Shown here: piece after piece, positions 1 through 64,000 of the stretch | How positions within the stretch are numbered: position 1 is the stretch's first letter | How the letters are laid out: each line of letters starts with the position of its first letter | DNA from: Nostoc sp. LPT | Lineage (GTDB): Bacteria > Cyanobacteriota > Cyanobacteriia > Cyanobacteriales > Nostocaceae | Direction: 5' to 3' | NCBI RefSeq assembly: GCF_017115165.1 | Contig: NZ_JABXKF010000090.1 | Span: 1 to 64,000, forward strand | DNA: 64,000 nucleotides | Translations under genes and position numbers: made by a program | The notes under the pieces: generated by a model | What the model was told of the DNA's origin: nothing | What the model saw: only the letters and a program-made list of their open reading frames with translations | The model's database searches: none

Positions 1-954
1 ACAAGGTTAAGATTACAGGATTTCCACTCTTCTCTAGTAAGTTTTGCCACGCTAGATAATTACGGACATCTGCCCTATGAAAAACAGCAACAAATGCTAT
101 GGGAATTAGGACAAATTAAAATTGGGGTAGGAACTTTAGTAGCAACTAATGAACGAATACAACAAGCAATTGAACCGAGCGTTACTGAGTTGAGTAATTG
201 GCTAAAACAGAAACAACCTAACATTCATGTAGATGAAACACCTTGGTCGGTTAAAGGAATCAAAGAATGGTTATGGGTAGTTGCCAATTCTGATTTCTGC
301 CTGTTTACTGCGGCTGATACTCGCTCTAGAACTGAATTAGAAGCAATTTTAGGGACTAAATATACAGGTGTACTCAGCAGTGACGATTTTAGTGTTTACA
401 ATGGCTATCAAGCTGTTGCTCAACAGAAATGTTTGGCTCATCTACGTCGTCACTTCAAAAAATTAATTCAACTTCCAGGTCTTCACAACCAAGCTATTGG
501 TGAAGTATTTGTTGATTTAATTGATGAAGCTTTTAGAAATTACGCCCAATGGTTTGAGACTCTTGACTGCGCCAGTTACAACCATTGGGTCAATCAATTC
601 AAGTCCAAGTTGCAATCCTCTGTCGAGCAATGGATTAACAAGGCTTGCGCTATGGCTGGAAACCTTTTACGTTCTTTGCGCGATAAAGCAAGCCAATGGT
701 GGTATTTCCTTGATCATCCGGAAGTTCCTCCTGATAATAATCAGGCCGAACGATCGCTGCGTTTGGCTGTGACAAAACGTAAGGTAAGTGGTGGTTCTGG
801 TTCGATGGAGCGGTTTTGTCATACTGCCAATTTGTTGACGGTGGTTCAAACCTGTCGTCGTCAAGGTAGGAAGGCAATTGATTTTTTTGCACAAGCTCTA
901 ATTGCTGACTCTAATAATTATCAGTCTCGTCCTTCTTTGCTTCTGCAATTTTAG
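1..954 (+). CDS. IS66-family transposase (C-terminal part, 5' end outside window)
   Basis: This is the DDE transposase of an IS66-type insertion sequence. The track starts it at the ATG at 94, but the same frame is open back to base 1 (it reads GHLPYEKQQQ just before the ATG), so the gene is simply cut by the window edge. Visible catalytic blocks are DETPW (first Asp), SSDDFSVYNGY followed by CLAHLRRHFKK (second Asp and helix), and NNQAERSLR with the terminal Glu. The C-terminal sequence FCHTANLLTVVQTCRRQG is typical of the family. The stop codon lies only 10 nt from the stop of the convergent O-methyltransferase, so the right end of the element must be very near or inside that gene's 3' end. 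I could not identify a terminal inverted repeat with confidence. Confidence 0.93.
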   Translation, partial: TRLRLQDFHSSLVSFATLDNYGHLPYEKQQQMLWELGQIKIGVGTLVATNERIQQAIEPSVTELSNWLKQKQPNIHVDETPWSVKGIKEWLWVVANSDFCLFTAADTRSRTELEAILGTKYTGVLSSDDFSVYNGYQAVAQQKCLAHLRRHFKKLIQLPGLHNQAIGEVFVDLIDEAFRNYAQWFETLDCASYNHWVNQFKSKLQSSVEQWINKACAMAGNLLRSLRDKASQWWYFLDHPEVPPDNNQAERSLRLAVTKRKVSGGSGSMERFCHTANLLTVVQTCRRQGRKAIDFFAQALIADSNNYQSRPSLLLQF

Positions 955-964
955 ACCTGAATCC

Positions 965-2023
965 TTACCATGGAACAACGCCATTGTTAACTATTTTAAC
1001 TCCTTCAATAATGCTGAAATCCCATTCTGTTGGGCAAACTTTGCTGAGTTTAAACCCTGAAGATTCAAACAAGTCTTTGTATTGGGCTTCAGTTCGCTCC
1101 CTTCCACCAGAGCACATGGCTAACATATTAACATCTCCAAACTTGGTCCAAGAAAACTCATTTCCAGGAGATATTATGCACTCTATGACTAGCAATCGCC
1201 CTTGTTCTTTCATGGCTTGATAACAGCACTTAAGAATGGCGATCGCCTGCTCATCATCCCAATTATGAATAACATGCTTAAGTAAATAAGCATCTCCACC
1301 TGACGGAATAGCCTCAAAAAAGCTGCCCCCTATCAGTTGACAGCGATCGCTAACAGATGCTGTTTCGGGTGAATTTTTGGTCTCATCAATCACTTCTGGG
1401 AGATCGAATAACACCCCGGTCATGGTGGGGTTAGCTTCGAGAATAGCAGCAAGAAAGCTACCTGTGCCACCACCAACGTCAACCAGCTTTGTAATTGACG
1501 AAAAATCATAAGCCGACAATTGTGGAATATGTGCCTCTTTAGCGATCGAAGCGACACCCTGATGGAAGATTTCTGCTGCAACAGGATTTTGCTTGTTGTA
1601 CTGAAACAAATCCATACCATACAAATCTTCAAAGGCACTTTCCCCTGTCTGCACACTATGCATCAAATTTCCCCAGGATTTGTAGTAATGCTCCTCGCCC
1701 CGCATGATTGCCTCATTATGTATAGAGTTAGGCACATTGCTCTGCAAACAATCTGCTAGTGGAGTAAGCTCAAAACATCGCGGTTGTCTCTCAGCAAAAA
1801 TTCCGAGAGCAGCAAGAGCTCGTAACACTCGATAAAGAGAATCACTGTGGGTGTTTGTTGCAGCAGCTAAAGCATCGCAGTGTTGGGAACCATCTTTGAG
1901 CAAATCAGCAATGCCAAGTTTAGCAACAACATAGATACATCGTGAAACCCAGTAGGCGTATACCCATTGTTCCACAGTCAAGGGAGATTGAAACGTGCTA
2001 GGCTTGTAGTCTAATAAAACCAT
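965..2023 (-). CDS. SAM-dependent O-methyltransferase (Methyltransf_2 / winged-helix type)
   Basis: A 352-residue cytosolic O-methyltransferase. The N-terminal 90 or so residues (VYAYWVSRCIYVVAKLGIAD) match the winged-helix dimerisation domain of the hydroxyneurosporene/caffeate-type OMT family. The SAM-binding motif is VDVGGGTGSF near residue 180, and LLKHVIHNWDDEQA carries the catalytic-base His typical of the family. It is the last minus-strand gene of the cluster flank and would methylate a hydroxyl of the product or a precursor. The usual family C-terminus (FSIIEGV) is followed by a short tail, IVNNGVVPW, that runs up to the IS66 transposase stop. This suggests the native stop was lost on IS insertion. 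The start ATG has only a weak purine-rich stretch upstream. Confidence 0.88.
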   Translation of the reverse strand: MVLLDYKPSTFQSPLTVEQWVYAYWVSRCIYVVAKLGIADLLKDGSQHCDALAAATNTHSDSLYRVLRALAALGIFAERQPRCFELTPLADCLQSNVPNSIHNEAIMRGEEHYYKSWGNLMHSVQTGESAFEDLYGMDLFQYNKQNPVAAEIFHQGVASIAKEAHIPQLSAYDFSSITKLVDVGGGTGSFLAAILEANPTMTGVLFDLPEVIDETKNSPETASVSDRCQLIGGSFFEAIPSGGDAYLLKHVIHNWDDEQAIAILKCCYQAMKEQGRLLVIECIISPGNEFSWTKFGDVNMLAMCSGGRERTEAQYKDLFESSGFKLSKVCPTEWDFSIIEGVKIVNNGVVPW

Positions 2024-2125
2024 GATTTTTCTTTAAATTTATTGAGTGTTGCTATTCTCAAAGCATTGCAATTGAATTTACCTTGGCTTCAAGTATTCAG
2101 TTGGGTACAATACAAAGAGATAGCT

Positions 2126-3007
2126 TCAATTCTGATTTTTTAACTTCCAACCTTTTAATATTCTTGCATCAAAACTACGATCGGGAATCAATTTTTTTAG
2201 CATTAAATTAAGTACTAGAAATATCTGTCCTTTAGACAAGAAATAACGTGTTTTGGGTTTACTAGCTTCCAGAGCCTCTAGAATTGCACTTGCAACTTGT
2301 TCAGGTGGCATTCCTGTGCGATTTGATGTAATCAAACCCTCGACAAAAAATTTGTAGGCATCACCATACATAGCTTTAGCTTCAGGTGACATATTGGCAA
2401 AATTTTTCTGAAAGCTTTCTTCCACTTTATCAGGGGCAGCTGAAGCAATCGAGCCTGGTTCAACCAAAATAACTTCAATTCCCCAAGGTTCTAACTCCAT
2501 TCTGAGAGCGTCTGTAAATGCTCCCAATGCAAACTTGGAAGCACACAAGGCAGAGATAAATGGTAGAGAAATCTGACTGCCGACTGAGCCAATGTTGACT
2601 ATCCGACCTTTGGCTTTTCGGATTAATGGTAAAAATGCCTGTGTAACTGCTATTTGCCCGAAAACATTAACTTCAAATTGCCATCTCAGGTCGTCAATTG
2701 AAACATACTCAATAGGCCCGTCCACCAATAAACCCGCATTGTTCACTAATCCAACCAATCCTCGATTGCCAACAGATTTTGAAACAATGTCGGCGGCAAA
2801 TTTAATTTCTTCTGCTTTAGTAACATCCATCAAGATAGGTGTCAAACTTCCAGATTTATACTCCTGTCTCAGTGATTCAGCATCCTTCTCCTGACGAACT
2901 GTAGCAAAGACCTGATATCCTTGTTTCTCAAGTAGGCTCGCTGCTGCTCGACCTACTCCTGTCGATGTTCCTGTAATCAAAACAGCACCTTTTTCTCCCT
3001 GAACCAT
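2126..3007 (-). CDS. Short-chain dehydrogenase/reductase lacking the catalytic Tyr
   Basis: A classical SDR of the retinol-dehydrogenase-like group (about 293 residues). The Rossmann motif is LITGTSTGVGRA, followed by VNNAG (structural and catalytic Asn) and the catalytic-Ser strand NIGSVGS. The segment that should read YxxxK reads LCASK: the Tyr position is a TTG codon (2546-2548) while the Lys is kept. Either the protein has lost oxidoreductase activity or it uses another acid. The track starts at 3022, but the ATG at 3007 has GAGGG 8 nt upstream and gives a conventional N-terminus (MVQGEKGAVLITG), so I prefer it. The gene is co-directional with the cluster and probably a tailoring or accessory function; its substrate is unknown. 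Confidence 0.85.
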   Translation of the reverse strand: MVQGEKGAVLITGTSTGVGRAAASLLEKQGYQVFATVRQEKDAESLRQEYKSGSLTPILMDVTKAEEIKFAADIVSKSVGNRGLVGLVNNAGLLVDGPIEYVSIDDLRWQFEVNVFGQIAVTQAFLPLIRKAKGRIVNIGSVGSQISLPFISALCASKFALGAFTDALRMELEPWGIEVILVEPGSIASAAPDKVEESFQKNFANMSPEAKAMYGDAYKFFVEGLITSNRTGMPPEQVASAILEALEASKPKTRYFLSKGQIFLVLNLMLKKLIPDRSFDARILKGWKLKNQN

Positions 3008-3015
3008 TTTTGTGA

Positions 3016-3020
3016 CCCTC
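3016..3020 (-). promoter_or_regulatory. Shine-Dalgarno that decides the SDR start
   Basis: On the minus strand GAGGG lies 8 nt upstream of the ATG at 3007. The alternative ATG at 3022 has no such sequence in front of it. Confidence 0.5.
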
Positions 3021-3081
3021 ATAATTGGTAGGACATTTATTTATTTGCAAGATAAAAATTCAAAAAAATCATTATATTTTT

Positions 3082-4467
3082 TCATATAATTGTATTTATG
3101 GTATTTTTTATTTGCATTTTAGTAAAGTAATTAAACTCTTTTGCTGTTAATTTAAGTGCAATTAATATAATTAGAGTGTCTGTCAATATTATTCCATAAT
3201 ATATACCACTTAAACCCATTAAAATTGAGAATATTGTTACACTTGGAATAAATAAAATTAAACTTCTTAAAATAACTATTACAGCAACTATTTTCCCTTT
3301 ACCTATAGATTGAAAGAGAACTACACCATAGGAAATGAATGGCATTAATGGTATCAATAAATTAAAAATACGAAAGTGAAGTAAATCATCATTAGTAAAA
3401 GTAAGGTTTGGCAACAGCAAGCCTAGAAACGTTTGTGGAAATAATTGTAGAGGCAGCCAAAATAATGTTAACAAAGCAATGACACCAATTATAAAAGTTA
3501 AATAAGCTTTTTTAAGCCTATCGTAATTTATGGCTCCATAATTTATGCCTATCACAGGTTGTAAGGCTTGCGTAAAACCATTTAAGGGAATGAATGCTAA
3601 TAAAGTTAATGTCTGTGTAGCTCCGAACAAGGCTATATCATTCTGTGTTCCATAATGAGAGATGGATTGAAAAACTACAAAACTTTGAATTAAGCTCATA
3701 AATGGAGTCAGTAGTTCTGAGATTCCTACTGATAAAATATCGGGTAGTAAATCTCTTGCTAGAACCAATTTTATCGGATGAACTGGGATAGAACTTTTCC
3801 CAGAAATAAAATAGGTTAATATGAGAACACAGTAAACAAACATTGCAATAACTGTAGCGAGGGCTAATCCCCGAATTCCCCAGTGAAATATACTAATAAA
3901 TATGCTATTTAAGATAATATTAATGATAAGAAAAATAGCAGCAAATATCATACATAGTTTTAGTTTACCTTCAGATTTGATCAGATGGTTAGCAGAAACC
4001 CCTATGATACAAAACACTGAACCAAGCATATAAGTCTTAAAAAATTCTGCTCCATCTGAGGCAACTTCACCACTTCCTCCCATGAATACAACTAATTTTT
4101 CACCAAAACTGTAGCCAATGATTGTCAGCGCAAAGGAGATAACAACACCCATTACTATTAAGTTGCCAAATATTTTGGACTGAGTTTTGATATCTCCAGA
4201 ACCAATAGCTCGACTGAGAACAGAAGCAGAACCTACTCCAACTAAATAAGCAGAACCAGCCATAAGAGAAGTTAGTGGTAAAGCAAGAGATATACCAGCG
4301 ACAGCAGTTTCACCAATCAGTCGTCCTGCAAATAAAGCATCAACAAAAGTGCTTGAGCTTAGTAGCACCGTTCCTAAAATACCAGGAGTTGATAACTTGA
4401 ACATCAGTTTAATGAGATTGCCTTGGAGGATCTCATTTGTCACTTGAGATTGTTTTTGGGAAGTCAT
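3082..4467 (-). CDS. MATE-family efflux transporter
   Basis: An inner-membrane multidrug/toxin-extrusion type exporter of about 461 residues with roughly twelve hydrophobic helices in two homologous halves. The N-terminal half has the family signature region TPGILGTVLLSSSTFVDALFAG; the second half repeats the pattern at ALFGATQTLTLLAFIPLNGF. It probably exports the cluster's product by cation antiport, as MATE genes in other cyanobacterial NRPS clusters are thought to do (inference). The track starts at a TTG (4500) inside the upstream gene. The ATG at 4467, 10 nt after that gene's stop, is the simpler start. The gene looks clearly more AT-rich than its neighbours, which may reflect separate origin or membrane-protein codon content. 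Confidence 0.9.
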   Translation of the reverse strand: MTSQKQSQVTNEILQGNLIKLMFKLSTPGILGTVLLSSSTFVDALFAGRLIGETAVAGISLALPLTSLMAGSAYLVGVGSASVLSRAIGSGDIKTQSKIFGNLIVMGVVISFALTIIGYSFGEKLVVFMGGSGEVASDGAEFFKTYMLGSVFCIIGVSANHLIKSEGKLKLCMIFAAIFLIINIILNSIFISIFHWGIRGLALATVIAMFVYCVLILTYFISGKSSIPVHPIKLVLARDLLPDILSVGISELLTPFMSLIQSFVVFQSISHYGTQNDIALFGATQTLTLLAFIPLNGFTQALQPVIGINYGAINYDRLKKAYLTFIIGVIALLTLFWLPLQLFPQTFLGLLLPNLTFTNDDLLHFRIFNLLIPLMPFISYGVVLFQSIGKGKIVAVIVILRSLILFIPSVTIFSILMGLSGIYYGIILTDTLIILIALKLTAKEFNYFTKMQIKNTINTII

Positions 4468-4477
4468 TTTTAGGTTC

Positions 4478-5524
4478 TTAGCTTGATGCTGTTGACTCAA
4501 CTTTGACCAAACGGCTAACGCAATACTGCTTCACCGCTTTCAACTCCATTTCTTTTCCAGAGTTAAGTGTGCTGATGACCTCACCACTGGCTTCAACTCT
4601 GGCTTCATAGGCACCAGATACGCTGCCATCTGGGACAGCAAAATCAATACGAACTTCTGCCCAATCGACCTCTTGTCCTTGAGCAACTTCTTCAATAGCA
4701 AGTACTTTGCCAGTTTTCAAGTAGTCAAGCCAAGTCCAACCCAATTGTGTCCAGATTTCGCGCTCGGCAATTTGCTCAAACTTGGTTAAACCCGTCCATC
4801 CTCGGTAGAATTTATGCAAGTCTGCAACTAAACCATTTCTATTTACCAGTAAATCAAGGGTTTCAGGTTCTAAATGTCCCCACAAGCATCCTTGGGGTAA
4901 ATCAACTAAGGTGGGGGCGAATTGATGACCGCCAAAGTGAGTTGTTTGCCATACTCTTAAATTTCCGTTGGCAGCAGGAGCATATTCCTTTCGTAATCGG
5001 CGATATAGGGGAGTCCCAAATCTGCCACAAGCAAGATCAACTTGAGCATGTGTGCAAACCATCAGTTCGCGAATGTGACTGGTTTGTTGCTGATACTGCT
5101 GAAATTCTGATACATTGTTGGGCTGTTGTATCAACTGTTTCAATATTGCCGTTACTAAAGTAATTGCTTGTTCCTCTGGGAGAACAAACTCTTGTTTCTC
5201 AAACTGAGAAAAGAGTTTGGCAGGACGATAGTAGTACAGCACGCGGGTAAAGCCTGGGCGAGAGTACTCGCGATCGGGAGCAATTAGCATTGGTCTGATG
5301 TTAATTCTATGCTTGACGATGACCTCTTCAAAAAAATCTATTAATGCCTTGATTGTTAGATTTTTATCAAAAATATCTTCCGGCCAAGGTTGGGGAATTT
5401 CCATAATCAACCAGTGGTCACAAGTACCTGCTGTACCAATGGGGTCTTCTCCGTTAGCTTTGGAAACCTGTGAACAAAAACGACAATCTTTGATGGGTAG
5501 TTGATCGGTCTGTTGAGTTTGCAA
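4478..5524 (-). CDS. Sucrase/ferredoxin-like family protein
   Basis: A 348-residue protein of the sucrase/ferredoxin-like family (Pfam Sucrase_ferredoxin-like type). The N-terminal CRFCSQVSKANGEDPIGTA and the C-terminal half with HAQVDLACGRFGTPLYRRL and THFGGHQFAPT resemble thioredoxin-fold 2Fe-2S ferredoxins with Cys/His ligands. Two P450 genes lie nearby on the same strand, so a role as an electron-transfer partner is attractive but is only inference. The start is a TTG preceded by a strong AGGAG at 8 nt; the first in-frame Met (in LIMEIP) is about 47 residues in and would remove conserved sequence. It is spaced 10 nt from the downstream MATE gene, so the two are probably co-translated. Confidence 0.8.
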   Translation of the reverse strand: MQTQQTDQLPIKDCRFCSQVSKANGEDPIGTAGTCDHWLIMEIPQPWPEDIFDKNLTIKALIDFFEEVIVKHRINIRPMLIAPDREYSRPGFTRVLYYYRPAKLFSQFEKQEFVLPEEQAITLVTAILKQLIQQPNNVSEFQQYQQQTSHIRELMVCTHAQVDLACGRFGTPLYRRLRKEYAPAANGNLRVWQTTHFGGHQFAPTLVDLPQGCLWGHLEPETLDLLVNRNGLVADLHKFYRGWTGLTKFEQIAEREIWTQLGWTWLDYLKTGKVLAIEEVAQGQEVDWAEVRIDFAVPDGSVSGAYEARVEASGEVISTLNSGKEMELKAVKQYCVSRLVKVESTASS

Positions 5525-5532
5525 TTTAATCG

Positions 5533-5537
5533 CTCCT
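5533..5537 (-). promoter_or_regulatory. Shine-Dalgarno for a TTG start
   Basis: AGGAG on the minus strand, 8 nt before the TTG at 5524-5522. It supports a non-ATG start for the sucrase/ferredoxin-like gene. Confidence 0.6.
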
Positions 5538-5686
5538 GAAAAAAGATTGGGGCATGTTTCTTAAATCCAAGCCCTGATAATTAATCATTCATAATTCCCA
5601 AAAAATTATGCGTTCAATCAAACTAAATCTATTTCTTAATCAAGTCCTAATTTCTTTTGCAAACGACTATAAGAAAGAAGGATGAA

Positions 5687-6416
5687 TTAGTCTAAAATCT
5701 TAGCTATGGTAGTGAATACCTGCCGTCGATTATCTTTGAATTCGCGGCGACCGTGCATAAATCTCGAATTATCGATCATAGCTAGATCGCCTGCTTGCCA
5801 CGATATTTCTTGGGTAAATTTGTCGTAAAGTTTCTCAAGTTCATCGGCAACTTCCTCATGAAGCTTTGAACCATCTTCAAAAATTTCCATCCAAAACTTG
5901 CTTACAATCATCAATGGTTTCACCACCGTCAATCCATTGATTTAACATATCTAATGGCAAATGTTCAAAAGTAAATTTTAGTTTTTTCTCAACAAATAAC
6001 TGTTTCAGATGTTGGCTCATTTCCTTCCATAGTTGCACACCGTCCCAAAATAGAGTTTCGCCTCCTTCTTGTGCAGGCGTTTTACAGCAAAACCAAATAA
6101 CATCAGGTTGATGAGGACTAGAACCATGCTCGGTATGAGCAGGACTAGCACCCATTCCGTTATCTACTGAATTAACAAAATCAACCGAGTCAATACTTGT
6201 TTTCGTAGGATCTTTAAGGTAGCTATAACTGAATTTTTCAGAAAATTCTTTCATCAGCATGGGAGTTACCCCAAAACCTCGAAAAAGAACAACTCCAGAT
6301 GACTTGAATAGCTCAAGAATTTCCGCTTTAGAAAGACGTAAAATATCTTCACAATCGTTAGTACTGTATACTATTTTTCCTGTTCCTGTTCCTAATGACT
6401 CGATTTTACTAATCAT
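5687..6416 (-). pseudogene. TauD/TfdA-type Fe(II)/2-oxoglutarate dioxygenase, frameshifted and internally deleted
   Basis: Two overlapping ORFs (5877-6416 and 5687-5932) together make one dioxygenase. The N-terminal piece has SSGVVLFRGFGV, the Fe-binding AHTEHG and CCKTPAQEGGETLFWDG. The C-terminal piece has WQAGDLAMIDNSRFMHGRR with the distal His and the 2-oxoglutarate Arg. The frame changes by +1 near a run of five T (TTT TGA). In addition, the stretch between the helix after LFVEKKLKF and EDGSKL is only about 35 residues. The equivalent stretch of the TauD domain encoded at 61073-63655 is about 100 residues, so about 60 residues of the barrel seem to be missing. I therefore call it a decayed gene rather than a sequencing slip. 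It may once have hydroxylated an amino acid on the assembly line. Confidence 0.75.
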
Positions 6417-6478
6417 GGGTTTTATTTAGTATTTTTTGAGATTAACATTGTAATTTCTTACCGCAAGACAAACGCATC

Positions 6479-7861
6479 TTACGCTGAATTAGCAACGAAC
6501 TGCTGTGGCTTTGTTGAGCGTGGACGTTCACCAAGCAGAATCATTTTTAAGCCACTAGCAGGGGGATAGTTAACACCTATAGCCTTGGGTTTTTCTACTC
6601 TTTTTTCATGGGCTAGTGCTAGTTGATAACGACAGAGAATTGTTGCTAAGACTAGCTTCATTTCAAAAAGTGCTAACACCTCACCCGGACAGCGGCGAGC
6701 ACCACCCCCAAATGGGAGAAATTCATAGGGAGAGTATTGTCTCTCCAGAAACCGTTCTGGTTTGAATTCCTTCGGTTGTGGGTATAAGTCCTCACGCTGA
6801 TGTGTCAGATAGATACAGCCTCTGGTGACTGTATCTGGACTCAATTCATAGCCCATCACCTCAATTGGTGCTTCTACCAGCCGTGGAAATGTGACTACCT
6901 GAGTCGGGTAAATTCGTAGTGCTTCATGACAGACAGCACTGAGGTAGGGTAGCGCAGCAATAGCCATAGGATCTGCGGATTGACCAAGAGTATCAAGTTC
7001 TGCTAGCAATCGATCGCGAACATCTTTTGAACGGTGAATCCAGTACAATGACCAAGTTATGGCAGTGGCTGACGCATCCTGACCACCCAGTAATAATGAT
7101 GGAAACAAATCCCGTATATCCTCATCGGTCATTGGTTGACCCGTTTCATCACGGGCAAAGAGTAGTTCTGAGAGGACATCGGTGCGAGTAGGATCTACTT
7201 GCGATCGCCTTTGTGCAATTTCAGCATAGAGTAGTTTATCAAACTGTTGTTGCAGATCAAGCCAATATCCCCAAGGAGTCCAACGACCTAAATCTTTTTG
7301 CAGAAAGGGATAGGACAGAGATAACCCCAGCCAGCGAGACCGGGAAAAACTTAATAAATTGGAAAGTAGTTGCCGAAATTGTTCATAACGCTCTCCCTCA
7401 GATAAACCAAACAAAGCTTGCAGTATTACCTCTAGGGTAATTTTTTGCACAGTCGGGTAGGCAACAAAAGCTTGGCCTCGCGCCAGATCATTGATGATTT
7501 TTTCTGTCACTTGACAGATACGCTGCCCGTATAGCTGTACCCGAGTCCCATGCATGGGAGGCATCAACAACTGACGGCGATGCTTATGGCGCAAGCCATC
7601 AAGCATAAGTAACCCATTGTTTCCCACTAGAGCCGCACCGCCTTGGTTCAACTTCCCAGAAGCTTTAATCTCTTTGGCACTGGTAAAAATCTGTTTTATC
7701 CCCTGTGGGTTACTGACGATAACTAAAGGTGTAGAACCAGCCATAATAGTGAAAATATCACCATAGCGATCGCTCATAGCATCCATGAAGCCAAGGGGAT
7801 CGGTCTTAAATTGACGATTCAGCAACCGGGGAGAAGTTTTTGGTCCATCTGGTAGTTTCAT
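6479..7861 (-). CDS. Cytochrome P450 (CYP110-like), copy 1
   Basis: A 460-residue soluble bacterial P450. The N-terminal LPDGPKTSPRLLNRQF is the proline-rich start of cyanobacterial CYP110-like enzymes. The K-helix ExxR is EALR, and the heme-thiolate loop is FLPFGGGARRCPG. The I-helix reads LLGGQDASATA, so the usual acid-alcohol Thr (AGxET/DT) is Ala followed by Ser. It is adjacent to and clearly paralogous with the P450 at 7895-9271 (shared I-helix variant, shared LYWIHR, similar length), a tandem duplication followed by divergence. It would act as a late hydroxylase or epoxidase on the released or carrier-bound product. A reductase partner is not encoded here unless the ferredoxin-like gene serves. 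Confidence 0.92.
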   Translation of the reverse strand: MKLPDGPKTSPRLLNRQFKTDPLGFMDAMSDRYGDIFTIMAGSTPLVIVSNPQGIKQIFTSAKEIKASGKLNQGGAALVGNNGLLMLDGLRHKHRRQLLMPPMHGTRVQLYGQRICQVTEKIINDLARGQAFVAYPTVQKITLEVILQALFGLSEGERYEQFRQLLSNLLSFSRSRWLGLSLSYPFLQKDLGRWTPWGYWLDLQQQFDKLLYAEIAQRRSQVDPTRTDVLSELLFARDETGQPMTDEDIRDLFPSLLLGGQDASATAITWSLYWIHRSKDVRDRLLAELDTLGQSADPMAIAALPYLSAVCHEALRIYPTQVVTFPRLVEAPIEVMGYELSPDTVTRGCIYLTHQREDLYPQPKEFKPERFLERQYSPYEFLPFGGGARRCPGEVLALFEMKLVLATILCRYQLALAHEKRVEKPKAIGVNYPPASGLKMILLGERPRSTKPQQFVANSA

Positions 7862-7894
7862 TAGTATTTTTAGGTAAATGTTAAAATATCGCTG

Positions 7895-9271
7895 TTAAAC
7901 TGAACCAACAACGAATGTCTGCGACTGTCCTTGATGTTGACGCCGATCGCACATAACCATCTTCACGCCACTAGCTGGGTAACAAATCAGACCTCCAAAT
8001 TTGGGACGTTCTGGACGCTTACTAACTAGCTCCAATTGATAACGTGAAAGAATAGTTGCTAATATAAGTTTCATTTCAAATAAGGCAAAAGTTCCGCCAA
8101 TACAGACACGAGAACCACCGCCAAAAGGTAAAAATTCGTAGGGGGAAAATTGTTTTTCTAAAAAGCGCTCTGGCTGAAATTCTTTTCGAGCAGGGTATAA
8201 ATCTTCACGTTGATGTGTCGAATAAATATTAGCAATAAGTACTGTACCGGGATTCAACTCGTAACCCATGACCTCAACAGTCGATTCTACCAACCTGGGA
8301 AATGCAAACAACTGAGTTGGGTAAATTCGCAAAGCTTCATTACAAACGGCACTTAGGTAGGGTAGTGCGACAATACTCATAGGGTCTGGATTTTCACCAA
8401 GGCTGTCGAGTTCTGATAAAAGGCGGGAGCGAACATTAGGTAAACGGTGAATCCAATATAAAGACCAAGCGATCGCAGTTCCTGAAGCATCACCAGCTGC
8501 AAATATAGGCGATAATAATAGGTCACGCACCTCTTCATTGCTTAACGGTTGACCTGTTTCATCTTTAGCAAATATCAGATCGGAAAGCATATCAGGGCGT
8601 GAAAAATTTGCTTGCGATCGTCGTTCTTCAACCTCAGTGTATAGCAATTGAAAAAGTTCTTGCCGCAGGTGAAGAAGGTATCCCTCTGGACTCCACTTAC
8701 CTAAATCCCGTTGTCCAAAAATACTCCTAAGAATCTTATCTATAGGAGATTTTCCATCTCTAAGCAAAGACACAAATAAATGTTTGATTTTGTCAGAACA
8801 TTCTCCTTTTTGCAAACCCATTACAACTTCTATACCCACTCGTAAGGTGATATCTTCAATTGTCGGGTATGCAACAAAAGGTTTTCCAATCACCTGCTTA
8901 CTCATAATCTTTTCTGTGAGTTCACAGATACGTTGCCCACAGGCTTGCATTCGCGCTCCGTGAAAAGATTGCATTAAGAGTTTGCGTCGATTTTTGTGAA
9001 CTAAGCCATCTAGTTGAAGAACTCCTTGATTTCCTGTCCCTAAGGCAAAATTTTGGTTTAATGCACCTTTAGCTGCAATTTCCTTGGTATTTGTGAAAAC
9101 CTCCTTTATTCCTAAGGGATTGCTAACATAAACAATTGGTGTAGAACCAGACATTAGAGTGACAATATCACCATAACGTTTGGAAATAGCATCCATGTAA
9201 CCAAAGGGGTCAGCCTCGAATTGCAGATTTAGCAACCAGAAAGGTGTTTTCGGTCCTGGGGGTACTTTCAT
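7895..9271 (-). CDS. Cytochrome P450 (CYP110-like), copy 2
   Basis: A 458-residue P450, paralogue of the next gene. It begins VPPGPKTPFWLL, has ExxR in NEALRIYP and the Cys ligand loop FLPFGGGSRVCIGG. The I-helix is FAAGDASGTAIAW: again the conserved Thr is replaced by Ala-Ser, as in copy 1. The start ATG lies 18 nt after the stop of the terminal NRPS, with GGGAG in the gap, so it is very likely in the same transcript and acts on the assembled product. Both copies keep all heme-binding residues and look functional. Substrate and site cannot be read from sequence. Confidence 0.92.
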   Translation of the reverse strand: MKVPPGPKTPFWLLNLQFEADPFGYMDAISKRYGDIVTLMSGSTPIVYVSNPLGIKEVFTNTKEIAAKGALNQNFALGTGNQGVLQLDGLVHKNRRKLLMQSFHGARMQACGQRICELTEKIMSKQVIGKPFVAYPTIEDITLRVGIEVVMGLQKGECSDKIKHLFVSLLRDGKSPIDKILRSIFGQRDLGKWSPEGYLLHLRQELFQLLYTEVEERRSQANFSRPDMLSDLIFAKDETGQPLSNEEVRDLLLSPIFAAGDASGTAIAWSLYWIHRLPNVRSRLLSELDSLGENPDPMSIVALPYLSAVCNEALRIYPTQLFAFPRLVESTVEVMGYELNPGTVLIANIYSTHQREDLYPARKEFQPERFLEKQFSPYEFLPFGGGSRVCIGGTFALFEMKLILATILSRYQLELVSKRPERPKFGGLICYPASGVKMVMCDRRQHQGQSQTFVVGSV

Positions 9272-9289
9272 GAATCTCTTTTACTCCCA

Positions 9290-12200
9290 TTATTGATTGA
9301 TATTACACACAGAATTATCGATACAAATTCTCAGATGTTTAGTTAATTCTTGAATATGAGGTTCAACGAAAATCGAGAAATGATCGCCAGGAACTTCAAT
9401 TACTTGAATAGGTTGACTAGAATATTTACCCCAGCCTAGTAAGGGGTCCTCAGTACTCCATTCGGGATTGTCAAAGTCATGAATAATCTCGTCCTTAGCT
9501 CGAAATAGAGTGATGGATTGAGGATAAACCTGGGGAACATAATCTCGCATAGCTTGGACATGCGCTCTGAAAAGTTTGTAATAATTGAGAAAATCTTCAA
9601 CTTCTGTATGGCTAAAGATAAAGTTTGCTTTTTTATTTACTAAATGAAATTGCTCATTTAGTGGTAAAACTCGAAGTTCCTCAAAAGGAATTGAAAAATC
9701 TATATTATTATTGGTTTTTATCGATTCTGCCATGCGGAGTAAGAATTTTGCATCGTCATCTTTTGTAGATTCAATACGTGTTTCTGGTACTATGTTATCG
9801 ATAACAACTAACAAACCTACTGTTTGACCTTGCCTTTGCAATTGCTGCGCCATTTCAAAAGCAATTACACCGCCGTAACAATGACCGCCTAAAAAATAAG
9901 GGCCATTTGGTTGTACTTGACGAATTTCTTGGAGGTAGCGAGTTGCCGTTTCCTCGACTGAAATAATTTTAGGTAGGTCTTGCTCTAGAGTATGTTCCAA
10001 GGCATAAAATGGATAGTCCTCACCAAGCCTTCTGGACAATCCAAAGTAGTTATTAATACCTCCGCCAGCGCCGTGCATACAGAAGAAAGGTATCTTGTCA
10101 CCAGAAGAGTTAATTGCTACTAAAGGAGAATTAGAACTCTCACGGGATGGCTGACTAAGAATAATCGCTAATTTTTCAATTGTTGGGTTTTCAAAAAGAG
10201 TAGATAGGGTAAGATTATGCCCAAATTTGTCCTGAACTTGAGCCATTAAGCGTACAGCTAAAAATGAGTGACCACCCAAGTCAAAGAAGTTATCTTTTAC
10301 CCCGATAGGGTTAGTATTTAGGAGATTTTCCCAAAGTTTTACTAATGATAATTCTGTAAAATTACGAGGAGCAAGGAAGGATTGAGTAGTATTTGGTCGA
10401 ATAACTTCATCAGTTGTCAAAAAGCGCTTATCTACTTTCCCATTAGGTGTCAGTGGGAGCGCATCCAGTACAACGAAACTAGACGGTAGCATGTAATTAG
10501 GCAATTTCTGTTGCAAATCTGGCAAGATTTCTACAGCTATATCCTGTTTCTTTGTGACAATATATGCAATCAAACGCTGATTTTCTTGAGCATCATCGCT
10601 AGCAATTACAACAGATTCTTGCACATCTGGATGTTGGGCAATAACAGTTGCAATTTCAGCCAATTCTACTCGGAATCCTCGGATTTTTACTTGTTCATCA
10701 TAGCGACCAAAATATTCAAGATTACCATCTTTGAGATATCGGACTAAATCGCCTGTTTTGTAAAGTTTAGTTCCTGGAATAAAGGGATTATCAATAAATC
10801 TTTCTTGAGTTAATTCCGGACGATGCAAATATCCCCTCGCTAATCCGTCACCACCAATATAAAATTCACCAATAACTCCTACAGGTGTTGGTTGTAAATT
10901 GCGATTCAAAACATAAACCTGAGTATTATCGATAGGACGACCGATGGAGATACTGCTTGCTTGTTCTGGCAATAAACTGGTGTCATAATAAGTGGCGTTA
11001 GCGGAAGTTTCCGATGAGCCGTAAAGGTTAATTAGTTTGGCAAATGGTATCAATTCTTGAAAAGTTTGAGCTAACTTAACAGATAGTGCTTCCCCGCTAG
11101 TTATCCATAATTTCAGTTGCAATAATTTCTTGGTTAGATGACTGTAATTATCTAGAAGTAAGCGCAGTAGTGAAGGTACAAGTATAATACGGGTAATTTT
11201 GTGATGTGCTAAAGCTTCTATAAATAGCTGCGGGTCTAGTAGAGTTTCATTCTTGATAATTACTGTCGGAATTCCTTTAAGTAAAGGAGCAAAAATTTCC
11301 CACACAGAATCTACAAAGCTAATAGCTGTTTTCTGACAACAAACTTCTCCTTGGGTAAAAGGATAGGTTTTCCATAACCAGTGTAAGCCGTTTACCGTAC
11401 CGCGATGTGTGCCAAGAACACCTTTAGGAGTTCCAGTTGAGCCAGAAGTATAGATAACATAGGCGAGATTATCAGATGAAGAGATGTTAATGGGATTTTC
11501 AGAACTTTCTTCAGCAATTTCCTTTTTGTGGATATCCAAGCAAACGGTTTTAGCTGAAGATAATGAGAGTTTTTCTAATATCTTTTGTTGGCTAATTAAT
11601 ACCGATGCTTGAGAATCAGAGAGCATAAAATTTAAACGCTCAACTGGATAACTTGGGTCAAGGGGAATGTATGCACCGCCAGCTTTGAGGATAGCTAAAA
11701 TTCCCACTACCATCTCTGTAGAGCGTTCCAGACATAGAGCAACGAGAGTTTCCTTTGTTACACCCTGTTTTTGTAAATAATGTGTAAGTTGATTAACTCT
11801 ATGGTTAAGTTGACGATAAGTCAGTTCCTCAGACTGGCTAATTAATGCTAAAGAGTCAGGTGTTAGTTCAACTTGCTGCTCAAATAATTGATGGAGAGAT
11901 GCATCTTGAGGATAATCTGCACGAGTTTGATTAAACTTAAATAATAGTTGCTCTTGCTCAGAAGTAGTTAGTAACGATAACTGACTAAGGCGTTGCTCTG
12001 GATTAGTAACGATCTTTTCTAATAAAGTCTGGAAGTTGTTGATAAATTGGGTAATCGTTGTTGAATCAAAAATATCTGTATTGTACTCCAAATACCCTGT
12101 TAATCCCTCTTGGGATTCAGACATCGATAGGAAAATATCTAATTGAGCTGTACCGCTATCAAACTCTAAAGTACGCAAGGTTAAACCAGAAACTTCCTGC

Positions 12201-13387
12201 ACAGACACTGGACTGTTTTGCAGGACAAACATGACTTCATAAAGTGGATTTCGACTTAAGTCTCGTTCGGGTTGCAATTCTTCTACAAGCATCTCGAAAG
12301 GTAAATCTTGATGTGCATAAGCATCAAGAGTCACCTCACGTACTCGATGTAGAAGTTGGCGAAAGCTAGGATTTGCACTGAGATTATTACGTAACACCAA
12401 AGTGTTAACAAATAAACCCAACATTCCTTCTAATTCGGCTCGGTTTCGGTTGGCAATTGGAGAACCAATTAAGATGTCTTCTTGGTCTGTGTAGCGATAT
12501 AATAATATGTTAAATGCCGCCAGCAAACTCATAAATAAAGTAGCGTCTGCTTGCTGGCTTAATTGTCTCAATGCATCAGTCAGAGCTTTCGAGAATGTAA
12601 AGTATTGCTTGGCACCAGTGAAAGTAGTAACATTAGGTCGCGGACGGTCTGTGGGTAATTGTAGTACAGGTAACTCACCCTTGAGTTGTTGCTTCCAATA
12701 ATTTAATTGGGTTGCGAGGAATTCACCTTGGATGCGATCGCGTTGCCAAATGGTAAAATCTGCATACTGAATGGGGAGTTCGGGTAAGGGGGAAGGTTGA
12801 TTTGAAAAGAAAGCAGCGTATAGCGTTGACAGCTCGCGCAGGAACACACCACAAGACCATCCATCTGTGATAATGTGGTGCATCGTCACAAGCAAAATGT
12901 GTTCTTCTTCACTCAAGCGAAGTAAAGTTGCTCTGACTAAAAGTCCTTTACCTAAATTAAAAGGTTTTTTCGCTGACTCTGCTACAAGTTGTTTAACCTC
13001 AGACTCCCAATCTTTACCAGACAAATGCTCAAGATTAATAATGGGTAAATCCCAAGTTAATTGGGGTGCAATCTCCTGTACTGGCTCTCCATTTACAACG
13101 GGAAAAGTTGTGCGCCAAACTTCATAACGCTTGAGAATTTCATTCAGAGTTTGCTGAAGTACTGTAATATTCAGCTTTCCTTTGATATGAAAAGCGATGG
13201 GAATATTGTAGAAGGAACTGCCGTGATAAAGTTGGTCAATAAACCATAGTCTTTGTTGGGAGAAAGATAAGGGAATGTTCTCAGAAATTTGACGTTTGGG
13301 AATAGTATCAGCTTTAAATTTTCCTCCCTTCCATTTTTCTAGAAGAGCTTTTTTCGCAGGTGATAAATTAGAGTGTTGTTTATTCAT
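9290..13387 (-). CDS. NRPS terminal module C-A-PCP-TE, predicted beta-alanine-like substrate
   Basis: A 1365-residue NRPS. Domains in order: C (about 36-480, intact HHIITDG near 170); A (about 500-990, YTSGSTGTPKG, YGRYDEQVKIRGFR-type A8 block); PCP (DNFFDLGGHSF, about 1015-1085); TE (about 1110-1345). The pocket read against PheA is V-D-W-I-I-S-L-A-N-K. The absence of Asp at position 235 and the shifted Asp at 236 are characteristic of beta-amino-acid codes, close to the beta-alanine code VDWVISLADK. The TE elbow is GGHCYGG, with Cys about residue 1170 replacing Ser, Asp near 1197 (VVIDN) and His near 1336 (PGDHF). This is the only TE in the window, so it should release the chain. It is separated from the upstream methyltransferase by a MITE-like repeat. 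Confidence 0.95.
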   Translation of the reverse strand: MNKQHSNLSPAKKALLEKWKGGKFKADTIPKRQISENIPLSFSQQRLWFIDQLYHGSSFYNIPIAFHIKGKLNITVLQQTLNEILKRYEVWRTTFPVVNGEPVQEIAPQLTWDLPIINLEHLSGKDWESEVKQLVAESAKKPFNLGKGLLVRATLLRLSEEEHILLVTMHHIITDGWSCGVFLRELSTLYAAFFSNQPSPLPELPIQYADFTIWQRDRIQGEFLATQLNYWKQQLKGELPVLQLPTDRPRPNVTTFTGAKQYFTFSKALTDALRQLSQQADATLFMSLLAAFNILLYRYTDQEDILIGSPIANRNRAELEGMLGLFVNTLVLRNNLSANPSFRQLLHRVREVTLDAYAHQDLPFEMLVEELQPERDLSRNPLYEVMFVLQNSPVSVQEVSGLTLRTLEFDSGTAQLDIFLSMSESQEGLTGYLEYNTDIFDSTTITQFINNFQTLLEKIVTNPEQRLSQLSLLTTSEQEQLLFKFNQTRADYPQDASLHQLFEQQVELTPDSLALISQSEELTYRQLNHRVNQLTHYLQKQGVTKETLVALCLERSTEMVVGILAILKAGGAYIPLDPSYPVERLNFMLSDSQASVLISQQKILEKLSLSSAKTVCLDIHKKEIAEESSENPINISSSDNLAYVIYTSGSTGTPKGVLGTHRGTVNGLHWLWKTYPFTQGEVCCQKTAISFVDSVWEIFAPLLKGIPTVIIKNETLLDPQLFIEALAHHKITRIILVPSLLRLLLDNYSHLTKKLLQLKLWITSGEALSVKLAQTFQELIPFAKLINLYGSSETSANATYYDTSLLPEQASSISIGRPIDNTQVYVLNRNLQPTPVGVIGEFYIGGDGLARGYLHRPELTQERFIDNPFIPGTKLYKTGDLVRYLKDGNLEYFGRYDEQVKIRGFRVELAEIATVIAQHPDVQESVVIASDDAQENQRLIAYIVTKKQDIAVEILPDLQQKLPNYMLPSSFVVLDALPLTPNGKVDKRFLTTDEVIRPNTTQSFLAPRNFTELSLVKLWENLLNTNPIGVKDNFFDLGGHSFLAVRLMAQVQDKFGHNLTLSTLFENPTIEKLAIILSQPSRESSNSPLVAINSSGDKIPFFCMHGAGGGINNYFGLSRRLGEDYPFYALEHTLEQDLPKIISVEETATRYLQEIRQVQPNGPYFLGGHCYGGVIAFEMAQQLQRQGQTVGLLVVIDNIVPETRIESTKDDDAKFLLRMAESIKTNNNIDFSIPFEELRVLPLNEQFHLVNKKANFIFSHTEVEDFLNYYKLFRAHVQAMRDYVPQVYPQSITLFRAKDEIIHDFDNPEWSTEDPLLGWGKYSSQPIQVIEVPGDHFSIFVEPHIQELTKHLRICIDNSVCNINQ

Positions 13388-13510
13388 TGTTAAAAGTTAT
13401 CTGAAGACTCACTAACTGCAACTTTTACTTTTTTAGCTAGATAATTCTAAATAATAATTGAAGTGCCGTAACCTCATTTCTCAATAAGTAACTTCCGCGA
13501 ATTGATTAAC

Positions 13511-13602
13511 AGGACTTACGCACAGGTAACGGAAAATCGAACCACAGAGGACGCAGAGGACACCGAGGAATAAGAGTTTCAGAGAGTTCTTGCGTAAGTC
13601 CT
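13511..13602. repeat. MITE-like element with 12-bp inverted repeats
   Basis: Perfect 12-bp inverted repeats AGGACTTACGCA (13511-13522) and TGCGTAAGTCCT (13591-13602) enclose about 70 bp containing tandem ACAGAGG/ACGCAGAGGA-like motifs. ATTAAC occurs immediately to the left (13505-13510) and one base beyond the right end (13604-13609), compatible with a target duplication. There is no coding capacity. It lies in the 260-bp gap between the methyltransferase and the terminal NRPS. Elements with such ends are common in Nostocales genomes. Confidence 0.75.
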
Positions 13603-13647
13603 AATTAACTCCGACTACAGCAAAAACTTTGTCATTTTACCATCGTA

Positions 13648-14415
13648 CTAGAGATGTTTACGACAAACAAAGCAAGCACTACCTGTTCCCTCTCCAAGTT
13701 CAAAATGACTAATTTCTGTGAAGCCCACATTTTCTAAAGCTAACTGAACATCTGTTAATAAGTGATCTTTTCTTAGCCAAGTAGTGTCTGAACGCTTCCA
13801 AGTTTTGTCTACCAATTCAAACCCAGTGACTTTGATTTCCCACATCCTTTCTTCCGGTTTGTAGTAGAATAACTCAAGAAAAGCGCATTCATCATTGACA
13901 TAGATATGATTAAAATATCTTTCTTCAGCAAGCTTATGCATCAATTCTATTAACGTTATCGTGAACACGAACAGACCATTGTCCTGTAGTGCTGCATATG
14001 CGTTTCGGAAGACGGTTGTCAAGTCTTCATTGTTTAGGATGAAAAGTAAAAGATCCATTGAAACAATAGCATTGAAGGTGGATGGCAACTCTAAGTTGCG
14101 TATATCACCAAAAATAAATTCACTTTCAGGTGCGTTTGTTCGGGCATAGCGCAATAGTCCTTCAGAAGCATCAAGCCCAGTCATTTGATACCCTTTAAGG
14201 TGAAGCTGTTGCACTAAATCTCCACAACCGCAACCAAGGTCGAGAATACGCGCTTCTTTAGAAAGATATGGAAACAGTATTTGCTCTAAACAAGGTATTA
14301 CATCCTCCACTATAAATTGACTTTTATTTTTGAATTCGTTCTGTAAGCGAGCAATCGGATCATAATTTGGAGGATTGCTGGTTAAAGACATAAGAGGATT
14401 ACTTGCTAAAGACAT
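13648..14415 (-). CDS. Class I SAM-dependent methyltransferase
   Basis: A 255-residue stand-alone methyltransferase. The SAM motif I is ILDLGCGCGDLVQQL near residue 60; the acidic motif II is MTGLDASEGLL. It sits between the last PKS gene and the terminal NRPS on the same strand, so it probably methylates an O or N of the product; the sequence does not tell which. The first 24 nt, MSLASNPL, are repeated almost exactly as MSLTSNPP, so two in-frame ATG codons (14415 and 14391) exist and the first 8 residues may be a duplication. AGGA lies about 10 nt upstream of the first ATG. Confidence 0.85.
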   Translation of the reverse strand: MSLASNPLMSLTSNPPNYDPIARLQNEFKNKSQFIVEDVIPCLEQILFPYLSKEARILDLGCGCGDLVQQLHLKGYQMTGLDASEGLLRYARTNAPESEFIFGDIRNLELPSTFNAIVSMDLLLFILNNEDLTTVFRNAYAALQDNGLFVFTITLIELMHKLAEERYFNHIYVNDECAFLELFYYKPEERMWEIKVTGFELVDKTWKRSDTTWLRKDHLLTDVQLALENVGFTEISHFELGEGTGSACFVCRKHL

Positions 14416-14556
14416 AAACTGTTTTTCCTGTTTCTAAGTAAAGGTTTCAAATCAATTCATTTGGGAAAGTGAGAAGAAAAGCAATGTTTTTTATCCCGCT
14501 TATAACTCGTATACAAGCTCATAAGAATTCGAGGAGTGCCTTGCCTTTTAAAGTCT

Positions 14557-17500
14557 CTAGAGCTCAATATCTGCACGATTAGCCAAAAGCAGTTCTACCT
14601 CTTCCTCAGATAACTCTTCAATTTTTTCCAACAGAAGTTGCTCAATCATTTCTGCCTGTTTGACTGGTATCATTGCTTCCAATAAAAGGTCGCGCAGTGG
14701 TAGCTCTACAGGAAATCTTCCTCGCAATCGAGAAACTAGTTGAGTTGCAATGAGGGAGTCTCCTCCTAACTCATAGAAGTTGTCGTAAATACCAATTTCT
14801 GCAATTCCAAGTACCTCTTGCCATATTTCCGTAATTTGTTTTTCCAACTCATTTGTCGAAGCAACATAGGAATTACTAAGGTTAGGTCTGGAGTAGCGCG
14901 AGGATGAGTCTATTTGAGAAGAAGATTTTGAATCTGGTAGAGAGTCGAGGTCAAATGTGCGCTCGCACCTAGCTTTGAGATCTACTGTCGAAACAACAAC
15001 CTGAGTTCCTTTATCTAGAGAAAATATTCGTTTAAATACTTCTACAATTTCTACTGGAGTAATGGCTAATTCCACCCCAGATACTTGTTCCAGTGCTTTT
15101 TGTTCTTGGGTCGTATTGATCTGTAATTTGTCCCAATTTAGAGTGTACCACGGTAAAGAATGAGTTCGGTTGTGTCGGTTAGTAAAGGTATCTATGAAAT
15201 GATTCGCTGCTGAATATAAACCTAACCCAAATCCTCCTAAAATGGAAGACAAAGAAGAAAAAACGACACAAAAATCTAATTTTATATTCTGTAAGATTTG
15301 TTCTAATAGAGTAATCTGATCATGTTGGGAGTAAAATAGGTTTTCCAATTCTATATTACCAATTTCTGGAATCGAACTAAATATATTTTCACGCTTGATT
15401 CCAGTCGAATAGATAACCCCATGAATTTGACCAATATTCTCAGGTGCAAGACTGTGGTGGATTTGTTCATAATTAGTTATATCTGAACGCACCACCAAAA
15501 CTTTTGCACCTAATTCCTCTAATGCTAGTAATTTTTGGATTTTGCAACTCACTTCATCTTCTGGAGTGTGAGCTTCGAGCCATTGCGAGAAATCATCCTT
15601 TTCTGGAAAATCTAAATCCTCGATAAATATGAGTTGTGCTTGTAGAGATTTTGCTAAATATTCTGCAAGCACAACTTCAATACTTTCTAATCCACTAGGA
15701 AACAGGTAAACACCCTGTTTTCTTAACGGTGTTTTTTCTTCAACTACTGACTCTAAGCAAACTGGTTCAAATGTTTGTACCCAACGGTAGAAATCACGAT
15801 AAGCAACAATCAAGTCTGAGGATAGAGCCATGAACTCGCTTAAAAGTTGGTCAATAATATTACTGTTATAATTTCCCTCTCTATCCTCAGATCCTTGGCG
15901 ATTTGTTAAGGCAACATCAATACACCGACAGGTAATATTAGGATATTCTTGAGGAATAACTTTACATAAACCTAATATTGTTGCTTTTTCTGGGTCTAGT
16001 TTTTCATTACCATTGACCTCTTGAATGTTGTTCGATATAACCCAAAGTTGTAAGCGATTTTCCGTAAGAGTGCGATCGCTATTTTTGAGTTTACTAAGGC
16101 TCTGCGTTAAAAACAGCAGACTGTTGAATTCTAAATATTTTCTAGATTGACGATTTTCTGGTTTGTTGATGCTCCATAAATAAGCAATATTTTGGGGAAG
16201 TTTACCGAATAAAATTAATTTTTGAAACAAAGCATCATAGTCTTCGCATCTATATGGATTAATTGTATATACACCATCACTTAGTTTACTAAACTGCTCT
16301 CCCTGCTTAACCGTAATGATATTTTTACCTTGATTGCTCAACGCATTAATTAATTTTTCACCAACTCCCAAGTCATCAATAAAAAATAGCCACTCGTTTT
16401 GTGTAGATTCTATTTGAGCAGAGGATGAATTAGGCAGCAAAGAGCGTTTCCATGAAGGGACATAAAACCAGTTGGCAATATCTTGTTTATTATCTAATTT
16501 TACTGACTTACTATTTAAAGAAGGCGATGGGGGTTTAGCATCAATCCAGTATCTTTGTCGCTCAAAAGGATAGGTAGGCAAAGGTAAACGATGACGCTGC
16601 TCGTGAGTATAAAATCCTGACCAGTCAATCTCGACACCAGAAAGCCACAACCGACCTAATGTCTGCAACAAAAAGTTAACATCAGATTGTTGATCTTGAA
16701 CATGGCGTAATGAAGTTAATACCTGTTGTTTAGCATTTTTATCTAAATGCTGTGTCGTAATCGTGCTTAAAGTTCGTCCCGGTCCCACCTCCAGAAAAAC
16801 ACCTTCAAACTGCTTTAACAGTAGAGATATTCCATCTGAAAATCTCACAGTTTGTCGCAAATGTTGACACCAATAATCGGGATTTGTGGCTTGTGCATCT
16901 GTAATCCAAGTACCAGTGACATTGGAAATAAAGCGAATGCGTGGTGGATTCAGTTTGACTTTTTTTACAGCCTCAATAAATGCTTCTAGTATTGGTTCCA
17001 TCATTTGTGAATGAAACGCATGAGATGTATGCAACAGCCGACATTCAATTTCTTCAGAGGATAATTGATTTTGTAGTGTAGCAACTGCCTCGTTTGTACC
17101 AGACACTACGCAGGAAGATGAACTGTTAATTGCTGCTATTTCGAGAGAATTTTTATACAACGTCTCTGATTCCAACAGCGATCGCACTTCTTTTTCTGCA
17201 AGCCTGATTGCCAGCATACTTCCTGTGGGTACTTGTTGCATTAACTCTCCCCTTTTTGCCACAATCAATAGGGCATCTTCTAGGGAAAATACACCTGCAA
17301 CAGTCGCGGCGACATATTCCCCGATGCTGTGACCGATCATCGCTTCTGGTTGTACTCTCCATGACATCAATAACTGAGCTAGGGCGTACTCTGTAACAAA
17401 TAACGCGCTTTGGGTGAGGGCTGTTTGTTGTAGTTGCTTTGCAGCAGTTTCGGTATCTTGTTCACTGGGGTAAAGTAGGGAGCGGATATCAAGACCGAGG

Positions 17501-19212
17501 TGGGGTTGCAAAATCAGAGCGCAAGTATCTACATGTTTTTTAAACGTCGGTTCTACTTCATATAGTTCCCGACCCATGTTTGCATATTGTGACCCTTGTC
17601 CTGAAAACATGAAGATGACTGGCTGTTCTCTATGCTCCTGATATGCACTAAAAACCCGTTGTTGGTCTTGTGTTTCCAGAGCAATTACAGCATCTTTAAT
17701 GTTCTGGCACACCAACATTTTGCGATGGTTAAAAGCTCTACGACCCACTTGTAGAGTATGAGCCACATTAGCTAGATTTATATCTGGATATTGTTTGAAA
17801 TAATCAACCAGATTTGTAGCCGCAGTTTCAACCGCAGAAGTAGTTTTAGCTGATAATAAGAGTAACTGCCAAGGTCTAGAGCCATCAAAATATTTAATTT
17901 CAGGAGCTTCTTCCAGAATTATATGGGCATTAGTTCCACCAAAACCTAAGGAACTAATTCCTGCTCGGCGGGGAGTATTATTAGCTTTCCACTCGGTAAG
18001 TTTCGTATTGACGTAGAAGGGACTATTTGCAAAATCAATTTCAGGATTGGGAGCTTCAAAATTTAAGCTAGGAGGTATTTGTTTATATTTCAATGCTAAA
18101 ACGGTTTTGATAAGACTCGCTACACCAGATGCTATATCTAGATGTCCGATGTTTGGTTTTACTGAACCGATGGCGCAGAAGCTATTTCTTTGTGTAAAAG
18201 CACGAAAAGCCTTGGTGAGCGCAGCAACTTCGACTGGGTCACCAGTTGCTGTTCCAGTTCCATGAGTCTCTATATAAGAAATATCATCAGCATTAATTCC
18301 AGAATTTGCCAGAGCCTCTACAACAACTTCAGCCTGACCATTTACACTAGGTGCTGTATAGCTAACTTTTAAGGAACCGTCATTATTGATTGCTGAACCT
18401 TTAATAACTGCATGAATATAATCTTTATCTGCAATAGCATCTTTTAATCTTTTTAAGATAACTATTCCAAGTCCACTGCCAAAAATAGTACCCTGTGCTT
18501 TAGCATCGAAAGCTCGACAATGACCATCAGGCGACAAAATTCCGTCTTCTTGATAGAAGTAACCTGACTTTTGTGGAACTACAATCGTCACCCCACCTGC
18601 TAAAGCAATATCACACTCTTCATCAAGTAGACTTTTGCAGGCTAAATGTACAGCAACTAATGAAGTAGAACAATAAGTTTGGATACCTACACTTGGGCCT
18701 TTTAAATTTAATTTATACGAAATATTTGTGGACAAAAAATCTTTATTCAGAGTATAGTTAGTAGAAATATTTATTAAATTAACGTTTTCATATATATTGT
18801 GAAAAAAGTAACTATTTGTACTTACACCAGCGTAAACCCCAATCAAACCTTTATAAGTTTCTGGATCATATCCAGCGTTTTCAAGAGCTGACCAGGCACA
18901 TTCCATGAAGAGGCGATTTTGGGGGTCCATTACTTCAGATTCTCTAGGGCTGCAACCAAAGAACCTAGCATCAAAATACTCAATATCTTCTAGTACAGGT
19001 GCTGCTTTAACATAATTGGGGTTGTTTATAACTTCCTCTTCCAGATTTAAATCTACTAAGTCATGATTGGAGAAAAATGAAATAGACTCAACACCATTTT
19101 GAAGATTATGCCAAAAATCATCAAGGTTTTTGGCACCAGGGAACCGACCGGACATTCCCACTATTGCTATATCTAGATTTGCTGTTTGTTCTTGTTTTAT
19201 TTGGGTGCTCAT
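14557..19212 (-). CDS. Type I PKS module KS-AT-KR(inactive)-ACP
   Basis: A 1551-residue PKS. The KS starts near residue 14 (IVGMSGRFPGA), with the active Cys in QTYCSTSLVA and His in ETHGTGT and NIGHLD. The AT has GQGSQ, GHSIGEY and HAFHS, the last indicating malonyl-CoA. The KR region keeps Ser and Tyr/Asn (SSLSSILGG, YSAANHF), but the NADPH loop, GGLGGIG in its sister gene, reads SGLESIE, so reduction should fail and a beta-keto group remain. The ACP (NFYELGGDSL) is near the C-terminus, followed by an acidic helix. There is no DH or ER. It is co-directional with the sister PKS at 19248, 35 nt away, and 234 bp of the AT is identical to that gene. Confidence 0.94.
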   Translation of the reverse strand: MSTQIKQEQTANLDIAIVGMSGRFPGAKNLDDFWHNLQNGVESISFFSNHDLVDLNLEEEVINNPNYVKAAPVLEDIEYFDARFFGCSPRESEVMDPQNRLFMECAWSALENAGYDPETYKGLIGVYAGVSTNSYFFHNIYENVNLINISTNYTLNKDFLSTNISYKLNLKGPSVGIQTYCSTSLVAVHLACKSLLDEECDIALAGGVTIVVPQKSGYFYQEDGILSPDGHCRAFDAKAQGTIFGSGLGIVILKRLKDAIADKDYIHAVIKGSAINNDGSLKVSYTAPSVNGQAEVVVEALANSGINADDISYIETHGTGTATGDPVEVAALTKAFRAFTQRNSFCAIGSVKPNIGHLDIASGVASLIKTVLALKYKQIPPSLNFEAPNPEIDFANSPFYVNTKLTEWKANNTPRRAGISSLGFGGTNAHIILEEAPEIKYFDGSRPWQLLLLSAKTTSAVETAATNLVDYFKQYPDINLANVAHTLQVGRRAFNHRKMLVCQNIKDAVIALETQDQQRVFSAYQEHREQPVIFMFSGQGSQYANMGRELYEVEPTFKKHVDTCALILQPHLGLDIRSLLYPSEQDTETAAKQLQQTALTQSALFVTEYALAQLLMSWRVQPEAMIGHSIGEYVAATVAGVFSLEDALLIVAKRGELMQQVPTGSMLAIRLAEKEVRSLLESETLYKNSLEIAAINSSSSCVVSGTNEAVATLQNQLSSEEIECRLLHTSHAFHSQMMEPILEAFIEAVKKVKLNPPRIRFISNVTGTWITDAQATNPDYWCQHLRQTVRFSDGISLLLKQFEGVFLEVGPGRTLSTITTQHLDKNAKQQVLTSLRHVQDQQSDVNFLLQTLGRLWLSGVEIDWSGFYTHEQRHRLPLPTYPFERQRYWIDAKPPSPSLNSKSVKLDNKQDIANWFYVPSWKRSLLPNSSSAQIESTQNEWLFFIDDLGVGEKLINALSNQGKNIITVKQGEQFSKLSDGVYTINPYRCEDYDALFQKLILFGKLPQNIAYLWSINKPENRQSRKYLEFNSLLFLTQSLSKLKNSDRTLTENRLQLWVISNNIQEVNGNEKLDPEKATILGLCKVIPQEYPNITCRCIDVALTNRQGSEDREGNYNSNIIDQLLSEFMALSSDLIVAYRDFYRWVQTFEPVCLESVVEEKTPLRKQGVYLFPSGLESIEVVLAEYLAKSLQAQLIFIEDLDFPEKDDFSQWLEAHTPEDEVSCKIQKLLALEELGAKVLVVRSDITNYEQIHHSLAPENIGQIHGVIYSTGIKRENIFSSIPEIGNIELENLFYSQHDQITLLEQILQNIKLDFCVVFSSLSSILGGFGLGLYSAANHFIDTFTNRHNRTHSLPWYTLNWDKLQINTTQEQKALEQVSGVELAITPVEIVEVFKRIFSLDKGTQVVVSTVDLKARCERTFDLDSLPDSKSSSQIDSSSRYSRPNLSNSYVASTNELEKQITEIWQEVLGIAEIGIYDNFYELGGDSLIATQLVSRLRGRFPVELPLRDLLLEAMIPVKQAEMIEQLLLEKIEELSEEEVELLLANRADIEL
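17383..17616 (-). repeat. 234-bp AT segment identical to 22074-22307 (copy A)
   Basis: A base-by-base comparison shows no mismatch over 234 bp with the sister PKS AT domain. The flanks diverge at once to ordinary paralogue levels. This is consistent with recent gene conversion. Confidence 0.9.
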
Positions 19213-19247
19213 AATTTACTGAACCAGATAAATTAAATTAACATTTT

Positions 19248-22200
19248 TTAGTTACTTTGCATTTTTATCTGCCTTCTTCTCTGTCCTCGGCTTAGTCTTT
19301 GTTCAAAAGTATTTTCCTGGGGTTCTTCAGGACTAAAAGTCTTTGCCATAGAGCCGATGTTCGGACATTCATAAAGTTTGGCAACAGAAATCTTTGAATT
19401 AAATTCCTTATTTAAGGTTGCAATAACTTGAATCCCTATAAGAGAATCACCACCAACTTCAAAGAAGTTATCATAGATTCCTATCAGTTCAATTCCCAGA
19501 AGATTTTGCCAGATATTGGCAATCTTTTGCTCAATTTCATTTCGAGGAGCAACATAATCATTACTTAGTTCAGGTCGGGGATATTTGGAGTACGATGGAT
19601 TGACAGTCTCTAAAAATTCTAGGACTTGTGTTTCGTTGTAAGAATTGTACTGTTTGAGTGTATCCAAGAAGTCAGAGGTAGATACTACAATTTGAGGTAT
19701 TGTGCTTCCTAAAATGCGTAGAAAAGCATCTATACCTTCATTAGGCAATATACCTTGTTGAAGATTTTCTATTCGCAATTGTTGGAGTCGTTGGGGCAAC
19801 TCTGTGTTCGCCGCCATCCCAACTTCTTGCCAAGCATCCCAGTTGATACTTGTAGTAAATCTGCCCTTTTTGGAAGCATTACAATGAGCAAAGGCATCAA
19901 GAAAAGAATTTGCTCCACAATAGTCTACCTGTCCAAATTCCCCTAAAATTGAGCTTTTTGATGATGCTAGAATCAAGAAATCTAACTGAATGTCTTTGAC
20001 AATTGTATCAATAACTATTGTCCCCTTGACTTTGGGAGCCAGAATACTTTCTGCTTCTGCTTGAGTTTTTCGCTGAATTATACCGCCTCCAGAAACTCCA
20101 GCAGCGTGAATAACACCATTGAGTTGACCAAACTGCTGTTGAGCTTGAGCAATAGCACTTCGCATTTGTTCTATGTTGCTCACATCAGCACTCATCATCA
20201 AAACTTCTGCACCTAAGTCTTCGAGTTCTTGAACTTTGCGAATTTTGCAGCTAGTGCTATCAGTCTCATCATGAGTAGTGAGCCATTTTTCCCACTCATC
20301 TTTTTTTGGCAAACCAGAACGTCCTATCAACACTAGTTTTGCTTGTACACTTCGAGCTAAGTGTTCTGCCAAAACAAGTCCGATACCTCCGAGTCCACCT
20401 GTAATTAAATAAACTCCTTTTTCTCTTAGTCGAGGCTTTTCGATTTTAGCTTGATCAAAGCGCACTGGTTCAAAAGTTTGCACCCAACGATTCAAACCTC
20501 GATAAGCAATTAGCTTTTGGGAATCAGAAACCGTTAGTTCTGCCAGTATTTTTTCTACAAGTGTTTCTTCTTGCCAACTGCCTTCGGGGGGTAGGACAAC
20601 ATCAATACTACGACAATTAATATTTGAATATTCTTGGGAAATAACTTTAATTGGTCCGAGCAAAGTGGCTTTCTCTGGACAAAGTATTTCAGTTCCAGTC
20701 ACTGAGTGTAGGTCGTTAGAAATAACTGTGATTTGTACTTCATCAGTAGTTTCTTGTCTTCCCAAAGCTTGGGCAAGAAATAGGAGACTGTAAAATCCTG
20801 TTGTTTGAGCTTTATCAACTTGCTCAATTGCTAATTCTTGGTCACTACTACGTGTGACACTCCATAAATGAACAATCGTTTTTGGGAACTTATTTTGTTT
20901 AAAAAGCTCCTGGATTAAAAGATCGTAATCATGATTATTTTCCGGATTAATAGTATATTGAGACTTATTTAGTAGGGTAAAGTTTTCCCCAACTTTTACA
21001 GTAATTACATCCTGATTTTGTGTTTCTAATTGTTTGACTAACTTGCTACCCAAGCCACACTCATCGATAAACACCAAAGTGCAGAATTTTTGAGTTGCTA
21101 ATTCTTGATGTCCGATTTGTACAGGGGGTAAAGAAGGTTTCCAAAAAGGAATATAAAACCAGTCAGCTATATCAGGTTTTTTAGCCAGTGATGCTGGAGT
21201 GTGACGATCGCCTTGTCCTTGCTTGTTGGGTTCAATCCAGTACTTTTGTCGTTCAAAGGGGTAAGTCGGCAAAGGTAGACGATGACGCTGCTCGTGGGTA
21301 TAAAATCCCGACCAATCTATTTCTACACCAGAAAGCCACAACCGACCTAATGTCTGTAATAAAAAGCTAACATCCGATTGTTGGTCTTTAACATGACTTA
21401 ATGAACTTAGTACTTGTTGTTTGGTATTTTTATCTAAATGCTGTGTTGTTAATGTACTTAGTGTCCGCCCCGGTCCCACCTCCAAAAAAACGCCTTCAAA
21501 CTGCCCTAACAGTTGCGAGATCCCATCTGAAAACCTCACAGTTTCTCGTAAATGTTGACTCCAGTAGTTAGGATTTATGGCTTGCTCATCCGTAATCCAA
21601 CTACCAGTTACATTAGAAATAAAGCGTATGCGTGGTGGATTCAGTTTGACTGTTTTGATAGCCTGAATAAATGCTTCTAGTATTGGTTCCATCATTTGGG
21701 AATGGAACGCATGAGATGTATGCAACAGTTGACATTCAACTTGTTGAGAGGATAATTGATTTTTTAGTATAGCAACTGCCTCGTCTGTTCCAGAAACAAC
21801 ACAGGACGATGGGCTGTTAATAACTGCAATTTGTAGATATTTTTTATACAACATCTGTGCAGACACCAGCAACTGCACATCTTTTTCTGGAAGCCTAATT
21901 GCCAGCATACTTCCTCTGGGTACTTGTTGCATTAACTGTCCCCTTTTTGCCACAATGAATAAGGCATCTTCTAGGGAAAATACATTTGCGATCACAGCTG
22001 CGACATATTCCCCAATACTATGACCAATCATTGCTTCTGGATGTATCCCCCATGACATCAATAACTGAGCTAAGGCGTACTCTGTAACAAATAACGCGCT
22101 TTGGGTGAGGGCTGTTTGTTGTAGTTGCTTTGCAGCAGTTTCGGTATCTTGTTCACTGGGGTAAAGTAGGGAGCGGATATCAAGACCGAGGTGGGGTTGC

Positions 22201-23927
22201 AAAATCAGAGCGCAAGTATCTACATGTTTTTTAAACGTCGGTTCTACTTCATATAGTTCCCGACCCATGTTTGCATATTGTGACCCTTGTCCTGAAAACA
22301 TGAAGATAACTGGACAGTGACCTAGCTCATAGTAGTGACTAAAAATGCGTTGTGGGTCTTTGCTATTAAGCGATTTCACGGTATCATCTAGGTCTTGGCA
22401 AACTACCATGCGGCGATAGTCAAAAGCTCGACGACCTACTTGTAGGGTGTAAGAGACATCTGGTAGGGGAATATCGGGGTTTTGCTCTAAATAATCACGC
22501 AGTTGTGCTGTTGCAGTGTCTAAAGCCGTGCTGGTTTTGCCTGAGAGCAGTAACAATTGCCAAGGACGCGAGGGACTCGAAGCTTCAATCACTGGAGCTT
22601 CTTGCAAAATAACATGGGCATTAGTCCCACCAATGGCTAAAGAACTTACACCTGCTCTGCGTGGTGTTCCGTTGGTTTCCCACTCTGATAATTTGGTGTT
22701 GACATAAAAGGGACTATTGGCAAAGTCTATCTGTGGATTTGGCTCCTGAAAGTGCAAACTAGGAGGTATTTGTTTATGTTTTAGTGCAAGGACTGTTTTA
22801 ATGAATCCTGTCACACCTGCTGCTATATTCAAATGCCCGACATTGGTCTTTACTGAACCAATAGCACAAAAGCCTTTTTTATTTGTGCTGGCACCAAAAG
22901 CTTGTGTGAGAGCTTTGATTTCAATCGGATCTCCCAAAATGGTTCCTGTACCGTGTGCTTCTACATAAGTAACAGTCTCAGGTTCGACTTCAGCTAAGGC
23001 TAAAGCTTCTAAAATTACATCCCTTTGACCCTCAATACTAGGGGCTGTATATCCAATCTTTAAAGAACCATCGTTATTAACAGCTGAACCCTTGATTACT
23101 GCATGGATAAAGTCACCATCAGCAATGGCATCCTCTAATCTTTTCAAGACAACTATACCTAAACCATTACCACCATTAGTTCCTTTAGATTTTGCGTCAA
23201 AAGCTCGACAATGACCGTCAGGAGAATGAATTCCTCCTTGTTGATAGTGATAACCTATTTTTTGTACCGTTGTAGTAGAAACACCGCCTGCTAAAGCAAT
23301 ATCACTTTCACCATTTAGTAAACTTTGGCAAGCTATGTGGATAGCAACTAATGATGTGGAACAAGCAGTTTGAATATTGATACTTGGTCCTCTCAAGTTC
23401 AATTTGTAAGAAATTTGTGTGGGCAAGAAATCCTTTTCGTTTCTATGCAAAATTTGATAGCTGTCTACTGATTCCATCAAATCTCGATTGGAATATAAGT
23501 TTAAAAGTAGGTACATATTTGGAGATGCACCAGCGAAAAGACTTATTTGACCGCTATAAGTTTCAGAGTTGTAGCCAGCATTTTCTAAAGCTTCCCAAAC
23601 ACATTCCATGAAAAGGCGGTGTTGTGGATCTGTAATTTCAGCTTCTCTAGGTGAAAAGCCAAAAAATGAAGCGTCGAATAACTCTATATCTTCTAATACA
23701 CCGCTTGCCTTCACGTAATTGGGATCGTTGAGTAATGATGGATCTACCCCAGCAGATATTAGTTCCTCATCCGTGAAAAAAGAAATTGACTCTACACCAT
23801 CCCGCAGGTTTTGCCAAAAAATATCAATGTTTTTTGAACCAGGAAAACGCCCTGCCATACCGATAACAGCTATTTCATCTTCGCCAATTAAGTTCTCAGA
23901 TTGATTTAATTTATTCATTTCCATCAT
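19248..23927 (-). CDS. Type I PKS module KS-AT-KR-ACP
   Basis: A 1559-residue PKS. The KS has QTACSTSLVAIH, EAHGTGT and NVGHLN (about 15-445). The AT has GQGSQ, GHSIGEY and HAFHS, so malonyl-CoA is predicted (about 560-860). The KR has an intact GGLGGIG cofactor loop, LIGRSGLP, Ser in SSKSSILG and YCGANSF (Tyr and Asn), so it should give a beta-hydroxyl. The ACP is DNFFEVGGDSL. The C-terminus ends in a basic tail (SRGQRRRQIKMQ) like those on other proteins of the cluster, possibly a docking element. Three near-successive Met codons occur at the start. The chain passes to the next PKS gene downstream, whose KR is dead. Confidence 0.95.
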   Translation of the reverse strand: MMEMNKLNQSENLIGEDEIAVIGMAGRFPGSKNIDIFWQNLRDGVESISFFTDEELISAGVDPSLLNDPNYVKASGVLEDIELFDASFFGFSPREAEITDPQHRLFMECVWEALENAGYNSETYSGQISLFAGASPNMYLLLNLYSNRDLMESVDSYQILHRNEKDFLPTQISYKLNLRGPSINIQTACSTSLVAIHIACQSLLNGESDIALAGGVSTTTVQKIGYHYQQGGIHSPDGHCRAFDAKSKGTNGGNGLGIVVLKRLEDAIADGDFIHAVIKGSAVNNDGSLKIGYTAPSIEGQRDVILEALALAEVEPETVTYVEAHGTGTILGDPIEIKALTQAFGASTNKKGFCAIGSVKTNVGHLNIAAGVTGFIKTVLALKHKQIPPSLHFQEPNPQIDFANSPFYVNTKLSEWETNGTPRRAGVSSLAIGGTNAHVILQEAPVIEASSPSRPWQLLLLSGKTSTALDTATAQLRDYLEQNPDIPLPDVSYTLQVGRRAFDYRRMVVCQDLDDTVKSLNSKDPQRIFSHYYELGHCPVIFMFSGQGSQYANMGRELYEVEPTFKKHVDTCALILQPHLGLDIRSLLYPSEQDTETAAKQLQQTALTQSALFVTEYALAQLLMSWGIHPEAMIGHSIGEYVAAVIANVFSLEDALFIVAKRGQLMQQVPRGSMLAIRLPEKDVQLLVSAQMLYKKYLQIAVINSPSSCVVSGTDEAVAILKNQLSSQQVECQLLHTSHAFHSQMMEPILEAFIQAIKTVKLNPPRIRFISNVTGSWITDEQAINPNYWSQHLRETVRFSDGISQLLGQFEGVFLEVGPGRTLSTLTTQHLDKNTKQQVLSSLSHVKDQQSDVSFLLQTLGRLWLSGVEIDWSGFYTHEQRHRLPLPTYPFERQKYWIEPNKQGQGDRHTPASLAKKPDIADWFYIPFWKPSLPPVQIGHQELATQKFCTLVFIDECGLGSKLVKQLETQNQDVITVKVGENFTLLNKSQYTINPENNHDYDLLIQELFKQNKFPKTIVHLWSVTRSSDQELAIEQVDKAQTTGFYSLLFLAQALGRQETTDEVQITVISNDLHSVTGTEILCPEKATLLGPIKVISQEYSNINCRSIDVVLPPEGSWQEETLVEKILAELTVSDSQKLIAYRGLNRWVQTFEPVRFDQAKIEKPRLREKGVYLITGGLGGIGLVLAEHLARSVQAKLVLIGRSGLPKKDEWEKWLTTHDETDSTSCKIRKVQELEDLGAEVLMMSADVSNIEQMRSAIAQAQQQFGQLNGVIHAAGVSGGGIIQRKTQAEAESILAPKVKGTIVIDTIVKDIQLDFLILASSKSSILGEFGQVDYCGANSFLDAFAHCNASKKGRFTTSINWDAWQEVGMAANTELPQRLQQLRIENLQQGILPNEGIDAFLRILGSTIPQIVVSTSDFLDTLKQYNSYNETQVLEFLETVNPSYSKYPRPELSNDYVAPRNEIEQKIANIWQNLLGIELIGIYDNFFEVGGDSLIGIQVIATLNKEFNSKISVAKLYECPNIGSMAKTFSPEEPQENTFEQRLSRGQRRRQIKMQSN
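22074..22307 (-). repeat. 234-bp AT segment identical to 17383-17616 (copy B)
   Basis: Second copy of the identical tract, offset by 4691 bp. It covers the AT N-terminal region from the GQGSQ motif to the LAQLL helix. Confidence 0.9.
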
Positions 23928-23983
23928 GTTACTTTATTAAACATCAACGTAATCAAATATTGATTTTAACTTATATCGAATAT

Positions 23984-24066
23984 TAGACCTCTTGAATAAA
24001 TATTTTTTTGTTTCACGCAGAGGCGCAGAGAAGAGAACGCAAAGAAAGACTTTTGCAAGAGGTCTA
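23984..24066. repeat. MITE-like element with 11-bp inverted repeats
   Basis: Perfect 11-bp ends TAGACCTCTTG (23984-23994) and CAAGAGGTCTA (24056-24066) enclose about 60 bp with CACGCAGAGGCGCAGAG and ACGCAAAGA-like motifs of the type repeated in Nostocales genomes. It directly abuts the stop codon of the PLP decarboxylase and fills most of the gap to the PKS. As RNA it could fold and affect transcript ends, but it has no T-tract like a classical terminator. Confidence 0.7.
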
Positions 24067-25707
24067 TTAAATTGATATTTTTGCAGCCATTTGGATTTGG
24101 TCATTTAAAACCGCTTTAATATCTTCTTCTGTCGTTAACGGATTAGCAATCACTGCACGCATAGCAATTATAGGAATTCCACTGCCAAAAAGGATATCTT
24201 TTTTTGTCGTTCGGGAAATAAAAGTATGACCAATTTGACGCTGATTTTTTTGTAAGCATTCATTAAATCTATTGATAATTTGATTATCTATCTCTGTCAA
24301 TTTATTTTTAGCACGCGCCTCTCTAAATTGTTTTGGAATATAGCGATAAGTTAACAAATTCGTATCAGGTTCTGCCAGCAATTCAAATTCAGGCATAGCC
24401 GAAATACAAGCAGCCATGTATTGAGTTTTTCGGATTCCTTCATTAATCAAAAACTCATATCCCTTAACTCCAATTAGCTTTAAACCCGCGTGTAAAAATA
24501 AAGCCATGCCTGGTCGAGAACCTTCTAAAGCGCGTTTACCTAAATCAAACGATCCCTTACGCATGGTATAACTAGCGTGTTTTTCGATCGCCCCAGGCAG
24601 ATATGGATCACGGAAAAAGACCATACCAATGCCCATTGGTAGATATAGTTGTTTATGTCCATCAATAGTGACTGAATCAGCTTTTTCTATACCAGCAATC
24701 TTATGCCGATATTGCTCAGAAAAAATCAGCGGACCACCCCAAGCAGCATCTACGTGAAAATGAGCATTAGCTTCCTGTGCAATTTCTGCAATATCTGTAA
24801 GGGAATCAACTCCACCAGAGTCTGTTGTACCAGCAACTCCCACAATTGCAATAATTAGCAAGTTTTTGGCACGACAATTTGCAACAGTTTGGCGCAGTGC
24901 TTCTATATCAACTCGATTATTACAGTCAGCAGGGATTCTGATCAAACTATGCGTACCAATGCCCATTAAATCCGCAGCTTTATCAAAAGAGAAATGCATC
25001 AAGTCAGAGCCAATAATCACTGCTCCTTTATAGCCATAGAAATCTAGAGCAGCTGCTAAACCTTCTTTTTCTACACCAAGAAATCCATCTTTCGGTCCTA
25101 GTAAAGCATTTCGCGCACACCAAACTGCTGTGATATTTGCCACTGTTCCACCAGAAACCAAGATTCCAAGTGTACTCAAATTGTTTTGAATATGTTGAGT
25201 ATAAAAACCATCAGAGAAACTATAAATTTGTCGATGCAACATAGCCAAAGCTTCACGTTCGCAAAAGCTTAGGGCTTTAGCTGTCTCTATTTTGACGGCA
25301 TTTTGGTTCATCGCCGTCATTAGTTTAGCCAAAGGGCGTACAAAACTAGGAAGTGCCGAGGTCATGTGACCTATAAATCGTGGCGAAGATGTATGTATTG
25401 AATGAGCAACAACATTGTTGCCTATGTATTTGAGATAGTTCTCAAAATTAGTCGGCTGAAGAGGAATTTTACTATCAGAAAATTTTTCTAATAGTGACTC
25501 TAAATCAATGTTGGTATTAGAATCACTTGTGCTTAAAAAATCTTGCGATAAGCTATCAGTTATTTCATCGATTCGTTTCTCTATAGAGTTTGCTTGATTG
25601 CATGAAGCAAACAATTGCATTACTTGTTCTTCTATCTCATTATCTAATGTTTGCTCAGATTCCAAAAAAGAATTTTTGTTTAGCATTTCTTGTTTGCTTG
25701 ATGTCAT
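24067..25707 (-). CDS. PLP-dependent group II decarboxylase, probable aspartate 1-decarboxylase (PanP-like)
   Basis: A 546-residue fold-type I PLP decarboxylase. Motifs are HVDAAWGGP (Asp to the pyridine N) and SVTIDGHKQLYLPMG, with the Schiff-base Lys in DGHKQ. The DGHKQ-Y-PMG form, rather than DPHKW, resembles PanP-type aspartate decarboxylases as I remember them, but glutamate or diaminobutyrate decarboxylation cannot be excluded. Its place inside the cluster, which has two A domains with beta-alanine-like pockets, supports a role in making beta-alanine or a close beta-amino acid as a dedicated building block. It lies between the Gly/monooxygenase NRPS and the PKS pair, all on the minus strand. 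Family membership is firm, substrate moderate. Confidence 0.88.
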   Translation of the reverse strand: MTSSKQEMLNKNSFLESEQTLDNEIEEQVMQLFASCNQANSIEKRIDEITDSLSQDFLSTSDSNTNIDLESLLEKFSDSKIPLQPTNFENYLKYIGNNVVAHSIHTSSPRFIGHMTSALPSFVRPLAKLMTAMNQNAVKIETAKALSFCEREALAMLHRQIYSFSDGFYTQHIQNNLSTLGILVSGGTVANITAVWCARNALLGPKDGFLGVEKEGLAAALDFYGYKGAVIIGSDLMHFSFDKAADLMGIGTHSLIRIPADCNNRVDIEALRQTVANCRAKNLLIIAIVGVAGTTDSGGVDSLTDIAEIAQEANAHFHVDAAWGGPLIFSEQYRHKIAGIEKADSVTIDGHKQLYLPMGIGMVFFRDPYLPGAIEKHASYTMRKGSFDLGKRALEGSRPGMALFLHAGLKLIGVKGYEFLINEGIRKTQYMAACISAMPEFELLAEPDTNLLTYRYIPKQFREARAKNKLTEIDNQIINRFNECLQKNQRQIGHTFISRTTKKDILFGSGIPIIAMRAVIANPLTTEEDIKAVLNDQIQMAAKISI

Positions 25708-25847
25708 ATTGTGTTGGTGGCAATTTTTTTATTTCATTTTTGCAGGAAGAATCTTTTGCCTGCTTTTCTCTAAAATCTTCGATTCTACAGTTACAGCGAA
25801 GCGATCGCCCTTCTTCTTCAATCGCCTTGTTGAGACTAAACATCTTG

Positions 25848-28800
25848 TTACTGTGTTGCTGCTCGGCGCTCTTTCCTAACTTGTTTTCGCCTCTGTACTG
25901 AAGCTGTTCTGCTCTCCGAGTGATGAGCAGGTCGTAAAACAGATGTTTCTTCACTAGATTCCTGACTAAAATATTTAACCAGGTGACTGATAGTCGGATA
26001 TTGAAACATCTCAACCAAGCTGAAATCTCGCTGAAATACTTTTTGCAACTTGCTAGGAACTTGAATTAAGAGCAATGAATTACCACCAAGTTCAAAGAAA
26101 TTGTCATGGATTCCCACTCTTTCTACTTGAAGTAATTCTTGCCAAATAGATGCAATCACTTTTTCAACTTCGGTCTTCGGCGCCACATAGGATACCTCTA
26201 ATTCTGGTCTTGAAGCCTCTGGTGCAGGTAATGCACTGCGGTCTATTTTGCCGTTGGGTGTTAGAGGTAGGGCGTTCAGCGTTACAAAGCTTGAGGGTAC
26301 CATATACTCAGGTAATCTTTCTTTGATAAACGCTCGTAAGTCGCCGATCGAAAGGGTGGGTTTGTTTGCTATTATTTCGTCAGCCAGTAGGTGTGTTTTT
26401 TCTGTGGGTGTGACTTGTGTCCCTTCTGCTTGTTGTATCGGAACAACATAGGCTACTAGGCGTTTATCTCCTGGTTGCTCCTCTCGTGAGACAACTACAG
26501 CCTCCACTACTCCCGGATGTTGACTCAAGATAGTTTCTATCTCACTTAATTCGATCCGATATCCCTGGAATTTCACTTGATGATCTACACGACCCAGAAA
26601 CTCAATGTTACCGTTGGGTAGATATTGTGCCAAGTCTCCAGTTTTATACAGTTTGTTGTTTGGGTTTGTCCCAAAGGGATTGGAGATGAAACGCTCTATG
26701 GTTAACTGTGGTTGGTTTAAGTAGCCACGCACCACGCCTTCGCCACCAATGTAGAGTTCACCAGGAATACCAACAGGTACTGGTTGTAGATGGCGATCGA
26801 GAATATAAATTTCTGTGTTGGCAATGGGGCGTCCGATTGGTATCGTATTGCCGACTTCTTGCAGGGGATAGGTTGTAGACCAAATAGTCGTCTCGGTGGG
26901 GCCATACATGTTATAAATTTCTGCCGAGAGTTGAGTCCGCAACTGTTCTGCTAGAGAAACGGGTAACGCCTCACCACCAAGCATCAATTTGCGGAGTGAA
27001 CCCATCGCACTCAGCGCCTTATTATCCTGAATTAATATTCTTGCAAGAGACGGAGTGCATTGCAGATGTGTCACATTGTGCCTGGCAATTTGAGCAGGTA
27101 GGGAATAGTCAGTGTCATCTTTGTCTATTTTTTTGTTGCTCAATTCTCTGACTGTATTTAGGTGATGTAAACTAGACAACACCGATTCCACATCCACACC
27201 AAAATCGATCAGACATGCAACCTCATCCACCCCGATCGCCTTGAGTCGGTTAATCATCCGCAAACAAGTGCTGGGTGTGCCTAACAAACTGCTTCTTTCA
27301 AAGTACCGATTAAAGGCGTAATTCAGCAGTTGCTCTTGCTCTTGTGCAGTAAAATTCTCTGCATTAATATCGTGACCTAAGCTTTTTCCTAAGTTATTCA
27401 ACAGACTCAGAGAACTTTTCAAGTACTGGTAAAAAGGTTGCCGCACCTTTTCTCGCACAACATCAATGTCCTCACCCACGAAGGTGTGAATCATCAACGT
27501 CACGTGACCTGCTCCCAGTCCATGTCCGTGTTCCTGCCAGGATTGGCGATAAACCGCAATTTTTTCCTCTAGTTCCTCTACATTCTGATCGAGTAAATGG
27601 GTAAGCAAGTTGGCACCAATTTCACCCGCCCGACGAAAAGTTTCTGGACTACCAGCTGCTGTAACCCAAATCGGCACTTCCGGCTGAATCGGTTGGGGAT
27701 GAATCTTCACTTCTACTTCTTTGCCACTACCTCCTGGCAGAGTTATCGATTCTCCGCGCCAAAGTTGGCGGACAGTTTCGATGTCACGAAACATGATTTG
27801 GAAGCGATCGCTATACTTGTCTGGTGCTAGGACAAAATCATTGGCGTGCCAACCGGAAGCAAAGGAGATACCAACCCGGCCTCGCGAAAGGTTATCAACT
27901 ACAGACCATTCTTCAGCAACTCGGATCGGATTTTGTAAGGGTAAAACAATACTACCAGCACGAATTTGAATACGCTCTGTAATTGTGGCGATCGCTGCAC
28001 TGACAACGGAGGGATTTGGGTATAGACCGCCAAATTCATGGAAGTGTCGCTCTGGAGTCCAGATGGCTGCAAAGGCGTGTTTGTCGGCAAATTTAGCACC
28101 TTCAAGTAGTAAGTGATACTTATCTGTGCCTGCCTGTACCTCGTCACTAGCAAAATAGAAAAGGCTAAATGCCATTTCTTTATCTGTGATTTTTTGGTCT
28201 ACTTCAGTAGTAAAAGTAGTAGGTCTTGGATCACCATTAATCACAACTTGAAAACCGCGTGTCAGCGTCCACAACAACTCTAACACTGAGATATCAAAGG
28301 AAATGCTGGTAACTGCTAGCCAAGTACCTGGATGATCGTTTCCAATACTACCGTCCATTCCTGTAAAGAAATTGACAACGTTGCGATGACTGACCATCAC
28401 TCCCTTTGGTTTACCTGTGGAGCCGGAAGTGTAGATCGTATATGCTAAGTTGTCAGTTGACAAGGCTGTTGGGGGATTCTGATCACTAGCGCTTTGAATT
28501 ATCTGCCAATCTCTATTTAGGCAAACCACCGATGCGCCAGAATTTGGAAGTTTTTCCAGTAATTGTTGTTGAGTCAACAGCACTGGCACTTGAGCATCTG
28601 CCAACATAAAAGTTAGGCGTTCCTGCGGGTATGCTGGGTCTAGCGGTAGATATGCACCACCTGCTTTGAGGATGGCTAATAGTCCGACGATCATATCGAG
28701 CGATCGCTCTACACAAATCCCTACCAATACTTCTGATTTTACTCCCAGCGATCGCAAGTAATGCGCCAATTGGTTAGCTTTCGTGTTGAGTTCGCGGTAA

Positions 28801-30278
28801 GTTAACTGCTCATCTTTAAACACCACTGCGACTGCATTAGGTGTGCGTTCTACTTGCGCCTCAAATAATTGATGAATGCATTGTTCTTGAGGATACTCAA
28901 TTTCTGTATCATTCCACTCCCGCAGCAATTGAGATTTTTCTTGTCCAGTCAGTAACGACAAATCTCGAAGTTGTTGTTCAGGATTGGCAACTATACTTTC
29001 TAACAAAGTCTTTAAATGCCCTAATATCCGATTAATCGTCGCACTATCAAAACGACGGGTATCATACCCAATCGACAGTAATGAATCTGAACCAGGATAT
29101 ACCTGTAGGGTAAGAGGATAATTCGTCTTTTCAAATATCCGAGTTTCCCCTATTACCATGCTTTGAGCTAGCTTTTCTCCAGTATCATCTACTAAATAGT
29201 TATTAAAAACTAGAAGACTCTCAAATAGTGGCAACCCACGAGGAATTTGACTCCATTGTTGAATCTGTATTAGTGGACTATACTCATACTGACGCATTTC
29301 CACTTCTTGAATTTGCAGCTTTTTCAACCAAGGTATAAGCAAATCATCAGCAGGGACTTGTACCCGTAGCGGCAATGTGTTGGCGAAAAGTCCCATCATG
29401 GATTCTGCTTCTGCCAATTCAGTCGGTCGGCCTGAAGATGTGGCGCCAAAAACTATATCTGACTCACCGCTATATCGGCTTAAAAGTATAGCCCAGGCTC
29501 CCTTGAGTAGAATATTTAGGGTAAGATGATACTTTCGTGCCAGGGAATTCAAGGCATCTGTCGTTGTTACCGAAAGTCGGGTTTGTTGACAATCATGGTC
29601 TTCGTCTTCGCTAGAGAAAGTACCGACAGCTTTGTCCATCATTAGTGATGTCGGTATCGTAAATCCTTCAAGCATTTCGCGCCAGTAAATTTCAGCCTTT
29701 GATATATCTTGCTGCTGTAGCCAAGAAATGTATTCTTTAAAGGGACGAGGACTTTCTAAATGTAAATCTTCACCTTTGCAAAAGGCATTATAGAATTCAT
29801 AAAATTCTTTCCATAGCCATGTTAAAGACCACCCTTCCATCAATATATGGTTATAGCTGAAGACAAATTGATAAGCGTTATCAGCCACCTGAATTAATGC
29901 CAAACGCATCAGTGGAACTTGGGAAAGTGTAAAGCCTCGTTTGCGATCTGCTGCTAAAAAAATTTCTAACTGCTTTTCTTGTTCCGGCAAAGAAAGTTCG
30001 CGCCAGTCTTGAAAATCCCAAGGCAAGTCTACTTGTCGATATACCACTTGATATGGCTTATCAAGATTTTCCCAGTAGAAGGAGGTACGCAAAATTGGAT
30101 GCCGATCTAAAACTTGCTGCCATGCTTTTTGGAAAGCTGGAACATCAACTTGAGTTTGTAAGGCGTAGCAAAACTGCTCAAAGTACATCCCCGAATTAGG
30201 TGTAACCAGCGTGTGAAAAAGCATACCCTGCTGTAAGGGTGAAAGTTCGTATATATCTTCAATATTATTTTGGTTCAT
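25848..30278 (-). CDS. NRPS C-A(Gly, with inserted luciferase-like monooxygenase)-PCP
   Basis: A 1476-residue NRPS. The C domain (about 5-440) is of the DCL type that follows epimerization domains (ELSPLQQGMLFHTL). Its motif is NHILMEG, so the first His is Asn and Asp is Glu, with the catalytic second His kept. The A domain is split: A1-A4 (TIYTSGSTGKPKG, FDISVLELL) to about 690, then an FMN-dependent luciferase-like monooxygenase (about 700-1040, FSLFYFASDEVQ, IWTPERHFHEFGG, SFASGWHANDFV), then A5-A10. The pocket reads D-I-L-Q-M-G-M-I-W-K, close to the glycine code DILQLGLIWK. The PCP is DNFFELGGNSL. The preceding PKS ends 17 nt upstream, with AGGAG in the gap. A comparable Gly A-domain with integrated monooxygenase exists in myxothiazol/melithiazol synthetases. 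Confidence 0.94.
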   Translation of the reverse strand: MNQNNIEDIYELSPLQQGMLFHTLVTPNSGMYFEQFCYALQTQVDVPAFQKAWQQVLDRHPILRTSFYWENLDKPYQVVYRQVDLPWDFQDWRELSLPEQEKQLEIFLAADRKRGFTLSQVPLMRLALIQVADNAYQFVFSYNHILMEGWSLTWLWKEFYEFYNAFCKGEDLHLESPRPFKEYISWLQQQDISKAEIYWREMLEGFTIPTSLMMDKAVGTFSSEDEDHDCQQTRLSVTTTDALNSLARKYHLTLNILLKGAWAILLSRYSGESDIVFGATSSGRPTELAEAESMMGLFANTLPLRVQVPADDLLIPWLKKLQIQEVEMRQYEYSPLIQIQQWSQIPRGLPLFESLLVFNNYLVDDTGEKLAQSMVIGETRIFEKTNYPLTLQVYPGSDSLLSIGYDTRRFDSATINRILGHLKTLLESIVANPEQQLRDLSLLTGQEKSQLLREWNDTEIEYPQEQCIHQLFEAQVERTPNAVAVVFKDEQLTYRELNTKANQLAHYLRSLGVKSEVLVGICVERSLDMIVGLLAILKAGGAYLPLDPAYPQERLTFMLADAQVPVLLTQQQLLEKLPNSGASVVCLNRDWQIIQSASDQNPPTALSTDNLAYTIYTSGSTGKPKGVMVSHRNVVNFFTGMDGSIGNDHPGTWLAVTSISFDISVLELLWTLTRGFQVVINGDPRPTTFTTEVDQKITDKEMAFSLFYFASDEVQAGTDKYHLLLEGAKFADKHAFAAIWTPERHFHEFGGLYPNPSVVSAAIATITERIQIRAGSIVLPLQNPIRVAEEWSVVDNLSRGRVGISFASGWHANDFVLAPDKYSDRFQIMFRDIETVRQLWRGESITLPGGSGKEVEVKIHPQPIQPEVPIWVTAAGSPETFRRAGEIGANLLTHLLDQNVEELEEKIAVYRQSWQEHGHGLGAGHVTLMIHTFVGEDIDVVREKVRQPFYQYLKSSLSLLNNLGKSLGHDINAENFTAQEQEQLLNYAFNRYFERSSLLGTPSTCLRMINRLKAIGVDEVACLIDFGVDVESVLSSLHHLNTVRELSNKKIDKDDTDYSLPAQIARHNVTHLQCTPSLARILIQDNKALSAMGSLRKLMLGGEALPVSLAEQLRTQLSAEIYNMYGPTETTIWSTTYPLQEVGNTIPIGRPIANTEIYILDRHLQPVPVGIPGELYIGGEGVVRGYLNQPQLTIERFISNPFGTNPNNKLYKTGDLAQYLPNGNIEFLGRVDHQVKFQGYRIELSEIETILSQHPGVVEAVVVSREEQPGDKRLVAYVVPIQQAEGTQVTPTEKTHLLADEIIANKPTLSIGDLRAFIKERLPEYMVPSSFVTLNALPLTPNGKIDRSALPAPEASRPELEVSYVAPKTEVEKVIASIWQELLQVERVGIHDNFFELGGNSLLLIQVPSKLQKVFQRDFSLVEMFQYPTISHLVKYFSQESSEETSVLRPAHHSESRTASVQRRKQVRKERRAATQ

Positions 30279-30295
30279 GGAAAATTTCTCCTATA

Positions 30296-33200
30296 TCACT
30301 GACCAATCTGAGCCAGCAAGTTACTCAAATTTTCTTGATTGATGTTTGCTGCCGAAAAGTCTGAAGGGGTATACTCTATTGCTTCTAGGGAGCGAGAATA
30401 GGTGATGAGAGATTTGAGGGCTTCGACAAAACTATGAGATAGTTTCTCTATAGTCTCGCGTCTATGCACATTTGTGCTGTAGCTAAATTCCAGTCTTAAC
30501 TGACCTTCTTCATTAACCCATGCGGTCACGCCTAGCAAATGAGAACTAGTTCCTTTTGGACTGTACATTGATCCAGTGGATTCTTCAGTCGGTCTGAGCA
30601 TAGAAGATTGATCAAAGCTTTTACCAAATTGACCAAGGTAGAGAAAAAATACCTCTGCTTGAGGAAGCGATCGCATTTTCTCTGTCAGTGTTGTATCCTC
30701 ACTAAGGTAGCGTAGCGCTCCATGATCAATGGTTCTACTAGAAATGCAACGAAACTGCTCTTTTACGGCTTTCAATGCCTCCCCTGGATTCTCAGCACCC
30801 TCTAAATCCAAAAGCACAGGATAAAGAGTAGTCAGCCAACCTACTGTCCGTGATATATCCACATTATCTATAGTTGTACTTGCATCTCGCGCATCTTCTT
30901 CGGTATTAAACAGTAAACATTTTATGCCTGTCCATTCTGTAAAAGCTTGTACAAGAGCAGTCAACAAAACTTCTTGTGTATTAGTTCGATAAACTGCTAG
31001 AACCTCCTGAAGTAATGCCTGAGTTTCTGTTTCGCTTAACGCTACTGAGACACTTTCACCTGATGCTACAGTGTTAATGCCTCCTGGATAATCGATTGGT
31101 AAGGGATAAACCTGTTCGTAACCTTTGCTGAGACAGGAATTTAGGTTTTTTTGCAACTCTACTGATTGAGCGTATTCCTTTAGTCGCTCAGACCACTGTT
31201 TGAAAGAGGTTGTTTTCTGCGGCAGTTGAATTGCTTTACCAAGTCTGAGCTGTTGATAAGTAGTCTGAAGATCCTCTATTAAGATTCGCCAAGAACCAAA
31301 ATCTACTGCCAAGTGGTGGATGATGATGAGCAAGCGGCTTGACTTATTGACACCCAAATCAAAAAGCACACCCCGCACAATTGGCCCATCTGATAAATTC
31401 AAACTAGCTTGTAGTTCCGTGGCGGTTGCTTCCATCAAAGATTTTTGAACATCAGGCGAAAACGCTGATAAATCTGTATGTGTAAGATTCACCTGTTTTT
31501 CTAAGTCAGTGCTCACCTGCTGCCAGCCATACTCAGAGGGGATAAACCGCAAGCGAAGTGCATCGTGATGTATAAATAAATGCTGCCATGCTTGTTCAAA
31601 CAAAGCCCGATCGAGAACTTGCATTACCTCTACAAAGAATGCCATGTTCCAGTGGTGTGGTTCTGATAAATTCTGTTCAAAGAACCAGTGCTGGATAGGT
31701 GTAAGAGGAAGCGAACCAGTTACTAAGCCTTGTTCAGCCTGGACAACTTGTTTTGTGGTGGTTACCTCTGCCAGTTCGGCGATTGTCTGATGCTCAAACA
31801 ATTGCTGAGGGGCAAGCCGATAACCTGCTTTAGCAGCTCTAGCACTGACTTGAATGCCAAGTACAGAATCTCCCCCTAACTCAAAAAAGTTATCGTCAAT
31901 ACCTACTTGCTCAATACCAAGGAGTTCTTGCCAGATATTGGCAATGGTTTGCTCTACCTCATTTCTAGGAGCAACATAGTCATTATCTAAATTAGGTCTT
32001 AAATAAAGTGAGGCGGAACTGGCTTTTTGTGCAACTTTAGAACCTTGACTAAATTCAAGTTGAATCCATCTTTTGATACTAACTTGTAAGTTTACTGTTG
32101 ATGTGACTAACTGACTAAATTTTCTCAAGGATAAGGCACGTTTAAAAACCTCCAGACCTTCTTGCTTTGTCATCATCGAATCTGCACCTTTGAGTGAGGT
32201 TACTGATTTTGAGGATTCTTGAGTAATCCAATCCCCATAATTGATACTCTGCCAGGAGAAAAGACTTGTTTGGTTATGTTTATGTACAAAAGCATCAGTA
32301 AATAGATGCGCTGCTGGATAAGCAGCCATGCCCATTACCCCTAAAACAGATGCTAATGACGATATTATTACGCAGAAATCTAGCTCTTTTCCTTGGAGGA
32401 TATTTTCTAATACAAATAATCCATAGCCTGTTGAGCTGAATTGACTTTCACACTCAGTTTTACTTATCTGTTGAATATTACTAAACAACTTTATCCCTGC
32501 TGCATGAATGACACCATCAATTTCACCAAAGCGGTTTGATGCTTGAGTCATTACTGCTTGCATTTGTTCGAGATTCGCAACATCGGCGCGGCAAATTAGA
32601 ACTTCACTACCCAATGTTTCTAATGCTTGCACTTTCTTGATTTTGCGACTGATATCATCGTTATCATCATGAATTGCTAGCCATTGCGACCAATCTTGTT
32701 TTGCAGGGAAACTGGAACGCAATGTCAGAATTAGCTTGGCGTGTGCTGTTTGGGCGAGATATTCTGCCAGCACTAAGCCAATATCTCCCAAACCACCAAC
32801 AATTAAGTAAACTCCTTCATCCCTGATGGGAATTGTTTCTTGATTTGGCTCTTCAATTTGTATTGGTTCAAAAGTTTGCACCCAACGATGTTTGCCACGG
32901 TAGGCAATCATATTCTCAGATGTTGTTTGAGTCAGTTCTGTTACGAGATGGTCTATGAGTTGACTGTTTTGGGATGTTATTGATTCAGGAATAACCACAT
33001 CAATGTTACGACAGGTGATGTTCGTATACTCTTGGGGAATCACTTTACAGATTCCCATGATAGTTGCCTTTTGCGGGCACAAGTTTTCGTCGCCGTTTAC
33101 CTCTTGCACATTGTTGGTAACAACTGAAATTTGGATAGTATCGGTAACTTCTTGTCTTCCCAACGCTTGTGCTAAGAAAAGTAGACTATAAAAACCATTA

Positions 33201-36200
33201 TTTTGACATTCTTCAAAGAACTGATGGGATGATTCTGGTTGTGGGTTGGGGATGAGACTCCAAAAATGAGCGAAATGCCATCCGGCACGCTCCGCGATCG
33301 CATTTGGTTGAAAATCCCATAGTTTCTTCAGCAAGGCATCATAGTCACTACTTGCTTGGGGATTTATTGCGTAAGAGCGATCGCCTAGTTGTGTAAACTG
33401 CTCTCCAACAGTCACACTAATCACATCATGTCCTGCTAATTGCAACTGTTTGACAACTTGTAAACCTACTGCATCAGTATCAATAAAGACTAAATAATTT
33501 AATTTTTGTGGTGATTTCGCTCCTATCTGTGGAGAACGTTTCCAAGAAGGAATGTAAAACCAGTCAGCAATATCCGGTTTTTTCTGTAATGCTTGCGGCG
33601 ATCGCATTGCCAAATTAGCTTCAGGATTAGCATCAATCCAGTAACGCTGAGGTTCAAAAGGATATGTGGGTAAGGGAAGGCGATCGCGTTGTTCATTAGC
33701 ATAAAAACCAGACCAGTCTACCTTTACCCCTGCCAGCCAAAGGCGACCCAATGTATTCATTAAAAAGGCGACATCTGACTGTTGCTCATAGGAATGCCGC
33801 AAGGAAGGGAGCATCACTGATTTGGCTCTCTCGTCACTTTCTAGACATTGCAGTGCGAAACTACTCAATGCCTGACCAGCGCCAACCTCCAATAAAATCG
33901 GATGATCTTTTTTCCACAACTCTTGCACCCCCGAAGCAAAGCGTACTGCTTGGCACAAATGCTTCACCCAATAACTGGGATCTGTTGCTTGGTCTGCTGT
34001 AATCCAAGTTCCCGTGACGTTGGATAAATAGGGAATTTTCGGTGGTTTAAGAGTGAATGTTTGCACTAAATTGTCAAAGGTAGGTGCGATCGCCTCCATC
34101 ATCACCGAATGAAAAGCATGAGAACTCTGTAAACGCTTCCCAACTAAACCTCTTTCACTCAATCGTCGTTCTACTTCCTCGATAGCATTTGTAGCACCTG
34201 CAATCACACACAACGATGAGCCGTTGATTGCAGATAGAGAAATCTTCTCATTCAAGAAGGGCTGTATTTCCTCCTCGGAAAGCCCAATTGCCAACATTGC
34301 TCCTTCAGGCAGATATTGAATCATTTGCGCTCTTTTCGCTACCAAAGTTAAAGTGTCTTCCAAAGACAAAACCTCGGCCAGACACGCTGCTACATATTCA
34401 CCGATGCTGTAGCCAATCATTGCCGTCGGACGAATCCCCCACGATATCCACAATTGAGCTAAAGCGTATTCAATAACGAAGATAGCTGGTTGGGTGAGAA
34501 AGGTTTGATTCAGCTTTTGAGTGGCGACATCTAACTGTTCTGTTCCCCGACCTAACATTTTTCGCAAATCTAGCCCAGCAGAGAGAGTGCTTGGTTTATT
34601 TCCATTCTCACTGTTTCTATTGGTATACAGAACATCTCGCAAATCAGTACCAAGGTGGGGTTTGAGGAGTTCGCAACATTGGTCAACACAGGCGCGAAAT
34701 GTTGGCTCAGTTTGGTAAAGTTCAAGAGCCATATTAATGTAGTGAGTTCCTAGTCCAGAAAACATGAAGGCAACAGGACGTTGTTGAGTTTTTTCAGTAC
34801 TGGTGAGAACTCGCTTTGGCTCTTGAAGTGCGTTGATAGCATCTTGAATATCCCGACAGACAACTGTGCGCCGATAGTCGAAAGTTCTCCGTCCAACCTG
34901 CAATGTGTAAGCCACATCGGCAAGGTTTGAATCGGGATATTCTTGGAAATAATTAGCTAGATTTGTGGTAGCCGTTTCCAGTGCTGAATCAGTTTTGGCA
35001 GATAGCATCAACAACTGCCAAGGACGAGAGGAACTAGAAGCTTCGACAACTGGGGCTTCTTCAACAATCAGATGGGCATTGGTTCCTCCAAGTCCAAAGG
35101 AACTAACTCCTGCACGTCGAGGAGTGCCATGCGTCTCCCATTCCGAAAGTGTGGTATTGACGTAGAAAGGACTGTTAGCAAAGTCAATTTCGGGATTAGG
35201 CGAAGTAAAGTGTAAGCTGGGTGGTATCTGTTTGTGCTTGAGGGCTAAGACGGTTTTGATTAATCCCGTCACACCAGCCGCAGTGTCCAAATGCCCAATA
35301 TTGGTTTTGACGGAACCAATGGCGCAGAATCCTTTCTTCTGGGTACTAGAGCGAAAAGCTTGTGTGAGGGCAGCAATTTCAATGGGATCTCCTAAGACTG
35401 TTCCTGTACCATGAGCCTCAATGTAAGTAATTGTCTCTGGTTCTACTTCGGCTATTACTTGGGCTGTTCTAATTACTTTTGCTTGGGTATCGATACGGGG
35501 TGCTGTGTAGCTGACCTTGAGTGAACCATCGTTATTGATGGCTGATCCTTTGATTACAGCATGAATCGTATCGCGATCGCTAAGAGCATCTTCTAATCGT
35601 TTCAATACCACAATGCCCACACCCTCACCGCCCACAGATCCTTTTGCTCTAGCATCAAAGGTACGGCAATGTCCGTCAGGAGACGCTATTCCTCCTTCTG
35701 TATACATGTATCCAGTTTTTCTAGTTGCACTGATAGCAACTCCACCAGCCAATGCCATATCACATTCACCATTGAGTAAGCTTTGGCAGGCTAAATGCAC
35801 AGCAACTAATGAAGTTGAGCAGGCAGTTTGCACAGCATAACTGGGACCTTCTAAGTTGAGTTTGTAAGAAACACGCGTGGTTAAATAGTCTTTATTACCT
35901 GCTATTGTGAGTTGCTGAGGATCGATAAAATTTCTGATATTTTGATTTAGATAAATATTAAGTAAGTAGCTGCTCAAACTAGAGCCACCATAAACACCAA
36001 CAGCACCTTTATAAGTTTGTGAATCGTATCCAGCACTTTCCAGCGCTGACCAAGCACACTCTAGAAAAATTCTGTGTTGCGGATCGGTAACTTCTGCTTC
36101 TCTAGGATTAAAGCCAAAAAATGAAGCGTCAAATAATTCTGCGTCTTCTAATATAGCGTGTGCTTTTACATAGTTAGGGTCATTTAATATCGATGAACTT

Positions 36201-36370
36201 ATACCTGATGACAATAATTCTTCATCACTGAAAAAAGAGATTGACTCTCTTCCCTGTTGGATATTTTCCCAAAATTCATCAATGTTTTTAGCTTTCGGGA
36301 AACGTCCTGTTAAACCTATAATTGCGATTTCTGAACCATTTATTGAATTTGTCACTGTTGGAATACTCAT
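30296..36370 (-). CDS. PKS KS-AT-KR-ACP carrying a C-terminal epimerization-like domain
   Basis: A 2024-residue protein. The KS is intact (QTACSTSLVA, EAHGTGT, NIGHLD). The AT (about 550-880) departs from consensus: GLGTH for GQGSQ and GYSIGEY for GHSIGEY, though HAFHS remains, plus an extra stretch of roughly 20 residues after the first motif. The KR has GGLGDIG and Ser/Tyr, but the Asn of YxxxN is His (YPAAHLF), so activity is doubtful. The carrier is DNFFELGGDSV. After it comes a full condensation-superfamily domain (about 1570-2010) of the E type (LTPIQHWFFEQ, RTVGWLTTLYP), but with HHLAVDF for HHxxxDG and no EGHGRE. The partner downstream begins with a DCL domain. An E-like domain on a PKS module is unusual. 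Confidence 0.93.
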   Translation of the reverse strand: MSIPTVTNSINGSEIAIIGLTGRFPKAKNIDEFWENIQQGRESISFFSDEELLSSGISSSILNDPNYVKAHAILEDAELFDASFFGFNPREAEVTDPQHRIFLECAWSALESAGYDSQTYKGAVGVYGGSSLSSYLLNIYLNQNIRNFIDPQQLTIAGNKDYLTTRVSYKLNLEGPSYAVQTACSTSLVAVHLACQSLLNGECDMALAGGVAISATRKTGYMYTEGGIASPDGHCRTFDARAKGSVGGEGVGIVVLKRLEDALSDRDTIHAVIKGSAINNDGSLKVSYTAPRIDTQAKVIRTAQVIAEVEPETITYIEAHGTGTVLGDPIEIAALTQAFRSSTQKKGFCAIGSVKTNIGHLDTAAGVTGLIKTVLALKHKQIPPSLHFTSPNPEIDFANSPFYVNTTLSEWETHGTPRRAGVSSFGLGGTNAHLIVEEAPVVEASSSSRPWQLLMLSAKTDSALETATTNLANYFQEYPDSNLADVAYTLQVGRRTFDYRRTVVCRDIQDAINALQEPKRVLTSTEKTQQRPVAFMFSGLGTHYINMALELYQTEPTFRACVDQCCELLKPHLGTDLRDVLYTNRNSENGNKPSTLSAGLDLRKMLGRGTEQLDVATQKLNQTFLTQPAIFVIEYALAQLWISWGIRPTAMIGYSIGEYVAACLAEVLSLEDTLTLVAKRAQMIQYLPEGAMLAIGLSEEEIQPFLNEKISLSAINGSSLCVIAGATNAIEEVERRLSERGLVGKRLQSSHAFHSVMMEAIAPTFDNLVQTFTLKPPKIPYLSNVTGTWITADQATDPSYWVKHLCQAVRFASGVQELWKKDHPILLEVGAGQALSSFALQCLESDERAKSVMLPSLRHSYEQQSDVAFLMNTLGRLWLAGVKVDWSGFYANEQRDRLPLPTYPFEPQRYWIDANPEANLAMRSPQALQKKPDIADWFYIPSWKRSPQIGAKSPQKLNYLVFIDTDAVGLQVVKQLQLAGHDVISVTVGEQFTQLGDRSYAINPQASSDYDALLKKLWDFQPNAIAERAGWHFAHFWSLIPNPQPESSHQFFEECQNNGFYSLLFLAQALGRQEVTDTIQISVVTNNVQEVNGDENLCPQKATIMGICKVIPQEYTNITCRNIDVVIPESITSQNSQLIDHLVTELTQTTSENMIAYRGKHRWVQTFEPIQIEEPNQETIPIRDEGVYLIVGGLGDIGLVLAEYLAQTAHAKLILTLRSSFPAKQDWSQWLAIHDDNDDISRKIKKVQALETLGSEVLICRADVANLEQMQAVMTQASNRFGEIDGVIHAAGIKLFSNIQQISKTECESQFSSTGYGLFVLENILQGKELDFCVIISSLASVLGVMGMAAYPAAHLFTDAFVHKHNQTSLFSWQSINYGDWITQESSKSVTSLKGADSMMTKQEGLEVFKRALSLRKFSQLVTSTVNLQVSIKRWIQLEFSQGSKVAQKASSASLYLRPNLDNDYVAPRNEVEQTIANIWQELLGIEQVGIDDNFFELGGDSVLGIQVSARAAKAGYRLAPQQLFEHQTIAELAEVTTTKQVVQAEQGLVTGSLPLTPIQHWFFEQNLSEPHHWNMAFFVEVMQVLDRALFEQAWQHLFIHHDALRLRFIPSEYGWQQVSTDLEKQVNLTHTDLSAFSPDVQKSLMEATATELQASLNLSDGPIVRGVLFDLGVNKSSRLLIIIHHLAVDFGSWRILIEDLQTTYQQLRLGKAIQLPQKTTSFKQWSERLKEYAQSVELQKNLNSCLSKGYEQVYPLPIDYPGGINTVASGESVSVALSETETQALLQEVLAVYRTNTQEVLLTALVQAFTEWTGIKCLLFNTEEDARDASTTIDNVDISRTVGWLTTLYPVLLDLEGAENPGEALKAVKEQFRCISSRTIDHGALRYLSEDTTLTEKMRSLPQAEVFFLYLGQFGKSFDQSSMLRPTEESTGSMYSPKGTSSHLLGVTAWVNEEGQLRLEFSYSTNVHRRETIEKLSHSFVEALKSLITYSRSLEAIEYTPSDFSAANINQENLSNLLAQIGQ
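33272..33295. repeat. 24-bp repeat-like insertion inside the PKS KR-linker coding region
   Basis: Relative to the three other PKS proteins in the window (patterns PNAIVHLWS, PKTIVHLWS), this gene has 8 extra residues, ERAGWHFA, between PNAIA and HFWS. The DNA (GCCATCCGGCACGCTCCGC followed by GATCGC) resembles Nostoc short palindromic repeat sequence. The insertion is in frame. Confidence 0.5.
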
Positions 36371-36576
36371 AATTTTGCTGATTCCTTGAATATTTTCATT
36401 TACTTTTTTTAAGGAATTGTTTCATTTAATCTATATGTAACTTAATAACCAATTTTTATATTTTGAATTTAACGCCTTATGCGAGTTGAAACTCCAAACG
36501 TATATCAAAGAAAAATTTTTGCTCTAAAAATAGATTTATTTTTTTACAGAGGAATAGATTATGTTTAGGCATGGGT

Positions 36577-37584
36577 TTATGAAGTGTTAACTAAGTACTT
36601 AAATAAGTCATCAATGACTGCGTTCATTGCTAAAACATCAAAAGCGGACCAATAGTCTAAATCTACAATATAGACTTGATTTTGTTGAACTACCTTCAGT
36701 TTTTGCCACAAAGGAGATTGTTGCAGCTTTTCTAAAGCCTGTTCATAAGCATTATTTTTCCGAGTACAAAGGAATAAAATATCACCATCGATTTCGGATA
36801 AACGCTCGTAGGAAATATTAGGCATTACCCAAAAATCTCCCCTCTGTGCAGGTGGGCGTTTTAGTCCGATATCATCTAGAACTACGCTAGTAGAAAACTT
36901 TTTCCCATAAGTATACACTCCTCCAATTTCTGGATACGAAGTAGCAATAGATACTTGTATCTGATGGCGGCGATCGCCCAAGGCTTGTTTAAGTTGTTCA
37001 ATTCGTTGCCAATATTCGTCGATTAACTGTTTTTTCTCCTGTTCCTTATCGAAGATCTTGGCAACATCTTCTAAATGTTTTTGCCAGGGAGGAGGTGGAG
37101 CAGAAACATCGATGACAACTGTGGGTGCTATCTTAGATAGCTGCGTATAGATATCCTGAAATTGGAACCGCTTAATCGACAAAATTAAATCGGGTTTTAA
37201 TAGGAGAATCTTTTCTAAACTTGGTTGCTCGTAGGTTCCAACAGATTCAACTCCATCTGCTTTGCTTTGAAGATATTCTGGGAAAGATTTATCTAGACTC
37301 CGTGTATATCCAATGGGTTTGATACCCAATGCTAAGGTGCTACAGAAAGTACCCTTCCATAGAGTCACAACTCGTTGAGGGTTGAGAGGAATGCACGTTT
37401 CACCCATTGCATGTTGCACGATTCTGCAAGAGGCTTGAGATGCTTCTGATGAAGCAGGCGTTGTACCCCGCTCAATCGCCCTGCTACTACACGCTGAGAC
37501 GATCGCGATTATGAGTAGTGATAACAATAGCTGTTGCTTTACCCCCCTCAATCTCGCCTGATAAGGGTGTGGGGAAGTTGGCAT
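36577..37584 (-). CDS. FecB-like iron-siderophore ABC transporter substrate-binding lipoprotein
   Basis: A periplasmic Fe(III)-siderophore-binding lipoprotein. A signal peptide with positive residues (RLRGVKQQ) and a hydrophobic core ends in the lipobox IVSAC. The mature part has the two-lobe class III binding protein pattern (NPQRVVTLW, VGTYEQPSLEKILLLKPDLIL, LAMNAVIDDL). It would hand the ferric ligand to an ABC importer that is not in the window. The track start at 37698 adds 38 residues that overlap, in another frame, a DUF559-like remnant and a G-rich repeat. The ATG at 37584, with GGGAGGG about 6 nt upstream, gives a normal lipoprotein leader and is preferred. Its position just after the TonB receptor, inside the NRPS cluster, supports uptake of the cluster's own product. 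Confidence 0.88.
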   Translation of the reverse strand: MPTSPHPYQARLRGVKQQLLLSLLIIAIVSACSSRAIERGTTPASSEASQASCRIVQHAMGETCIPLNPQRVVTLWKGTFCSTLALGIKPIGYTRSLDKSFPEYLQSKADGVESVGTYEQPSLEKILLLKPDLILSIKRFQFQDIYTQLSKIAPTVVIDVSAPPPPWQKHLEDVAKIFDKEQEKKQLIDEYWQRIEQLKQALGDRRHQIQVSIATSYPEIGGVYTYGKKFSTSVVLDDIGLKRPPAQRGDFWVMPNISYERLSEIDGDILFLCTRKNNAYEQALEKLQQSPLWQKLKVVQQNQVYIVDLDYWSAFDVLAMNAVIDDLFKYLVNTS

Positions 37585-37602
37585 CGATTCCCTCCCCTTA
37601 CC

Positions 37603-37625
37603 AAGGGTAGGGCTAGGGTGGGGTC
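37603..37625. repeat. G-rich 23-bp repeat, copy 1
   Basis: AAGGGTAGGGCTAGGGTGGG plus GTC. It matches 37730-37752 at 20 of 23 positions. Such G/C-rich runs flank many intergenic regions in Nostocales. Confidence 0.5.
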
Positions 37626-37726
37626 GATTGACGCAACTGACGAATCGTCTCAGGGATCGCCTCCAATAACTCATCCAGTTGTTGATCCACCTGCTCATTC
37701 GTAAACCTCACTACACAAATTCCCTT
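37613..37726 (-). pseudogene. C-terminal remnant of a DUF559-like protein
   Basis: A 37-codon open stretch on the minus strand, in a different frame from the FecB ORF, reads GICVVRFTNEQVDQQLDELL followed by EAIPETIRQLRQSTPP and a TAG stop. This resembles the C-terminal beta-strand and helix of DUF559 (PD-(D/E)XK-like) proteins of cyanobacteria. No N-terminal part is present; the sequence is bracketed by two G-rich repeat copies. It probably arrived with the repeats. The identification is from memory of the family. Confidence 0.4.
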
Positions 37727-37729
37727 TGC

Positions 37730-37752
37730 AAGGGCAGGGCTGGGGAGGGGTC
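37730..37752. repeat. G-rich 23-bp repeat, copy 2
   Basis: AAGGGCAGGGCTGGGGAGGG plus GTC. It overlaps the stop codon of the TonB receptor and forms a direct repeat with 37603-37625. Confidence 0.5.
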
Positions 37753-40426
37753 AAAGCTCAAAGGAAATCGTCCCCTGCACCGTCAACGGATCACCCCGAA
37801 AAACTCGAAACCTATTGAAAGAAGTATCAAAGTAATCGACATCAAATAAATTCCTAAAATTAAGGGCAGCGCGAAACCGATGGCGCTTGTAAAAAATCGC
37901 AGCATCTGTCCTCAGATAGCTGGGTAGTTGAAAAGTATTTAATGTATCCCCTGGCCGTTCTCCGACAAAGAATAATCCCACGCCAGCGCCGAACCCTTGC
38001 AAAGTACCCCGTTGAAATTCATAGCTTGTCCACAGGTTAAAGGTATTTGCAGGGACATTACGAAAAGGAAGACCTATGGGAAGCGTGTTGTCCTCAGTAA
38101 CTTTTGCATCGTTATAGGCATAGCCCGCAATGATGTTCCATCCCGGCAAAATCTCTCCTTCAAGGGTCAGTTCAACACCTCGGCTGCGCTGCTCACCCGT
38201 CTGAATCGAAAAGCCTGGTGGTACATTGGGTCTCTCGTCAGCCGTCAAAACATTGGTACGGGTCAGATCGTAGAGAGCCAGAGTTGCTGAAAATCGGTCA
38301 TTCAAATCTGCCTTGACCCCAACTTCATATTGGGTGCCGCGCTCCGGTTGAAATACACCATCATCAAAGCTGGTGCCAATCGTTGGGGTAAATGAGCGAC
38401 TGTAGCTGGCATAGAGTGAAATTGGCTTAACTGGCTGATAGACAATACCGACACGAGGGCTAAATGCATTGCCAGACTGACTTGTTTGTGTATTAGCGAG
38501 CCGATCCTCGTCAGTTTGACTAAAAGTATCAAACCGCACGCCCAGCAGCAGCTTTAAATTTTCAGCCAGTGTTATCTGGTCTTGAACATAAATGCCCAGT
38601 GCATCTATTGTGCTAAAATCATCAGTACTGAAAGGATCATCACCAATAGGCTGACCATATACAGGATTGAATAGGTCAATTGGAGATGCCTGAAAAGTAG
38701 ACCTAGCTTGTCCGAGTTGCCTCCTAGTGAGATTAATGCCTGTTACCAATTGATGACCAATGCTACCCGTAGAAAACTTACCAACAGCATAGGTGTCAGA
38801 GTTCAAAAATCCGCCGTAATAGTCATCATTATCAGAAAAGCTTCGGCTCAGAGTCCGGTTATCGTCAGCTAAGGCGGTACCGAAGGTAAATCTCCTATGT
38901 TGCCCAGTTTGCGTAAATCTCAAGGCATTTCGTAGCTGCCAATTTTCGCTAAAGCGATGTTCGAGGTCATAGCCAAGTCGAATCGAATACGAACTTTCGA
39001 TATCATCCCGCTCACCCACATTCCGGTTACGTGGTATTTCTCCATTTGGATTTGGCAACACTGTTCCCACAAGCGGGAGACCAGAGGATTGATCGGCAGA
39101 TTGTGGTCGATCAACATATTCGGCTGCTAGAGTTAATTTTGTGCGATCGCTAATCTGCCAAGTGAAAGTAGGTGCCACAAAGTATCTCTGTGCGTCGTAG
39201 AAATCAAAGAAACTTTCTGTAGTTTGAGCTGCCAGGTTCAGTCTGTACAGTACAGTTCGGCTGTCATTGAGCGGTCCGGAAAGGTCAATAGCACCGCGAT
39301 AAAAGTTGAAACTACCCGCAGAAGCTGACAACGAATAGTAGGGTTCACTCAATGGCTGTTTGGTTACATAGTTAACAGATCCTCCTGGCGCAGCTTCACC
39401 ATAGAGAACGGAGGAGGGTCCTCTGAAAACCTCAATCCGTTCGATCCCTGCCGTCTCAAAGCCAATTATACTATCACCTGTACTTTCGCTCAACCCATTC
39501 CTCAAGACATTATTGCCAGAAGAAAAACCTCGGAGGAAAACAGTTGAATCAAACACTGATTTGGAGGTAGTTCCAAATCCTACACCAGGTACATTTCTGA
39601 GTGCTTCAACTACACTAGTGACGTTTTGATCCCGTAGCACCTGTTGAGGTATAACCTGAATCGATTGGGGAATATCGCGCAGGGGTGTGTCGGTTCGGGT
39701 ACCTACACTGGTATTAGGTACACGATACCCATCTTCCTCACCCGTCACGACTAATTCAATCGGGTCATCCGCTTGTGCCGATGGTGTTTCCTGGGGTGTT
39801 TCATTCGCTGGCTGCTCAGGTTTCGGCTGTTGTGGTGGCTGCATTGCAGTTGTAGCAGCTGTAAAACCAATAATCAGCCCTTCATCCCCATCAAACAACT
39901 CCACAACTGGCAATCCCGCCTCACCCGCCACTGTCACCCGAATAGTATTGGCATCCAGATTTATGACAGTTATCTCAGTAATACCCTCAACTGGGTTTTG
40001 GGAACGGAATGTGAACGAATCACCACTGGGTAAACGCAATTGAGCATTAGGAATATCAGCAATAAAGTTATTATCAGCACTGCGATTGGTGATTTGGAGT
40101 TGTTGTCCTTGAGTTGTCTGTAAAATCACCTCCACACCTTTATCAGTGGGATTAGCTTTCACCCCAGTCACCTGGATAACATCTCCTTGGGAAGGGGGAT
40201 TAGTTGGTGTTGGCGATTGCACTAGCATTTGGGCGCTAGTGCTGGGACGCTCGATCTCACTGAGTTGGCGAATCTCTCTAATTGAATGGGAATTACGTAG
40301 TACCGATGCCACAGATTTACTCTGTATTTCTGACTTGGGTAGTTCTTGAGCAGTTGCGCTCATTGCATACCACAACCAAACAGAACTCGTCACTAATAAA
40401 ATTTTCGATAACTTCTTTGTTCCCAT
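37751..40426 (-). CDS. TonB-dependent siderophore receptor with AMIN domain
   Basis: An 891-residue outer-membrane receptor. A signal peptide (KILLVTSSVWLWYAMSATAQ) is followed by a cyanobacterial AMIN domain (about 80-190, VTGVKANPTDKGVEVIL), a TonB box-like IELVVTG near 225, a plug domain (TPLRDIPQSIQVIPQQVL, IERIEVFRGPSSVLYGEAAP, GGSVNYVTKQP) and a 22-strand barrel ending in GTISFEL. The overall form is that of FhuA-type ferric-hydroxamate/siderophore receptors. It follows the NRPS at 40594 on the same strand after a 167-bp gap and precedes the FecB-like gene. Regulation by Fur is likely from the family, but I could not point to a convincing Fur box. Confidence 0.95.
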   Translation of the reverse strand: MGTKKLSKILLVTSSVWLWYAMSATAQELPKSEIQSKSVASVLRNSHSIREIRQLSEIERPSTSAQMLVQSPTPTNPPSQGDVIQVTGVKANPTDKGVEVILQTTQGQQLQITNRSADNNFIADIPNAQLRLPSGDSFTFRSQNPVEGITEITVINLDANTIRVTVAGEAGLPVVELFDGDEGLIIGFTAATTAMQPPQQPKPEQPANETPQETPSAQADDPIELVVTGEEDGYRVPNTSVGTRTDTPLRDIPQSIQVIPQQVLRDQNVTSVVEALRNVPGVGFGTTSKSVFDSTVFLRGFSSGNNVLRNGLSESTGDSIIGFETAGIERIEVFRGPSSVLYGEAAPGGSVNYVTKQPLSEPYYSLSASAGSFNFYRGAIDLSGPLNDSRTVLYRLNLAAQTTESFFDFYDAQRYFVAPTFTWQISDRTKLTLAAEYVDRPQSADQSSGLPLVGTVLPNPNGEIPRNRNVGERDDIESSYSIRLGYDLEHRFSENWQLRNALRFTQTGQHRRFTFGTALADDNRTLSRSFSDNDDYYGGFLNSDTYAVGKFSTGSIGHQLVTGINLTRRQLGQARSTFQASPIDLFNPVYGQPIGDDPFSTDDFSTIDALGIYVQDQITLAENLKLLLGVRFDTFSQTDEDRLANTQTSQSGNAFSPRVGIVYQPVKPISLYASYSRSFTPTIGTSFDDGVFQPERGTQYEVGVKADLNDRFSATLALYDLTRTNVLTADERPNVPPGFSIQTGEQRSRGVELTLEGEILPGWNIIAGYAYNDAKVTEDNTLPIGLPFRNVPANTFNLWTSYEFQRGTLQGFGAGVGLFFVGERPGDTLNTFQLPSYLRTDAAIFYKRHRFRAALNFRNLFDVDYFDTSFNRFRVFRGDPLTVQGTISFEL

Positions 40427-40515
40427 TGGCTACTCTACACACCTGGCTCTACTATGCTGACTAAAGAAAATTAATCTTAGTAGCATATGAGTTATTTACT
40501 ATGATTTCAAAAATA

Positions 40516-40545
40516 ATCTTACAGGAAATGGTTCAGCAATTGCAA
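40516..40545 (-). promoter_or_regulatory. Possible sigma-70 type promoter for the TonB receptor
   Basis: On the minus strand TTGCAA and TAAGAT are separated by 18 nt, about 90 nt upstream of the receptor ATG, in the longest gap between the NRPS and transport genes. Each hexamer matches consensus at only 4 of 6 positions, so this is tentative. Confidence 0.25.
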
Positions 40546-40593
40546 GTCTTTATCAGTTGTAATTTACAAAACTAGTTACATAACGATCCATCC

Positions 40594-43500
40594 TTAAATA
40601 TTTTCAAGTGATTTCATTTTTTGCAGACGCTTTCTTTGTTGAGCTTTACCATCAGCAATTTTTTCTGTGACAACATCTACTACACCAGAAAATAGTTTTC
40701 CATTTTTGACTTGATTAAAATAATCTACTAAAGAGCTTATGGTCGGATATCTAAACAGGTCGAGGATAGATAAATCACTCTGAAATACTTCACGCAATTT
40801 GCTATGAACCTGAACCAAAAGCAGCGAATGACCACCCAGTTCAAAGAAGTTATCATGAATTCCTACGTTCTCAACATTCAGCACTTCTTGCCAAATATTG
40901 GCAATAGTTTTTTCTACATCAGTTTGGGGTGGCTGATAAATTGCCTCCAATTGTGGACGTGCTGTATCAGGTGCTGGTAAAGCTTTGCGGTCAACCTTAC
41001 CATTAGGCGTGAGTGGTAGTGTCTCCAATGTGACAAAAGCTGCTGGCACCATATAGTTTGGTAGTTTCGATTCTAAGAAGTGACGCAGTTCCGTAATTGC
41101 CAATGTTTGTTCATGTTGTGGAACTACATAAGCTACTAAACTTTGAGTATGTGCTGTCACGACCGTTTCTCGAACTACTGGGTGTTGGCTAATGAGTGCT
41201 TCAATTTCTCCCAACTCAATGCGGAAACCACGGAGTTTAACTTGGTGGTCAATTCGACCAATGTATTCTATTTCTCCACTTGTTAAATAGCGTGCTAGGT
41301 CTCCTGTTTTATAAAGACGCGCAGATGGTTTATCACTAAAGGGATTAGGAATGAATTTCTCTGCTGTTAAGTCGGGACGGTTTAAATAACCTCTACCTAT
41401 TCCCACACCACCAATATAAAGTTCACCTGGTACGCCGAAAGCAACAGGATTAAGATACTTATCAAGCAAATAAATCTGGATGTTTGCAATTGGGTGACCA
41501 ATGGGAACTGTCTTTTGGTTATTAACACGATCTTGACACTGCCAAAAAGTCACATCTACAGCCGCTTCTGTTGGACCGTAGAGATTATGCAGTTGGGCAT
41601 CAAGTCGATTAAAAAAGCGCTGTTGAAGTTGAACTGGCAATGCCTCACCACTTACTATTACCCGCACTAGAGACTGACATTTTTCTAACCCTTCTGTTTC
41701 AACAAACACTTGCAGCATTGATGGAACAAAATGTAAGGTTGTAATTTGTTGCTGTAAAATCAAGTTGACTAAATAGTTGGGTTCTCGATGACCTTCTGGT
41801 TGAGCTACTACTAAACGCGCACCTGTCATCAACGGCCAGAAAAATTCCCAGACTGACACGTCGAAACTGAAGGGGGTTTTCTGCAAAACACTATCTGCTG
41901 TTGTTAATTGGTAAGTGTCTTGCATCCACAGTAAACGATTGCAGATTCCCCGATGGGTATTCATTGCACCTTTTGGTTTACCTGTAGAACCGGAGGTGTA
42001 GATGACGTAAGCTAGGTGATCGACTGTGATCTTGCACGCCGGATTTCTTGGGTTTTCATTGGCGATTAGTTCCCAATTGCTATTGATGCAAATTACTTGA
42101 GCTTTGTGATTTGGTAGACTTTCTACTAGATATTGTTGTGTTAACAATACGCCTGGTTGGGAGTCTGCTAACATATAAGCCAAGCGTTCTTTGGGATAAC
42201 TAGGGTCTAGTGGCACATATGCACCACCTGCTTTCAGGATGGCTAATAGTCCGATGACCATAGAGAGCGATCGCTCTACACAAATTCCCACCAATACCTC
42301 TGGTTTTACTCCCAATGAACGCAAGTAATGTGCCAATTGGTTAGCTTTCGTGTTGAGTTCACAGTAGGTTAATTGTTCCGATTCAAATACTACTGCTACT
42401 GCATCAGGTGTGCGTTCTACTTGCGCCTCGAATAACTGATGAATGCAGTGTTCTTGAGGATATTCAACTTCTGTATTATTCCACTCCAGCAGCAACTGAT
42501 GCTGCTCAGAGTTACTTAAGAGTGCTAACTCTGACAACCGCTGCTGTGGATTAGCAACAATTCCAGAGAGCAACGTTTGCAAATGACCCACCATCCGGCT
42601 GATTGTGCTTTGCTCAAATAAATCAGTATTGTATTCTATACTTCCAACTAACTTAGAGTCTATTTCACTCATGTTTAGGGTCAAATCAAACTTAGCACTA
42701 TCACTATTGCTTTGTAAAGAAGTTAAAGTCAAACCAGGCAACTCTAAGGCAGACATCGGTGCATTCTGAAGCACAAACATCACTTGAAACAGTGGTGTAT
42801 GGCTTAAGTTTCGCTGTGGTTGCAGTTGCTCAACTAACAACTCAAAGGGCAAATCCTGATGTGCATAAGCTCCTAATGCTACTTCCCGTACCCGTTTTAG
42901 TAGTTCCTGAAAGCTGGGATTTCCTGCTAAGTTAGTTCTCAGTACTAAAGTATTGACAAAAAATCCAATTAACCCTTCTATCTCCGCTCGGTTCCGATTG
43001 GCGATGGGTGAACCAACTACAATATCTTCTTGCCCTGTGTAACTCCATAGCAGTGTTTGGAAACCTGCCAGCAACGTCATAAATAAAGTACTTCCCTGCT
43101 CCTGGCTTAATTTATTCAGAGCAACAGAGAGTTGCTTGGATAACTCAAATGAGTAAGTTGCACCCCGGAATTTCTGAATTGCTGGTCTGGGATGGTCAGT
43201 GGGTAACTCTAATACTTCTGGCGCATTTTCTAAGTGCTTTCGCCAATAAGATATCTGAGTTTCGAGTACTTCTGTTTGCAACCATTGTCGTTGCCAAACC
43301 GCGAAGTCAACATACTGTATTGGCAGTTCAGTTAAGGGTGAGGGTTGTTCATTACAAAAGGCTTGATAAAGTGTTGCCAACTCTTGCACCAGCACACCGA
43401 TTGACCAACCGTCAGAGACGATGTGGTGCATTGTCAGTAGTACGATGTGTTCTTGGTCATTAAGACGTAATAGTTTTACTCTCAGCAGCAAGTCGCTCTT

Positions 43501-46500
43501 GAGATCAAAGGGTTGTTGTGCTTCTTGTGTAGCCTGTTGTTTAATTTCGGCTTCTTGTTGGTCTGAAGGTAGTTCGCTAATATCGAATATTGACAAGGTT
43601 AGGGGCTTTTTTTCAGAGATGACAGCTATTGCTTGCCCTTGTGTTGTTTGGAAATTGGTTCGCAGCGTTTCATGACGACTGATAATTTCGTTAAAACTTT
43701 GTTGTAATGCTTCTACATTTAATTTTCCTTGTAGGCGAACAGCAGCAGGAATATTGTAAAATGGGCTGTCTGGTTCTAATTGGGCTAGGAACCATAATCT
43801 TTGTTGGGCAAATGATAACGGTAATTCTGGCGATCGCTTAATCCACTCAATCTTCGTCGATTCAATTCCTGAGTCTACCTTAATTGCTTTTTCAATTTCT
43901 TTTGCTAATCCAGCTATTGTTGGTTTTTCAAATAAGTAACGTAAAGGAAGTTCGATTTGAAATACTTGTCGGATTTGGGAAATCACGCGAGTTGCGATTA
44001 ACGAGTGCCCTCCTAATTCAAAGAAATTATTATTAATACCTACTTTGTCTATACCAAGTATTTCTGCCCAAACACCTGTTAATAAATTCTCAATTGGTGT
44101 GGAAGGAGCAAGCATCTGAGATGATGATACCTGTGTCAAGTCAGGTATAGGTAGCGCTTTACGGTCAACTTTCCCATTGGGTGTAAGTGGTAGTGCCTCC
44201 AATGTCACAAAAGCCGATGGCACCATGTAGTTTGGTAGCTTTGACTCCAGAAAGCACCGCACTTCAGAAATTGCCAATGTTTGCTCTTTTTGGGGGATTA
44301 CATAAGCGACTATTTGTTGAGAATCTGCTTGTGAACAATGAACTGTAACTACGCTTTCTTGGACTCCTGGGTATTGGCTAATCAGTGTTTCAATTTCTCC
44401 CAACTCAATGCGGAAACCACGGAGTTTAACTTGGTGGTCAATTCGACCAATGTATTCTATTTCTCCACTTGGTAAATAGCGTGCTTTATCTCCTGTTTTA
44501 TAAAGACGCGCAGATGGTTTGTCACTAAAGGGATTGGGGATAAATTTCTCTGCTGTTAGTTCAGGACGGTTTAAGTAACCTCGCGCTAGTTGGTCACCAC
44601 TTACATATATCTCACCAGGTACACCTACAGGAACAGGTCGCTGGTTATCATCCAGTATGTATATCTGCGTATTAGCAATTGGATGACCAATTAAGACAGA
44701 TGTTGATAGAGCTGCTTGCGGGCTAATGCTATAACAAGTGACATCCGCAGATACCTCTGACGAACCGTAAAGATTTAATAAGGTACTATCAGGCAAACTC
44801 TGCCGAAATTGCACTGGCAGATCAGTAGATAGTGCTTCACCACTGCTAATCCACAATTTTAACTTGGGTAACTGTAGCTGTAAAATCTCACACGTACTCA
44901 ACAGTACACGTAGTAATGAAGGAACAAGGACTACCCGTGTAACATGATTGTGGGAAAGAGTGGTGATAAACTGTTGTGGGTCTTTAACAACAATATCGGG
45001 GACAATTACTGTAGTTACCCCTTGTAGTAATGGTCCAAAGATTTCCCATACTGAATCCACAAAGTTTAAAGATGTTTTCTGGCAACAAATTTCTTGCTCT
45101 ACAAAAGGATAATTCTGCCACATCCACTCAAAGCGATTGATAGCACCCTTATGCAAACCAAAAACTCCCTTTGGTTCTCCTGTAGAACCAGAAGTGTAGA
45201 TAACATAAGCTAAATTGTCAGCTTCCGAACTACTGATAGGGTTGTCTTGCTTTTGCTGGGTAATGATGTCGAAGTCGTTGTCTAGGCAAACTACCTGTGC
45301 TTTGTGTTCAGGAAGTTTCTCTATGAGGTGTTGGTGCGTTAGTAATACTGATACTTGAGTATCCTGCAATATAAAGGATAGACGTTTTTGGGGATAATTA
45401 GGGTCTAGTGGGATGTATGCACCACCTGCTTTGAGGATAGCTAATAGACCAATGACCATAGAGAGCGATCGCTCTACACAAATGCCCACCAACACCTCTG
45501 GTTTTACTCCTAGCTTTTGCAAGTAATGCGCTAGTTGATTTGCTCTGGTGTTAAGCTCCCAATAAGTTAGCTGTTCATCTTCAAAGATTACGGCAACAGC
45601 ATCAGGTGTGCGTTCTACTTGAGCCTCAAACAACTGATGAATAGATTGTTGTTGGGGATACTCAACCAACTGATGAATAGATTGTTGTTGGGAATACTCA
45701 ACAGAGGTATCATTCCAGTCCACCAGTAATACCTGCTGCTGGGCTGGTGTTAAAAGCGGCAAGTTCGAGAGTCTTTGGTCAGGATTAGCAACAATACCTT
45801 CTAGCAAAGTTTGAAAACAGCTCAACATTTGGGTAATGGTAACTTCATCAAATAGAGCCACATTGTACTCCATAGTTCCAATTAGCCCTTGCTCAGTTTC
45901 CACCATTTCCATAGCTAGGTCAAACCTCGCTGTTTCTTTTTCAAACTCCAAAGGACTAACGCTTAAACCTGGTAGTTCGAGAGTTGTTCTTAGGAAATTC
46001 TGAAGTTGAAACATCACCTGAAACAAAGGTGTATGGCTCAAATGCCGCTCTAGCTTGAGTTCCTCCAGGATTTGCTCGAAAGGCAGATCCTGGTGAGCAT
46101 AAGCTTCTGAAGCAACTTGACGCACTCTTGCCAAAAGCTCCCGAAAACTGGGATTGCCTCCAAAGTAGGTACGTATTACCAAGGTATTGACAAAAAATCC
46201 AATTAACCCCTCAGTTTCAACCCGATTGCGCCCGGAGACAGTAGTGCCAACTAGGATGTCTTCATGCTCAGCATAACGGTGAAGCAACGTCTTAAACGCC
46301 GCTAGCAACGTCATGAATAGTGTCACTCTCTCCTGCTGACTAAGAGCCTTAAGGGCCTCGGTTAGGCTTTTAGAAAGTTGCAAAAACTGCGTTGCACCTT
46401 GGTAGGTCTGAATAACCGGACGTGGATGGTCAGTAGGTAATTCTGTCACGGAGGGAGCACTAGCCAACTGCTGCTTCCAATAAGCTAGTTGCGTCTCTCG

Positions 46501-47193
46501 TCCCTCTTGTTGGAACCACTGGCGCTGCCAAAGAGCAAAGTCCACATACTGAATGGGGAGTTCCGGAAGCAAAACAGGGCGATCGCTGTTAAAATCTTTG
46601 TAAAGTGCTGACAGTTCCTGAATCAATATACTAAGCGACCAGCCATCACAAACAATGTGGTGGATTACGAACAGCATCACATACTCAGTTTTGCCCAATT
46701 GCAGTAGCATCACTCGCAGTAACGGACCTTTAGTTAAATCAAAGGGACGCTGAGCTTCCTCGGTAGCCAGTTGCTGAACTTTACGTTCCCGCATCGTTGG
46801 CGGCAACTCTTGGATATCTACCACTGGTATTGTCAAGGTTAAAGTTGGGGCAATTACTTGCAGCGATTGACCATCGACTGTAACAAATGTAGTGCGTAAG
46901 GCTTCGTGACGCCTGACGATTTCGTTGATGCTACGCTCCCACGTTGACACGTTGAGTTGACCCTTCAGGCGCATGGCTTGAGCAATGTTATAGGCAGCGT
47001 TATCAGGGTTTAATTGGTAGAGCAACCACAGTCGCTTCTGGGCAAACGATAGGGGAAACGAATTGGATTCTCGACTTTGGGGTGCGATCGCTATTGGTGA
47101 GAAGGGATTTCCTTTTTTTTCATTCAACTTTTGCAGCAGAAGCTTGCGTTTTTCTGGAGAAAGATTGGCGATGCGTTGAGAAAGTTCACTCAT
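40594..47193 (-). CDS. Bimodular NRPS C-A(beta-Ala)-PCP-C-A(Ser)-PCP
   Basis: About 2199 residues. Module 1: C with HHIVCDG; A pocket V-D-W-V-I-S-L-A-D-K, identical to the beta-alanine code as I know it; PCP NNFFELGGHSL. Module 2: C with HHIVSDG; A pocket D-V-W-H-I-S-L-V-D-K, close to the serine code DVWHLSLIDK; PCP DNFFELGGHSL; then a basic tail (KAQQRKRLQKMK). The track starts at a TTG (47211). The ATG at 47193 overlaps the PKS stop (ATGAGTGA) and has AAGGGG just upstream, so translation is coupled to the PKS. A 36-bp tandem duplication lies in the C-A linker of module 1. No epimerase is present. Confidence 0.94.
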   Translation of the reverse strand: MSELSQRIANLSPEKRKLLLQKLNEKKGNPFSPIAIAPQSRESNSFPLSFAQKRLWLLYQLNPDNAAYNIAQAMRLKGQLNVSTWERSINEIVRRHEALRTTFVTVDGQSLQVIAPTLTLTIPVVDIQELPPTMRERKVQQLATEEAQRPFDLTKGPLLRVMLLQLGKTEYVMLFVIHHIVCDGWSLSILIQELSALYKDFNSDRPVLLPELPIQYVDFALWQRQWFQQEGRETQLAYWKQQLASAPSVTELPTDHPRPVIQTYQGATQFLQLSKSLTEALKALSQQERVTLFMTLLAAFKTLLHRYAEHEDILVGTTVSGRNRVETEGLIGFFVNTLVIRTYFGGNPSFRELLARVRQVASEAYAHQDLPFEQILEELKLERHLSHTPLFQVMFQLQNFLRTTLELPGLSVSPLEFEKETARFDLAMEMVETEQGLIGTMEYNVALFDEVTITQMLSCFQTLLEGIVANPDQRLSNLPLLTPAQQQVLLVDWNDTSVEYSQQQSIHQLVEYPQQQSIHQLFEAQVERTPDAVAVIFEDEQLTYWELNTRANQLAHYLQKLGVKPEVLVGICVERSLSMVIGLLAILKAGGAYIPLDPNYPQKRLSFILQDTQVSVLLTHQHLIEKLPEHKAQVVCLDNDFDIITQQKQDNPISSSEADNLAYVIYTSGSTGEPKGVFGLHKGAINRFEWMWQNYPFVEQEICCQKTSLNFVDSVWEIFGPLLQGVTTVIVPDIVVKDPQQFITTLSHNHVTRVVLVPSLLRVLLSTCEILQLQLPKLKLWISSGEALSTDLPVQFRQSLPDSTLLNLYGSSEVSADVTCYSISPQAALSTSVLIGHPIANTQIYILDDNQRPVPVGVPGEIYVSGDQLARGYLNRPELTAEKFIPNPFSDKPSARLYKTGDKARYLPSGEIEYIGRIDHQVKLRGFRIELGEIETLISQYPGVQESVVTVHCSQADSQQIVAYVIPQKEQTLAISEVRCFLESKLPNYMVPSAFVTLEALPLTPNGKVDRKALPIPDLTQVSSSQMLAPSTPIENLLTGVWAEILGIDKVGINNNFFELGGHSLIATRVISQIRQVFQIELPLRYLFEKPTIAGLAKEIEKAIKVDSGIESTKIEWIKRSPELPLSFAQQRLWFLAQLEPDSPFYNIPAAVRLQGKLNVEALQQSFNEIISRHETLRTNFQTTQGQAIAVISEKKPLTLSIFDISELPSDQQEAEIKQQATQEAQQPFDLKSDLLLRVKLLRLNDQEHIVLLTMHHIVSDGWSIGVLVQELATLYQAFCNEQPSPLTELPIQYVDFAVWQRQWLQTEVLETQISYWRKHLENAPEVLELPTDHPRPAIQKFRGATYSFELSKQLSVALNKLSQEQGSTLFMTLLAGFQTLLWSYTGQEDIVVGSPIANRNRAEIEGLIGFFVNTLVLRTNLAGNPSFQELLKRVREVALGAYAHQDLPFELLVEQLQPQRNLSHTPLFQVMFVLQNAPMSALELPGLTLTSLQSNSDSAKFDLTLNMSEIDSKLVGSIEYNTDLFEQSTISRMVGHLQTLLSGIVANPQQRLSELALLSNSEQHQLLLEWNNTEVEYPQEHCIHQLFEAQVERTPDAVAVVFESEQLTYCELNTKANQLAHYLRSLGVKPEVLVGICVERSLSMVIGLLAILKAGGAYVPLDPSYPKERLAYMLADSQPGVLLTQQYLVESLPNHKAQVICINSNWELIANENPRNPACKITVDHLAYVIYTSGSTGKPKGAMNTHRGICNRLLWMQDTYQLTTADSVLQKTPFSFDVSVWEFFWPLMTGARLVVAQPEGHREPNYLVNLILQQQITTLHFVPSMLQVFVETEGLEKCQSLVRVIVSGEALPVQLQQRFFNRLDAQLHNLYGPTEAAVDVTFWQCQDRVNNQKTVPIGHPIANIQIYLLDKYLNPVAFGVPGELYIGGVGIGRGYLNRPDLTAEKFIPNPFSDKPSARLYKTGDLARYLTSGEIEYIGRIDHQVKLRGFRIELGEIEALISQHPVVRETVVTAHTQSLVAYVVPQHEQTLAITELRHFLESKLPNYMVPAAFVTLETLPLTPNGKVDRKALPAPDTARPQLEAIYQPPQTDVEKTIANIWQEVLNVENVGIHDNFFELGGHSLLLVQVHSKLREVFQSDLSILDLFRYPTISSLVDYFNQVKNGKLFSGVVDVVTEKIADGKAQQRKRLQKMKSLENI
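45631..45702 (-). repeat. 36-bp in-frame tandem duplication in an NRPS linker
   Basis: Two adjacent 36-bp copies (45631-45666 and 45667-45702) differ at one base and encode VEYSQQQSIHQL then VEYPQQQSIHQL at the start of the A domain (normally a single EYPQ...IHQLFEAQ). No other A domain in the window has the duplication, so it is a recent event. Confidence 0.9.
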
Positions 47194-50100
47194 TTGACCC
47201 CTTGACCTCAATTAAACGCTTCTCTGAAACAAGTAGTGTTTGTACATCATCCTCTGATAGTTGTTCTATGTCTGCTAAGGCTGCAACTAACACGTCGCGA
47301 TCGCTTTGGTCAGTTAGTTTTTGGATCAGCACCTCAGCTAACTGGGCTATAGTGGGTGCTTTAAAAAAGCTCTGATAAGGCAGTTCTACCTCAAAGGTTT
47401 TGCACAGTCGAGAAACAAGCATAGTAGCAAATAAAGAATCTCCTCCTAACTCAAAAAAGTTGTCATAGATACCCACTTGTCCAATACCCAAGAGTTGTTG
47501 CCAGATGTCAGCAAGGGTTTGTTCGACCTCGTTACGAGGAGCAACATAAGCATTTCCCAGATTGGGACGGGGGTAAGTTTGTTTGGCTTGACTCAGCTGC
47601 GCTAATTCCTCTGACAAAGACTTGACAGAATCCTGCGGCTGAATTAAGCCCTGAAAATCTTGTGTTGATACAATGACTTGAGAAACTGTATTACTACATA
47701 GAATACGTCTAAATGCCTCAATGCCTTCTGAAGTCGTCATTCCTGCCGTCAAAGCTTCTCCTGTTATCTGCTGATGTCGTGCTTCGACAGCAGTTGCCAT
47801 TCCTAAATTGTTCCATCTATCCCAGTTAATAGATATGGTGAACCTGTTATGTTGATAAACGCTATAGTGAGCGAAAGCGTCAAGGAAGGTGTTTTCAGCA
47901 GTATAGTCTACCATCCCTGGTGTGCCCCGAAATGAACTTTGTGATGAACACAGTACAAACAAATCCAGTTTGGTATCCTGAAACAAAAGATCGAGAACTA
48001 TTGTTCCCGCAACTTTTGGTGCCAAAGCAGTTGCTGTAGCTTCTCTTGTTTTTAGTTGAATCATGCCTCCCCCAGGAACTGCTGCTGCATGGATTACCCC
48101 ATTGATCTGACCAAATTGCTGATTCACTTTTTTGATAACCACCGACATCTGTTCGGGGTTGGCAACATCAGCACTAAGCACCATCACCTCTGCGCCCAAT
48201 GCTTCTATAGCCTGCAATTTGTGGATTTTACAGCTGATGCTATCCTGTCGAGCATGAGTTGATAACCATTCTGACCACTCGTGTCGGCCAGGAAAAGCTG
48301 AACGCCCCAGGAGTATCAGTTTTGGATGTACGGTTTGTGCTATGTATTCTGCTAATACCAGACCAATGCCTCCTAGCCCACCCGTAATCAAATAGACTCC
48401 CTCTTCCCTTAATCGAGCATTTCCCTCAACTCTTCCATCTAATCGGATAGGTTGAAAGTCCTGCACCCAGCGATGATGCCCACGGTAGGCTATAACTTGG
48501 TCAGATGTTTGGGCACATAACTCGTTCAACAGTTCTTTGATAAATTGTTCCTCTTGCCAACTTTCATCTGAGGGAATAACGATATCAATATCAATGCTAC
48601 GACAAGTGATATTTGGATACTCCATTGGAATAACTTTACACGGCCCAAGAATAAGTGCCTTTTCTGGGCATAGCGTTTCTGAGCTTGTCACCTCCTGCAT
48701 ATTGTTTGAAACAATTGCAATTTCAAGCGAATGTGTCTGATTGTTTTCATTAAGTGCTTGCGTTAAAAACAGTAGGCTGTAAAAGCCTAAATATTCAAAC
48801 TTTTCCAGGGACTCAATTGATAATTCTGTGTGCAGATTTGGTGTGACACTCCATAAATGAACGATCGCATTTGGGACCTTGTTCAGTGCGAGAAGGTCTT
48901 TGAATAGTGCGTCGTAATCATCCCGTTGTCGAGGGTTAATGGTATATGCTTGTTGAGACGATTTATTCTTTCTAGCAAATTGCTCTCCAACCTTGACTGT
49001 AATCACCTCGTGACCATAAAGTTCGAGATGTTGCACCATTTTATCACCCAAGCCACACTCATCGGTAAACACTAACCAACATCTTGGTTGAGTTGCTTGA
49101 ACTTTTGAGTCCAAAGGCTGTGGTAGCATCGAGCGTTTCCATGATGGAATATAGAACCAATCAGCAATGTCGGCTTTCTTGTTTAATGAGTCTTGATGCA
49201 TCTGCTCGGCTTTTTTTTGCTCAAGCAACAGGGTGAATGCTGACGATGCCGATAAATCCGGTGATGTCGAAGCTTGAGCCACCAGAACATCGTGCCCAAA
49301 AGCTTCAGTTTCAGATAGAGCCACTACCTCAACAAACCCATGCTCGCATAGTGCTTCCTCCCACTGCTCTTTTGATAAAAACGGATTTCCTTGGCTGCGT
49401 TGTTCATCCTCAAGCGGATTCATCAGCAGACCATCAGTCATGTCGAACTCTATCTGAGGTTGTGTGATTTCCCAAATCAGGAAAAAGCCTCCAGGAGCTA
49501 ACAGAGAGCGTACATGCTCTAAGGTTTGTGCCATGTTTCGAGTAACGTGCAGCACATTGACAGCTACTACTATATCAAAGCTGTGTGTTGAGTAACCCTG
49601 CTGACTTGGAGGTTGCTCAATATTTAACAAGCGATATTCAACAAAAGGATAGGCGCTAAATTTTTGTTCAGCTAGTTGTAGGAACAAACCACCTACGTCC
49701 GTAAAGGTGTAATTAGTTTGCTTTGATGGCAAAATTGGGAGCAGAACTTCTGTAGCAATTCCTTTTCCACCCCCGATTTCCAGAATTCTCAGGTTGACAT
49801 CTGGTGGTAATAATTTCACCACTTGTTCTAGACTTGCCTGAATAATCCCTTTGTAGTACTCATATAAGGATAACTTTTGATTTAAGTCTTGTGGTGTCTG
49901 TGTTGGTCTCTTTTGAGCCAAAGCTACATACAACTCTAACGGTTCTTGTTTACCAGTTAGTATAGTTGCCAAATTTTCTCCACACTGCTCGACAACATCT
50001 ACTACTTCGGGTGTATCAGCAAATCGGACTCTTACTTCTTCTAAAAGAGTATTAATATCTGTTGAAAATGGCACAAAATTGGTAAATAATTCCCGATCTT

Positions 50101-53092
50101 GCTGTAGTTGACCTTGCTCTACAAGTACGTTCAGCCAACGACACAATAATTGGTAGTAGCGAGGAATAATTTGAGATTGCTCAAACAACTTCTCTATGGA
50201 ATACTGTTTGTTTGCATTGCTAAAAGCACCTAAACGCTTGAGACCAAGGTTGATGTAAGCAGTGCATAAATCCTCTAAGCATTGTTTGTTTGCCAGATAT
50301 AATTGCTCATCAAATTCCTTAACTCCTGCAACAGCTTGAGTCTGACCAGCCTTAACCAAAGATTTCCACAGCAGGGAATTGAGAAGCTTGTTGGTCTGTC
50401 TTGCATCCTTTGTTACGTGTCCCAAGGAAGCCTGTGGTTCAATCCAGTAACGCTGACGCTCAAATGGATATGTGGGTAAAGGCAAGCGATGACGCCGTTC
50501 ATGGGTGTAAAAACCAGACCAATCTACTTCAAATCCAGAAAGCCACAACTTACCTAAAGTATTAAGTAAAAATGCGACATCCGACTGTTGTTCGTGCGGG
50601 TGTCGCAGTGATGTCAGCACTACCAATTCCTCTTTTTGGTGTTGTTTAGCCAAACTACTCAGCGTCCGTCCTGGACCAACTTCTAAGAGTATTTGCTGTG
50701 CTTGTTTGAGCAACTCAGTGATACCTTGGCTGAAGCAGACTGGTAGTCTTGAATGCTTAGCCCAATAGTTGGGGTCTGTTGCTTGTGCTGCCGTAATCCA
50801 AGTTCCGCTGACATTAGACACAAACGGAATTTTCGGTGGATTAAGTTTTATCTTTTGTAAAGATTGGGTGAAAGTCTCGATGATGGGTTCCATCATTTGA
50901 GAATGAAAGGCGTGAGATGTATGCAAACGTCTACAGCTGGCACCTGCTTGTTGTAACTCCTGTTGCAATTGGTCTATTGCTTTTTCTGAACCTGACACCA
51001 CACAAGAAAAAGGTGCATTGCTTGCAGCCAGAGAAAGGTTTTCATCAAGACAAGATTGTATTGCTTCCTCAGAAAGCGCTACTGAAAGCATGGCACCAGG
51101 CGGGAGCTGTTGCATAAGTCGTCCACGAGTAGCAACGAGTTTTAAAGCATCTTCAAGAGAGAATACACCAGCTAAAGTTGCTGCTACATATTCCCCAATG
51201 CTATGACCAATCATTGCTACAGGAAATATACCCCACGCCATCCACAACTGAGCTAGGGCATACTCAATGACAAAAAGTGCTGGCTGAGTAATATGAGTTT
51301 GTTGCAATTGCCGTACAGCAACTTCTATCTTTTGTTCATCTGGATATAAAATAGTACGTAAATCAACGCCAAGATGAGGTTTGAGTATTTCACAGCACTC
51401 ATCTACATGTTTGCCAAATCCTGACTCAGTATCGTATAATCCTCGAGCCATATTGACATACTGTGAACCTTGACCGGGAAACATAAATACAGTCTCTCGG
51501 TTGCATGGTTGTTGAAAGTTGGTGAATATCCTCTGTGGGTCTAAGTTCTCTAAAACTGTAACTGCATCGTCAAAATTCTCACATACAAACATTCGACGAT
51601 GCTCAAAAGCTCGACGACCAACTTGTAAGGTATATGCAACATCAGCCAAGTTCAAGTCTGGATGTTGTTTAAGGTGAGTAACTAAATTTGTCGTCGCAGT
51701 TTCTAGTGCCGAATCAGTTTTTGCACAAAGCAATAACAACTGCCAAGGGCGAGAAGGACCAGAAGGTTGAGTAGGCGGAGCTTGTTCAACAATTACATGA
51801 GCGTTAGTTCCACCAATACCGAAGGAACTAACTCCAGCACGGCGAGGAGTACCGTTAGTCTTCCACTGTGAAAGTGTAGTATTAACGTAGAAAGGACTGT
51901 TGTGGAAGTCAATTTGAGGATTGGGCTGCTGAAAGTGCAAGCTAGCTGGGATCTGTCTGTGTTTGAGAGCGAGTACAGTTTTGATTAATCCAGTAACACC
52001 AGCAGCAGCGTCTAAGTGTCCAATATTGGTTTTGACTGAACCAATTGCACAGAATCCTTTGTTGTCAGTAGTAGCACGAAAAGCTTGGGTTAGTGCTGCA
52101 ATTTCAATCGGGTCTCCCAGAGGAGTTCCTGTTCCGTGTGCCTCAATATAGCTAATTGTCTCGGCATCAACTTCAGCAATTGTTTGAGCTGTTCTAATCA
52201 CCTTTGCTTGGGTATCGATACGAGGTGCTGTATAGCTAACTTTGATAGCGCCATCGTTATTGATAGCTGAACCTTTGATAACAGCATGGATGCAATCTCC
52301 ATCGGTAAGAGCATCTTCTAATCGCTTCAAAACTACAATACCTACACCGTTACCGGAAGCAATTCCTTGGGCTTGTGCATCAAAAGCACGGCAGTGTCCA
52401 TCAGGAGATAAAATACCCCCTTGTTGGTATAAATAGCCAGATTTTTGTGATGCACTGATTGCAACACCACCAGCTAAGGCAATATCACATTCGCCGCCAA
52501 GCAGACTTCGGCAGGCAAAATGTACTGCAACTAATGAAGTTGAACATGCAGTTTGAATATCTACAGAAGGTCCTTCTAGCTCTAATTTATAAGAAACTCG
52601 TGTTGTGAGAAAATCTTTATCACTGGCAAGGAGCAGTTGAGAATTATCAATAGAGTTTCTCAGATTTTGATTTGAATAAAGATTAAACATATAACTGTTC
52701 ATGCTGGAACCAGCATAAACCCCAATTAAACCTTGGTAATTTTGAGAATCATAGCCAGCGCTTTCAAGAGCCTGCCAAGCACACTCCAAAAAAAGACGCT
52801 GTTGGGGATCGGTAATTTCTGCTTCTCTAGGATTAAAGCCAAAGAACGAAGCGTCAAAAAATTCTACATCTTCTAACTTACCCGCAGATTTAACATACTG
52901 AGGATTATTCACTAAGGTAGGGTCTATTCCAGAAGATATTAGTTCTTCATCCGTGAAAGTAGTGATTGACTCCACACTATTTTGCAGATTCTGCCAAAAT
53001 TCCTCAAGATTTTTGGCACCAGGAAAACGACCTACCATGCCAATGATTGCTATTTCTAAACCATTCTGACTGAATTCTGAATGAGTGCTCAT
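47186..53092 (-). CDS. Type I PKS module KS-AT-CMT-KR-ACP
   Basis: A 1968-residue PKS. The KS has QTACSTSLVAVH, EAHGTGT and NIGHLD. The AT has GQGSQ, GHSIGEY and HAFHS, predicting malonyl-CoA. The C-methyltransferase (about 930-1300) has the SAM motif ILEIGGGKGIAT and VVAVNVLHVT, so the alpha-methyl branch would come from SAM rather than methylmalonyl-CoA. The KR (GGLGGIG, LLGRSAFP, YTAENTF) looks active. The ACP is DNFFELGGDSL. No DH or ER is present, so the unit is an alpha-methyl-beta-hydroxy acyl. It begins 2 nt after the Thr NRPS and its stop overlaps the following NRPS start. The chain order Thr to ketide to beta-Ala is thus supported by tight translational packing. Confidence 0.96.
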   Translation of the reverse strand: MSTHSEFSQNGLEIAIIGMVGRFPGAKNLEEFWQNLQNSVESITTFTDEELISSGIDPTLVNNPQYVKSAGKLEDVEFFDASFFGFNPREAEITDPQQRLFLECAWQALESAGYDSQNYQGLIGVYAGSSMNSYMFNLYSNQNLRNSIDNSQLLLASDKDFLTTRVSYKLELEGPSVDIQTACSTSLVAVHFACRSLLGGECDIALAGGVAISASQKSGYLYQQGGILSPDGHCRAFDAQAQGIASGNGVGIVVLKRLEDALTDGDCIHAVIKGSAINNDGAIKVSYTAPRIDTQAKVIRTAQTIAEVDAETISYIEAHGTGTPLGDPIEIAALTQAFRATTDNKGFCAIGSVKTNIGHLDAAAGVTGLIKTVLALKHRQIPASLHFQQPNPQIDFHNSPFYVNTTLSQWKTNGTPRRAGVSSFGIGGTNAHVIVEQAPPTQPSGPSRPWQLLLLCAKTDSALETATTNLVTHLKQHPDLNLADVAYTLQVGRRAFEHRRMFVCENFDDAVTVLENLDPQRIFTNFQQPCNRETVFMFPGQGSQYVNMARGLYDTESGFGKHVDECCEILKPHLGVDLRTILYPDEQKIEVAVRQLQQTHITQPALFVIEYALAQLWMAWGIFPVAMIGHSIGEYVAATLAGVFSLEDALKLVATRGRLMQQLPPGAMLSVALSEEAIQSCLDENLSLAASNAPFSCVVSGSEKAIDQLQQELQQAGASCRRLHTSHAFHSQMMEPIIETFTQSLQKIKLNPPKIPFVSNVSGTWITAAQATDPNYWAKHSRLPVCFSQGITELLKQAQQILLEVGPGRTLSSLAKQHQKEELVVLTSLRHPHEQQSDVAFLLNTLGKLWLSGFEVDWSGFYTHERRHRLPLPTYPFERQRYWIEPQASLGHVTKDARQTNKLLNSLLWKSLVKAGQTQAVAGVKEFDEQLYLANKQCLEDLCTAYINLGLKRLGAFSNANKQYSIEKLFEQSQIIPRYYQLLCRWLNVLVEQGQLQQDRELFTNFVPFSTDINTLLEEVRVRFADTPEVVDVVEQCGENLATILTGKQEPLELYVALAQKRPTQTPQDLNQKLSLYEYYKGIIQASLEQVVKLLPPDVNLRILEIGGGKGIATEVLLPILPSKQTNYTFTDVGGLFLQLAEQKFSAYPFVEYRLLNIEQPPSQQGYSTHSFDIVVAVNVLHVTRNMAQTLEHVRSLLAPGGFFLIWEITQPQIEFDMTDGLLMNPLEDEQRSQGNPFLSKEQWEEALCEHGFVEVVALSETEAFGHDVLVAQASTSPDLSASSAFTLLLEQKKAEQMHQDSLNKKADIADWFYIPSWKRSMLPQPLDSKVQATQPRCWLVFTDECGLGDKMVQHLELYGHEVITVKVGEQFARKNKSSQQAYTINPRQRDDYDALFKDLLALNKVPNAIVHLWSVTPNLHTELSIESLEKFEYLGFYSLLFLTQALNENNQTHSLEIAIVSNNMQEVTSSETLCPEKALILGPCKVIPMEYPNITCRSIDIDIVIPSDESWQEEQFIKELLNELCAQTSDQVIAYRGHHRWVQDFQPIRLDGRVEGNARLREEGVYLITGGLGGIGLVLAEYIAQTVHPKLILLGRSAFPGRHEWSEWLSTHARQDSISCKIHKLQAIEALGAEVMVLSADVANPEQMSVVIKKVNQQFGQINGVIHAAAVPGGGMIQLKTREATATALAPKVAGTIVLDLLFQDTKLDLFVLCSSQSSFRGTPGMVDYTAENTFLDAFAHYSVYQHNRFTISINWDRWNNLGMATAVEARHQQITGEALTAGMTTSEGIEAFRRILCSNTVSQVIVSTQDFQGLIQPQDSVKSLSEELAQLSQAKQTYPRPNLGNAYVAPRNEVEQTLADIWQQLLGIGQVGIYDNFFELGGDSLFATMLVSRLCKTFEVELPYQSFFKAPTIAQLAEVLIQKLTDQSDRDVLVAALADIEQLSEDDVQTLLVSEKRLIEVKGSNE

Positions 53093-53094
53093 TT

Positions 53095-56000
53095 TTATTT
53101 GATTTTCTTACTGATTGTTAAAAACTGTTTGATCCGATCTTTACCCTGTGTTAGTTGTTGGGTTCTAGTGTCAGTTTGATCAAAAGATAATGGTTCATTA
53201 TTGTTGGCTCGACTGAGAAAATCAGCTAATAAACTGATAGTTGGATATCTGAATAGATCGAGTATTAATAAATTAAGTGAAAAGATTTTTTGTAATTTGT
53301 TATGAACCTGAATCAAGAGTAATGAATGACCACCCAGTTCAAAGAAGTTATCATGAATTCCTAAGTTTTCGATATTAAGTACTTTTTGCCAGATATCAGC
53401 AATAGTTTGTTCTATTTCAGTTTGGGGTGGTTGATAAACTGCTTCTAAATCGGGACGTGCTGTATCAGCTGCTGGTAGCGCTTTGCGATCAAGCTTACCA
53501 TTAGGAGTGAGTGGTAGTGCCTCTAGGATGATAAAAGCTGCTGGCATCATGTAGTTTGGCAACTTTGACTCTAAAAAGGTACGTAGTTCAGGAATTGCCA
53601 GTGTTTGCTGTTTTTGAGGAACTACATAGGCCACTATTCGTTTAGAATCTACCGATTCTTCGCTGAGTACAACTACAGTTTCTCGGACTGCTGGATGTTG
53701 AGTGATGAGTGCTTCAATTTCTCCCAACTCGATGCGGAAACCACGGACTTTTACTTGATGGTCAATACGACCTAAATATTCAATATCTCCATTTGGTAAA
53801 TATCGACCTAAATCACCGGATTTATAAAGACGTGCATCTGGTTTATTACTAAAGGGATTGGGAATAAATCTAAGAGGTGTTAATTCTGGTCTATTTAAAT
53901 AACCCCGTACCACACCAGCACCACCAATATACATTTCACCTGGTACGCCAATAGGTACTGGCTGTTGATATTTATCTAGTAAGTAAACTTGTAAGTCATC
54001 AATGGGACGCCCAATCACACTGCCTGAGCGTACTTCTAAATCTACCATCCTTAGCGGACGATATGTAACATGCACGGTTGTTTCCGTAATTCCGTACATA
54101 TTGACTAATTGGGGAAACTGGTCGCCATGACGTTCAAACCAAGGTCTTAAACTCTCAAGTTGCAATGCTTCTCCACCGAAAATGACTTTTCGCAGGCTTA
54201 ATTTGTTGATATTTCCCAATGATTCTTCTACTTGTATGAGTTGGCAGAAAGCTGAAGGGGTCTGGTTAAGTATGGTCACTTGCTGTGTTAACAACAATTT
54301 GTAAAACTCTTCTGATGAACGACTCAGCCAGTATGGTACTACCACTAATTTCCCACCATATAACAAGGCACCCCAGAGTTCCCAAACCGAAAAATCAAAG
54401 GCTATGGAATGGAATAATGTCCAGACATCATCTTGGTTAAAGTTATACCAGGATTGGGTTGCTGCCAATAAACGAACAACATTGCTATGATTAACTAATA
54501 CGCCTTTAGGTTGACCTGTTGAACCGGATGTATAGATGATGTAGGCTAGGTTATCGCTTGTACACTGATTAATTAGATTTTGTGAGTTTTGCTCAGCAAT
54601 AATTGACCAATCTGTATCGAGACAAATAACCTGAGTCTGATGTTGCAGCAAATTCTCTTTGAGGTGCTGTTGCGTTAGTAATACCGATATTTGAGCATCT
54701 TTTAGTATGAAGGCTAGACGTTGTTTGAGATAGCTCGGGTCTAGTGGAATGTATGCACCACCTGCTTTGAGGATGGCTAATAGGCCAATGACCATAGAAA
54801 GCGAGCGCTCTACACAAATCCCTACCAATACCTCTGGTTTTACTCCCAATGAACGCAAGTAATGTGCCAATTGGTTAGCTTTCGTGTTGAGTTCACAGTA
54901 GGTCAATTGTTCATCTTCAAATACCACTGCTACTGCATCAGGTGTGCGTTCTACTTGCGCCTCAAATAACTGATGAATGCATTGTTCTTGAGGATATTCA
55001 ACTTCTGTATCATTCCACTCCACAAGCAACTGATGTCGTTCAGTTTCCGTTAATAGCGACAATTCACAAAGACGCTGCTGTGGATTAGTAACCATACCCT
55101 CTAGCAAAGTCTGCAAATGTCCTAGCATTTGGGTAATGGTGTCGAAGCGATCACTATCATTGTAAGTAATTTTGAGCAACAACTCCTTACCTGGAATCAC
55201 AGTTAGAGTTACAGGATAGTTAGTCCTTTCAAAGCCATGAAAATCCTCTATCTCAAAATTTATATCCCTTTCTTTTACGGAAGCATCTACAAGATAATTC
55301 TCAAAAACTACTATACTCTCGAACAGAGCAAAACCCTTAGGAACTTCACTCCATCCCTGGACTTTGACTAAGGGACTATGTTCGTATTGACGCGCCTCAA
55401 CTAGTTGAGTTTGAATTTTTTGCAACCAAGGTAAAAGAAATTCTTTAGCTGATACTTTGACTCTAACTGGTAGTGTATTAATAAACAGTCCTACCATAGA
55501 CTCGGCTTTAGCTAAGGTTGGAGGACGACCAGAAGCTACTGCTCCAAAAACTACGTCTTCCTCACCACTGTAGTGGCTTAACAGCAAAGCCCAAGCTCCT
55601 TGTACCAGAGTATTTAGTGTTAGTTGATGCTGCTGTGCTATGGATTGCAATGCTGCGGTTGTTAGTGCTGAAAGTTGAATTTTCTGTTCGGCATAGTCAT
55701 CTTCTGGAGTCAGTGATTTTCTAGTTCCTTGATCTGCCCACAGCTGTGTTGGTGTAGTAAAACTTTTGAGCGTTTCTCGCCAGAAAGTCTCAGCCTTGGA
55801 TAGGTTTTGTTGCTGTAGCCAGACAATGTAATCTCGATAAGGGCGAATAGGTTCTAAGTGTACGTCTTCACCGTTGCTGAAAACTTTGTAACAAGCAAAA
55901 ACTTCTTTAAAAATTATAGCAACAGACCAGCCATCTAGTAAGAGATGATGATGACTCCAGGTAAAGTTATAGGATGTATCTGAAAGTTGAACTAGTGTTA

Positions 56001-56382
56001 GACGCATCAATGGTGGTTGCGTAATTTCAAAGCCACCAGAGCGATCGCTCTCTAAGAAAAGTTCTAACTTTTGTTGTTGTTCATCTGAAGAGAGATGCTG
56101 CCAATTATACTCCTGCCAAGGTAGCACCACCTGTCGATGCACAACTTGCACTGGTTCTTTTAAGCCTTCCCAAACAAAGCAGGTTCGTAGAATTGAATGT
56201 CGTTCTATAATATGCTGCCATGCGCGATGGAATGCTGTAATGTTAAGTTTTCCTTGGAGAGTCCAGCTAAACTGTTCAAAATAGTTGCCAGATTTGGGGG
56301 CTGCAAGACTATGGTAGAGAATGCCCTGCTGCATGGGCGAGAGCGGATAAAAATCTTCAATATTTTTGTTTTTTACGCCCAT
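53095..56382 (-). CDS. NRPS module C-A(Thr)-PCP
   Basis: A 1095-residue NRPS. The C domain opens with DFYPLSPMQQGILYHSL, the DCL type that accepts a D-configured donor, and has HHHLLLDG. The A pocket is D-F-W-N-I-G-M-V-H-K, the standard threonine code. The PCP is DNFFELGGHSL, followed by a basic tail (GKDRIKQFLTISKKIK). The start ATG follows the upstream stop by one base, with AGGAG 9 nt before it. The upstream gene ends in an epimerization domain, so an E/DCL pair joins the two proteins and the order Asn to Thr is well supported. Confidence 0.96.
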   Translation of the reverse strand: MGVKNKNIEDFYPLSPMQQGILYHSLAAPKSGNYFEQFSWTLQGKLNITAFHRAWQHIIERHSILRTCFVWEGLKEPVQVVHRQVVLPWQEYNWQHLSSDEQQQKLELFLESDRSGGFEITQPPLMRLTLVQLSDTSYNFTWSHHHLLLDGWSVAIIFKEVFACYKVFSNGEDVHLEPIRPYRDYIVWLQQQNLSKAETFWRETLKSFTTPTQLWADQGTRKSLTPEDDYAEQKIQLSALTTAALQSIAQQHQLTLNTLVQGAWALLLSHYSGEEDVVFGAVASGRPPTLAKAESMVGLFINTLPVRVKVSAKEFLLPWLQKIQTQLVEARQYEHSPLVKVQGWSEVPKGFALFESIVVFENYLVDASVKERDINFEIEDFHGFERTNYPVTLTVIPGKELLLKITYNDSDRFDTITQMLGHLQTLLEGMVTNPQQRLCELSLLTETERHQLLVEWNDTEVEYPQEQCIHQLFEAQVERTPDAVAVVFEDEQLTYCELNTKANQLAHYLRSLGVKPEVLVGICVERSLSMVIGLLAILKAGGAYIPLDPSYLKQRLAFILKDAQISVLLTQQHLKENLLQHQTQVICLDTDWSIIAEQNSQNLINQCTSDNLAYIIYTSGSTGQPKGVLVNHSNVVRLLAATQSWYNFNQDDVWTLFHSIAFDFSVWELWGALLYGGKLVVVPYWLSRSSEEFYKLLLTQQVTILNQTPSAFCQLIQVEESLGNINKLSLRKVIFGGEALQLESLRPWFERHGDQFPQLVNMYGITETTVHVTYRPLRMVDLEVRSGSVIGRPIDDLQVYLLDKYQQPVPIGVPGEMYIGGAGVVRGYLNRPELTPLRFIPNPFSNKPDARLYKSGDLGRYLPNGDIEYLGRIDHQVKVRGFRIELGEIEALITQHPAVRETVVVLSEESVDSKRIVAYVVPQKQQTLAIPELRTFLESKLPNYMMPAAFIILEALPLTPNGKLDRKALPAADTARPDLEAVYQPPQTEIEQTIADIWQKVLNIENLGIHDNFFELGGHSLLLIQVHNKLQKIFSLNLLILDLFRYPTISLLADFLSRANNNEPLSFDQTDTRTQQLTQGKDRIKQFLTISKKIK

Positions 56383-56383
56383 C

Positions 56384-59300
56384 TCAAATATCTCCTATAG
56401 CTACTGTAATGGCATCAAGATCGGTTTGCTCCCATTGGCTTTGCTTAAATTCAGCAAAATCGGAAGGCGTAAAACCTCCTACATCAGGAGATTGGCAATG
56501 GGCAATCAGCGATCGCAGTGCCTCAATAAACCTTTGAGCAAGAGTTTCAACCGTGGATTGCCGATGCAACTGATTGCTATAAGTCCAGTTGATTTGCAGG
56601 CGACCTTGAGCAATACTGCTGTTAATTTCCAGCAAGTGAGTTCGTTTGCAAAGCAAACTATGACTGGGACCGCTCGATTCGGTAGCAAAGCTAAATAAAG
56701 ACGATTCTGGTAAAGCTTGGTCAAACTGTCCTAAATAATTAAAAATAACTTCCGCTTTTGGCAAGCAACTGAATTGTTCGCTAATTTCCTTCTCTAAACT
56801 GAGATAGCGCAACACTCCATAACCAATACCTCGATTTGGAATCGCCCTTAACTGCTCTTTAATTGACTTGAGGGCTTTTCCTGGCAAATCGGAAGAGTTT
56901 TTTAGACTCAGGTGTACCGGGAAGATAGTTGTGAACCAGCCTACAGTCCTCGATAAATCTACATCTTCAAACAGTTCTTCTCGACCATGCCCTTCTAAGT
57001 CAATTAGTAGAGAAGTGTCCCCCGTCCATTGGCTAAATGTTTGTACAAGTGCAGTTAACAATACATCATTAATTTGCGTCTGATAAACTGCTGGCACCTG
57101 TTGCAATAAAACTTGAGTTTCTTCTTCAGTCAACAATACAGCCACAGTACAAGCTGATTCTTCTAGATTCTTCCCATCGCTAAAATCTATCGGTATAGAC
57201 TTAACAGGTTGCTGCTGTATTGTCAGCCAGTATTCTAGCTCCGAACGCAATGTGAGCAATTGTGCATATTCTTGTAGATAGCTAGACCACTGCTGAAAAG
57301 AAGTTGTTTTAGGTGGCAGTTGTAGTGCTTTGTCCTGACAAATTTGCTCTTTAGCTGTTTGAAAATCTTCAATTAAAATTCGCCAAGAAACTCCATCAAC
57401 AATTAAGTGGTGAATCACCCAAAGTAAGCGACTTGGTTGATTTGCACCAAGATCAAAAAGAGCAACCCGGAATAATGGTCCTTCTGTCAAATTCAAGCTG
57501 GCTTGTAGCTGCGCTGAGATTGCTTCTATCTGTGCTAGTTGTTTTTCTTTGGATAATGCTGACAAATCTGAATAGGTTACGGGCACTTGATTATCAGGAC
57601 TTACTATCACTGCCTGAAAGCCAAATTCTTGTTTTATAAATCGAGAACGCAGCGCGTCATGATGTTTTTGTAAATCTTGTACCACCTTTTCTAAAGCTAC
57701 AAGGTTGATGGGCTGTTTTACTTCTAACAGCACTGCTTGATTCCAGTGGTGTAGTTCTGGTTGGTCTTGTTCAAAAAACCAATGCTGAATAGGTGTTAAC
57801 TCTAGCGAACCAGTGACTAGGTTTTGTTCTGCTTGAATTTTCTTGGTTGTGCCAGCTACAATTACTAGTTGAGCAATTGTTTGATGTTGAAATAATTGCT
57901 TAGGAGTTAATTGCAGACCCGCTTGGTTGGCTTTGGATATTACTTGAAGACTAAGGATAGAATCTCCTCCTACTTCAAAAAAGTTATCGTTTATACCTAT
58001 TTTTTCTAAACCTAATACCTCTGTCCAGATAACAGCCAATTGTTTTTCAACGGTGGTCTGAGGTGCGATGAAAGCTTTTGCGAGTTTTGAACGTGCTGTA
58101 TCGGGGGAAGGTAGTGCTTTGCGGTCAACCTTCCCATTAGGTGTCAGTGGTAGTGCCTCCAATGTGACAAAAGCTGCTGGCACCATGTAGTTTGGCAACT
58201 TTGACTCTAAAAAGCTACGTAATTCAGGAATTGCCAGTGTCTGTTCTTTTTGAGGAACTACATAGGCCACTATTTGTTTAGAATTTACCGATTCTTCGCT
58301 TACTACAACTACAGTTTCTCGGACTGCTGGGTGTTGGCTAATGAGTGTTTCAATTTCCCCCAATTCAACACGGAAACCTCGAATTTTTATTTGGTTGTCA
58401 ATTCTACCGATATACTCAATATCTCCACTTGGTAAATAGCGGGCTAAATCACTAGTTTTATAAAGGCGATCGCCTTTTTGTTTACTAAAAGGATTGGGAA
58501 TAAATTTCAGAGCTGTTAATTCAGGTTGATTTAAATAACCTCTAGCTAATCCAAGTCCGCCAATGTGCAATTCACCCGGTACTCCCATTGGTACTGGTTG
58601 CAAATATTGGTCTAAAATGTACAACTGGGTATTAGCGATCGCTTTACCAATCGGTATGGAACCTGAAGTATGTTTCCCGACTGGAACTTGATAAATACAG
58701 CAGCCTACCACTGTCTCTGTAGGTCCGTATTCGTTGACTAATATAGTCTCTGGAGCTACATCTTGCCAGAAGGTGATACTTTGGGCTAATAAATTTTCCC
58801 CACCAATAATAAAAGCTCTGGTTTTATTTGCGAGCTCTTCTTGACATAACTGTTGCTTCAGCAAATCCAAGTGAGCGGGAGTAATTTTTACCAAACTTAA
58901 ATTTGAGCTTTTACTTAAAGCTTGAGAAAGGGTTTCAATGCCTTGCTCTTCTGATAGTAATTCCACTATCCGACCAACTAATAAAGGTGACAAAAGACTG
59001 GTGATTGTTAAGTCAAAAGCTAAAGGTGAGTGAACTAAAGTTCCTACTCCTTGTTCTACTGCATATGTTTGAGTACACCAACTTAGGTAGTTAACTAATC
59101 CTTGATGGGGAATTAAAGTTCCTTTGGGTTTCCCAGTGGAACCAGAGGTGTAAATAACATAGGCTAGATTTAATTCAGTTGTCTTAGTAATTGGATTTTC
59201 AATTTTTTGTTGATTTATGGTCTGCCAATCACTATCTATACAAATTACTTGAATTTCATTTGTAGCTAAATCTGCCAATAAATGCTGTTGAGTCAGCAGC

Positions 59301-60991
59301 ACTGGCATTTGAGAATCTTTTAGGATAAAATCTTTTCTTTCTAAGGGATAGCTAGGATCAATTGGTATATAAGCACCACCTGCTTTTAAGATAGCTAAAA
59401 GTCCAATTAGCATTAAAGGTGATCGCTCGACACAAAGTCCCACCATTGCATCTGGTTTCACACCTAATTGTTGTAGATAATGAGCTAGCTGGTTAGCACG
59501 AGTGTTTAATTCTTGGTAGGTAACTTGCTGGTTTTTATAAATAACAGCAATGTTTTCTGGTGTGCGAGCTACTTGTTCTGCAAAAAGTTGATGAAAACAT
59601 TTATTTATTGGAAAAACAGTTTGTGTATTATTAAGCTCAACCAATAGTTTGTGTCGTTCATTATCGCTAAGTATTTCTAATTCGCTTAGGAATGTATGAG
59701 GATGATTAGTTGCACTTTGTAAGAGAGTGGAAAATTGTCCCGCTAAACGTTCGATATCTTCTTGTAAAAAGAACTCTGAATCATAGTGCCATTCGGCGTG
59801 AAGAGAGTCTTGTGTACGTATAAATAATAATTTTATTTTAAACTTATCAAAACAAACATATTGCTGTGATAGAGAAAACGTGACTGCATTTGTAGTCAAA
59901 AATTTAACATTTTGCTCTATAAAGTCGAAACAGAAAGGGAAGAAAGGTACATCGTTGATAGCTTTATCTAATCCGGAAATTAATTCCCAATTAAAACAAT
60001 CTTGCCATTCAGATGCTTGATTTTCAGCAAAAATAATTTGCTCTAAAACTTCGCTCAACTTTAAGCTACCTTGAAGATAACAATCTACTGGTACATATTT
60101 GGCAAGTAGTCCCAGCATTTCTTGAAGTTCTTCTTCCGATCTACCATCGCAACTAGTACCAACAACCATATTTGATACATTAGTTAAACGCCATAGTAAT
60201 ATTTGCCAACATGTTAGTAAGAATATTAATTCTGTAGTATTACATCTTTCGGCGATCGCGGTGATTTTATCTGCTAATTGACACGAAATTATCTGAGTGA
60301 AAACTTGAGGTTGAAATTTAATTTTACTAGAAAATAGATTTTCATTTGGTAGCTTCAAATTGAAAATATGGCTGATATCTTTTTGTCGCCAATATTCTTT
60401 CCCAATTTCCGCTTCTTCGGATTCCAATAATTCATTTTGCCAATCTGAAAAAACAATGTATTGTACTGGTTCATTTGTGATGCTATCATCATACAAATCT
60501 CCAGTGTAAGCACGACTTATTTCTGCTACGAAATTATTAAGTGAGGTTGCATCTGCGTATAGAGCAGGTAAGTTTAACAGCAATAGATATTTAGATGCTG
60601 ACAGAGTAGCTAGAGATATCTGTAATGAGGATGATTTCTCAAAGTGAAAAGTTTGCTGTTTAGCAGATTCAATAACTAATCCAACAGCATTTTTTTGTTC
60701 TTCAGGTTTCATCGCTCTGAAGTCGTGTTCTTCTATTAAGACATTGCCACTATTTTCAATCACTTGCAGTGGAATACTCATCCCTGGTAAGCAACGAAAA
60801 CTAGTGCCAAGAATTTCATGTCTCTTGACAACAGTTTTTAAGGCAATTTTAAATGCTTCAATATTTAAATCACCTGTAATTTCCACTGTACAAAATGAAC
60901 GATAGGCAAGGCTATGCTTATCTTGTTGTAGTAGCCATAAATGTTTTTGTTGCGGCGAAAGTTGAAAACCCTGAATTACTTTCTTATTCAT
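56384..60991 (-). CDS. NRPS C*-A(Asn)-PCP-E
   Basis: A 1535-residue NRPS. The N-terminal condensation-like domain (about 8-440, GFQLSPQQKHLWLLQQ) lacks HHxxxDG: the site reads LPALYADA, so it is not expected to form peptide bonds by the normal route. The A domain has YTSGSTGKPKG and pocket D-L-T-K-I-G-E-V-G-K, close to the Asn code DLTKLGEVGK. The PCP is DNFFEVGGDSI. The E domain (about 1065-1510) is complete: HHLIVDGVSW, EGHGRE, RTVGWFTTIFP and NYLGQFD. The expected product is D-Asn, or a beta-hydroxy derivative if the C-TauD protein upstream acts on it. No clear Shine-Dalgarno precedes the ATG. Confidence 0.94.
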   Translation of the reverse strand: MNKKVIQGFQLSPQQKHLWLLQQDKHSLAYRSFCTVEITGDLNIEAFKIALKTVVKRHEILGTSFRCLPGMSIPLQVIENSGNVLIEEHDFRAMKPEEQKNAVGLVIESAKQQTFHFEKSSSLQISLATLSASKYLLLLNLPALYADATSLNNFVAEISRAYTGDLYDDSITNEPVQYIVFSDWQNELLESEEAEIGKEYWRQKDISHIFNLKLPNENLFSSKIKFQPQVFTQIISCQLADKITAIAERCNTTELIFLLTCWQILLWRLTNVSNMVVGTSCDGRSEEELQEMLGLLAKYVPVDCYLQGSLKLSEVLEQIIFAENQASEWQDCFNWELISGLDKAINDVPFFPFCFDFIEQNVKFLTTNAVTFSLSQQYVCFDKFKIKLLFIRTQDSLHAEWHYDSEFFLQEDIERLAGQFSTLLQSATNHPHTFLSELEILSDNERHKLLVELNNTQTVFPINKCFHQLFAEQVARTPENIAVIYKNQQVTYQELNTRANQLAHYLQQLGVKPDAMVGLCVERSPLMLIGLLAILKAGGAYIPIDPSYPLERKDFILKDSQMPVLLTQQHLLADLATNEIQVICIDSDWQTINQQKIENPITKTTELNLAYVIYTSGSTGKPKGTLIPHQGLVNYLSWCTQTYAVEQGVGTLVHSPLAFDLTITSLLSPLLVGRIVELLSEEQGIETLSQALSKSSNLSLVKITPAHLDLLKQQLCQEELANKTRAFIIGGENLLAQSITFWQDVAPETILVNEYGPTETVVGCCIYQVPVGKHTSGSIPIGKAIANTQLYILDQYLQPVPMGVPGELHIGGLGLARGYLNQPELTALKFIPNPFSKQKGDRLYKTSDLARYLPSGDIEYIGRIDNQIKIRGFRVELGEIETLISQHPAVRETVVVVSEESVNSKQIVAYVVPQKEQTLAIPELRSFLESKLPNYMVPAAFVTLEALPLTPNGKVDRKALPSPDTARSKLAKAFIAPQTTVEKQLAVIWTEVLGLEKIGINDNFFEVGGDSILSLQVISKANQAGLQLTPKQLFQHQTIAQLVIVAGTTKKIQAEQNLVTGSLELTPIQHWFFEQDQPELHHWNQAVLLEVKQPINLVALEKVVQDLQKHHDALRSRFIKQEFGFQAVIVSPDNQVPVTYSDLSALSKEKQLAQIEAISAQLQASLNLTEGPLFRVALFDLGANQPSRLLWVIHHLIVDGVSWRILIEDFQTAKEQICQDKALQLPPKTTSFQQWSSYLQEYAQLLTLRSELEYWLTIQQQPVKSIPIDFSDGKNLEESACTVAVLLTEEETQVLLQQVPAVYQTQINDVLLTALVQTFSQWTGDTSLLIDLEGHGREELFEDVDLSRTVGWFTTIFPVHLSLKNSSDLPGKALKSIKEQLRAIPNRGIGYGVLRYLSLEKEISEQFSCLPKAEVIFNYLGQFDQALPESSLFSFATESSGPSHSLLCKRTHLLEINSSIAQGRLQINWTYSNQLHRQSTVETLAQRFIEALRSLIAHCQSPDVGGFTPSDFAEFKQSQWEQTDLDAITVAIGDI

Positions 60992-61072
60992 GATATATAA
61001 TTTGATAACTTGTTAATTAGTTAATAATTATTCATGCTGTTTAGTGTATGCGTCTTATGAGTGAATAATTAT

Positions 61073-63655
61073 TTAAAAATGATGTTGAAAAGGCTCACCC
61101 ATCGCAGTTAAAATTTTTCTTGAACCAGAGTAAGGATTGCGTCCGTGAGCTGTCAACATATTATCTAACATTAATATATTCCCTTTCTGCCAAGGGTAAA
61201 CAATCGTTTCTTGTTGATAAGCTTCACGAATTTCTGCAATAACTGAGTCTTCAATAGGAGAACCATCACCATAAAAAGTGTTGTAGGGTAAATCTTCTTC
61301 TGTAAACTCGTTGAAAAATTTTTCTCGAAATTGTGTTGGTAAACTCGAAACATGCCAAAAAACAACATGATTAAACCAAACCATTTCACCCGTTTTTGGA
61401 TGTTGTGCTATGGCTGGACGAACTTGACGAGTTCTTAAACGATCGCTATCTTTCCACTCAACCTGAATGCAAGCGTTATAACAATACTCTTCCATCACAG
61501 CTTTGTCTGTTGTGTGAAAGGCTTTTTGCCAAGGTAAACCAAAGCCATCACCATAGTTGCGAACTAACATCCACCCTTTTTCTTGAAAGCGTTCTCTAAT
61601 CTGAGGGTGAATATGTTGAAATACTTTTCTCACATCAGCAATTGGAGTTTCTCCTCCTTGATTTGCAGGTTCAATGCAGCAAAACCATATCTTCATCGGA
61701 TAGGTACTGGCATAGGATGACTCATTATGTAAAGCAATGGTTTGGTCAGCTGGAAATTCGGTAGATGTATAAACTTTTTCGCTTAACTTAGTACGAGGTG
61801 TGGAAGATTCTATGTAAGGCATTAATTCAGGACATACGGCACTAACGAATTGCTCAAAATCCTCTTTTTGATTAATAGCAAAGCCTCTAAATAAAATTCC
61901 TCCATATTTCAACAATTTATTGATAATGAATTGTTGATTGTTCTCAGCCCAGATTTGTAAATTAATATCACTGACTTTAGGCGTAATAACTAAAGGTAAA
62001 TTTACTTCAGGTTGCAAAAATTTTTCTGTTATTAATTCTTGTTCAGATAAATTGATTACTGTAGGTTTGGGTTGTGATTTAAAGGCTTTAAATTTTTGGC
62101 GACGAGCTTGTTGAAATTCCTGTTGCTTTGTCTCGTGTCTTTGCTTATCTGCTGTTTTCAGTATTTCTTTGATAGCTGTAAATTTAATATTAGGTTGAGC
62201 AACAACTGCACGCAAAATTATTGCATAATCTGTAATAAATTTAGCAATTTTGGAAGCATTAAATAAGTCTGTGCTGTATTCCAACCTACCACTCAACCCT
62301 TGTTTGCTTTCCCACATATTAAGTAGTAAATCAAATTTAGCCGTACCATTGTCAATATCTTCAAAAACTTTCAATTTCAAACCCTCTAGTTCCAGTCGCG
62401 ATGTTGGGGCATTTTGCAGGACAAACTTGGATTGGAACAGAGGTGTATGAGCCAAATCTCGCTCTGGCTTCAGAGCTAATACTAACTTGTCAAACGGCAT
62501 ATCCTGATGTTCATAAGCGGCCAAAGTTACCTCACGAACACGTTTCAACAATTCCTGAAAAGTTGGGTTACCAGATAAATCAGTACGTAATACTAGCTGA
62601 TTAACAAAAAAACCAATAATCTTCTCTGTTTCTGGAAAATTACGATTAGCAACATCAGTACCTACAACAATATCATCCTGCTTCGTGCAGTAATGGATCA
62701 AGGTCTTGAATGCTGCCATTAGAGTCATAAATAGAGTTACTCCCTCCCGATGGCTAAGTGCTTTAATTTCTTCACAAAGTTCTTTTGGCAGTTCTACATG
62801 TTGCCTGGCACCGCGAAAAGTTTGGATTTCAGGACGGGGATAGTCGGTAGGCAATTCCAGCACAGGTAAGTTAGCAAGTTGCTGTTTCCAGTAAGATAAG
62901 TGCTTCTCCATTACTTCTCCTTGCAGCCAGTGATTTTGCCAATAGGCGAAGTCTGCATATTGAATTGGCAACTCTGGCAAAAGTGTTCGCGTAGCGTCTG
63001 TCTGCGACACGCTGCGCGAACGCAGAGAAGGTTCTCCTTTACTGAAAGCTGCATAAAGGGTGGAAAATTCACGAAAAAATATACCAGTTGACCAACCATC
63101 AACGGCAATATGGTGGATTGTGAATAGCAGCAAGTATTCCTGCAAACTTGTTTGTAGGAGTATTAGTCGCAGCAAGGGACCAGTTGCTAAATCAAAAGGT
63201 TTTTGAGCTATCTCTGTTGTTAGTCGGTTGACTTGTGCTTGCCGTTTAACTTCTGGTATAGAGAGCAAGTTCACCACTGGTAGGGTCACAGTTACAGTAG
63301 GATGAATAACCTGAACTGCTTGTTCCTCAACTACCTCAAAAGTAGTACGTAACGCTTCATGGCGTCGCACAATTTCCTTGAGACTTTGTTCTAGGGCATC
63401 TACGTTAAGCGCACCTGTTAGCTGTACACACACTAGTTCACTGTAGGAAGCATTGCCGGGATCTAACTGTTGAAGAAACCATAGCCGATGCTGAGCAAAA
63501 GACAGAGGAACAGAACCTTGGTGGGTGCGACGAGGAATAACTATTTGTTGAGTATTAGGCTCATGCTGACCCCGTAAGCGCTTTTCTAAAATTGCTTGTT
63601 TAGCAGGTGAGAGCTTAGAACGTCGTTTAATAATTTCATCTGTTTTGCTATCCAT
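61073..63655 (-). CDS. Condensation domain fused to TauD/SyrP-like Fe(II)/2-oxoglutarate hydroxylase
   Basis: About 860 residues without A or carrier domains. Residues about 35-480 form an LCL-type condensation domain with intact HHIAVDGWS. After a charged linker (KQRHETKQQEFQQARRQK), residues about 550-860 form a TauD-type hydroxylase: GGILFRGFA, iron ligands in LHNES and TAHGRN, EPANQGGETPIAD, and GSRKI with the 2-oxoglutarate Arg. SyrP-like enzymes of this kind beta-hydroxylate carrier-bound Asp/Asn-type residues. The track starts at a TTG (63697); the ATG at 63655, with AAGGA 7 nt upstream, is better. A palindromic repeat is inserted in frame in the C domain. It probably works in trans with the downstream Asn module. 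Confidence 0.93.
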   Translation of the reverse strand: MDSKTDEIIKRRSKLSPAKQAILEKRLRGQHEPNTQQIVIPRRTHQGSVPLSFAQHRLWFLQQLDPGNASYSELVCVQLTGALNVDALEQSLKEIVRRHEALRTTFEVVEEQAVQVIHPTVTVTLPVVNLLSIPEVKRQAQVNRLTTEIAQKPFDLATGPLLRLILLQTSLQEYLLLFTIHHIAVDGWSTGIFFREFSTLYAAFSKGEPSLRSRSVSQTDATRTLLPELPIQYADFAYWQNHWLQGEVMEKHLSYWKQQLANLPVLELPTDYPRPEIQTFRGARQHVELPKELCEEIKALSHREGVTLFMTLMAAFKTLIHYCTKQDDIVVGTDVANRNFPETEKIIGFFVNQLVLRTDLSGNPTFQELLKRVREVTLAAYEHQDMPFDKLVLALKPERDLAHTPLFQSKFVLQNAPTSRLELEGLKLKVFEDIDNGTAKFDLLLNMWESKQGLSGRLEYSTDLFNASKIAKFITDYAIILRAVVAQPNIKFTAIKEILKTADKQRHETKQQEFQQARRQKFKAFKSQPKPTVINLSEQELITEKFLQPEVNLPLVITPKVSDINLQIWAENNQQFIINKLLKYGGILFRGFAINQKEDFEQFVSAVCPELMPYIESSTPRTKLSEKVYTSTEFPADQTIALHNESSYASTYPMKIWFCCIEPANQGGETPIADVRKVFQHIHPQIRERFQEKGWMLVRNYGDGFGLPWQKAFHTTDKAVMEEYCYNACIQVEWKDSDRLRTRQVRPAIAQHPKTGEMVWFNHVVFWHVSSLPTQFREKFFNEFTEEDLPYNTFYGDGSPIEDSVIAEIREAYQQETIVYPWQKGNILMLDNMLTAHGRNPYSGSRKILTAMGEPFQHHF
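62985..63021. repeat. Nostoc-type palindromic repeat inserted in a coding region
   Basis: GTTCGCGTAGCGT (62985-62997) and ACGCTGCGCGAAC (63009-63021) form a 13-bp stem with one mismatch. It adds about 15 residues (RSRSVSQTDATRT region) between the C-domain segments EPS and LLPELPIQYADF, which are contiguous in other C domains here. It stays in frame. Confidence 0.8.
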
Positions 63656-63662
63656 AATATTA

Positions 63663-63667
63663 TCCTT
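63663..63667 (-). promoter_or_regulatory. Shine-Dalgarno that decides the C-TauD start
   Basis: AAGGA on the minus strand, 7 nt before the ATG at 63655. It supports that start over the TTG at 63697. Confidence 0.6.
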
Positions 63668-63697
63668 ATAATTTATGAATTTTTTATGACTAATCAA

Positions 63698-64000
63698 CTA
63701 AGTAATTACTTGAAAATTTACATAAGAAGGTACAGGCTGAATCCGACTTAAATCATTTTCAAAAGTCACTGAATTGCCATTCTGATCAATTTCCTTAAAC
63801 CCTGCAAATTTATAAGATATGTACATCATTCGATTGCGATCGTTTGGTACAAACTCTGCTAAAAGACGAACATTACTGCTTTGAGCCAGACCCATAATAT
63901 GATTTAACATAATTGTCCCGACTCCCCTCGACATAACACGACAAGACATCAGCAAAAGCTTGACTGTCCATGACTTAGGCTGACATTCAATCAGAACTAA
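63698..64000 (-). CDS. FkbH-like protein, C-terminal part (continues past window edge)
   Basis: The minus-strand frame is open from base 64000 (VLIECQPKSWTVKLLLMSCR) to the stop at 63698, so the track's Met at 63955 is internal. The sequence MSCRVMSRGVGTIMLNHIM followed by FVPNDRNRMMYISYKFAGF is the acyltransferase-like C-terminus of the FkbH family (HAD-like N-terminus, GNAT-like C-terminus). Family members load glyceryl units from 1,3-bisphosphoglycerate onto an ACP, or act as related loading enzymes. It lies immediately upstream of the C-TauD gene in the same direction. This suggests a glycerate-derived starter or extender, but the catalytic HAD half is outside the window, so function is tentative. 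Confidence 0.8.
   Translation of the reverse strand, partial: LVLIECQPKSWTVKLLLMSCRVMSRGVGTIMLNHIMGLAQSSNVRLLAEFVPNDRNRMMYISYKFAGFKEIDQNGNSVTFENDLSRIQPVPSYVNFQVIT

What the first reader, a model, noticed from the sequence alone, without database searches (positions are those of the whole stretch)
24067..25707. Cluster-encoded decarboxylase matched to two beta-alanine-type A domains
A PanP-like PLP decarboxylase sits in the cluster, and two A domains (in 40594-47193 module 1 and 9290-13387) have pockets VDWVISLADK and VDWIISLANK, lacking Asp235. Together these suggest on-demand supply of beta-alanine, or a substituted analogue, used twice in the product. The second pocket differs at two positions and may take a variant.
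Basis: partly seen in the sequence, partly recalled or inferred. Interest (0 to 1): 0.65.

Follow-up and report, generated by a model that had tools for sequence, protein, structure and literature searches.

The report
Dedicated beta-alanine supply for peptide assembly
A cyanobacterial peptide-making gene cluster carries its own enzyme that very probably turns aspartate into beta-alanine for two loading stations of the assembly line; across bacteria such stations repeatedly sit beside one of two unrelated aspartate decarboxylases, which makes the substrate prediction unusually strong although still untested at the bench.

Summary
ORF 24067-25707 (minus strand) is a PanP-type PLP decarboxylase. 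The two A-domain pockets read VDWVISLADK and VDWIISLANK, as stated. In 386 cyanobacterial genomes, 14 carry this decarboxylase clade, and all 14 carry a VDW-type A domain in the same cluster (2 of the other 372 do). In 45 of 50 further named genomes the FVDSVWE motif lies within 18.8 kb of the decarboxylase gene. The two exceptions in the sample place a pyruvoyl-type aspartate decarboxylase (PanD) beside the A domain instead, so two unrelated aspartate decarboxylases pair with the same pocket. Some clusters have only the terminal 'LAN' pocket and others only the internal 'LAD' pocket, yet both have the decarboxylase, so one product most likely serves both. The genome has its own PanD and no glutamate mutase, so the cluster enzyme is a dedicated supplier and 3-methyl-aspartate is unlikely. 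Best reading: L-Asp to beta-alanine, used twice in a lipopeptide-polyketide, possibly a siderophore. The principle is known (destruxin DtxS4, pleosporacin PleC, cryptophycin CrpG). A PanP-type supplier conserved across cyanobacterial clusters is a new variant. No activity was measured.

The parts
24067..25707 (-). PanP-type PLP-dependent L-aspartate alpha-decarboxylase (proposed beta-alanine supplier), 546 aa
   Evidence: TIGR03799 616.5 bits vs cut-off 606.1; PF00282; PLP Lys352 in DGHKQ, His238, Asp320 and Tyr380 invariant across 23 relatives; fold matches group II PLP decarboxylases
44212..45624 (-). A domain 1 ('LAD' subtype), pocket VDWVISLADK, first module of ORF 40594-47211; proposed beta-alanine
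   Evidence: pocket extraction; motif at 45043-45063; in the single VDW clade
10436..11884 (-). A domain 2 ('LAN' subtype), pocket VDWIISLANK, terminal C-A-T-TE module of ORF 9290-13387; proposed beta-alanine
   Evidence: pocket extraction; Pfam boundaries; motif at 11297-11317; LAN subclade
40594..47211 (-). NRPS C-A(beta-Ala)-T-C-A(Ser-like DVWHISLVDK)-T
9290..13387 (-). Terminal NRPS C-A(beta-Ala)-T-TE
14557..23927 (-). Two PKS genes KS-AT-KR-T between decarboxylase and terminal module
25848..30278 (-). NRPS C-A-T with luciferase-like monooxygenase inserted in a Gly-like A domain, directly upstream of the decarboxylase
30296..36370 (-). PKS KS-AT-KR-T with C-terminal condensation-like domain
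36577..40426 (-). Periplasmic binding protein and TonB-dependent receptor (metallophore uptake genes)
47186..60991 (-). PKS KS-AT-MT-KR-T; NRPS C-A(Thr)-T; NRPS C-A(Asp/Asn-like)-T-C of the same assembly line
61073..63697 (-). C-TauD protein, probable Asp/Asn beta-hydroxylase

Best explanation
The gene encodes a PLP-dependent L-aspartate alpha-decarboxylase of the PanP family. It is dedicated to the surrounding NRPS-PKS assembly line and makes free beta-alanine. The two A domains whose binding Asp has moved from position 235 to 236 activate that beta-alanine, once internally and once in the terminal C-A-T-TE module, so the product contains two beta-alanine units. Shown: the sequences, family, pockets, gene linkage, and presence of a separate PanD in the genome. 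Inferred: the substrates and the product.
For: Family: PanP 616.5 bits, next family 153.6; PanP-family clade separate from Dab/Glu-type outgroup with 100% SH-aLRT. Linkage: 14/14 decarboxylase genomes have a VDW-type A domain in the same cluster, against 2/372 others; in 50 named genomes the motif is on the decarboxylase contig in 45, always within 18.8 kb. Substitution by an unrelated enzyme: the two VDW-type loci without PanP both have a PanD beside them, in G199 an extra PanD whose ORF starts 10 bp after the A-T gene and in G143 the sole PanD overlapping an NRPS gene 6.5 kb away. Independent pairs: in Verminephrobacter and Cupriavidus a PanP-like gene follows an NRPS with FVDSLWE. Dedicated copy: PanD present elsewhere in this genome; Vibrio genomes hold a vitamin-type PanP (959-974 bits) plus a diverged NRPS-linked copy (429-449 bits). 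Both pockets: LAN-only clusters (G352, G167, G300) and LAD-only clusters (G203, G197, G185, G099) all carry the enzyme.
Against: No activity was measured for any member. The match to the PanP model is borderline: a 91% identical neighbour scores 605.7, just below the cut-off. The protein is only about 44% identical to vitamin-type PanP of Vibrio. The reading of the pocket as beta-alanine rests on established Stachelhaus-type assignments known to me, not on a structure or a paper found here. Relatives are not independent observations, so the p value overstates the evidence.
Confidence: 0.86

Rival explanations
1. The decarboxylase makes a substituted beta-amino acid (beta-aminoisobutyrate from 3-methyl-Asp, as CrpG does for cryptophycin, or isoserine from 3-hydroxy-Asp), and one or both pockets are tuned to it.
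For: CrpG prefers 3-methyl-Asp by 3-4 orders of magnitude (PMC7459860). The LAN pocket differs from LAD at two positions. The cluster holds a TauD hydroxylase.
Against: No glutamate mutase E subunit in the genome. The same pocket type pairs with ordinary PanD in G199 and G143. The TauD domain is fused to an NRPS-type C domain, which suggests carrier-bound Asp as its substrate. Clusters with only LAN pockets still use the same enzyme.
Confidence: 0.08
2. The A domain loads aspartate through its side-chain carboxylate and the decarboxylase acts on the carrier-bound unit, like VinO in vicenistatin biosynthesis.
For: PLP decarboxylases in macrolactam clusters work this way (own knowledge, not tested here). 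The gene is always next to the assembly line.
Against: The pocket has no basic residue besides Lys517 to hold an alpha-carboxylate. The same pocket type pairs with PanD, a small-molecule enzyme.
Confidence: 0.03
3. The enzyme decarboxylates Dab, Glu or an aromatic amino acid to give an amine, and its proximity to the A domains is coincidental.
For: Dab decarboxylases occur in siderophore clusters (RhbB; own knowledge). Sequence and fold searches find Dab/Lys/Glu decarboxylases among the nearest solved structures. Many related Nostocales clusters have a DIWEM[TVS]ADD A domain that may take Dab.
Against: Dab model 153.6 bits vs PanP 616.5. No PanP-named structure appeared among the matches, so structural nearness says little. 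The window cluster has no DIWEM A domain, and linkage follows the VDW pocket.
Confidence: 0.03

Closest known systems
PanP (TIGR03799), vitamin-type PLP aspartate 1-decarboxylase of Vibrio
   Same: Same family and fold type; borderline above the equivalog cut-off
   Different: About 44% identity; not needed for pantothenate here, since PanD is present; embedded in an NRPS-PKS cluster
DtxS4 (destruxin) and PleC (pleosporacin), fungal NRPS-cluster aspartate decarboxylases
   Same: Cluster-encoded aspartate decarboxylase supplying beta-alanine to an NRPS (PMC12177691)
   Different: Fungal, and not compared by sequence here; pleAB alone still gave product, so that enzyme boosts supply rather than being essential
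CrpG (cryptophycin, Nostoc)
   Same: Cyanobacterial cluster-encoded alpha-decarboxylase giving a beta-amino acid for an NRPS
   Different: Resembles pyruvoyl-dependent PanD and prefers 3-methyl-Asp (PMC7459860)
Kasumigamide MakasB-A1 (Microcystis)
   Same: Cyanobacterial A domain assayed as beta-Ala selective (PMC5061366)
   Different: Pocket letters not available here; no decarboxylase mentioned in the main text
Cyanochelins (cyanobacterial beta-hydroxyaspartate siderophores)
   Same: FAAL start, hybrid PKS/NRPS, Asp beta-hydroxylase (PMC12628792); LAD-only relatives resemble these
   Different: Cyanochelin B contains no beta-alanine

Membership tests
PanP, PLP aspartate 1-decarboxylase (TIGR03799) | Score above the curated cut-off of 606.1 bits | tested here: met
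   616.5 bits, but borderline: 91% identical L118 scores 605.7
PanP, PLP aspartate 1-decarboxylase (TIGR03799) | Groups with vitamin-type PanP apart from Dab/Glu-type decarboxylases | tested here: met
   PanP-family branch 100% SH-aLRT, Vibrio PanP inside it
PanP, PLP aspartate 1-decarboxylase (TIGR03799) | PLP lysine and catalytic-loop tyrosine | tested here: met
   Lys352 and Tyr380 invariant in 23 sequences; Tyr380 aligns with the Tyr mutated in 4rj0/4riz (numbering offset inferred)
PanP, PLP aspartate 1-decarboxylase (TIGR03799) | Decarboxylates L-Asp | not testable with these tools
   needs enzyme assay or panD complementation
beta-alanine-activating A domain | Asp moved from 235 to 236 (VDW-type pocket) | tested here: met
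   clade support 1.0
beta-alanine-activating A domain | ATP-PPi exchange with beta-alanine | not testable with these tools
   needs an enzyme assay
Cyanochelin-type beta-OH-Asp siderophore cluster | Asp A domain with dedicated beta-hydroxylase and uptake genes | tested here: inconclusive
   TauD, TonB receptor and PBP present, but the A pocket DLTHIGEVCK resembles Asn as much as Asp
L-2,4-diaminobutyrate decarboxylase (NF052646) | Score above cut-off of 900 bits | tested here: not met
   153.6 bits

The most novel reading that the evidence does not exclude
PanP-family enzymes and NRPS beta-alanine modules have long travelled together, and the vitamin enzyme of Vibrio may itself descend from a secondary-metabolism supplier: in the tree vitamin-type PanP falls with NRPS-linked lineages of cyanobacteria and Firmicutes, with NRPS-linked proteobacterial copies outside (SH-aLRT 96).
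Probability: 0.2. Interest if true: 0.6.

Novelty: new variant of a known kind. Interest (0 to 1): 0.47.

Why it matters
It gives genome miners a physical rule: an aspartate decarboxylase beside an NRPS predicts a beta-alanine module, and a VDW-type pocket predicts a nearby decarboxylase. It points to a large group of uncharacterised cyanobacterial clusters (dozens of Nostocales and Oscillatoriales species) whose products should contain beta-alanine. Some of these look like beta-hydroxyaspartate siderophores, a class of molecule in which a beta-alanine linker is rare (PMC12305651). It also offers paired enzyme sets for assembly-line engineering.

Tried and rejected
Searching papers for the literal pocket VDWVISLADK or VDWVISL gave nothing, so the beta-alanine assignment of the code rests on knowledge plus comparative evidence. 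The glutamate-mutase route to 3-methyl-Asp was tested and not found. A housekeeping role was rejected for this genome: PanD is present. A Microcystis-like genus scan for the assayed kasumigamide A domain found none in 12 genomes. The motif hit at G172:C62 lies in no recognisable A domain and was treated as chance. A phmmer search with a 30-residue A-domain piece was uninformative. AlphaFold gave a usable fold (pLDDT 80.9) but low confidence exactly in the catalytic loop 375-397, so no pocket modelling of Asp was attempted. Vibrio pockets (VDWYYTLDI and similar) come from weak alignments and are not relied on.

Full report
CHECK OF THE OBSERVATION. The window is bases 1-64000 of an 85,149-base contig in an 8.6 Mb cyanobacterial genome. 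ORF 24067-25707 is intact on the minus strand. It is a PF00282 PLP decarboxylase, and its best NCBIfam match is PanP, TIGR03799, at 616.5 bits against a cut-off of 606.1; the next family scores 153.6. The two pockets were re-extracted with PheA numbering and are exactly those reported. The other pockets of the cluster read Ser-like DVWHISLVDK, Thr-like DFWNIGMVHK, Asp/Asn-like DLTHIGEVCK, and Gly-like DIL-Q-MGMIWK for the A domain interrupted by a monooxygenase (substrate names from established code assignments known to me).

ANATOMY. Transcription runs from high to low coordinates. Outside the window lie a FAAL-T-C-A-MT-T starter, a cupin hydroxylase, a PKS, a carbamoyltransferase and FkbH-type extender genes. 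Inside follow C-TauD, C-A-T-C, C-A(Thr)-T, PKS with methyltransferase, C-A(beta-Ala)-T-C-A(Ser)-T, TonB receptor, periplasmic binding protein, PKS-C, C-A(Mox)-T, the decarboxylase, two PKS modules, a methyltransferase, C-A(beta-Ala)-T-TE and tailoring genes including two P450s and a MATE exporter.

LINKAGE TEST. In 386 cyanobacterial genomes the protein has 15 genes at 60% identity or more, window included, in 14 genomes; apart from a partial piece of one of them at a contig end (G099), every other match is at 37% or less. All are inside NRPS-PKS clusters, with a VDW-type A domain in the same cluster. A strict DNA motif for FVDSVWE was searched separately in the same sample. It hits 16 genomes: all 14 with the decarboxylase and 2 of 372 without (p about 8e-24, which ignores relatedness). 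In 50 named genomes, 47 have the motif, 45 on the same contig as the decarboxylase, all within 18.8 kb, median 10.1 kb. Those 50 were chosen because they hold the decarboxylase, and some may be the same species as genomes in the first sample.

THE EXCEPTIONS SUPPORT THE RULE. The two motif genomes without this decarboxylase each place a PanD beside the A domain. In G199 an extra PanD copy (the genome has two) has an ORF that begins 10 bp after an A-T gene with pocket VDWITSL. In G143 the sole PanD overlaps the start of an NRPS gene, 6.5 kb from the VDWVISLAD module. PanD and PanP are unrelated enzymes (pyruvoyl and PLP), so the shared element is the reaction, aspartate to beta-alanine. Both PanD copies keep the Gly-Ser cleavage site.

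BOTH POCKETS. The 38 cyanobacterial VDW-type A domains form one clade with support 1.0; the terminal LAN domains are a subclade with support 1.0 nested in the LAD type. Three clusters with wide flanks have only LAN (G352, G167, G300) and four have only LAD (G203, G197, G185, G099); all have the decarboxylase. The simplest reading is one product serving both.

FAMILY HISTORY. In the tree the cyanobacterial enzymes join PanP relatives with 100% SH-aLRT, apart from Dab/Glu-type enzymes (quick method, several long branches flagged). Three Vibrio-group genomes hold a vitamin-type PanP (959-974 bits) and a diverged second copy (429-449 bits) inside an NRPS cluster. That the high-scoring copy is the vitamin enzyme is inferred from its score and from the absence of PanD in those genomes. 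Verminephrobacter and Cupriavidus have a PanP-like gene after an NRPS with the motif FVDSLWE. Pelistega and Planctomyces copies are not NRPS-linked in the stretches read.

MECHANISM. Lys352 (Schiff base), His238, Asp320 and the loop Tyr380 are invariant in 23 relatives, as expected of an active group II decarboxylase; the fold search agrees. Proposed path: cytosolic L-Asp is decarboxylated to beta-alanine, which is adenylated by the A domains, whose Asp236 would bind the more distant amino group. These steps are inferred. Product titre may depend on the enzyme without strictly requiring it, as seen with pleosporacin, where pleAB without pleC still gave product (PMC12177691).

COMPARISON AND NOVELTY. 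Cluster-encoded supply of beta-amino acids is known: DtxS4 and PleC in fungi and CrpG in cyanobacteria, a PanD-like enzyme preferring 3-methyl-Asp (PMC7459860). A cyanobacterial beta-Ala A domain has been assayed in kasumigamide (PMC5061366). I found no paper in the library on PanP-type suppliers in NRPS clusters, but most subscription papers are not held, including the first cyanochelin paper. I therefore call this a new variant of a known kind.

Noticed in passing
G199:C1:391312-397102 (L101:6313-12103): Compact operon-like row: PLP decarboxylase (MfnA-like), MATE-like transporter, A-T-(about 230 aa) protein with pocket VDWITSL, and an extra PanD. Looks like an Ebony-style beta-alanyl-amine pathway with its own beta-alanine supply.
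   Followed up: partly
G143:C3:1916360-1933459 (L098-L099): NRPS with VDWVISLAD divergent from an NRPS gene whose start overlaps the genome's only PanD.
   Followed up: partly
25848-30278: Luciferase-like monooxygenase inserted inside a Gly-like A domain; its C domain lacks a strict HHxxxDG motif.
   Followed up: no
30296-36370 and 56384-60991: C-terminal extra condensation-like domains followed by another C domain in the next gene (tandem C pairs). No strict HHxxxDG motif in the C domains of 30296-36370 and 25848-30278, nor in the first C domain of 56384-60991.
   Followed up: no
36577-40426 and 61073-63697: TonB receptor, periplasmic binding protein and C-TauD hydroxylase suggest a metallophore, though the matching A pocket is Asn-like.
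   Followed up: partly
G000:C10:63698-69519 (L003): FkbH-type HAD, acyl-CoA dehydrogenase, ACP, 3-hydroxyacyl-CoA dehydrogenase and carbamoyltransferase: likely methoxy- or hydroxymalonyl-ACP extender and carbamoylation.
   Followed up: no
Related loci such as L144-L164 and G300, G352: Recurrent A domain with pocket DIWEM[TVS]ADD, often beside a cupin gene, in related Nostocales clusters; absent from the window cluster.
   Followed up: no
G129, G336, G172, G203, G099, G185: No PanD by PF02261; the general beta-alanine source of these cyanobacteria is unclear, so there the cluster enzyme might also feed coenzyme A.
   Followed up: no
5877-6416: TauD-like ORF of 179 aa covers only about the first half of the family profile; probably a truncated gene.
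   Followed up: no

Follow-up and report, generated by a model that had tools for sequence, protein, structure and literature searches.

A TonB-dependent receptor and a siderophore-binding lipoprotein, probable importers for a putative NRPS-PKS metallophore of Nostoc sp. LPT

Introduction

A receptor gene and a binding-protein gene lie among the assembly-line genes of a large NRPS-PKS cluster in Nostoc sp. LPT, and the question raised by this locus is whether the two serve the product of those genes and, if so, what that product binds. The window analysed is a stretch of 64,000 nucleotides, contig positions 1 to 64,000 of NZ_JABXKF010000090.1. A first-pass annotation of it had proposed an undescribed NRPS-PKS siderophore or metallophore. 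The two proteins probably serve as import machinery dedicated to a metallophore of mixed NRPS-PKS origin, for which a Fe(III) siderophore of the lipopeptide type is the likeliest identity; the metallophore reading rests on the co-conservation of the transporters and on metallophore-type chelator genes in sister clusters.

The receptor and binding-protein genes

The first-pass annotation had described a TonB receptor and a binding lipoprotein on the same strand between NRPS and PKS genes, and the two ORFs are arranged in just this way:

36577-37698 (-), ferric-siderophore-type substrate-binding lipoprotein (PF01497), 373 aa, from profile matches and a PDB match
37751-40426 (-), TonB-dependent siderophore receptor, AMIN-Plug-barrel, 891 aa (PF00593, Plug, AMIN, TIGR01783)

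They are 52 bp apart, flanked by an NRPS gene (40594-47211, -) and a PKS gene (30296-36370, -), and are non-overlapping genes on the strand of the assembly line. The receptor matches PF00593 with 252 bits (above the gathering cut-off), Plug with 84, AMIN with 56 and TIGR01783 with 434 against a cut-off of 223.5; plug and full barrel are present, and among PDB entries it is closest to the enantio-pyochelin receptor and FhuA. The binding protein matches Peripla_BP_2 (PF01497) with 100.5 bits, also above the gathering cut-off, and its top PDB match is YfiY (9e-42). It had been called "FecB-like", and the Fe-dicitrate (FecB) model is indeed among its top NCBIfam models together with those of the enterobactin and FhuD binding proteins, but each falls under its cut-off, and the protein is best taken for a generic lipoprotein that binds ferric siderophores, not for FecB in the strict sense. 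Its lipobox, VSA-C, is at about residues 67-70; the real start codon is probably internal to the ORF, since the alignments of relatives begin at about residue 50. No FecCD permease gene was found within the cluster.

The surrounding cluster

The cluster covers about 80 kb (contig positions ~1-83135) and extends beyond the window, within which its other genes are:

965-2023 (-), O-methyltransferase
2126-3022 (-), SDR oxidoreductase
3082-4500 (-), MATE exporter
4478-5524 (-), sucrase/ferredoxin-like protein, a possible redox partner
5877-6416 (-), truncated TauD-family dioxygenase, 179 aa against 289-299 aa in homologues
6479-7861 (-), cytochrome P450
7895-9271 (-), cytochrome P450
9290-13387 (-), terminal NRPS, C-A(beta-Ala)-T-TE
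13648-14415 (-), SAM methyltransferase
14557-19212 (-), PKS, KS-AT-KR-ACP, the KR without the GxGxxG cofactor motif
19248-23927 (-), PKS, KS-AT-KR-ACP
24067-25707 (-), PanP, PLP aspartate 1-decarboxylase (TIGR03799, 616.5 bits against a cut-off of 606.1)
25848-30278 (-), NRPS, C-A(Gly)-T, the A domain interrupted by a luciferase-like monooxygenase of TIGR04020
30296-36370 (-), PKS, KS-AT-KR-ACP plus a C-terminal epimerase-like domain (HHLAVDFGSWRIL)
40594-47211 (-), NRPS, C-A(beta-Ala)-T-C-A(Ser)-T
47186-53092 (-), PKS, KS-AT-cMT-KR-ACP
53095-56382 (-), NRPS, C-A(Thr)-T
56384-60991 (-), NRPS, interface-like C domain (degenerate motif LNLPALYADAT)-A(Asn)-T-E
61073-63697 (-), C domain fused to a TauD (SyrP-like) amino-acid beta-hydroxylase, Fe ligands conserved
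63698-64000 (-), C-terminal part of an FkbH-like protein whose gene extends to contig position 64768

Beyond the window the cluster adds FkbH/ACAD/ACP/HCDH genes, a carbamoyltransferase, a PKS and a FAAL-NRPS; the first A domain (contig 76563-83135) has the specificity code DAEDIGTIV. The SyrP-like hydroxylase, the MATE protein and the Asn, Thr, Ser and beta-Ala codes on which the earlier proposal drew are all present. PanP would be the source of the beta-alanine, and the beta-keto group is probably retained after the PKS at 14557-19212, whose KR lacks its cofactor motif. The terminal domains of the genes starting at 56384 and 30296 were also considered as release or condensation C domains, which was rejected on their E-type motifs.

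Recurrence in other cyanobacteria

The comparison set consisted of 33 named cyanobacterial genomes with the cluster's PanP marker, and the 60 kb around PanP were searched in each. A PF00593 receptor lies within that distance in 27 of them, against 2.9 expected (P ~3e-26), and several of the 27 hold no more than 2-4 receptors in all; a PF01497 protein is also found there in at least 17. A single receptor in a cluster is weak evidence in a genome such as that of Nostoc sp. LPT, with ~25 receptors and ~8 binding proteins in 8.6 Mb; it is the recurrence across relatives that makes the association non-random, and on this count a chance neighbourhood was rejected. Co-occurrence alone gives neither the direction of transport nor the metal. 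In three relatives a receptor gene is found at the same slot, with the PKS-E gene on one side and an NRPS gene on the other: Nostoc mirabile CHAB5784 (receptor 75% and binding protein 68% to those of the window), Nostoc sp. CCCryo 231-06 (52% and 45%) and Nostoc sp. PA-18-2419 (receptor alone, 57%).

Chelator genes recur as well. A salicylate synthase (MbtI/Irp9-like) is found near PanP in six of the 33 genomes and a TauD hydroxylase in 11, without overlap, either gene thus being present in 17; in the Lyngbya cluster the synthase is found together with a Cys module and with genes for an aryl ligase and a KAS III-like protein. No salicylate synthase is encoded in the window, whose TauD hydroxylase is homologous to the cyanochelin enzymes but is paired with an Asn-coded A domain. 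A published rule recognises NRP metallophore clusters with a precision of 93% by two of PF00593, PF01032 and PF01497 in an NRPS region, its false positives being mostly transporters that are not conserved in homologous clusters (PMC12971057). Here PF00593 and PF01497 are both embedded, and the transporters are conserved in homologous clusters.

A conserved tail with differing heads

From gene content the clusters look modular, with variable heads on a conserved tail (beta-Ala-TE, PanP, alkoxymalonyl-ACP genes, P450, MATE); in the wider cyanobacterial family the beta-hydroxy-amino-acid and salicylate-Cys heads appear interchangeable. The sister clusters of Nostoc sp. PA-18-2419, N. mirabile CHAB5784, Nostoc sp. 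CCCryo 231-06, Nostoc sp. UHCC 0926 (NZ_CP117772.1) and Gloeocapsopsis dulcis (NZ_CP119970.1) have collinear tail genes, mostly 50-91% identical, and each has a receptor, but they differ from the window in head modules and receptor sequence. The C-A(beta-Ala)-T-TE gene is kept in every relative examined in which the cluster end is covered. The window cluster is itself a mosaic, different stretches being closest to different relatives. In a tree the cluster-linked receptors are polyphyletic, the sole sister pair being those of the window and N. mirabile (100/100), so the receptors have not descended together with the assembly line, and their co-evolution with it was rejected.

One tentative extension, which we consider rather unlikely as a whole, is a recombining metallophore family that combines a single tail with unrelated heads (salicylate-Cys, beta-hydroxy-Asn/Asp and others) and swaps the receptor at a fixed slot, and whose tail itself forms an undescribed metal ligand, such as an alpha-hydroxy-beta-keto group or a beta-Ala-derived cyclic beta-diketone. 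The tail concerned comprises hydroxymalonyl-type extender genes, PanP, a PKS with an inactive KR, the beta-Ala-TE module and P450.

Relationship to known metallophores

Cyanochelins contain two modified aspartates and a phenolate/azole head. The first-pass annotation had seen no match between the predicted building-block order and cyanochelin. The Asn code and the missing head do set the cluster apart, but the C-TauD/I-A-T-E pair, the luciferase-like monooxygenase and the general layout of binding protein and receptor all have counterparts in cyanochelin B (Leptolyngbya sp. NIES-3755 plasmid 2, AP017310.1). The C-TauD and I-A-T-E genes show 46-48% identity to its beta-OH-Asp unit, the degenerate interface motif and the TauD residues being common to both; the luciferase-like Ox of 25848-30278 matches the Ox-bearing PKS at 53%, and the PKS at 30296-36370 matches LEP3755_66280, which carries an E domain, at 51% along 557 aa; receptor and binding-protein genes adjoin the assembly line there too. 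On the other hand, there is no PanP match on that plasmid, and none of the A domains there is coded for beta-Ala; the cluster as annotated shows no FkbH/ACAD set, carbamoyltransferase, MATE or P450; its Asp code and its Cys and Phe modules are absent from the window; and its receptor and binding protein, only ~31% identical to those of the window, are placed beside FecCD permeases at its edge. Membership of the cyanochelins was therefore rejected on the Asn code and missing head, with homology kept for one unit.

Next to the hydroxylase, the A domain carries DLTKIGEVGK, a code of the Asn type, while both beta-OH-Asp modules of cyanochelin B have DLTKIGHVGK; with Asn rather than Asp coded, a canonical beta-OH-Asp ligand is not predicted, and the sequence does not allow a full set of three classical bidentate ligands to be named. 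A cyanochelin variant, in which this module loads Asp or the amide is later hydrolysed to give the conventional ligand, seems rather unlikely: the homology of hydroxylase, interface domain and E domain to cyanochelin B would fit it, as would Nostoc sp. UHCC 0926 with one Asn-coded and one Asp-coded module, but the Asn code is identical in the window, CCCryo 231-06, LEGE 12452 and Scytonematopsis and so looks selected, there is a single Asx module of this kind, and the phenolate/heterocycle module of the cyanochelins is missing.

Two other systems share features with the cluster. Fatuamide A/B of Leptolyngbya sp. is likewise a hybrid PKS/NRPS metallophore with receptor, binding protein and TauD dioxygenase, and its salicylate, KAS III, Cys head has a similar counterpart in the relative from Lyngbya sp. 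CCAP 1446/10, but FAAL, PanP, the alkoxymalonyl set and bAla-TE are not listed for its cluster (PMC11877528). Fabrubactin of Agrobacterium fabrum is a FAAL-associated siderophore whose alpha-hydroxycarboxylate ligands have been assigned to the flavin monooxygenase FbnE (PMC12971057); the Nostoc cluster also has a FAAL-NRPS, and its monooxygenase belongs to TIGR04020, a family named after Atu3671 to which FbnE may belong; the Dmaq chromophore genes were not seen in the window cluster.

Choice of metal

An iron siderophore might be expected to show a Fur box, but searches with 7-1-7 motifs and a pattern of the E. coli type gave none above chance in the window or near the cluster promoters, nor any similar site upstream of the FAAL gene or in other intergenic regions. 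The best score upstream of the receptor is 11/15, matched by 52% of shuffles; two other receptors of the genome score 14/15. Cyanobacterial Fur sites are poorly defined, so the missing site is weak evidence. The earlier proposal holds for a metallophore cluster, apparently undescribed, with iron as its putative metal. A metallophore mainly for copper, zinc or another metal, in acquisition or detoxification, is unlikely, yet besides the missing Fur box it can draw on fatuamide A, which prefers copper although receptor and binding protein lie in its cluster (PMC11877528), on lusichelin, whose output is not increased by iron limitation (PMC12210259), and on the Cys modules of the salicylate-type relatives, which suit soft metals. 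Against this, the receptor and binding protein belong to iron-siderophore families, cyanochelin B with the same hydroxylase unit is an iron siderophore (PMC12628792), and no Cys or heterocyclisation module occurs among the A domains and NRPS genes of the window cluster.

That the pair are passengers, a generic uptake pair for xenosiderophores inserted in a cytotoxin or antibiotic cluster, is very unlikely: the abundance of such genes in this genome, the presence of the pair elsewhere without obvious cluster context and the polyphyly of the receptors would allow it, but the 27 of 33 co-occurrences, the slot kept in three relatives, the salicylate synthase or TauD gene in 17 and the non-overlapping arrangement on the assembly-line strand all argue against it.

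Proposed product and transport route

For the Fe(III) siderophore favoured here, product, ligands, metal and transport direction are proposed from the gene content, the homologies and the repeated co-occurrence, with the assembly order taken from collinearity. FAAL would load a fatty acid as starter, followed by an N-methylated residue and polyketide units, one of them probably from hydroxy- or methoxymalonyl-ACP; then would come beta-hydroxy-Asn, Thr, a methylated ketide, beta-Ala, Ser, a ketide and Gly, which the inserted luciferase-like oxygenase may alpha-oxidise, and finally two further ketides and the last beta-Ala, with release by the TE. The MATE protein would export the product, and the metal complex would re-enter via the TonB receptor and pass to the lipoprotein, import being completed by an ABC permease encoded outside the cluster.

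Implications

Few cyanobacterial siderophores have been characterised. In the literature covered, on PanP, methoxymalonyl or FAAL siderophores of cyanobacteria, no description of this cluster type and no matching product was found, and the cluster is apparently new to the literature. The type occurs in dozens of genomes of Nostoc, Scytonema, Tolypothrix, Calothrix, Brasilonema and others, and none of these relatives seems to have been characterised. PanP beside a bAla-TE module is a marker for finding such clusters. The shared tail ties salicylate-type to beta-hydroxy-amino-acid-type metallophores, and receptors swapped at a fixed slot would offer, in a single natural family, a test of receptor-ligand specificity and of cheating.

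Receptor and binding protein

Both transport genes described between the NRPS and PKS genes by the first-pass annotation are present as window ORFs:

36577-37698, minus strand: Peripla_BP_2 binding lipoprotein (SBP), 373 aa; nearest PDB match YfiY
37751-40426, minus strand: TonB-dependent receptor, 891 aa; nearest PDB matches the enantio-pyochelin receptor and FhuA

By domain search the receptor has AMIN, Plug and a whole TonB-dependent barrel, and its TIGR01783 match (434 bits) exceeds the cut-off. The SBP aligns with its relatives only from near residue 50, so its true start codon is probably internal to the annotated ORF; the stretch at 37580-37750, covering the SBP N-terminus and the gap preceding it, resembles a C-rich interspersed repeat (CCCCTCCCCAGCCCT...) and probably misplaces the annotated start.

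Searching with PanP (24067) identified orthologous clusters, 37 named loci in total. In 27 of the 33 named genomes, PanP shares its contig with a PF00593 receptor no more than 60 kb away, against 2.9 expected from receptor density (P ~3e-26, a calculation that does not include contig ends and receptor clustering), with a PF01497 protein alongside in at least 17. On the published transporter criterion for metallophore clusters (PMC12971057), reinforced by this conservation, the proposed NRPS-PKS metallophore stands: the cluster very probably encodes a metallophore pathway whose import arm is very probably this receptor-lipoprotein pair. An iron-specific siderophore is a candidate reading. No Fur-like site was found in searches of the cluster promoters and intergenic regions, and metallophores of cyanobacteria may have copper as their preferred metal (PMC11877528) or be made irrespective of iron supply (PMC12210259).

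Assembly line and cyanochelin B

Alignment to GrsA gave the following A-domain codes, recovering the Asn, Thr, Ser and beta-Ala units predicted earlier:

NRPS 40594: VDWVISLADK, beta-Ala; DVWHISLVDK, Ser
NRPS 53095: DFWNIGMVHK, Thr
NRPS 56384: DLTKIGEVGK, Asn
NRPS 25848: DILQMGMIWK, Gly; TIGR04020 monooxygenase within the A domain
NRPS 9290: VDWIISLANK, beta-Ala; module with TE

PanP scores over the TIGR03799 cut-off, in keeping with the presence of two beta-Ala modules. PKS 14557 has a KR without its cofactor motif, and in both 56384 and 30296 the terminal "C" domain has epimerase-type motifs. The N-terminal C domain of 56384, with a degenerate motif (LNLPALYADAT) that matches LNLPSLCADAT in cyanochelin B, is of the interface type, and its partner would be the TauD of 61073.

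In the cyanochelin B cluster, the end of LEP3755_65800 is 48% identical to the window C-TauD, whose Fe-binding residues are kept, LEP3755_66280 is 46% identical to 56384 over 1540 aa, and LEP3755_65820 is 53% identical to the window monooxygenase. Receptor and SBP genes likewise adjoin the assembly line, there with FecCD permeases. The A code differs at one position, which is Glu (Asn) in the window and His (Asp) in each of the two cyanochelin modules; both kinds of module occur once in Nostoc sp. UHCC 0926, and CCCryo 231-06, LEGE 12452 and Scytonematopsis retain the Asn form. The luciferase-like monooxygenase (TIGR04020), an insertion in the A domain at 25848-30278 and likewise in an NRPS of 1485 aa from Nostoc sp. 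PA-18-2419, is a separate gene in Gloeocapsopsis; it is present in 10 of 33 genomes and missing from most relatives.

Cluster extent

The contig has 85149 bases, of which the window covers 1-64000, so that the window's left edge is the contig edge; the cluster runs on past the right edge:

FkbH, acyl-CoA dehydrogenase, ACP, 3-hydroxyacyl-CoA dehydrogenase
carbamoyltransferase, PKS, split cupin gene
FAAL-ACP-C-A-MT-T protein, ending at 83135, minus strand

The first four form the gene set for hydroxy- or methoxymalonyl-ACP. Genes from FAAL through the O-methyltransferase are on the minus strand, the exception being an IS66 transposase (94-954) adjoining the cluster at the contig end, possibly a recombination or assembly breakpoint. 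One in-frame TAA splits the JmjC/cupin-like gene at contig positions 75543-76538. The TauD-family gene at 5877-6416 (179 aa) is probably a pseudogene, being shortened relative to its homologues in PA-18-2419 (289 aa) and N. mirabile (299 aa).

Related clusters and exchange

Nearly all related clusters, among them those of Lyngbya sp. CCAP 1446/10 and Argonema antarcticum, have the bAla-TE module (64-87% identity) and P450; the alkoxymalonyl set, MATE and SDR are frequent. The Lyngbya cluster has a salicylate synthase (PDB matches MbtI, Irp9), an aryl-AMP ligase, a KAS III-like protein and a Cys-coded module, a head (chelator end) resembling that of fatuamide. Of the 33 genomes, 6 have such a salicylate synthase near PanP and another 11 have TauD there; Gloeocapsopsis has an AspH-type hydroxylase in place of these. 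No description of the cluster type was found in the literature searched, MIBiG and Galica 2021 lying outside that comparison, so "undescribed" holds provisionally.

Judged by nearest relatives, the window cluster is a mosaic: its tail is nearest PA-18-2419, its centre CCCryo 231-06 (C-TauD 87%, FkbH 90%, ACAD 93%) and its front PKS UHCC 0926 (89%). The SBP-receptor pair occupies the same slot in N. mirabile and CCCryo 231-06, and in PA-18-2419 the receptor only. In the receptor tree the window groups with N. mirabile (100/100) and the remaining cluster receptors are placed elsewhere. Within a conserved slot, the receptor has been exchanged. A receptor of the same genome outside the cluster (C56:35825-38434, L006) is sister (100/100) to the in-cluster receptor of PA-18-2419, which suggests that receptors move into and out of such clusters.

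In Microcoleus (L190, L196) and other genomes (G011, G081, G279 and others), PanP (~62-64% identity) also has TauD only a few kb away, so that beta-alanine may be a frequent unit of beta-hydroxy-amino-acid metallophores in cyanobacteria. The complete relatives of the cluster in UHCC 0926 (NZ_CP117772.1) and Gloeocapsopsis dulcis (NZ_CP119970.1) are both plasmid-borne, a location that would favour head-tail recombination and the spread of the cluster.
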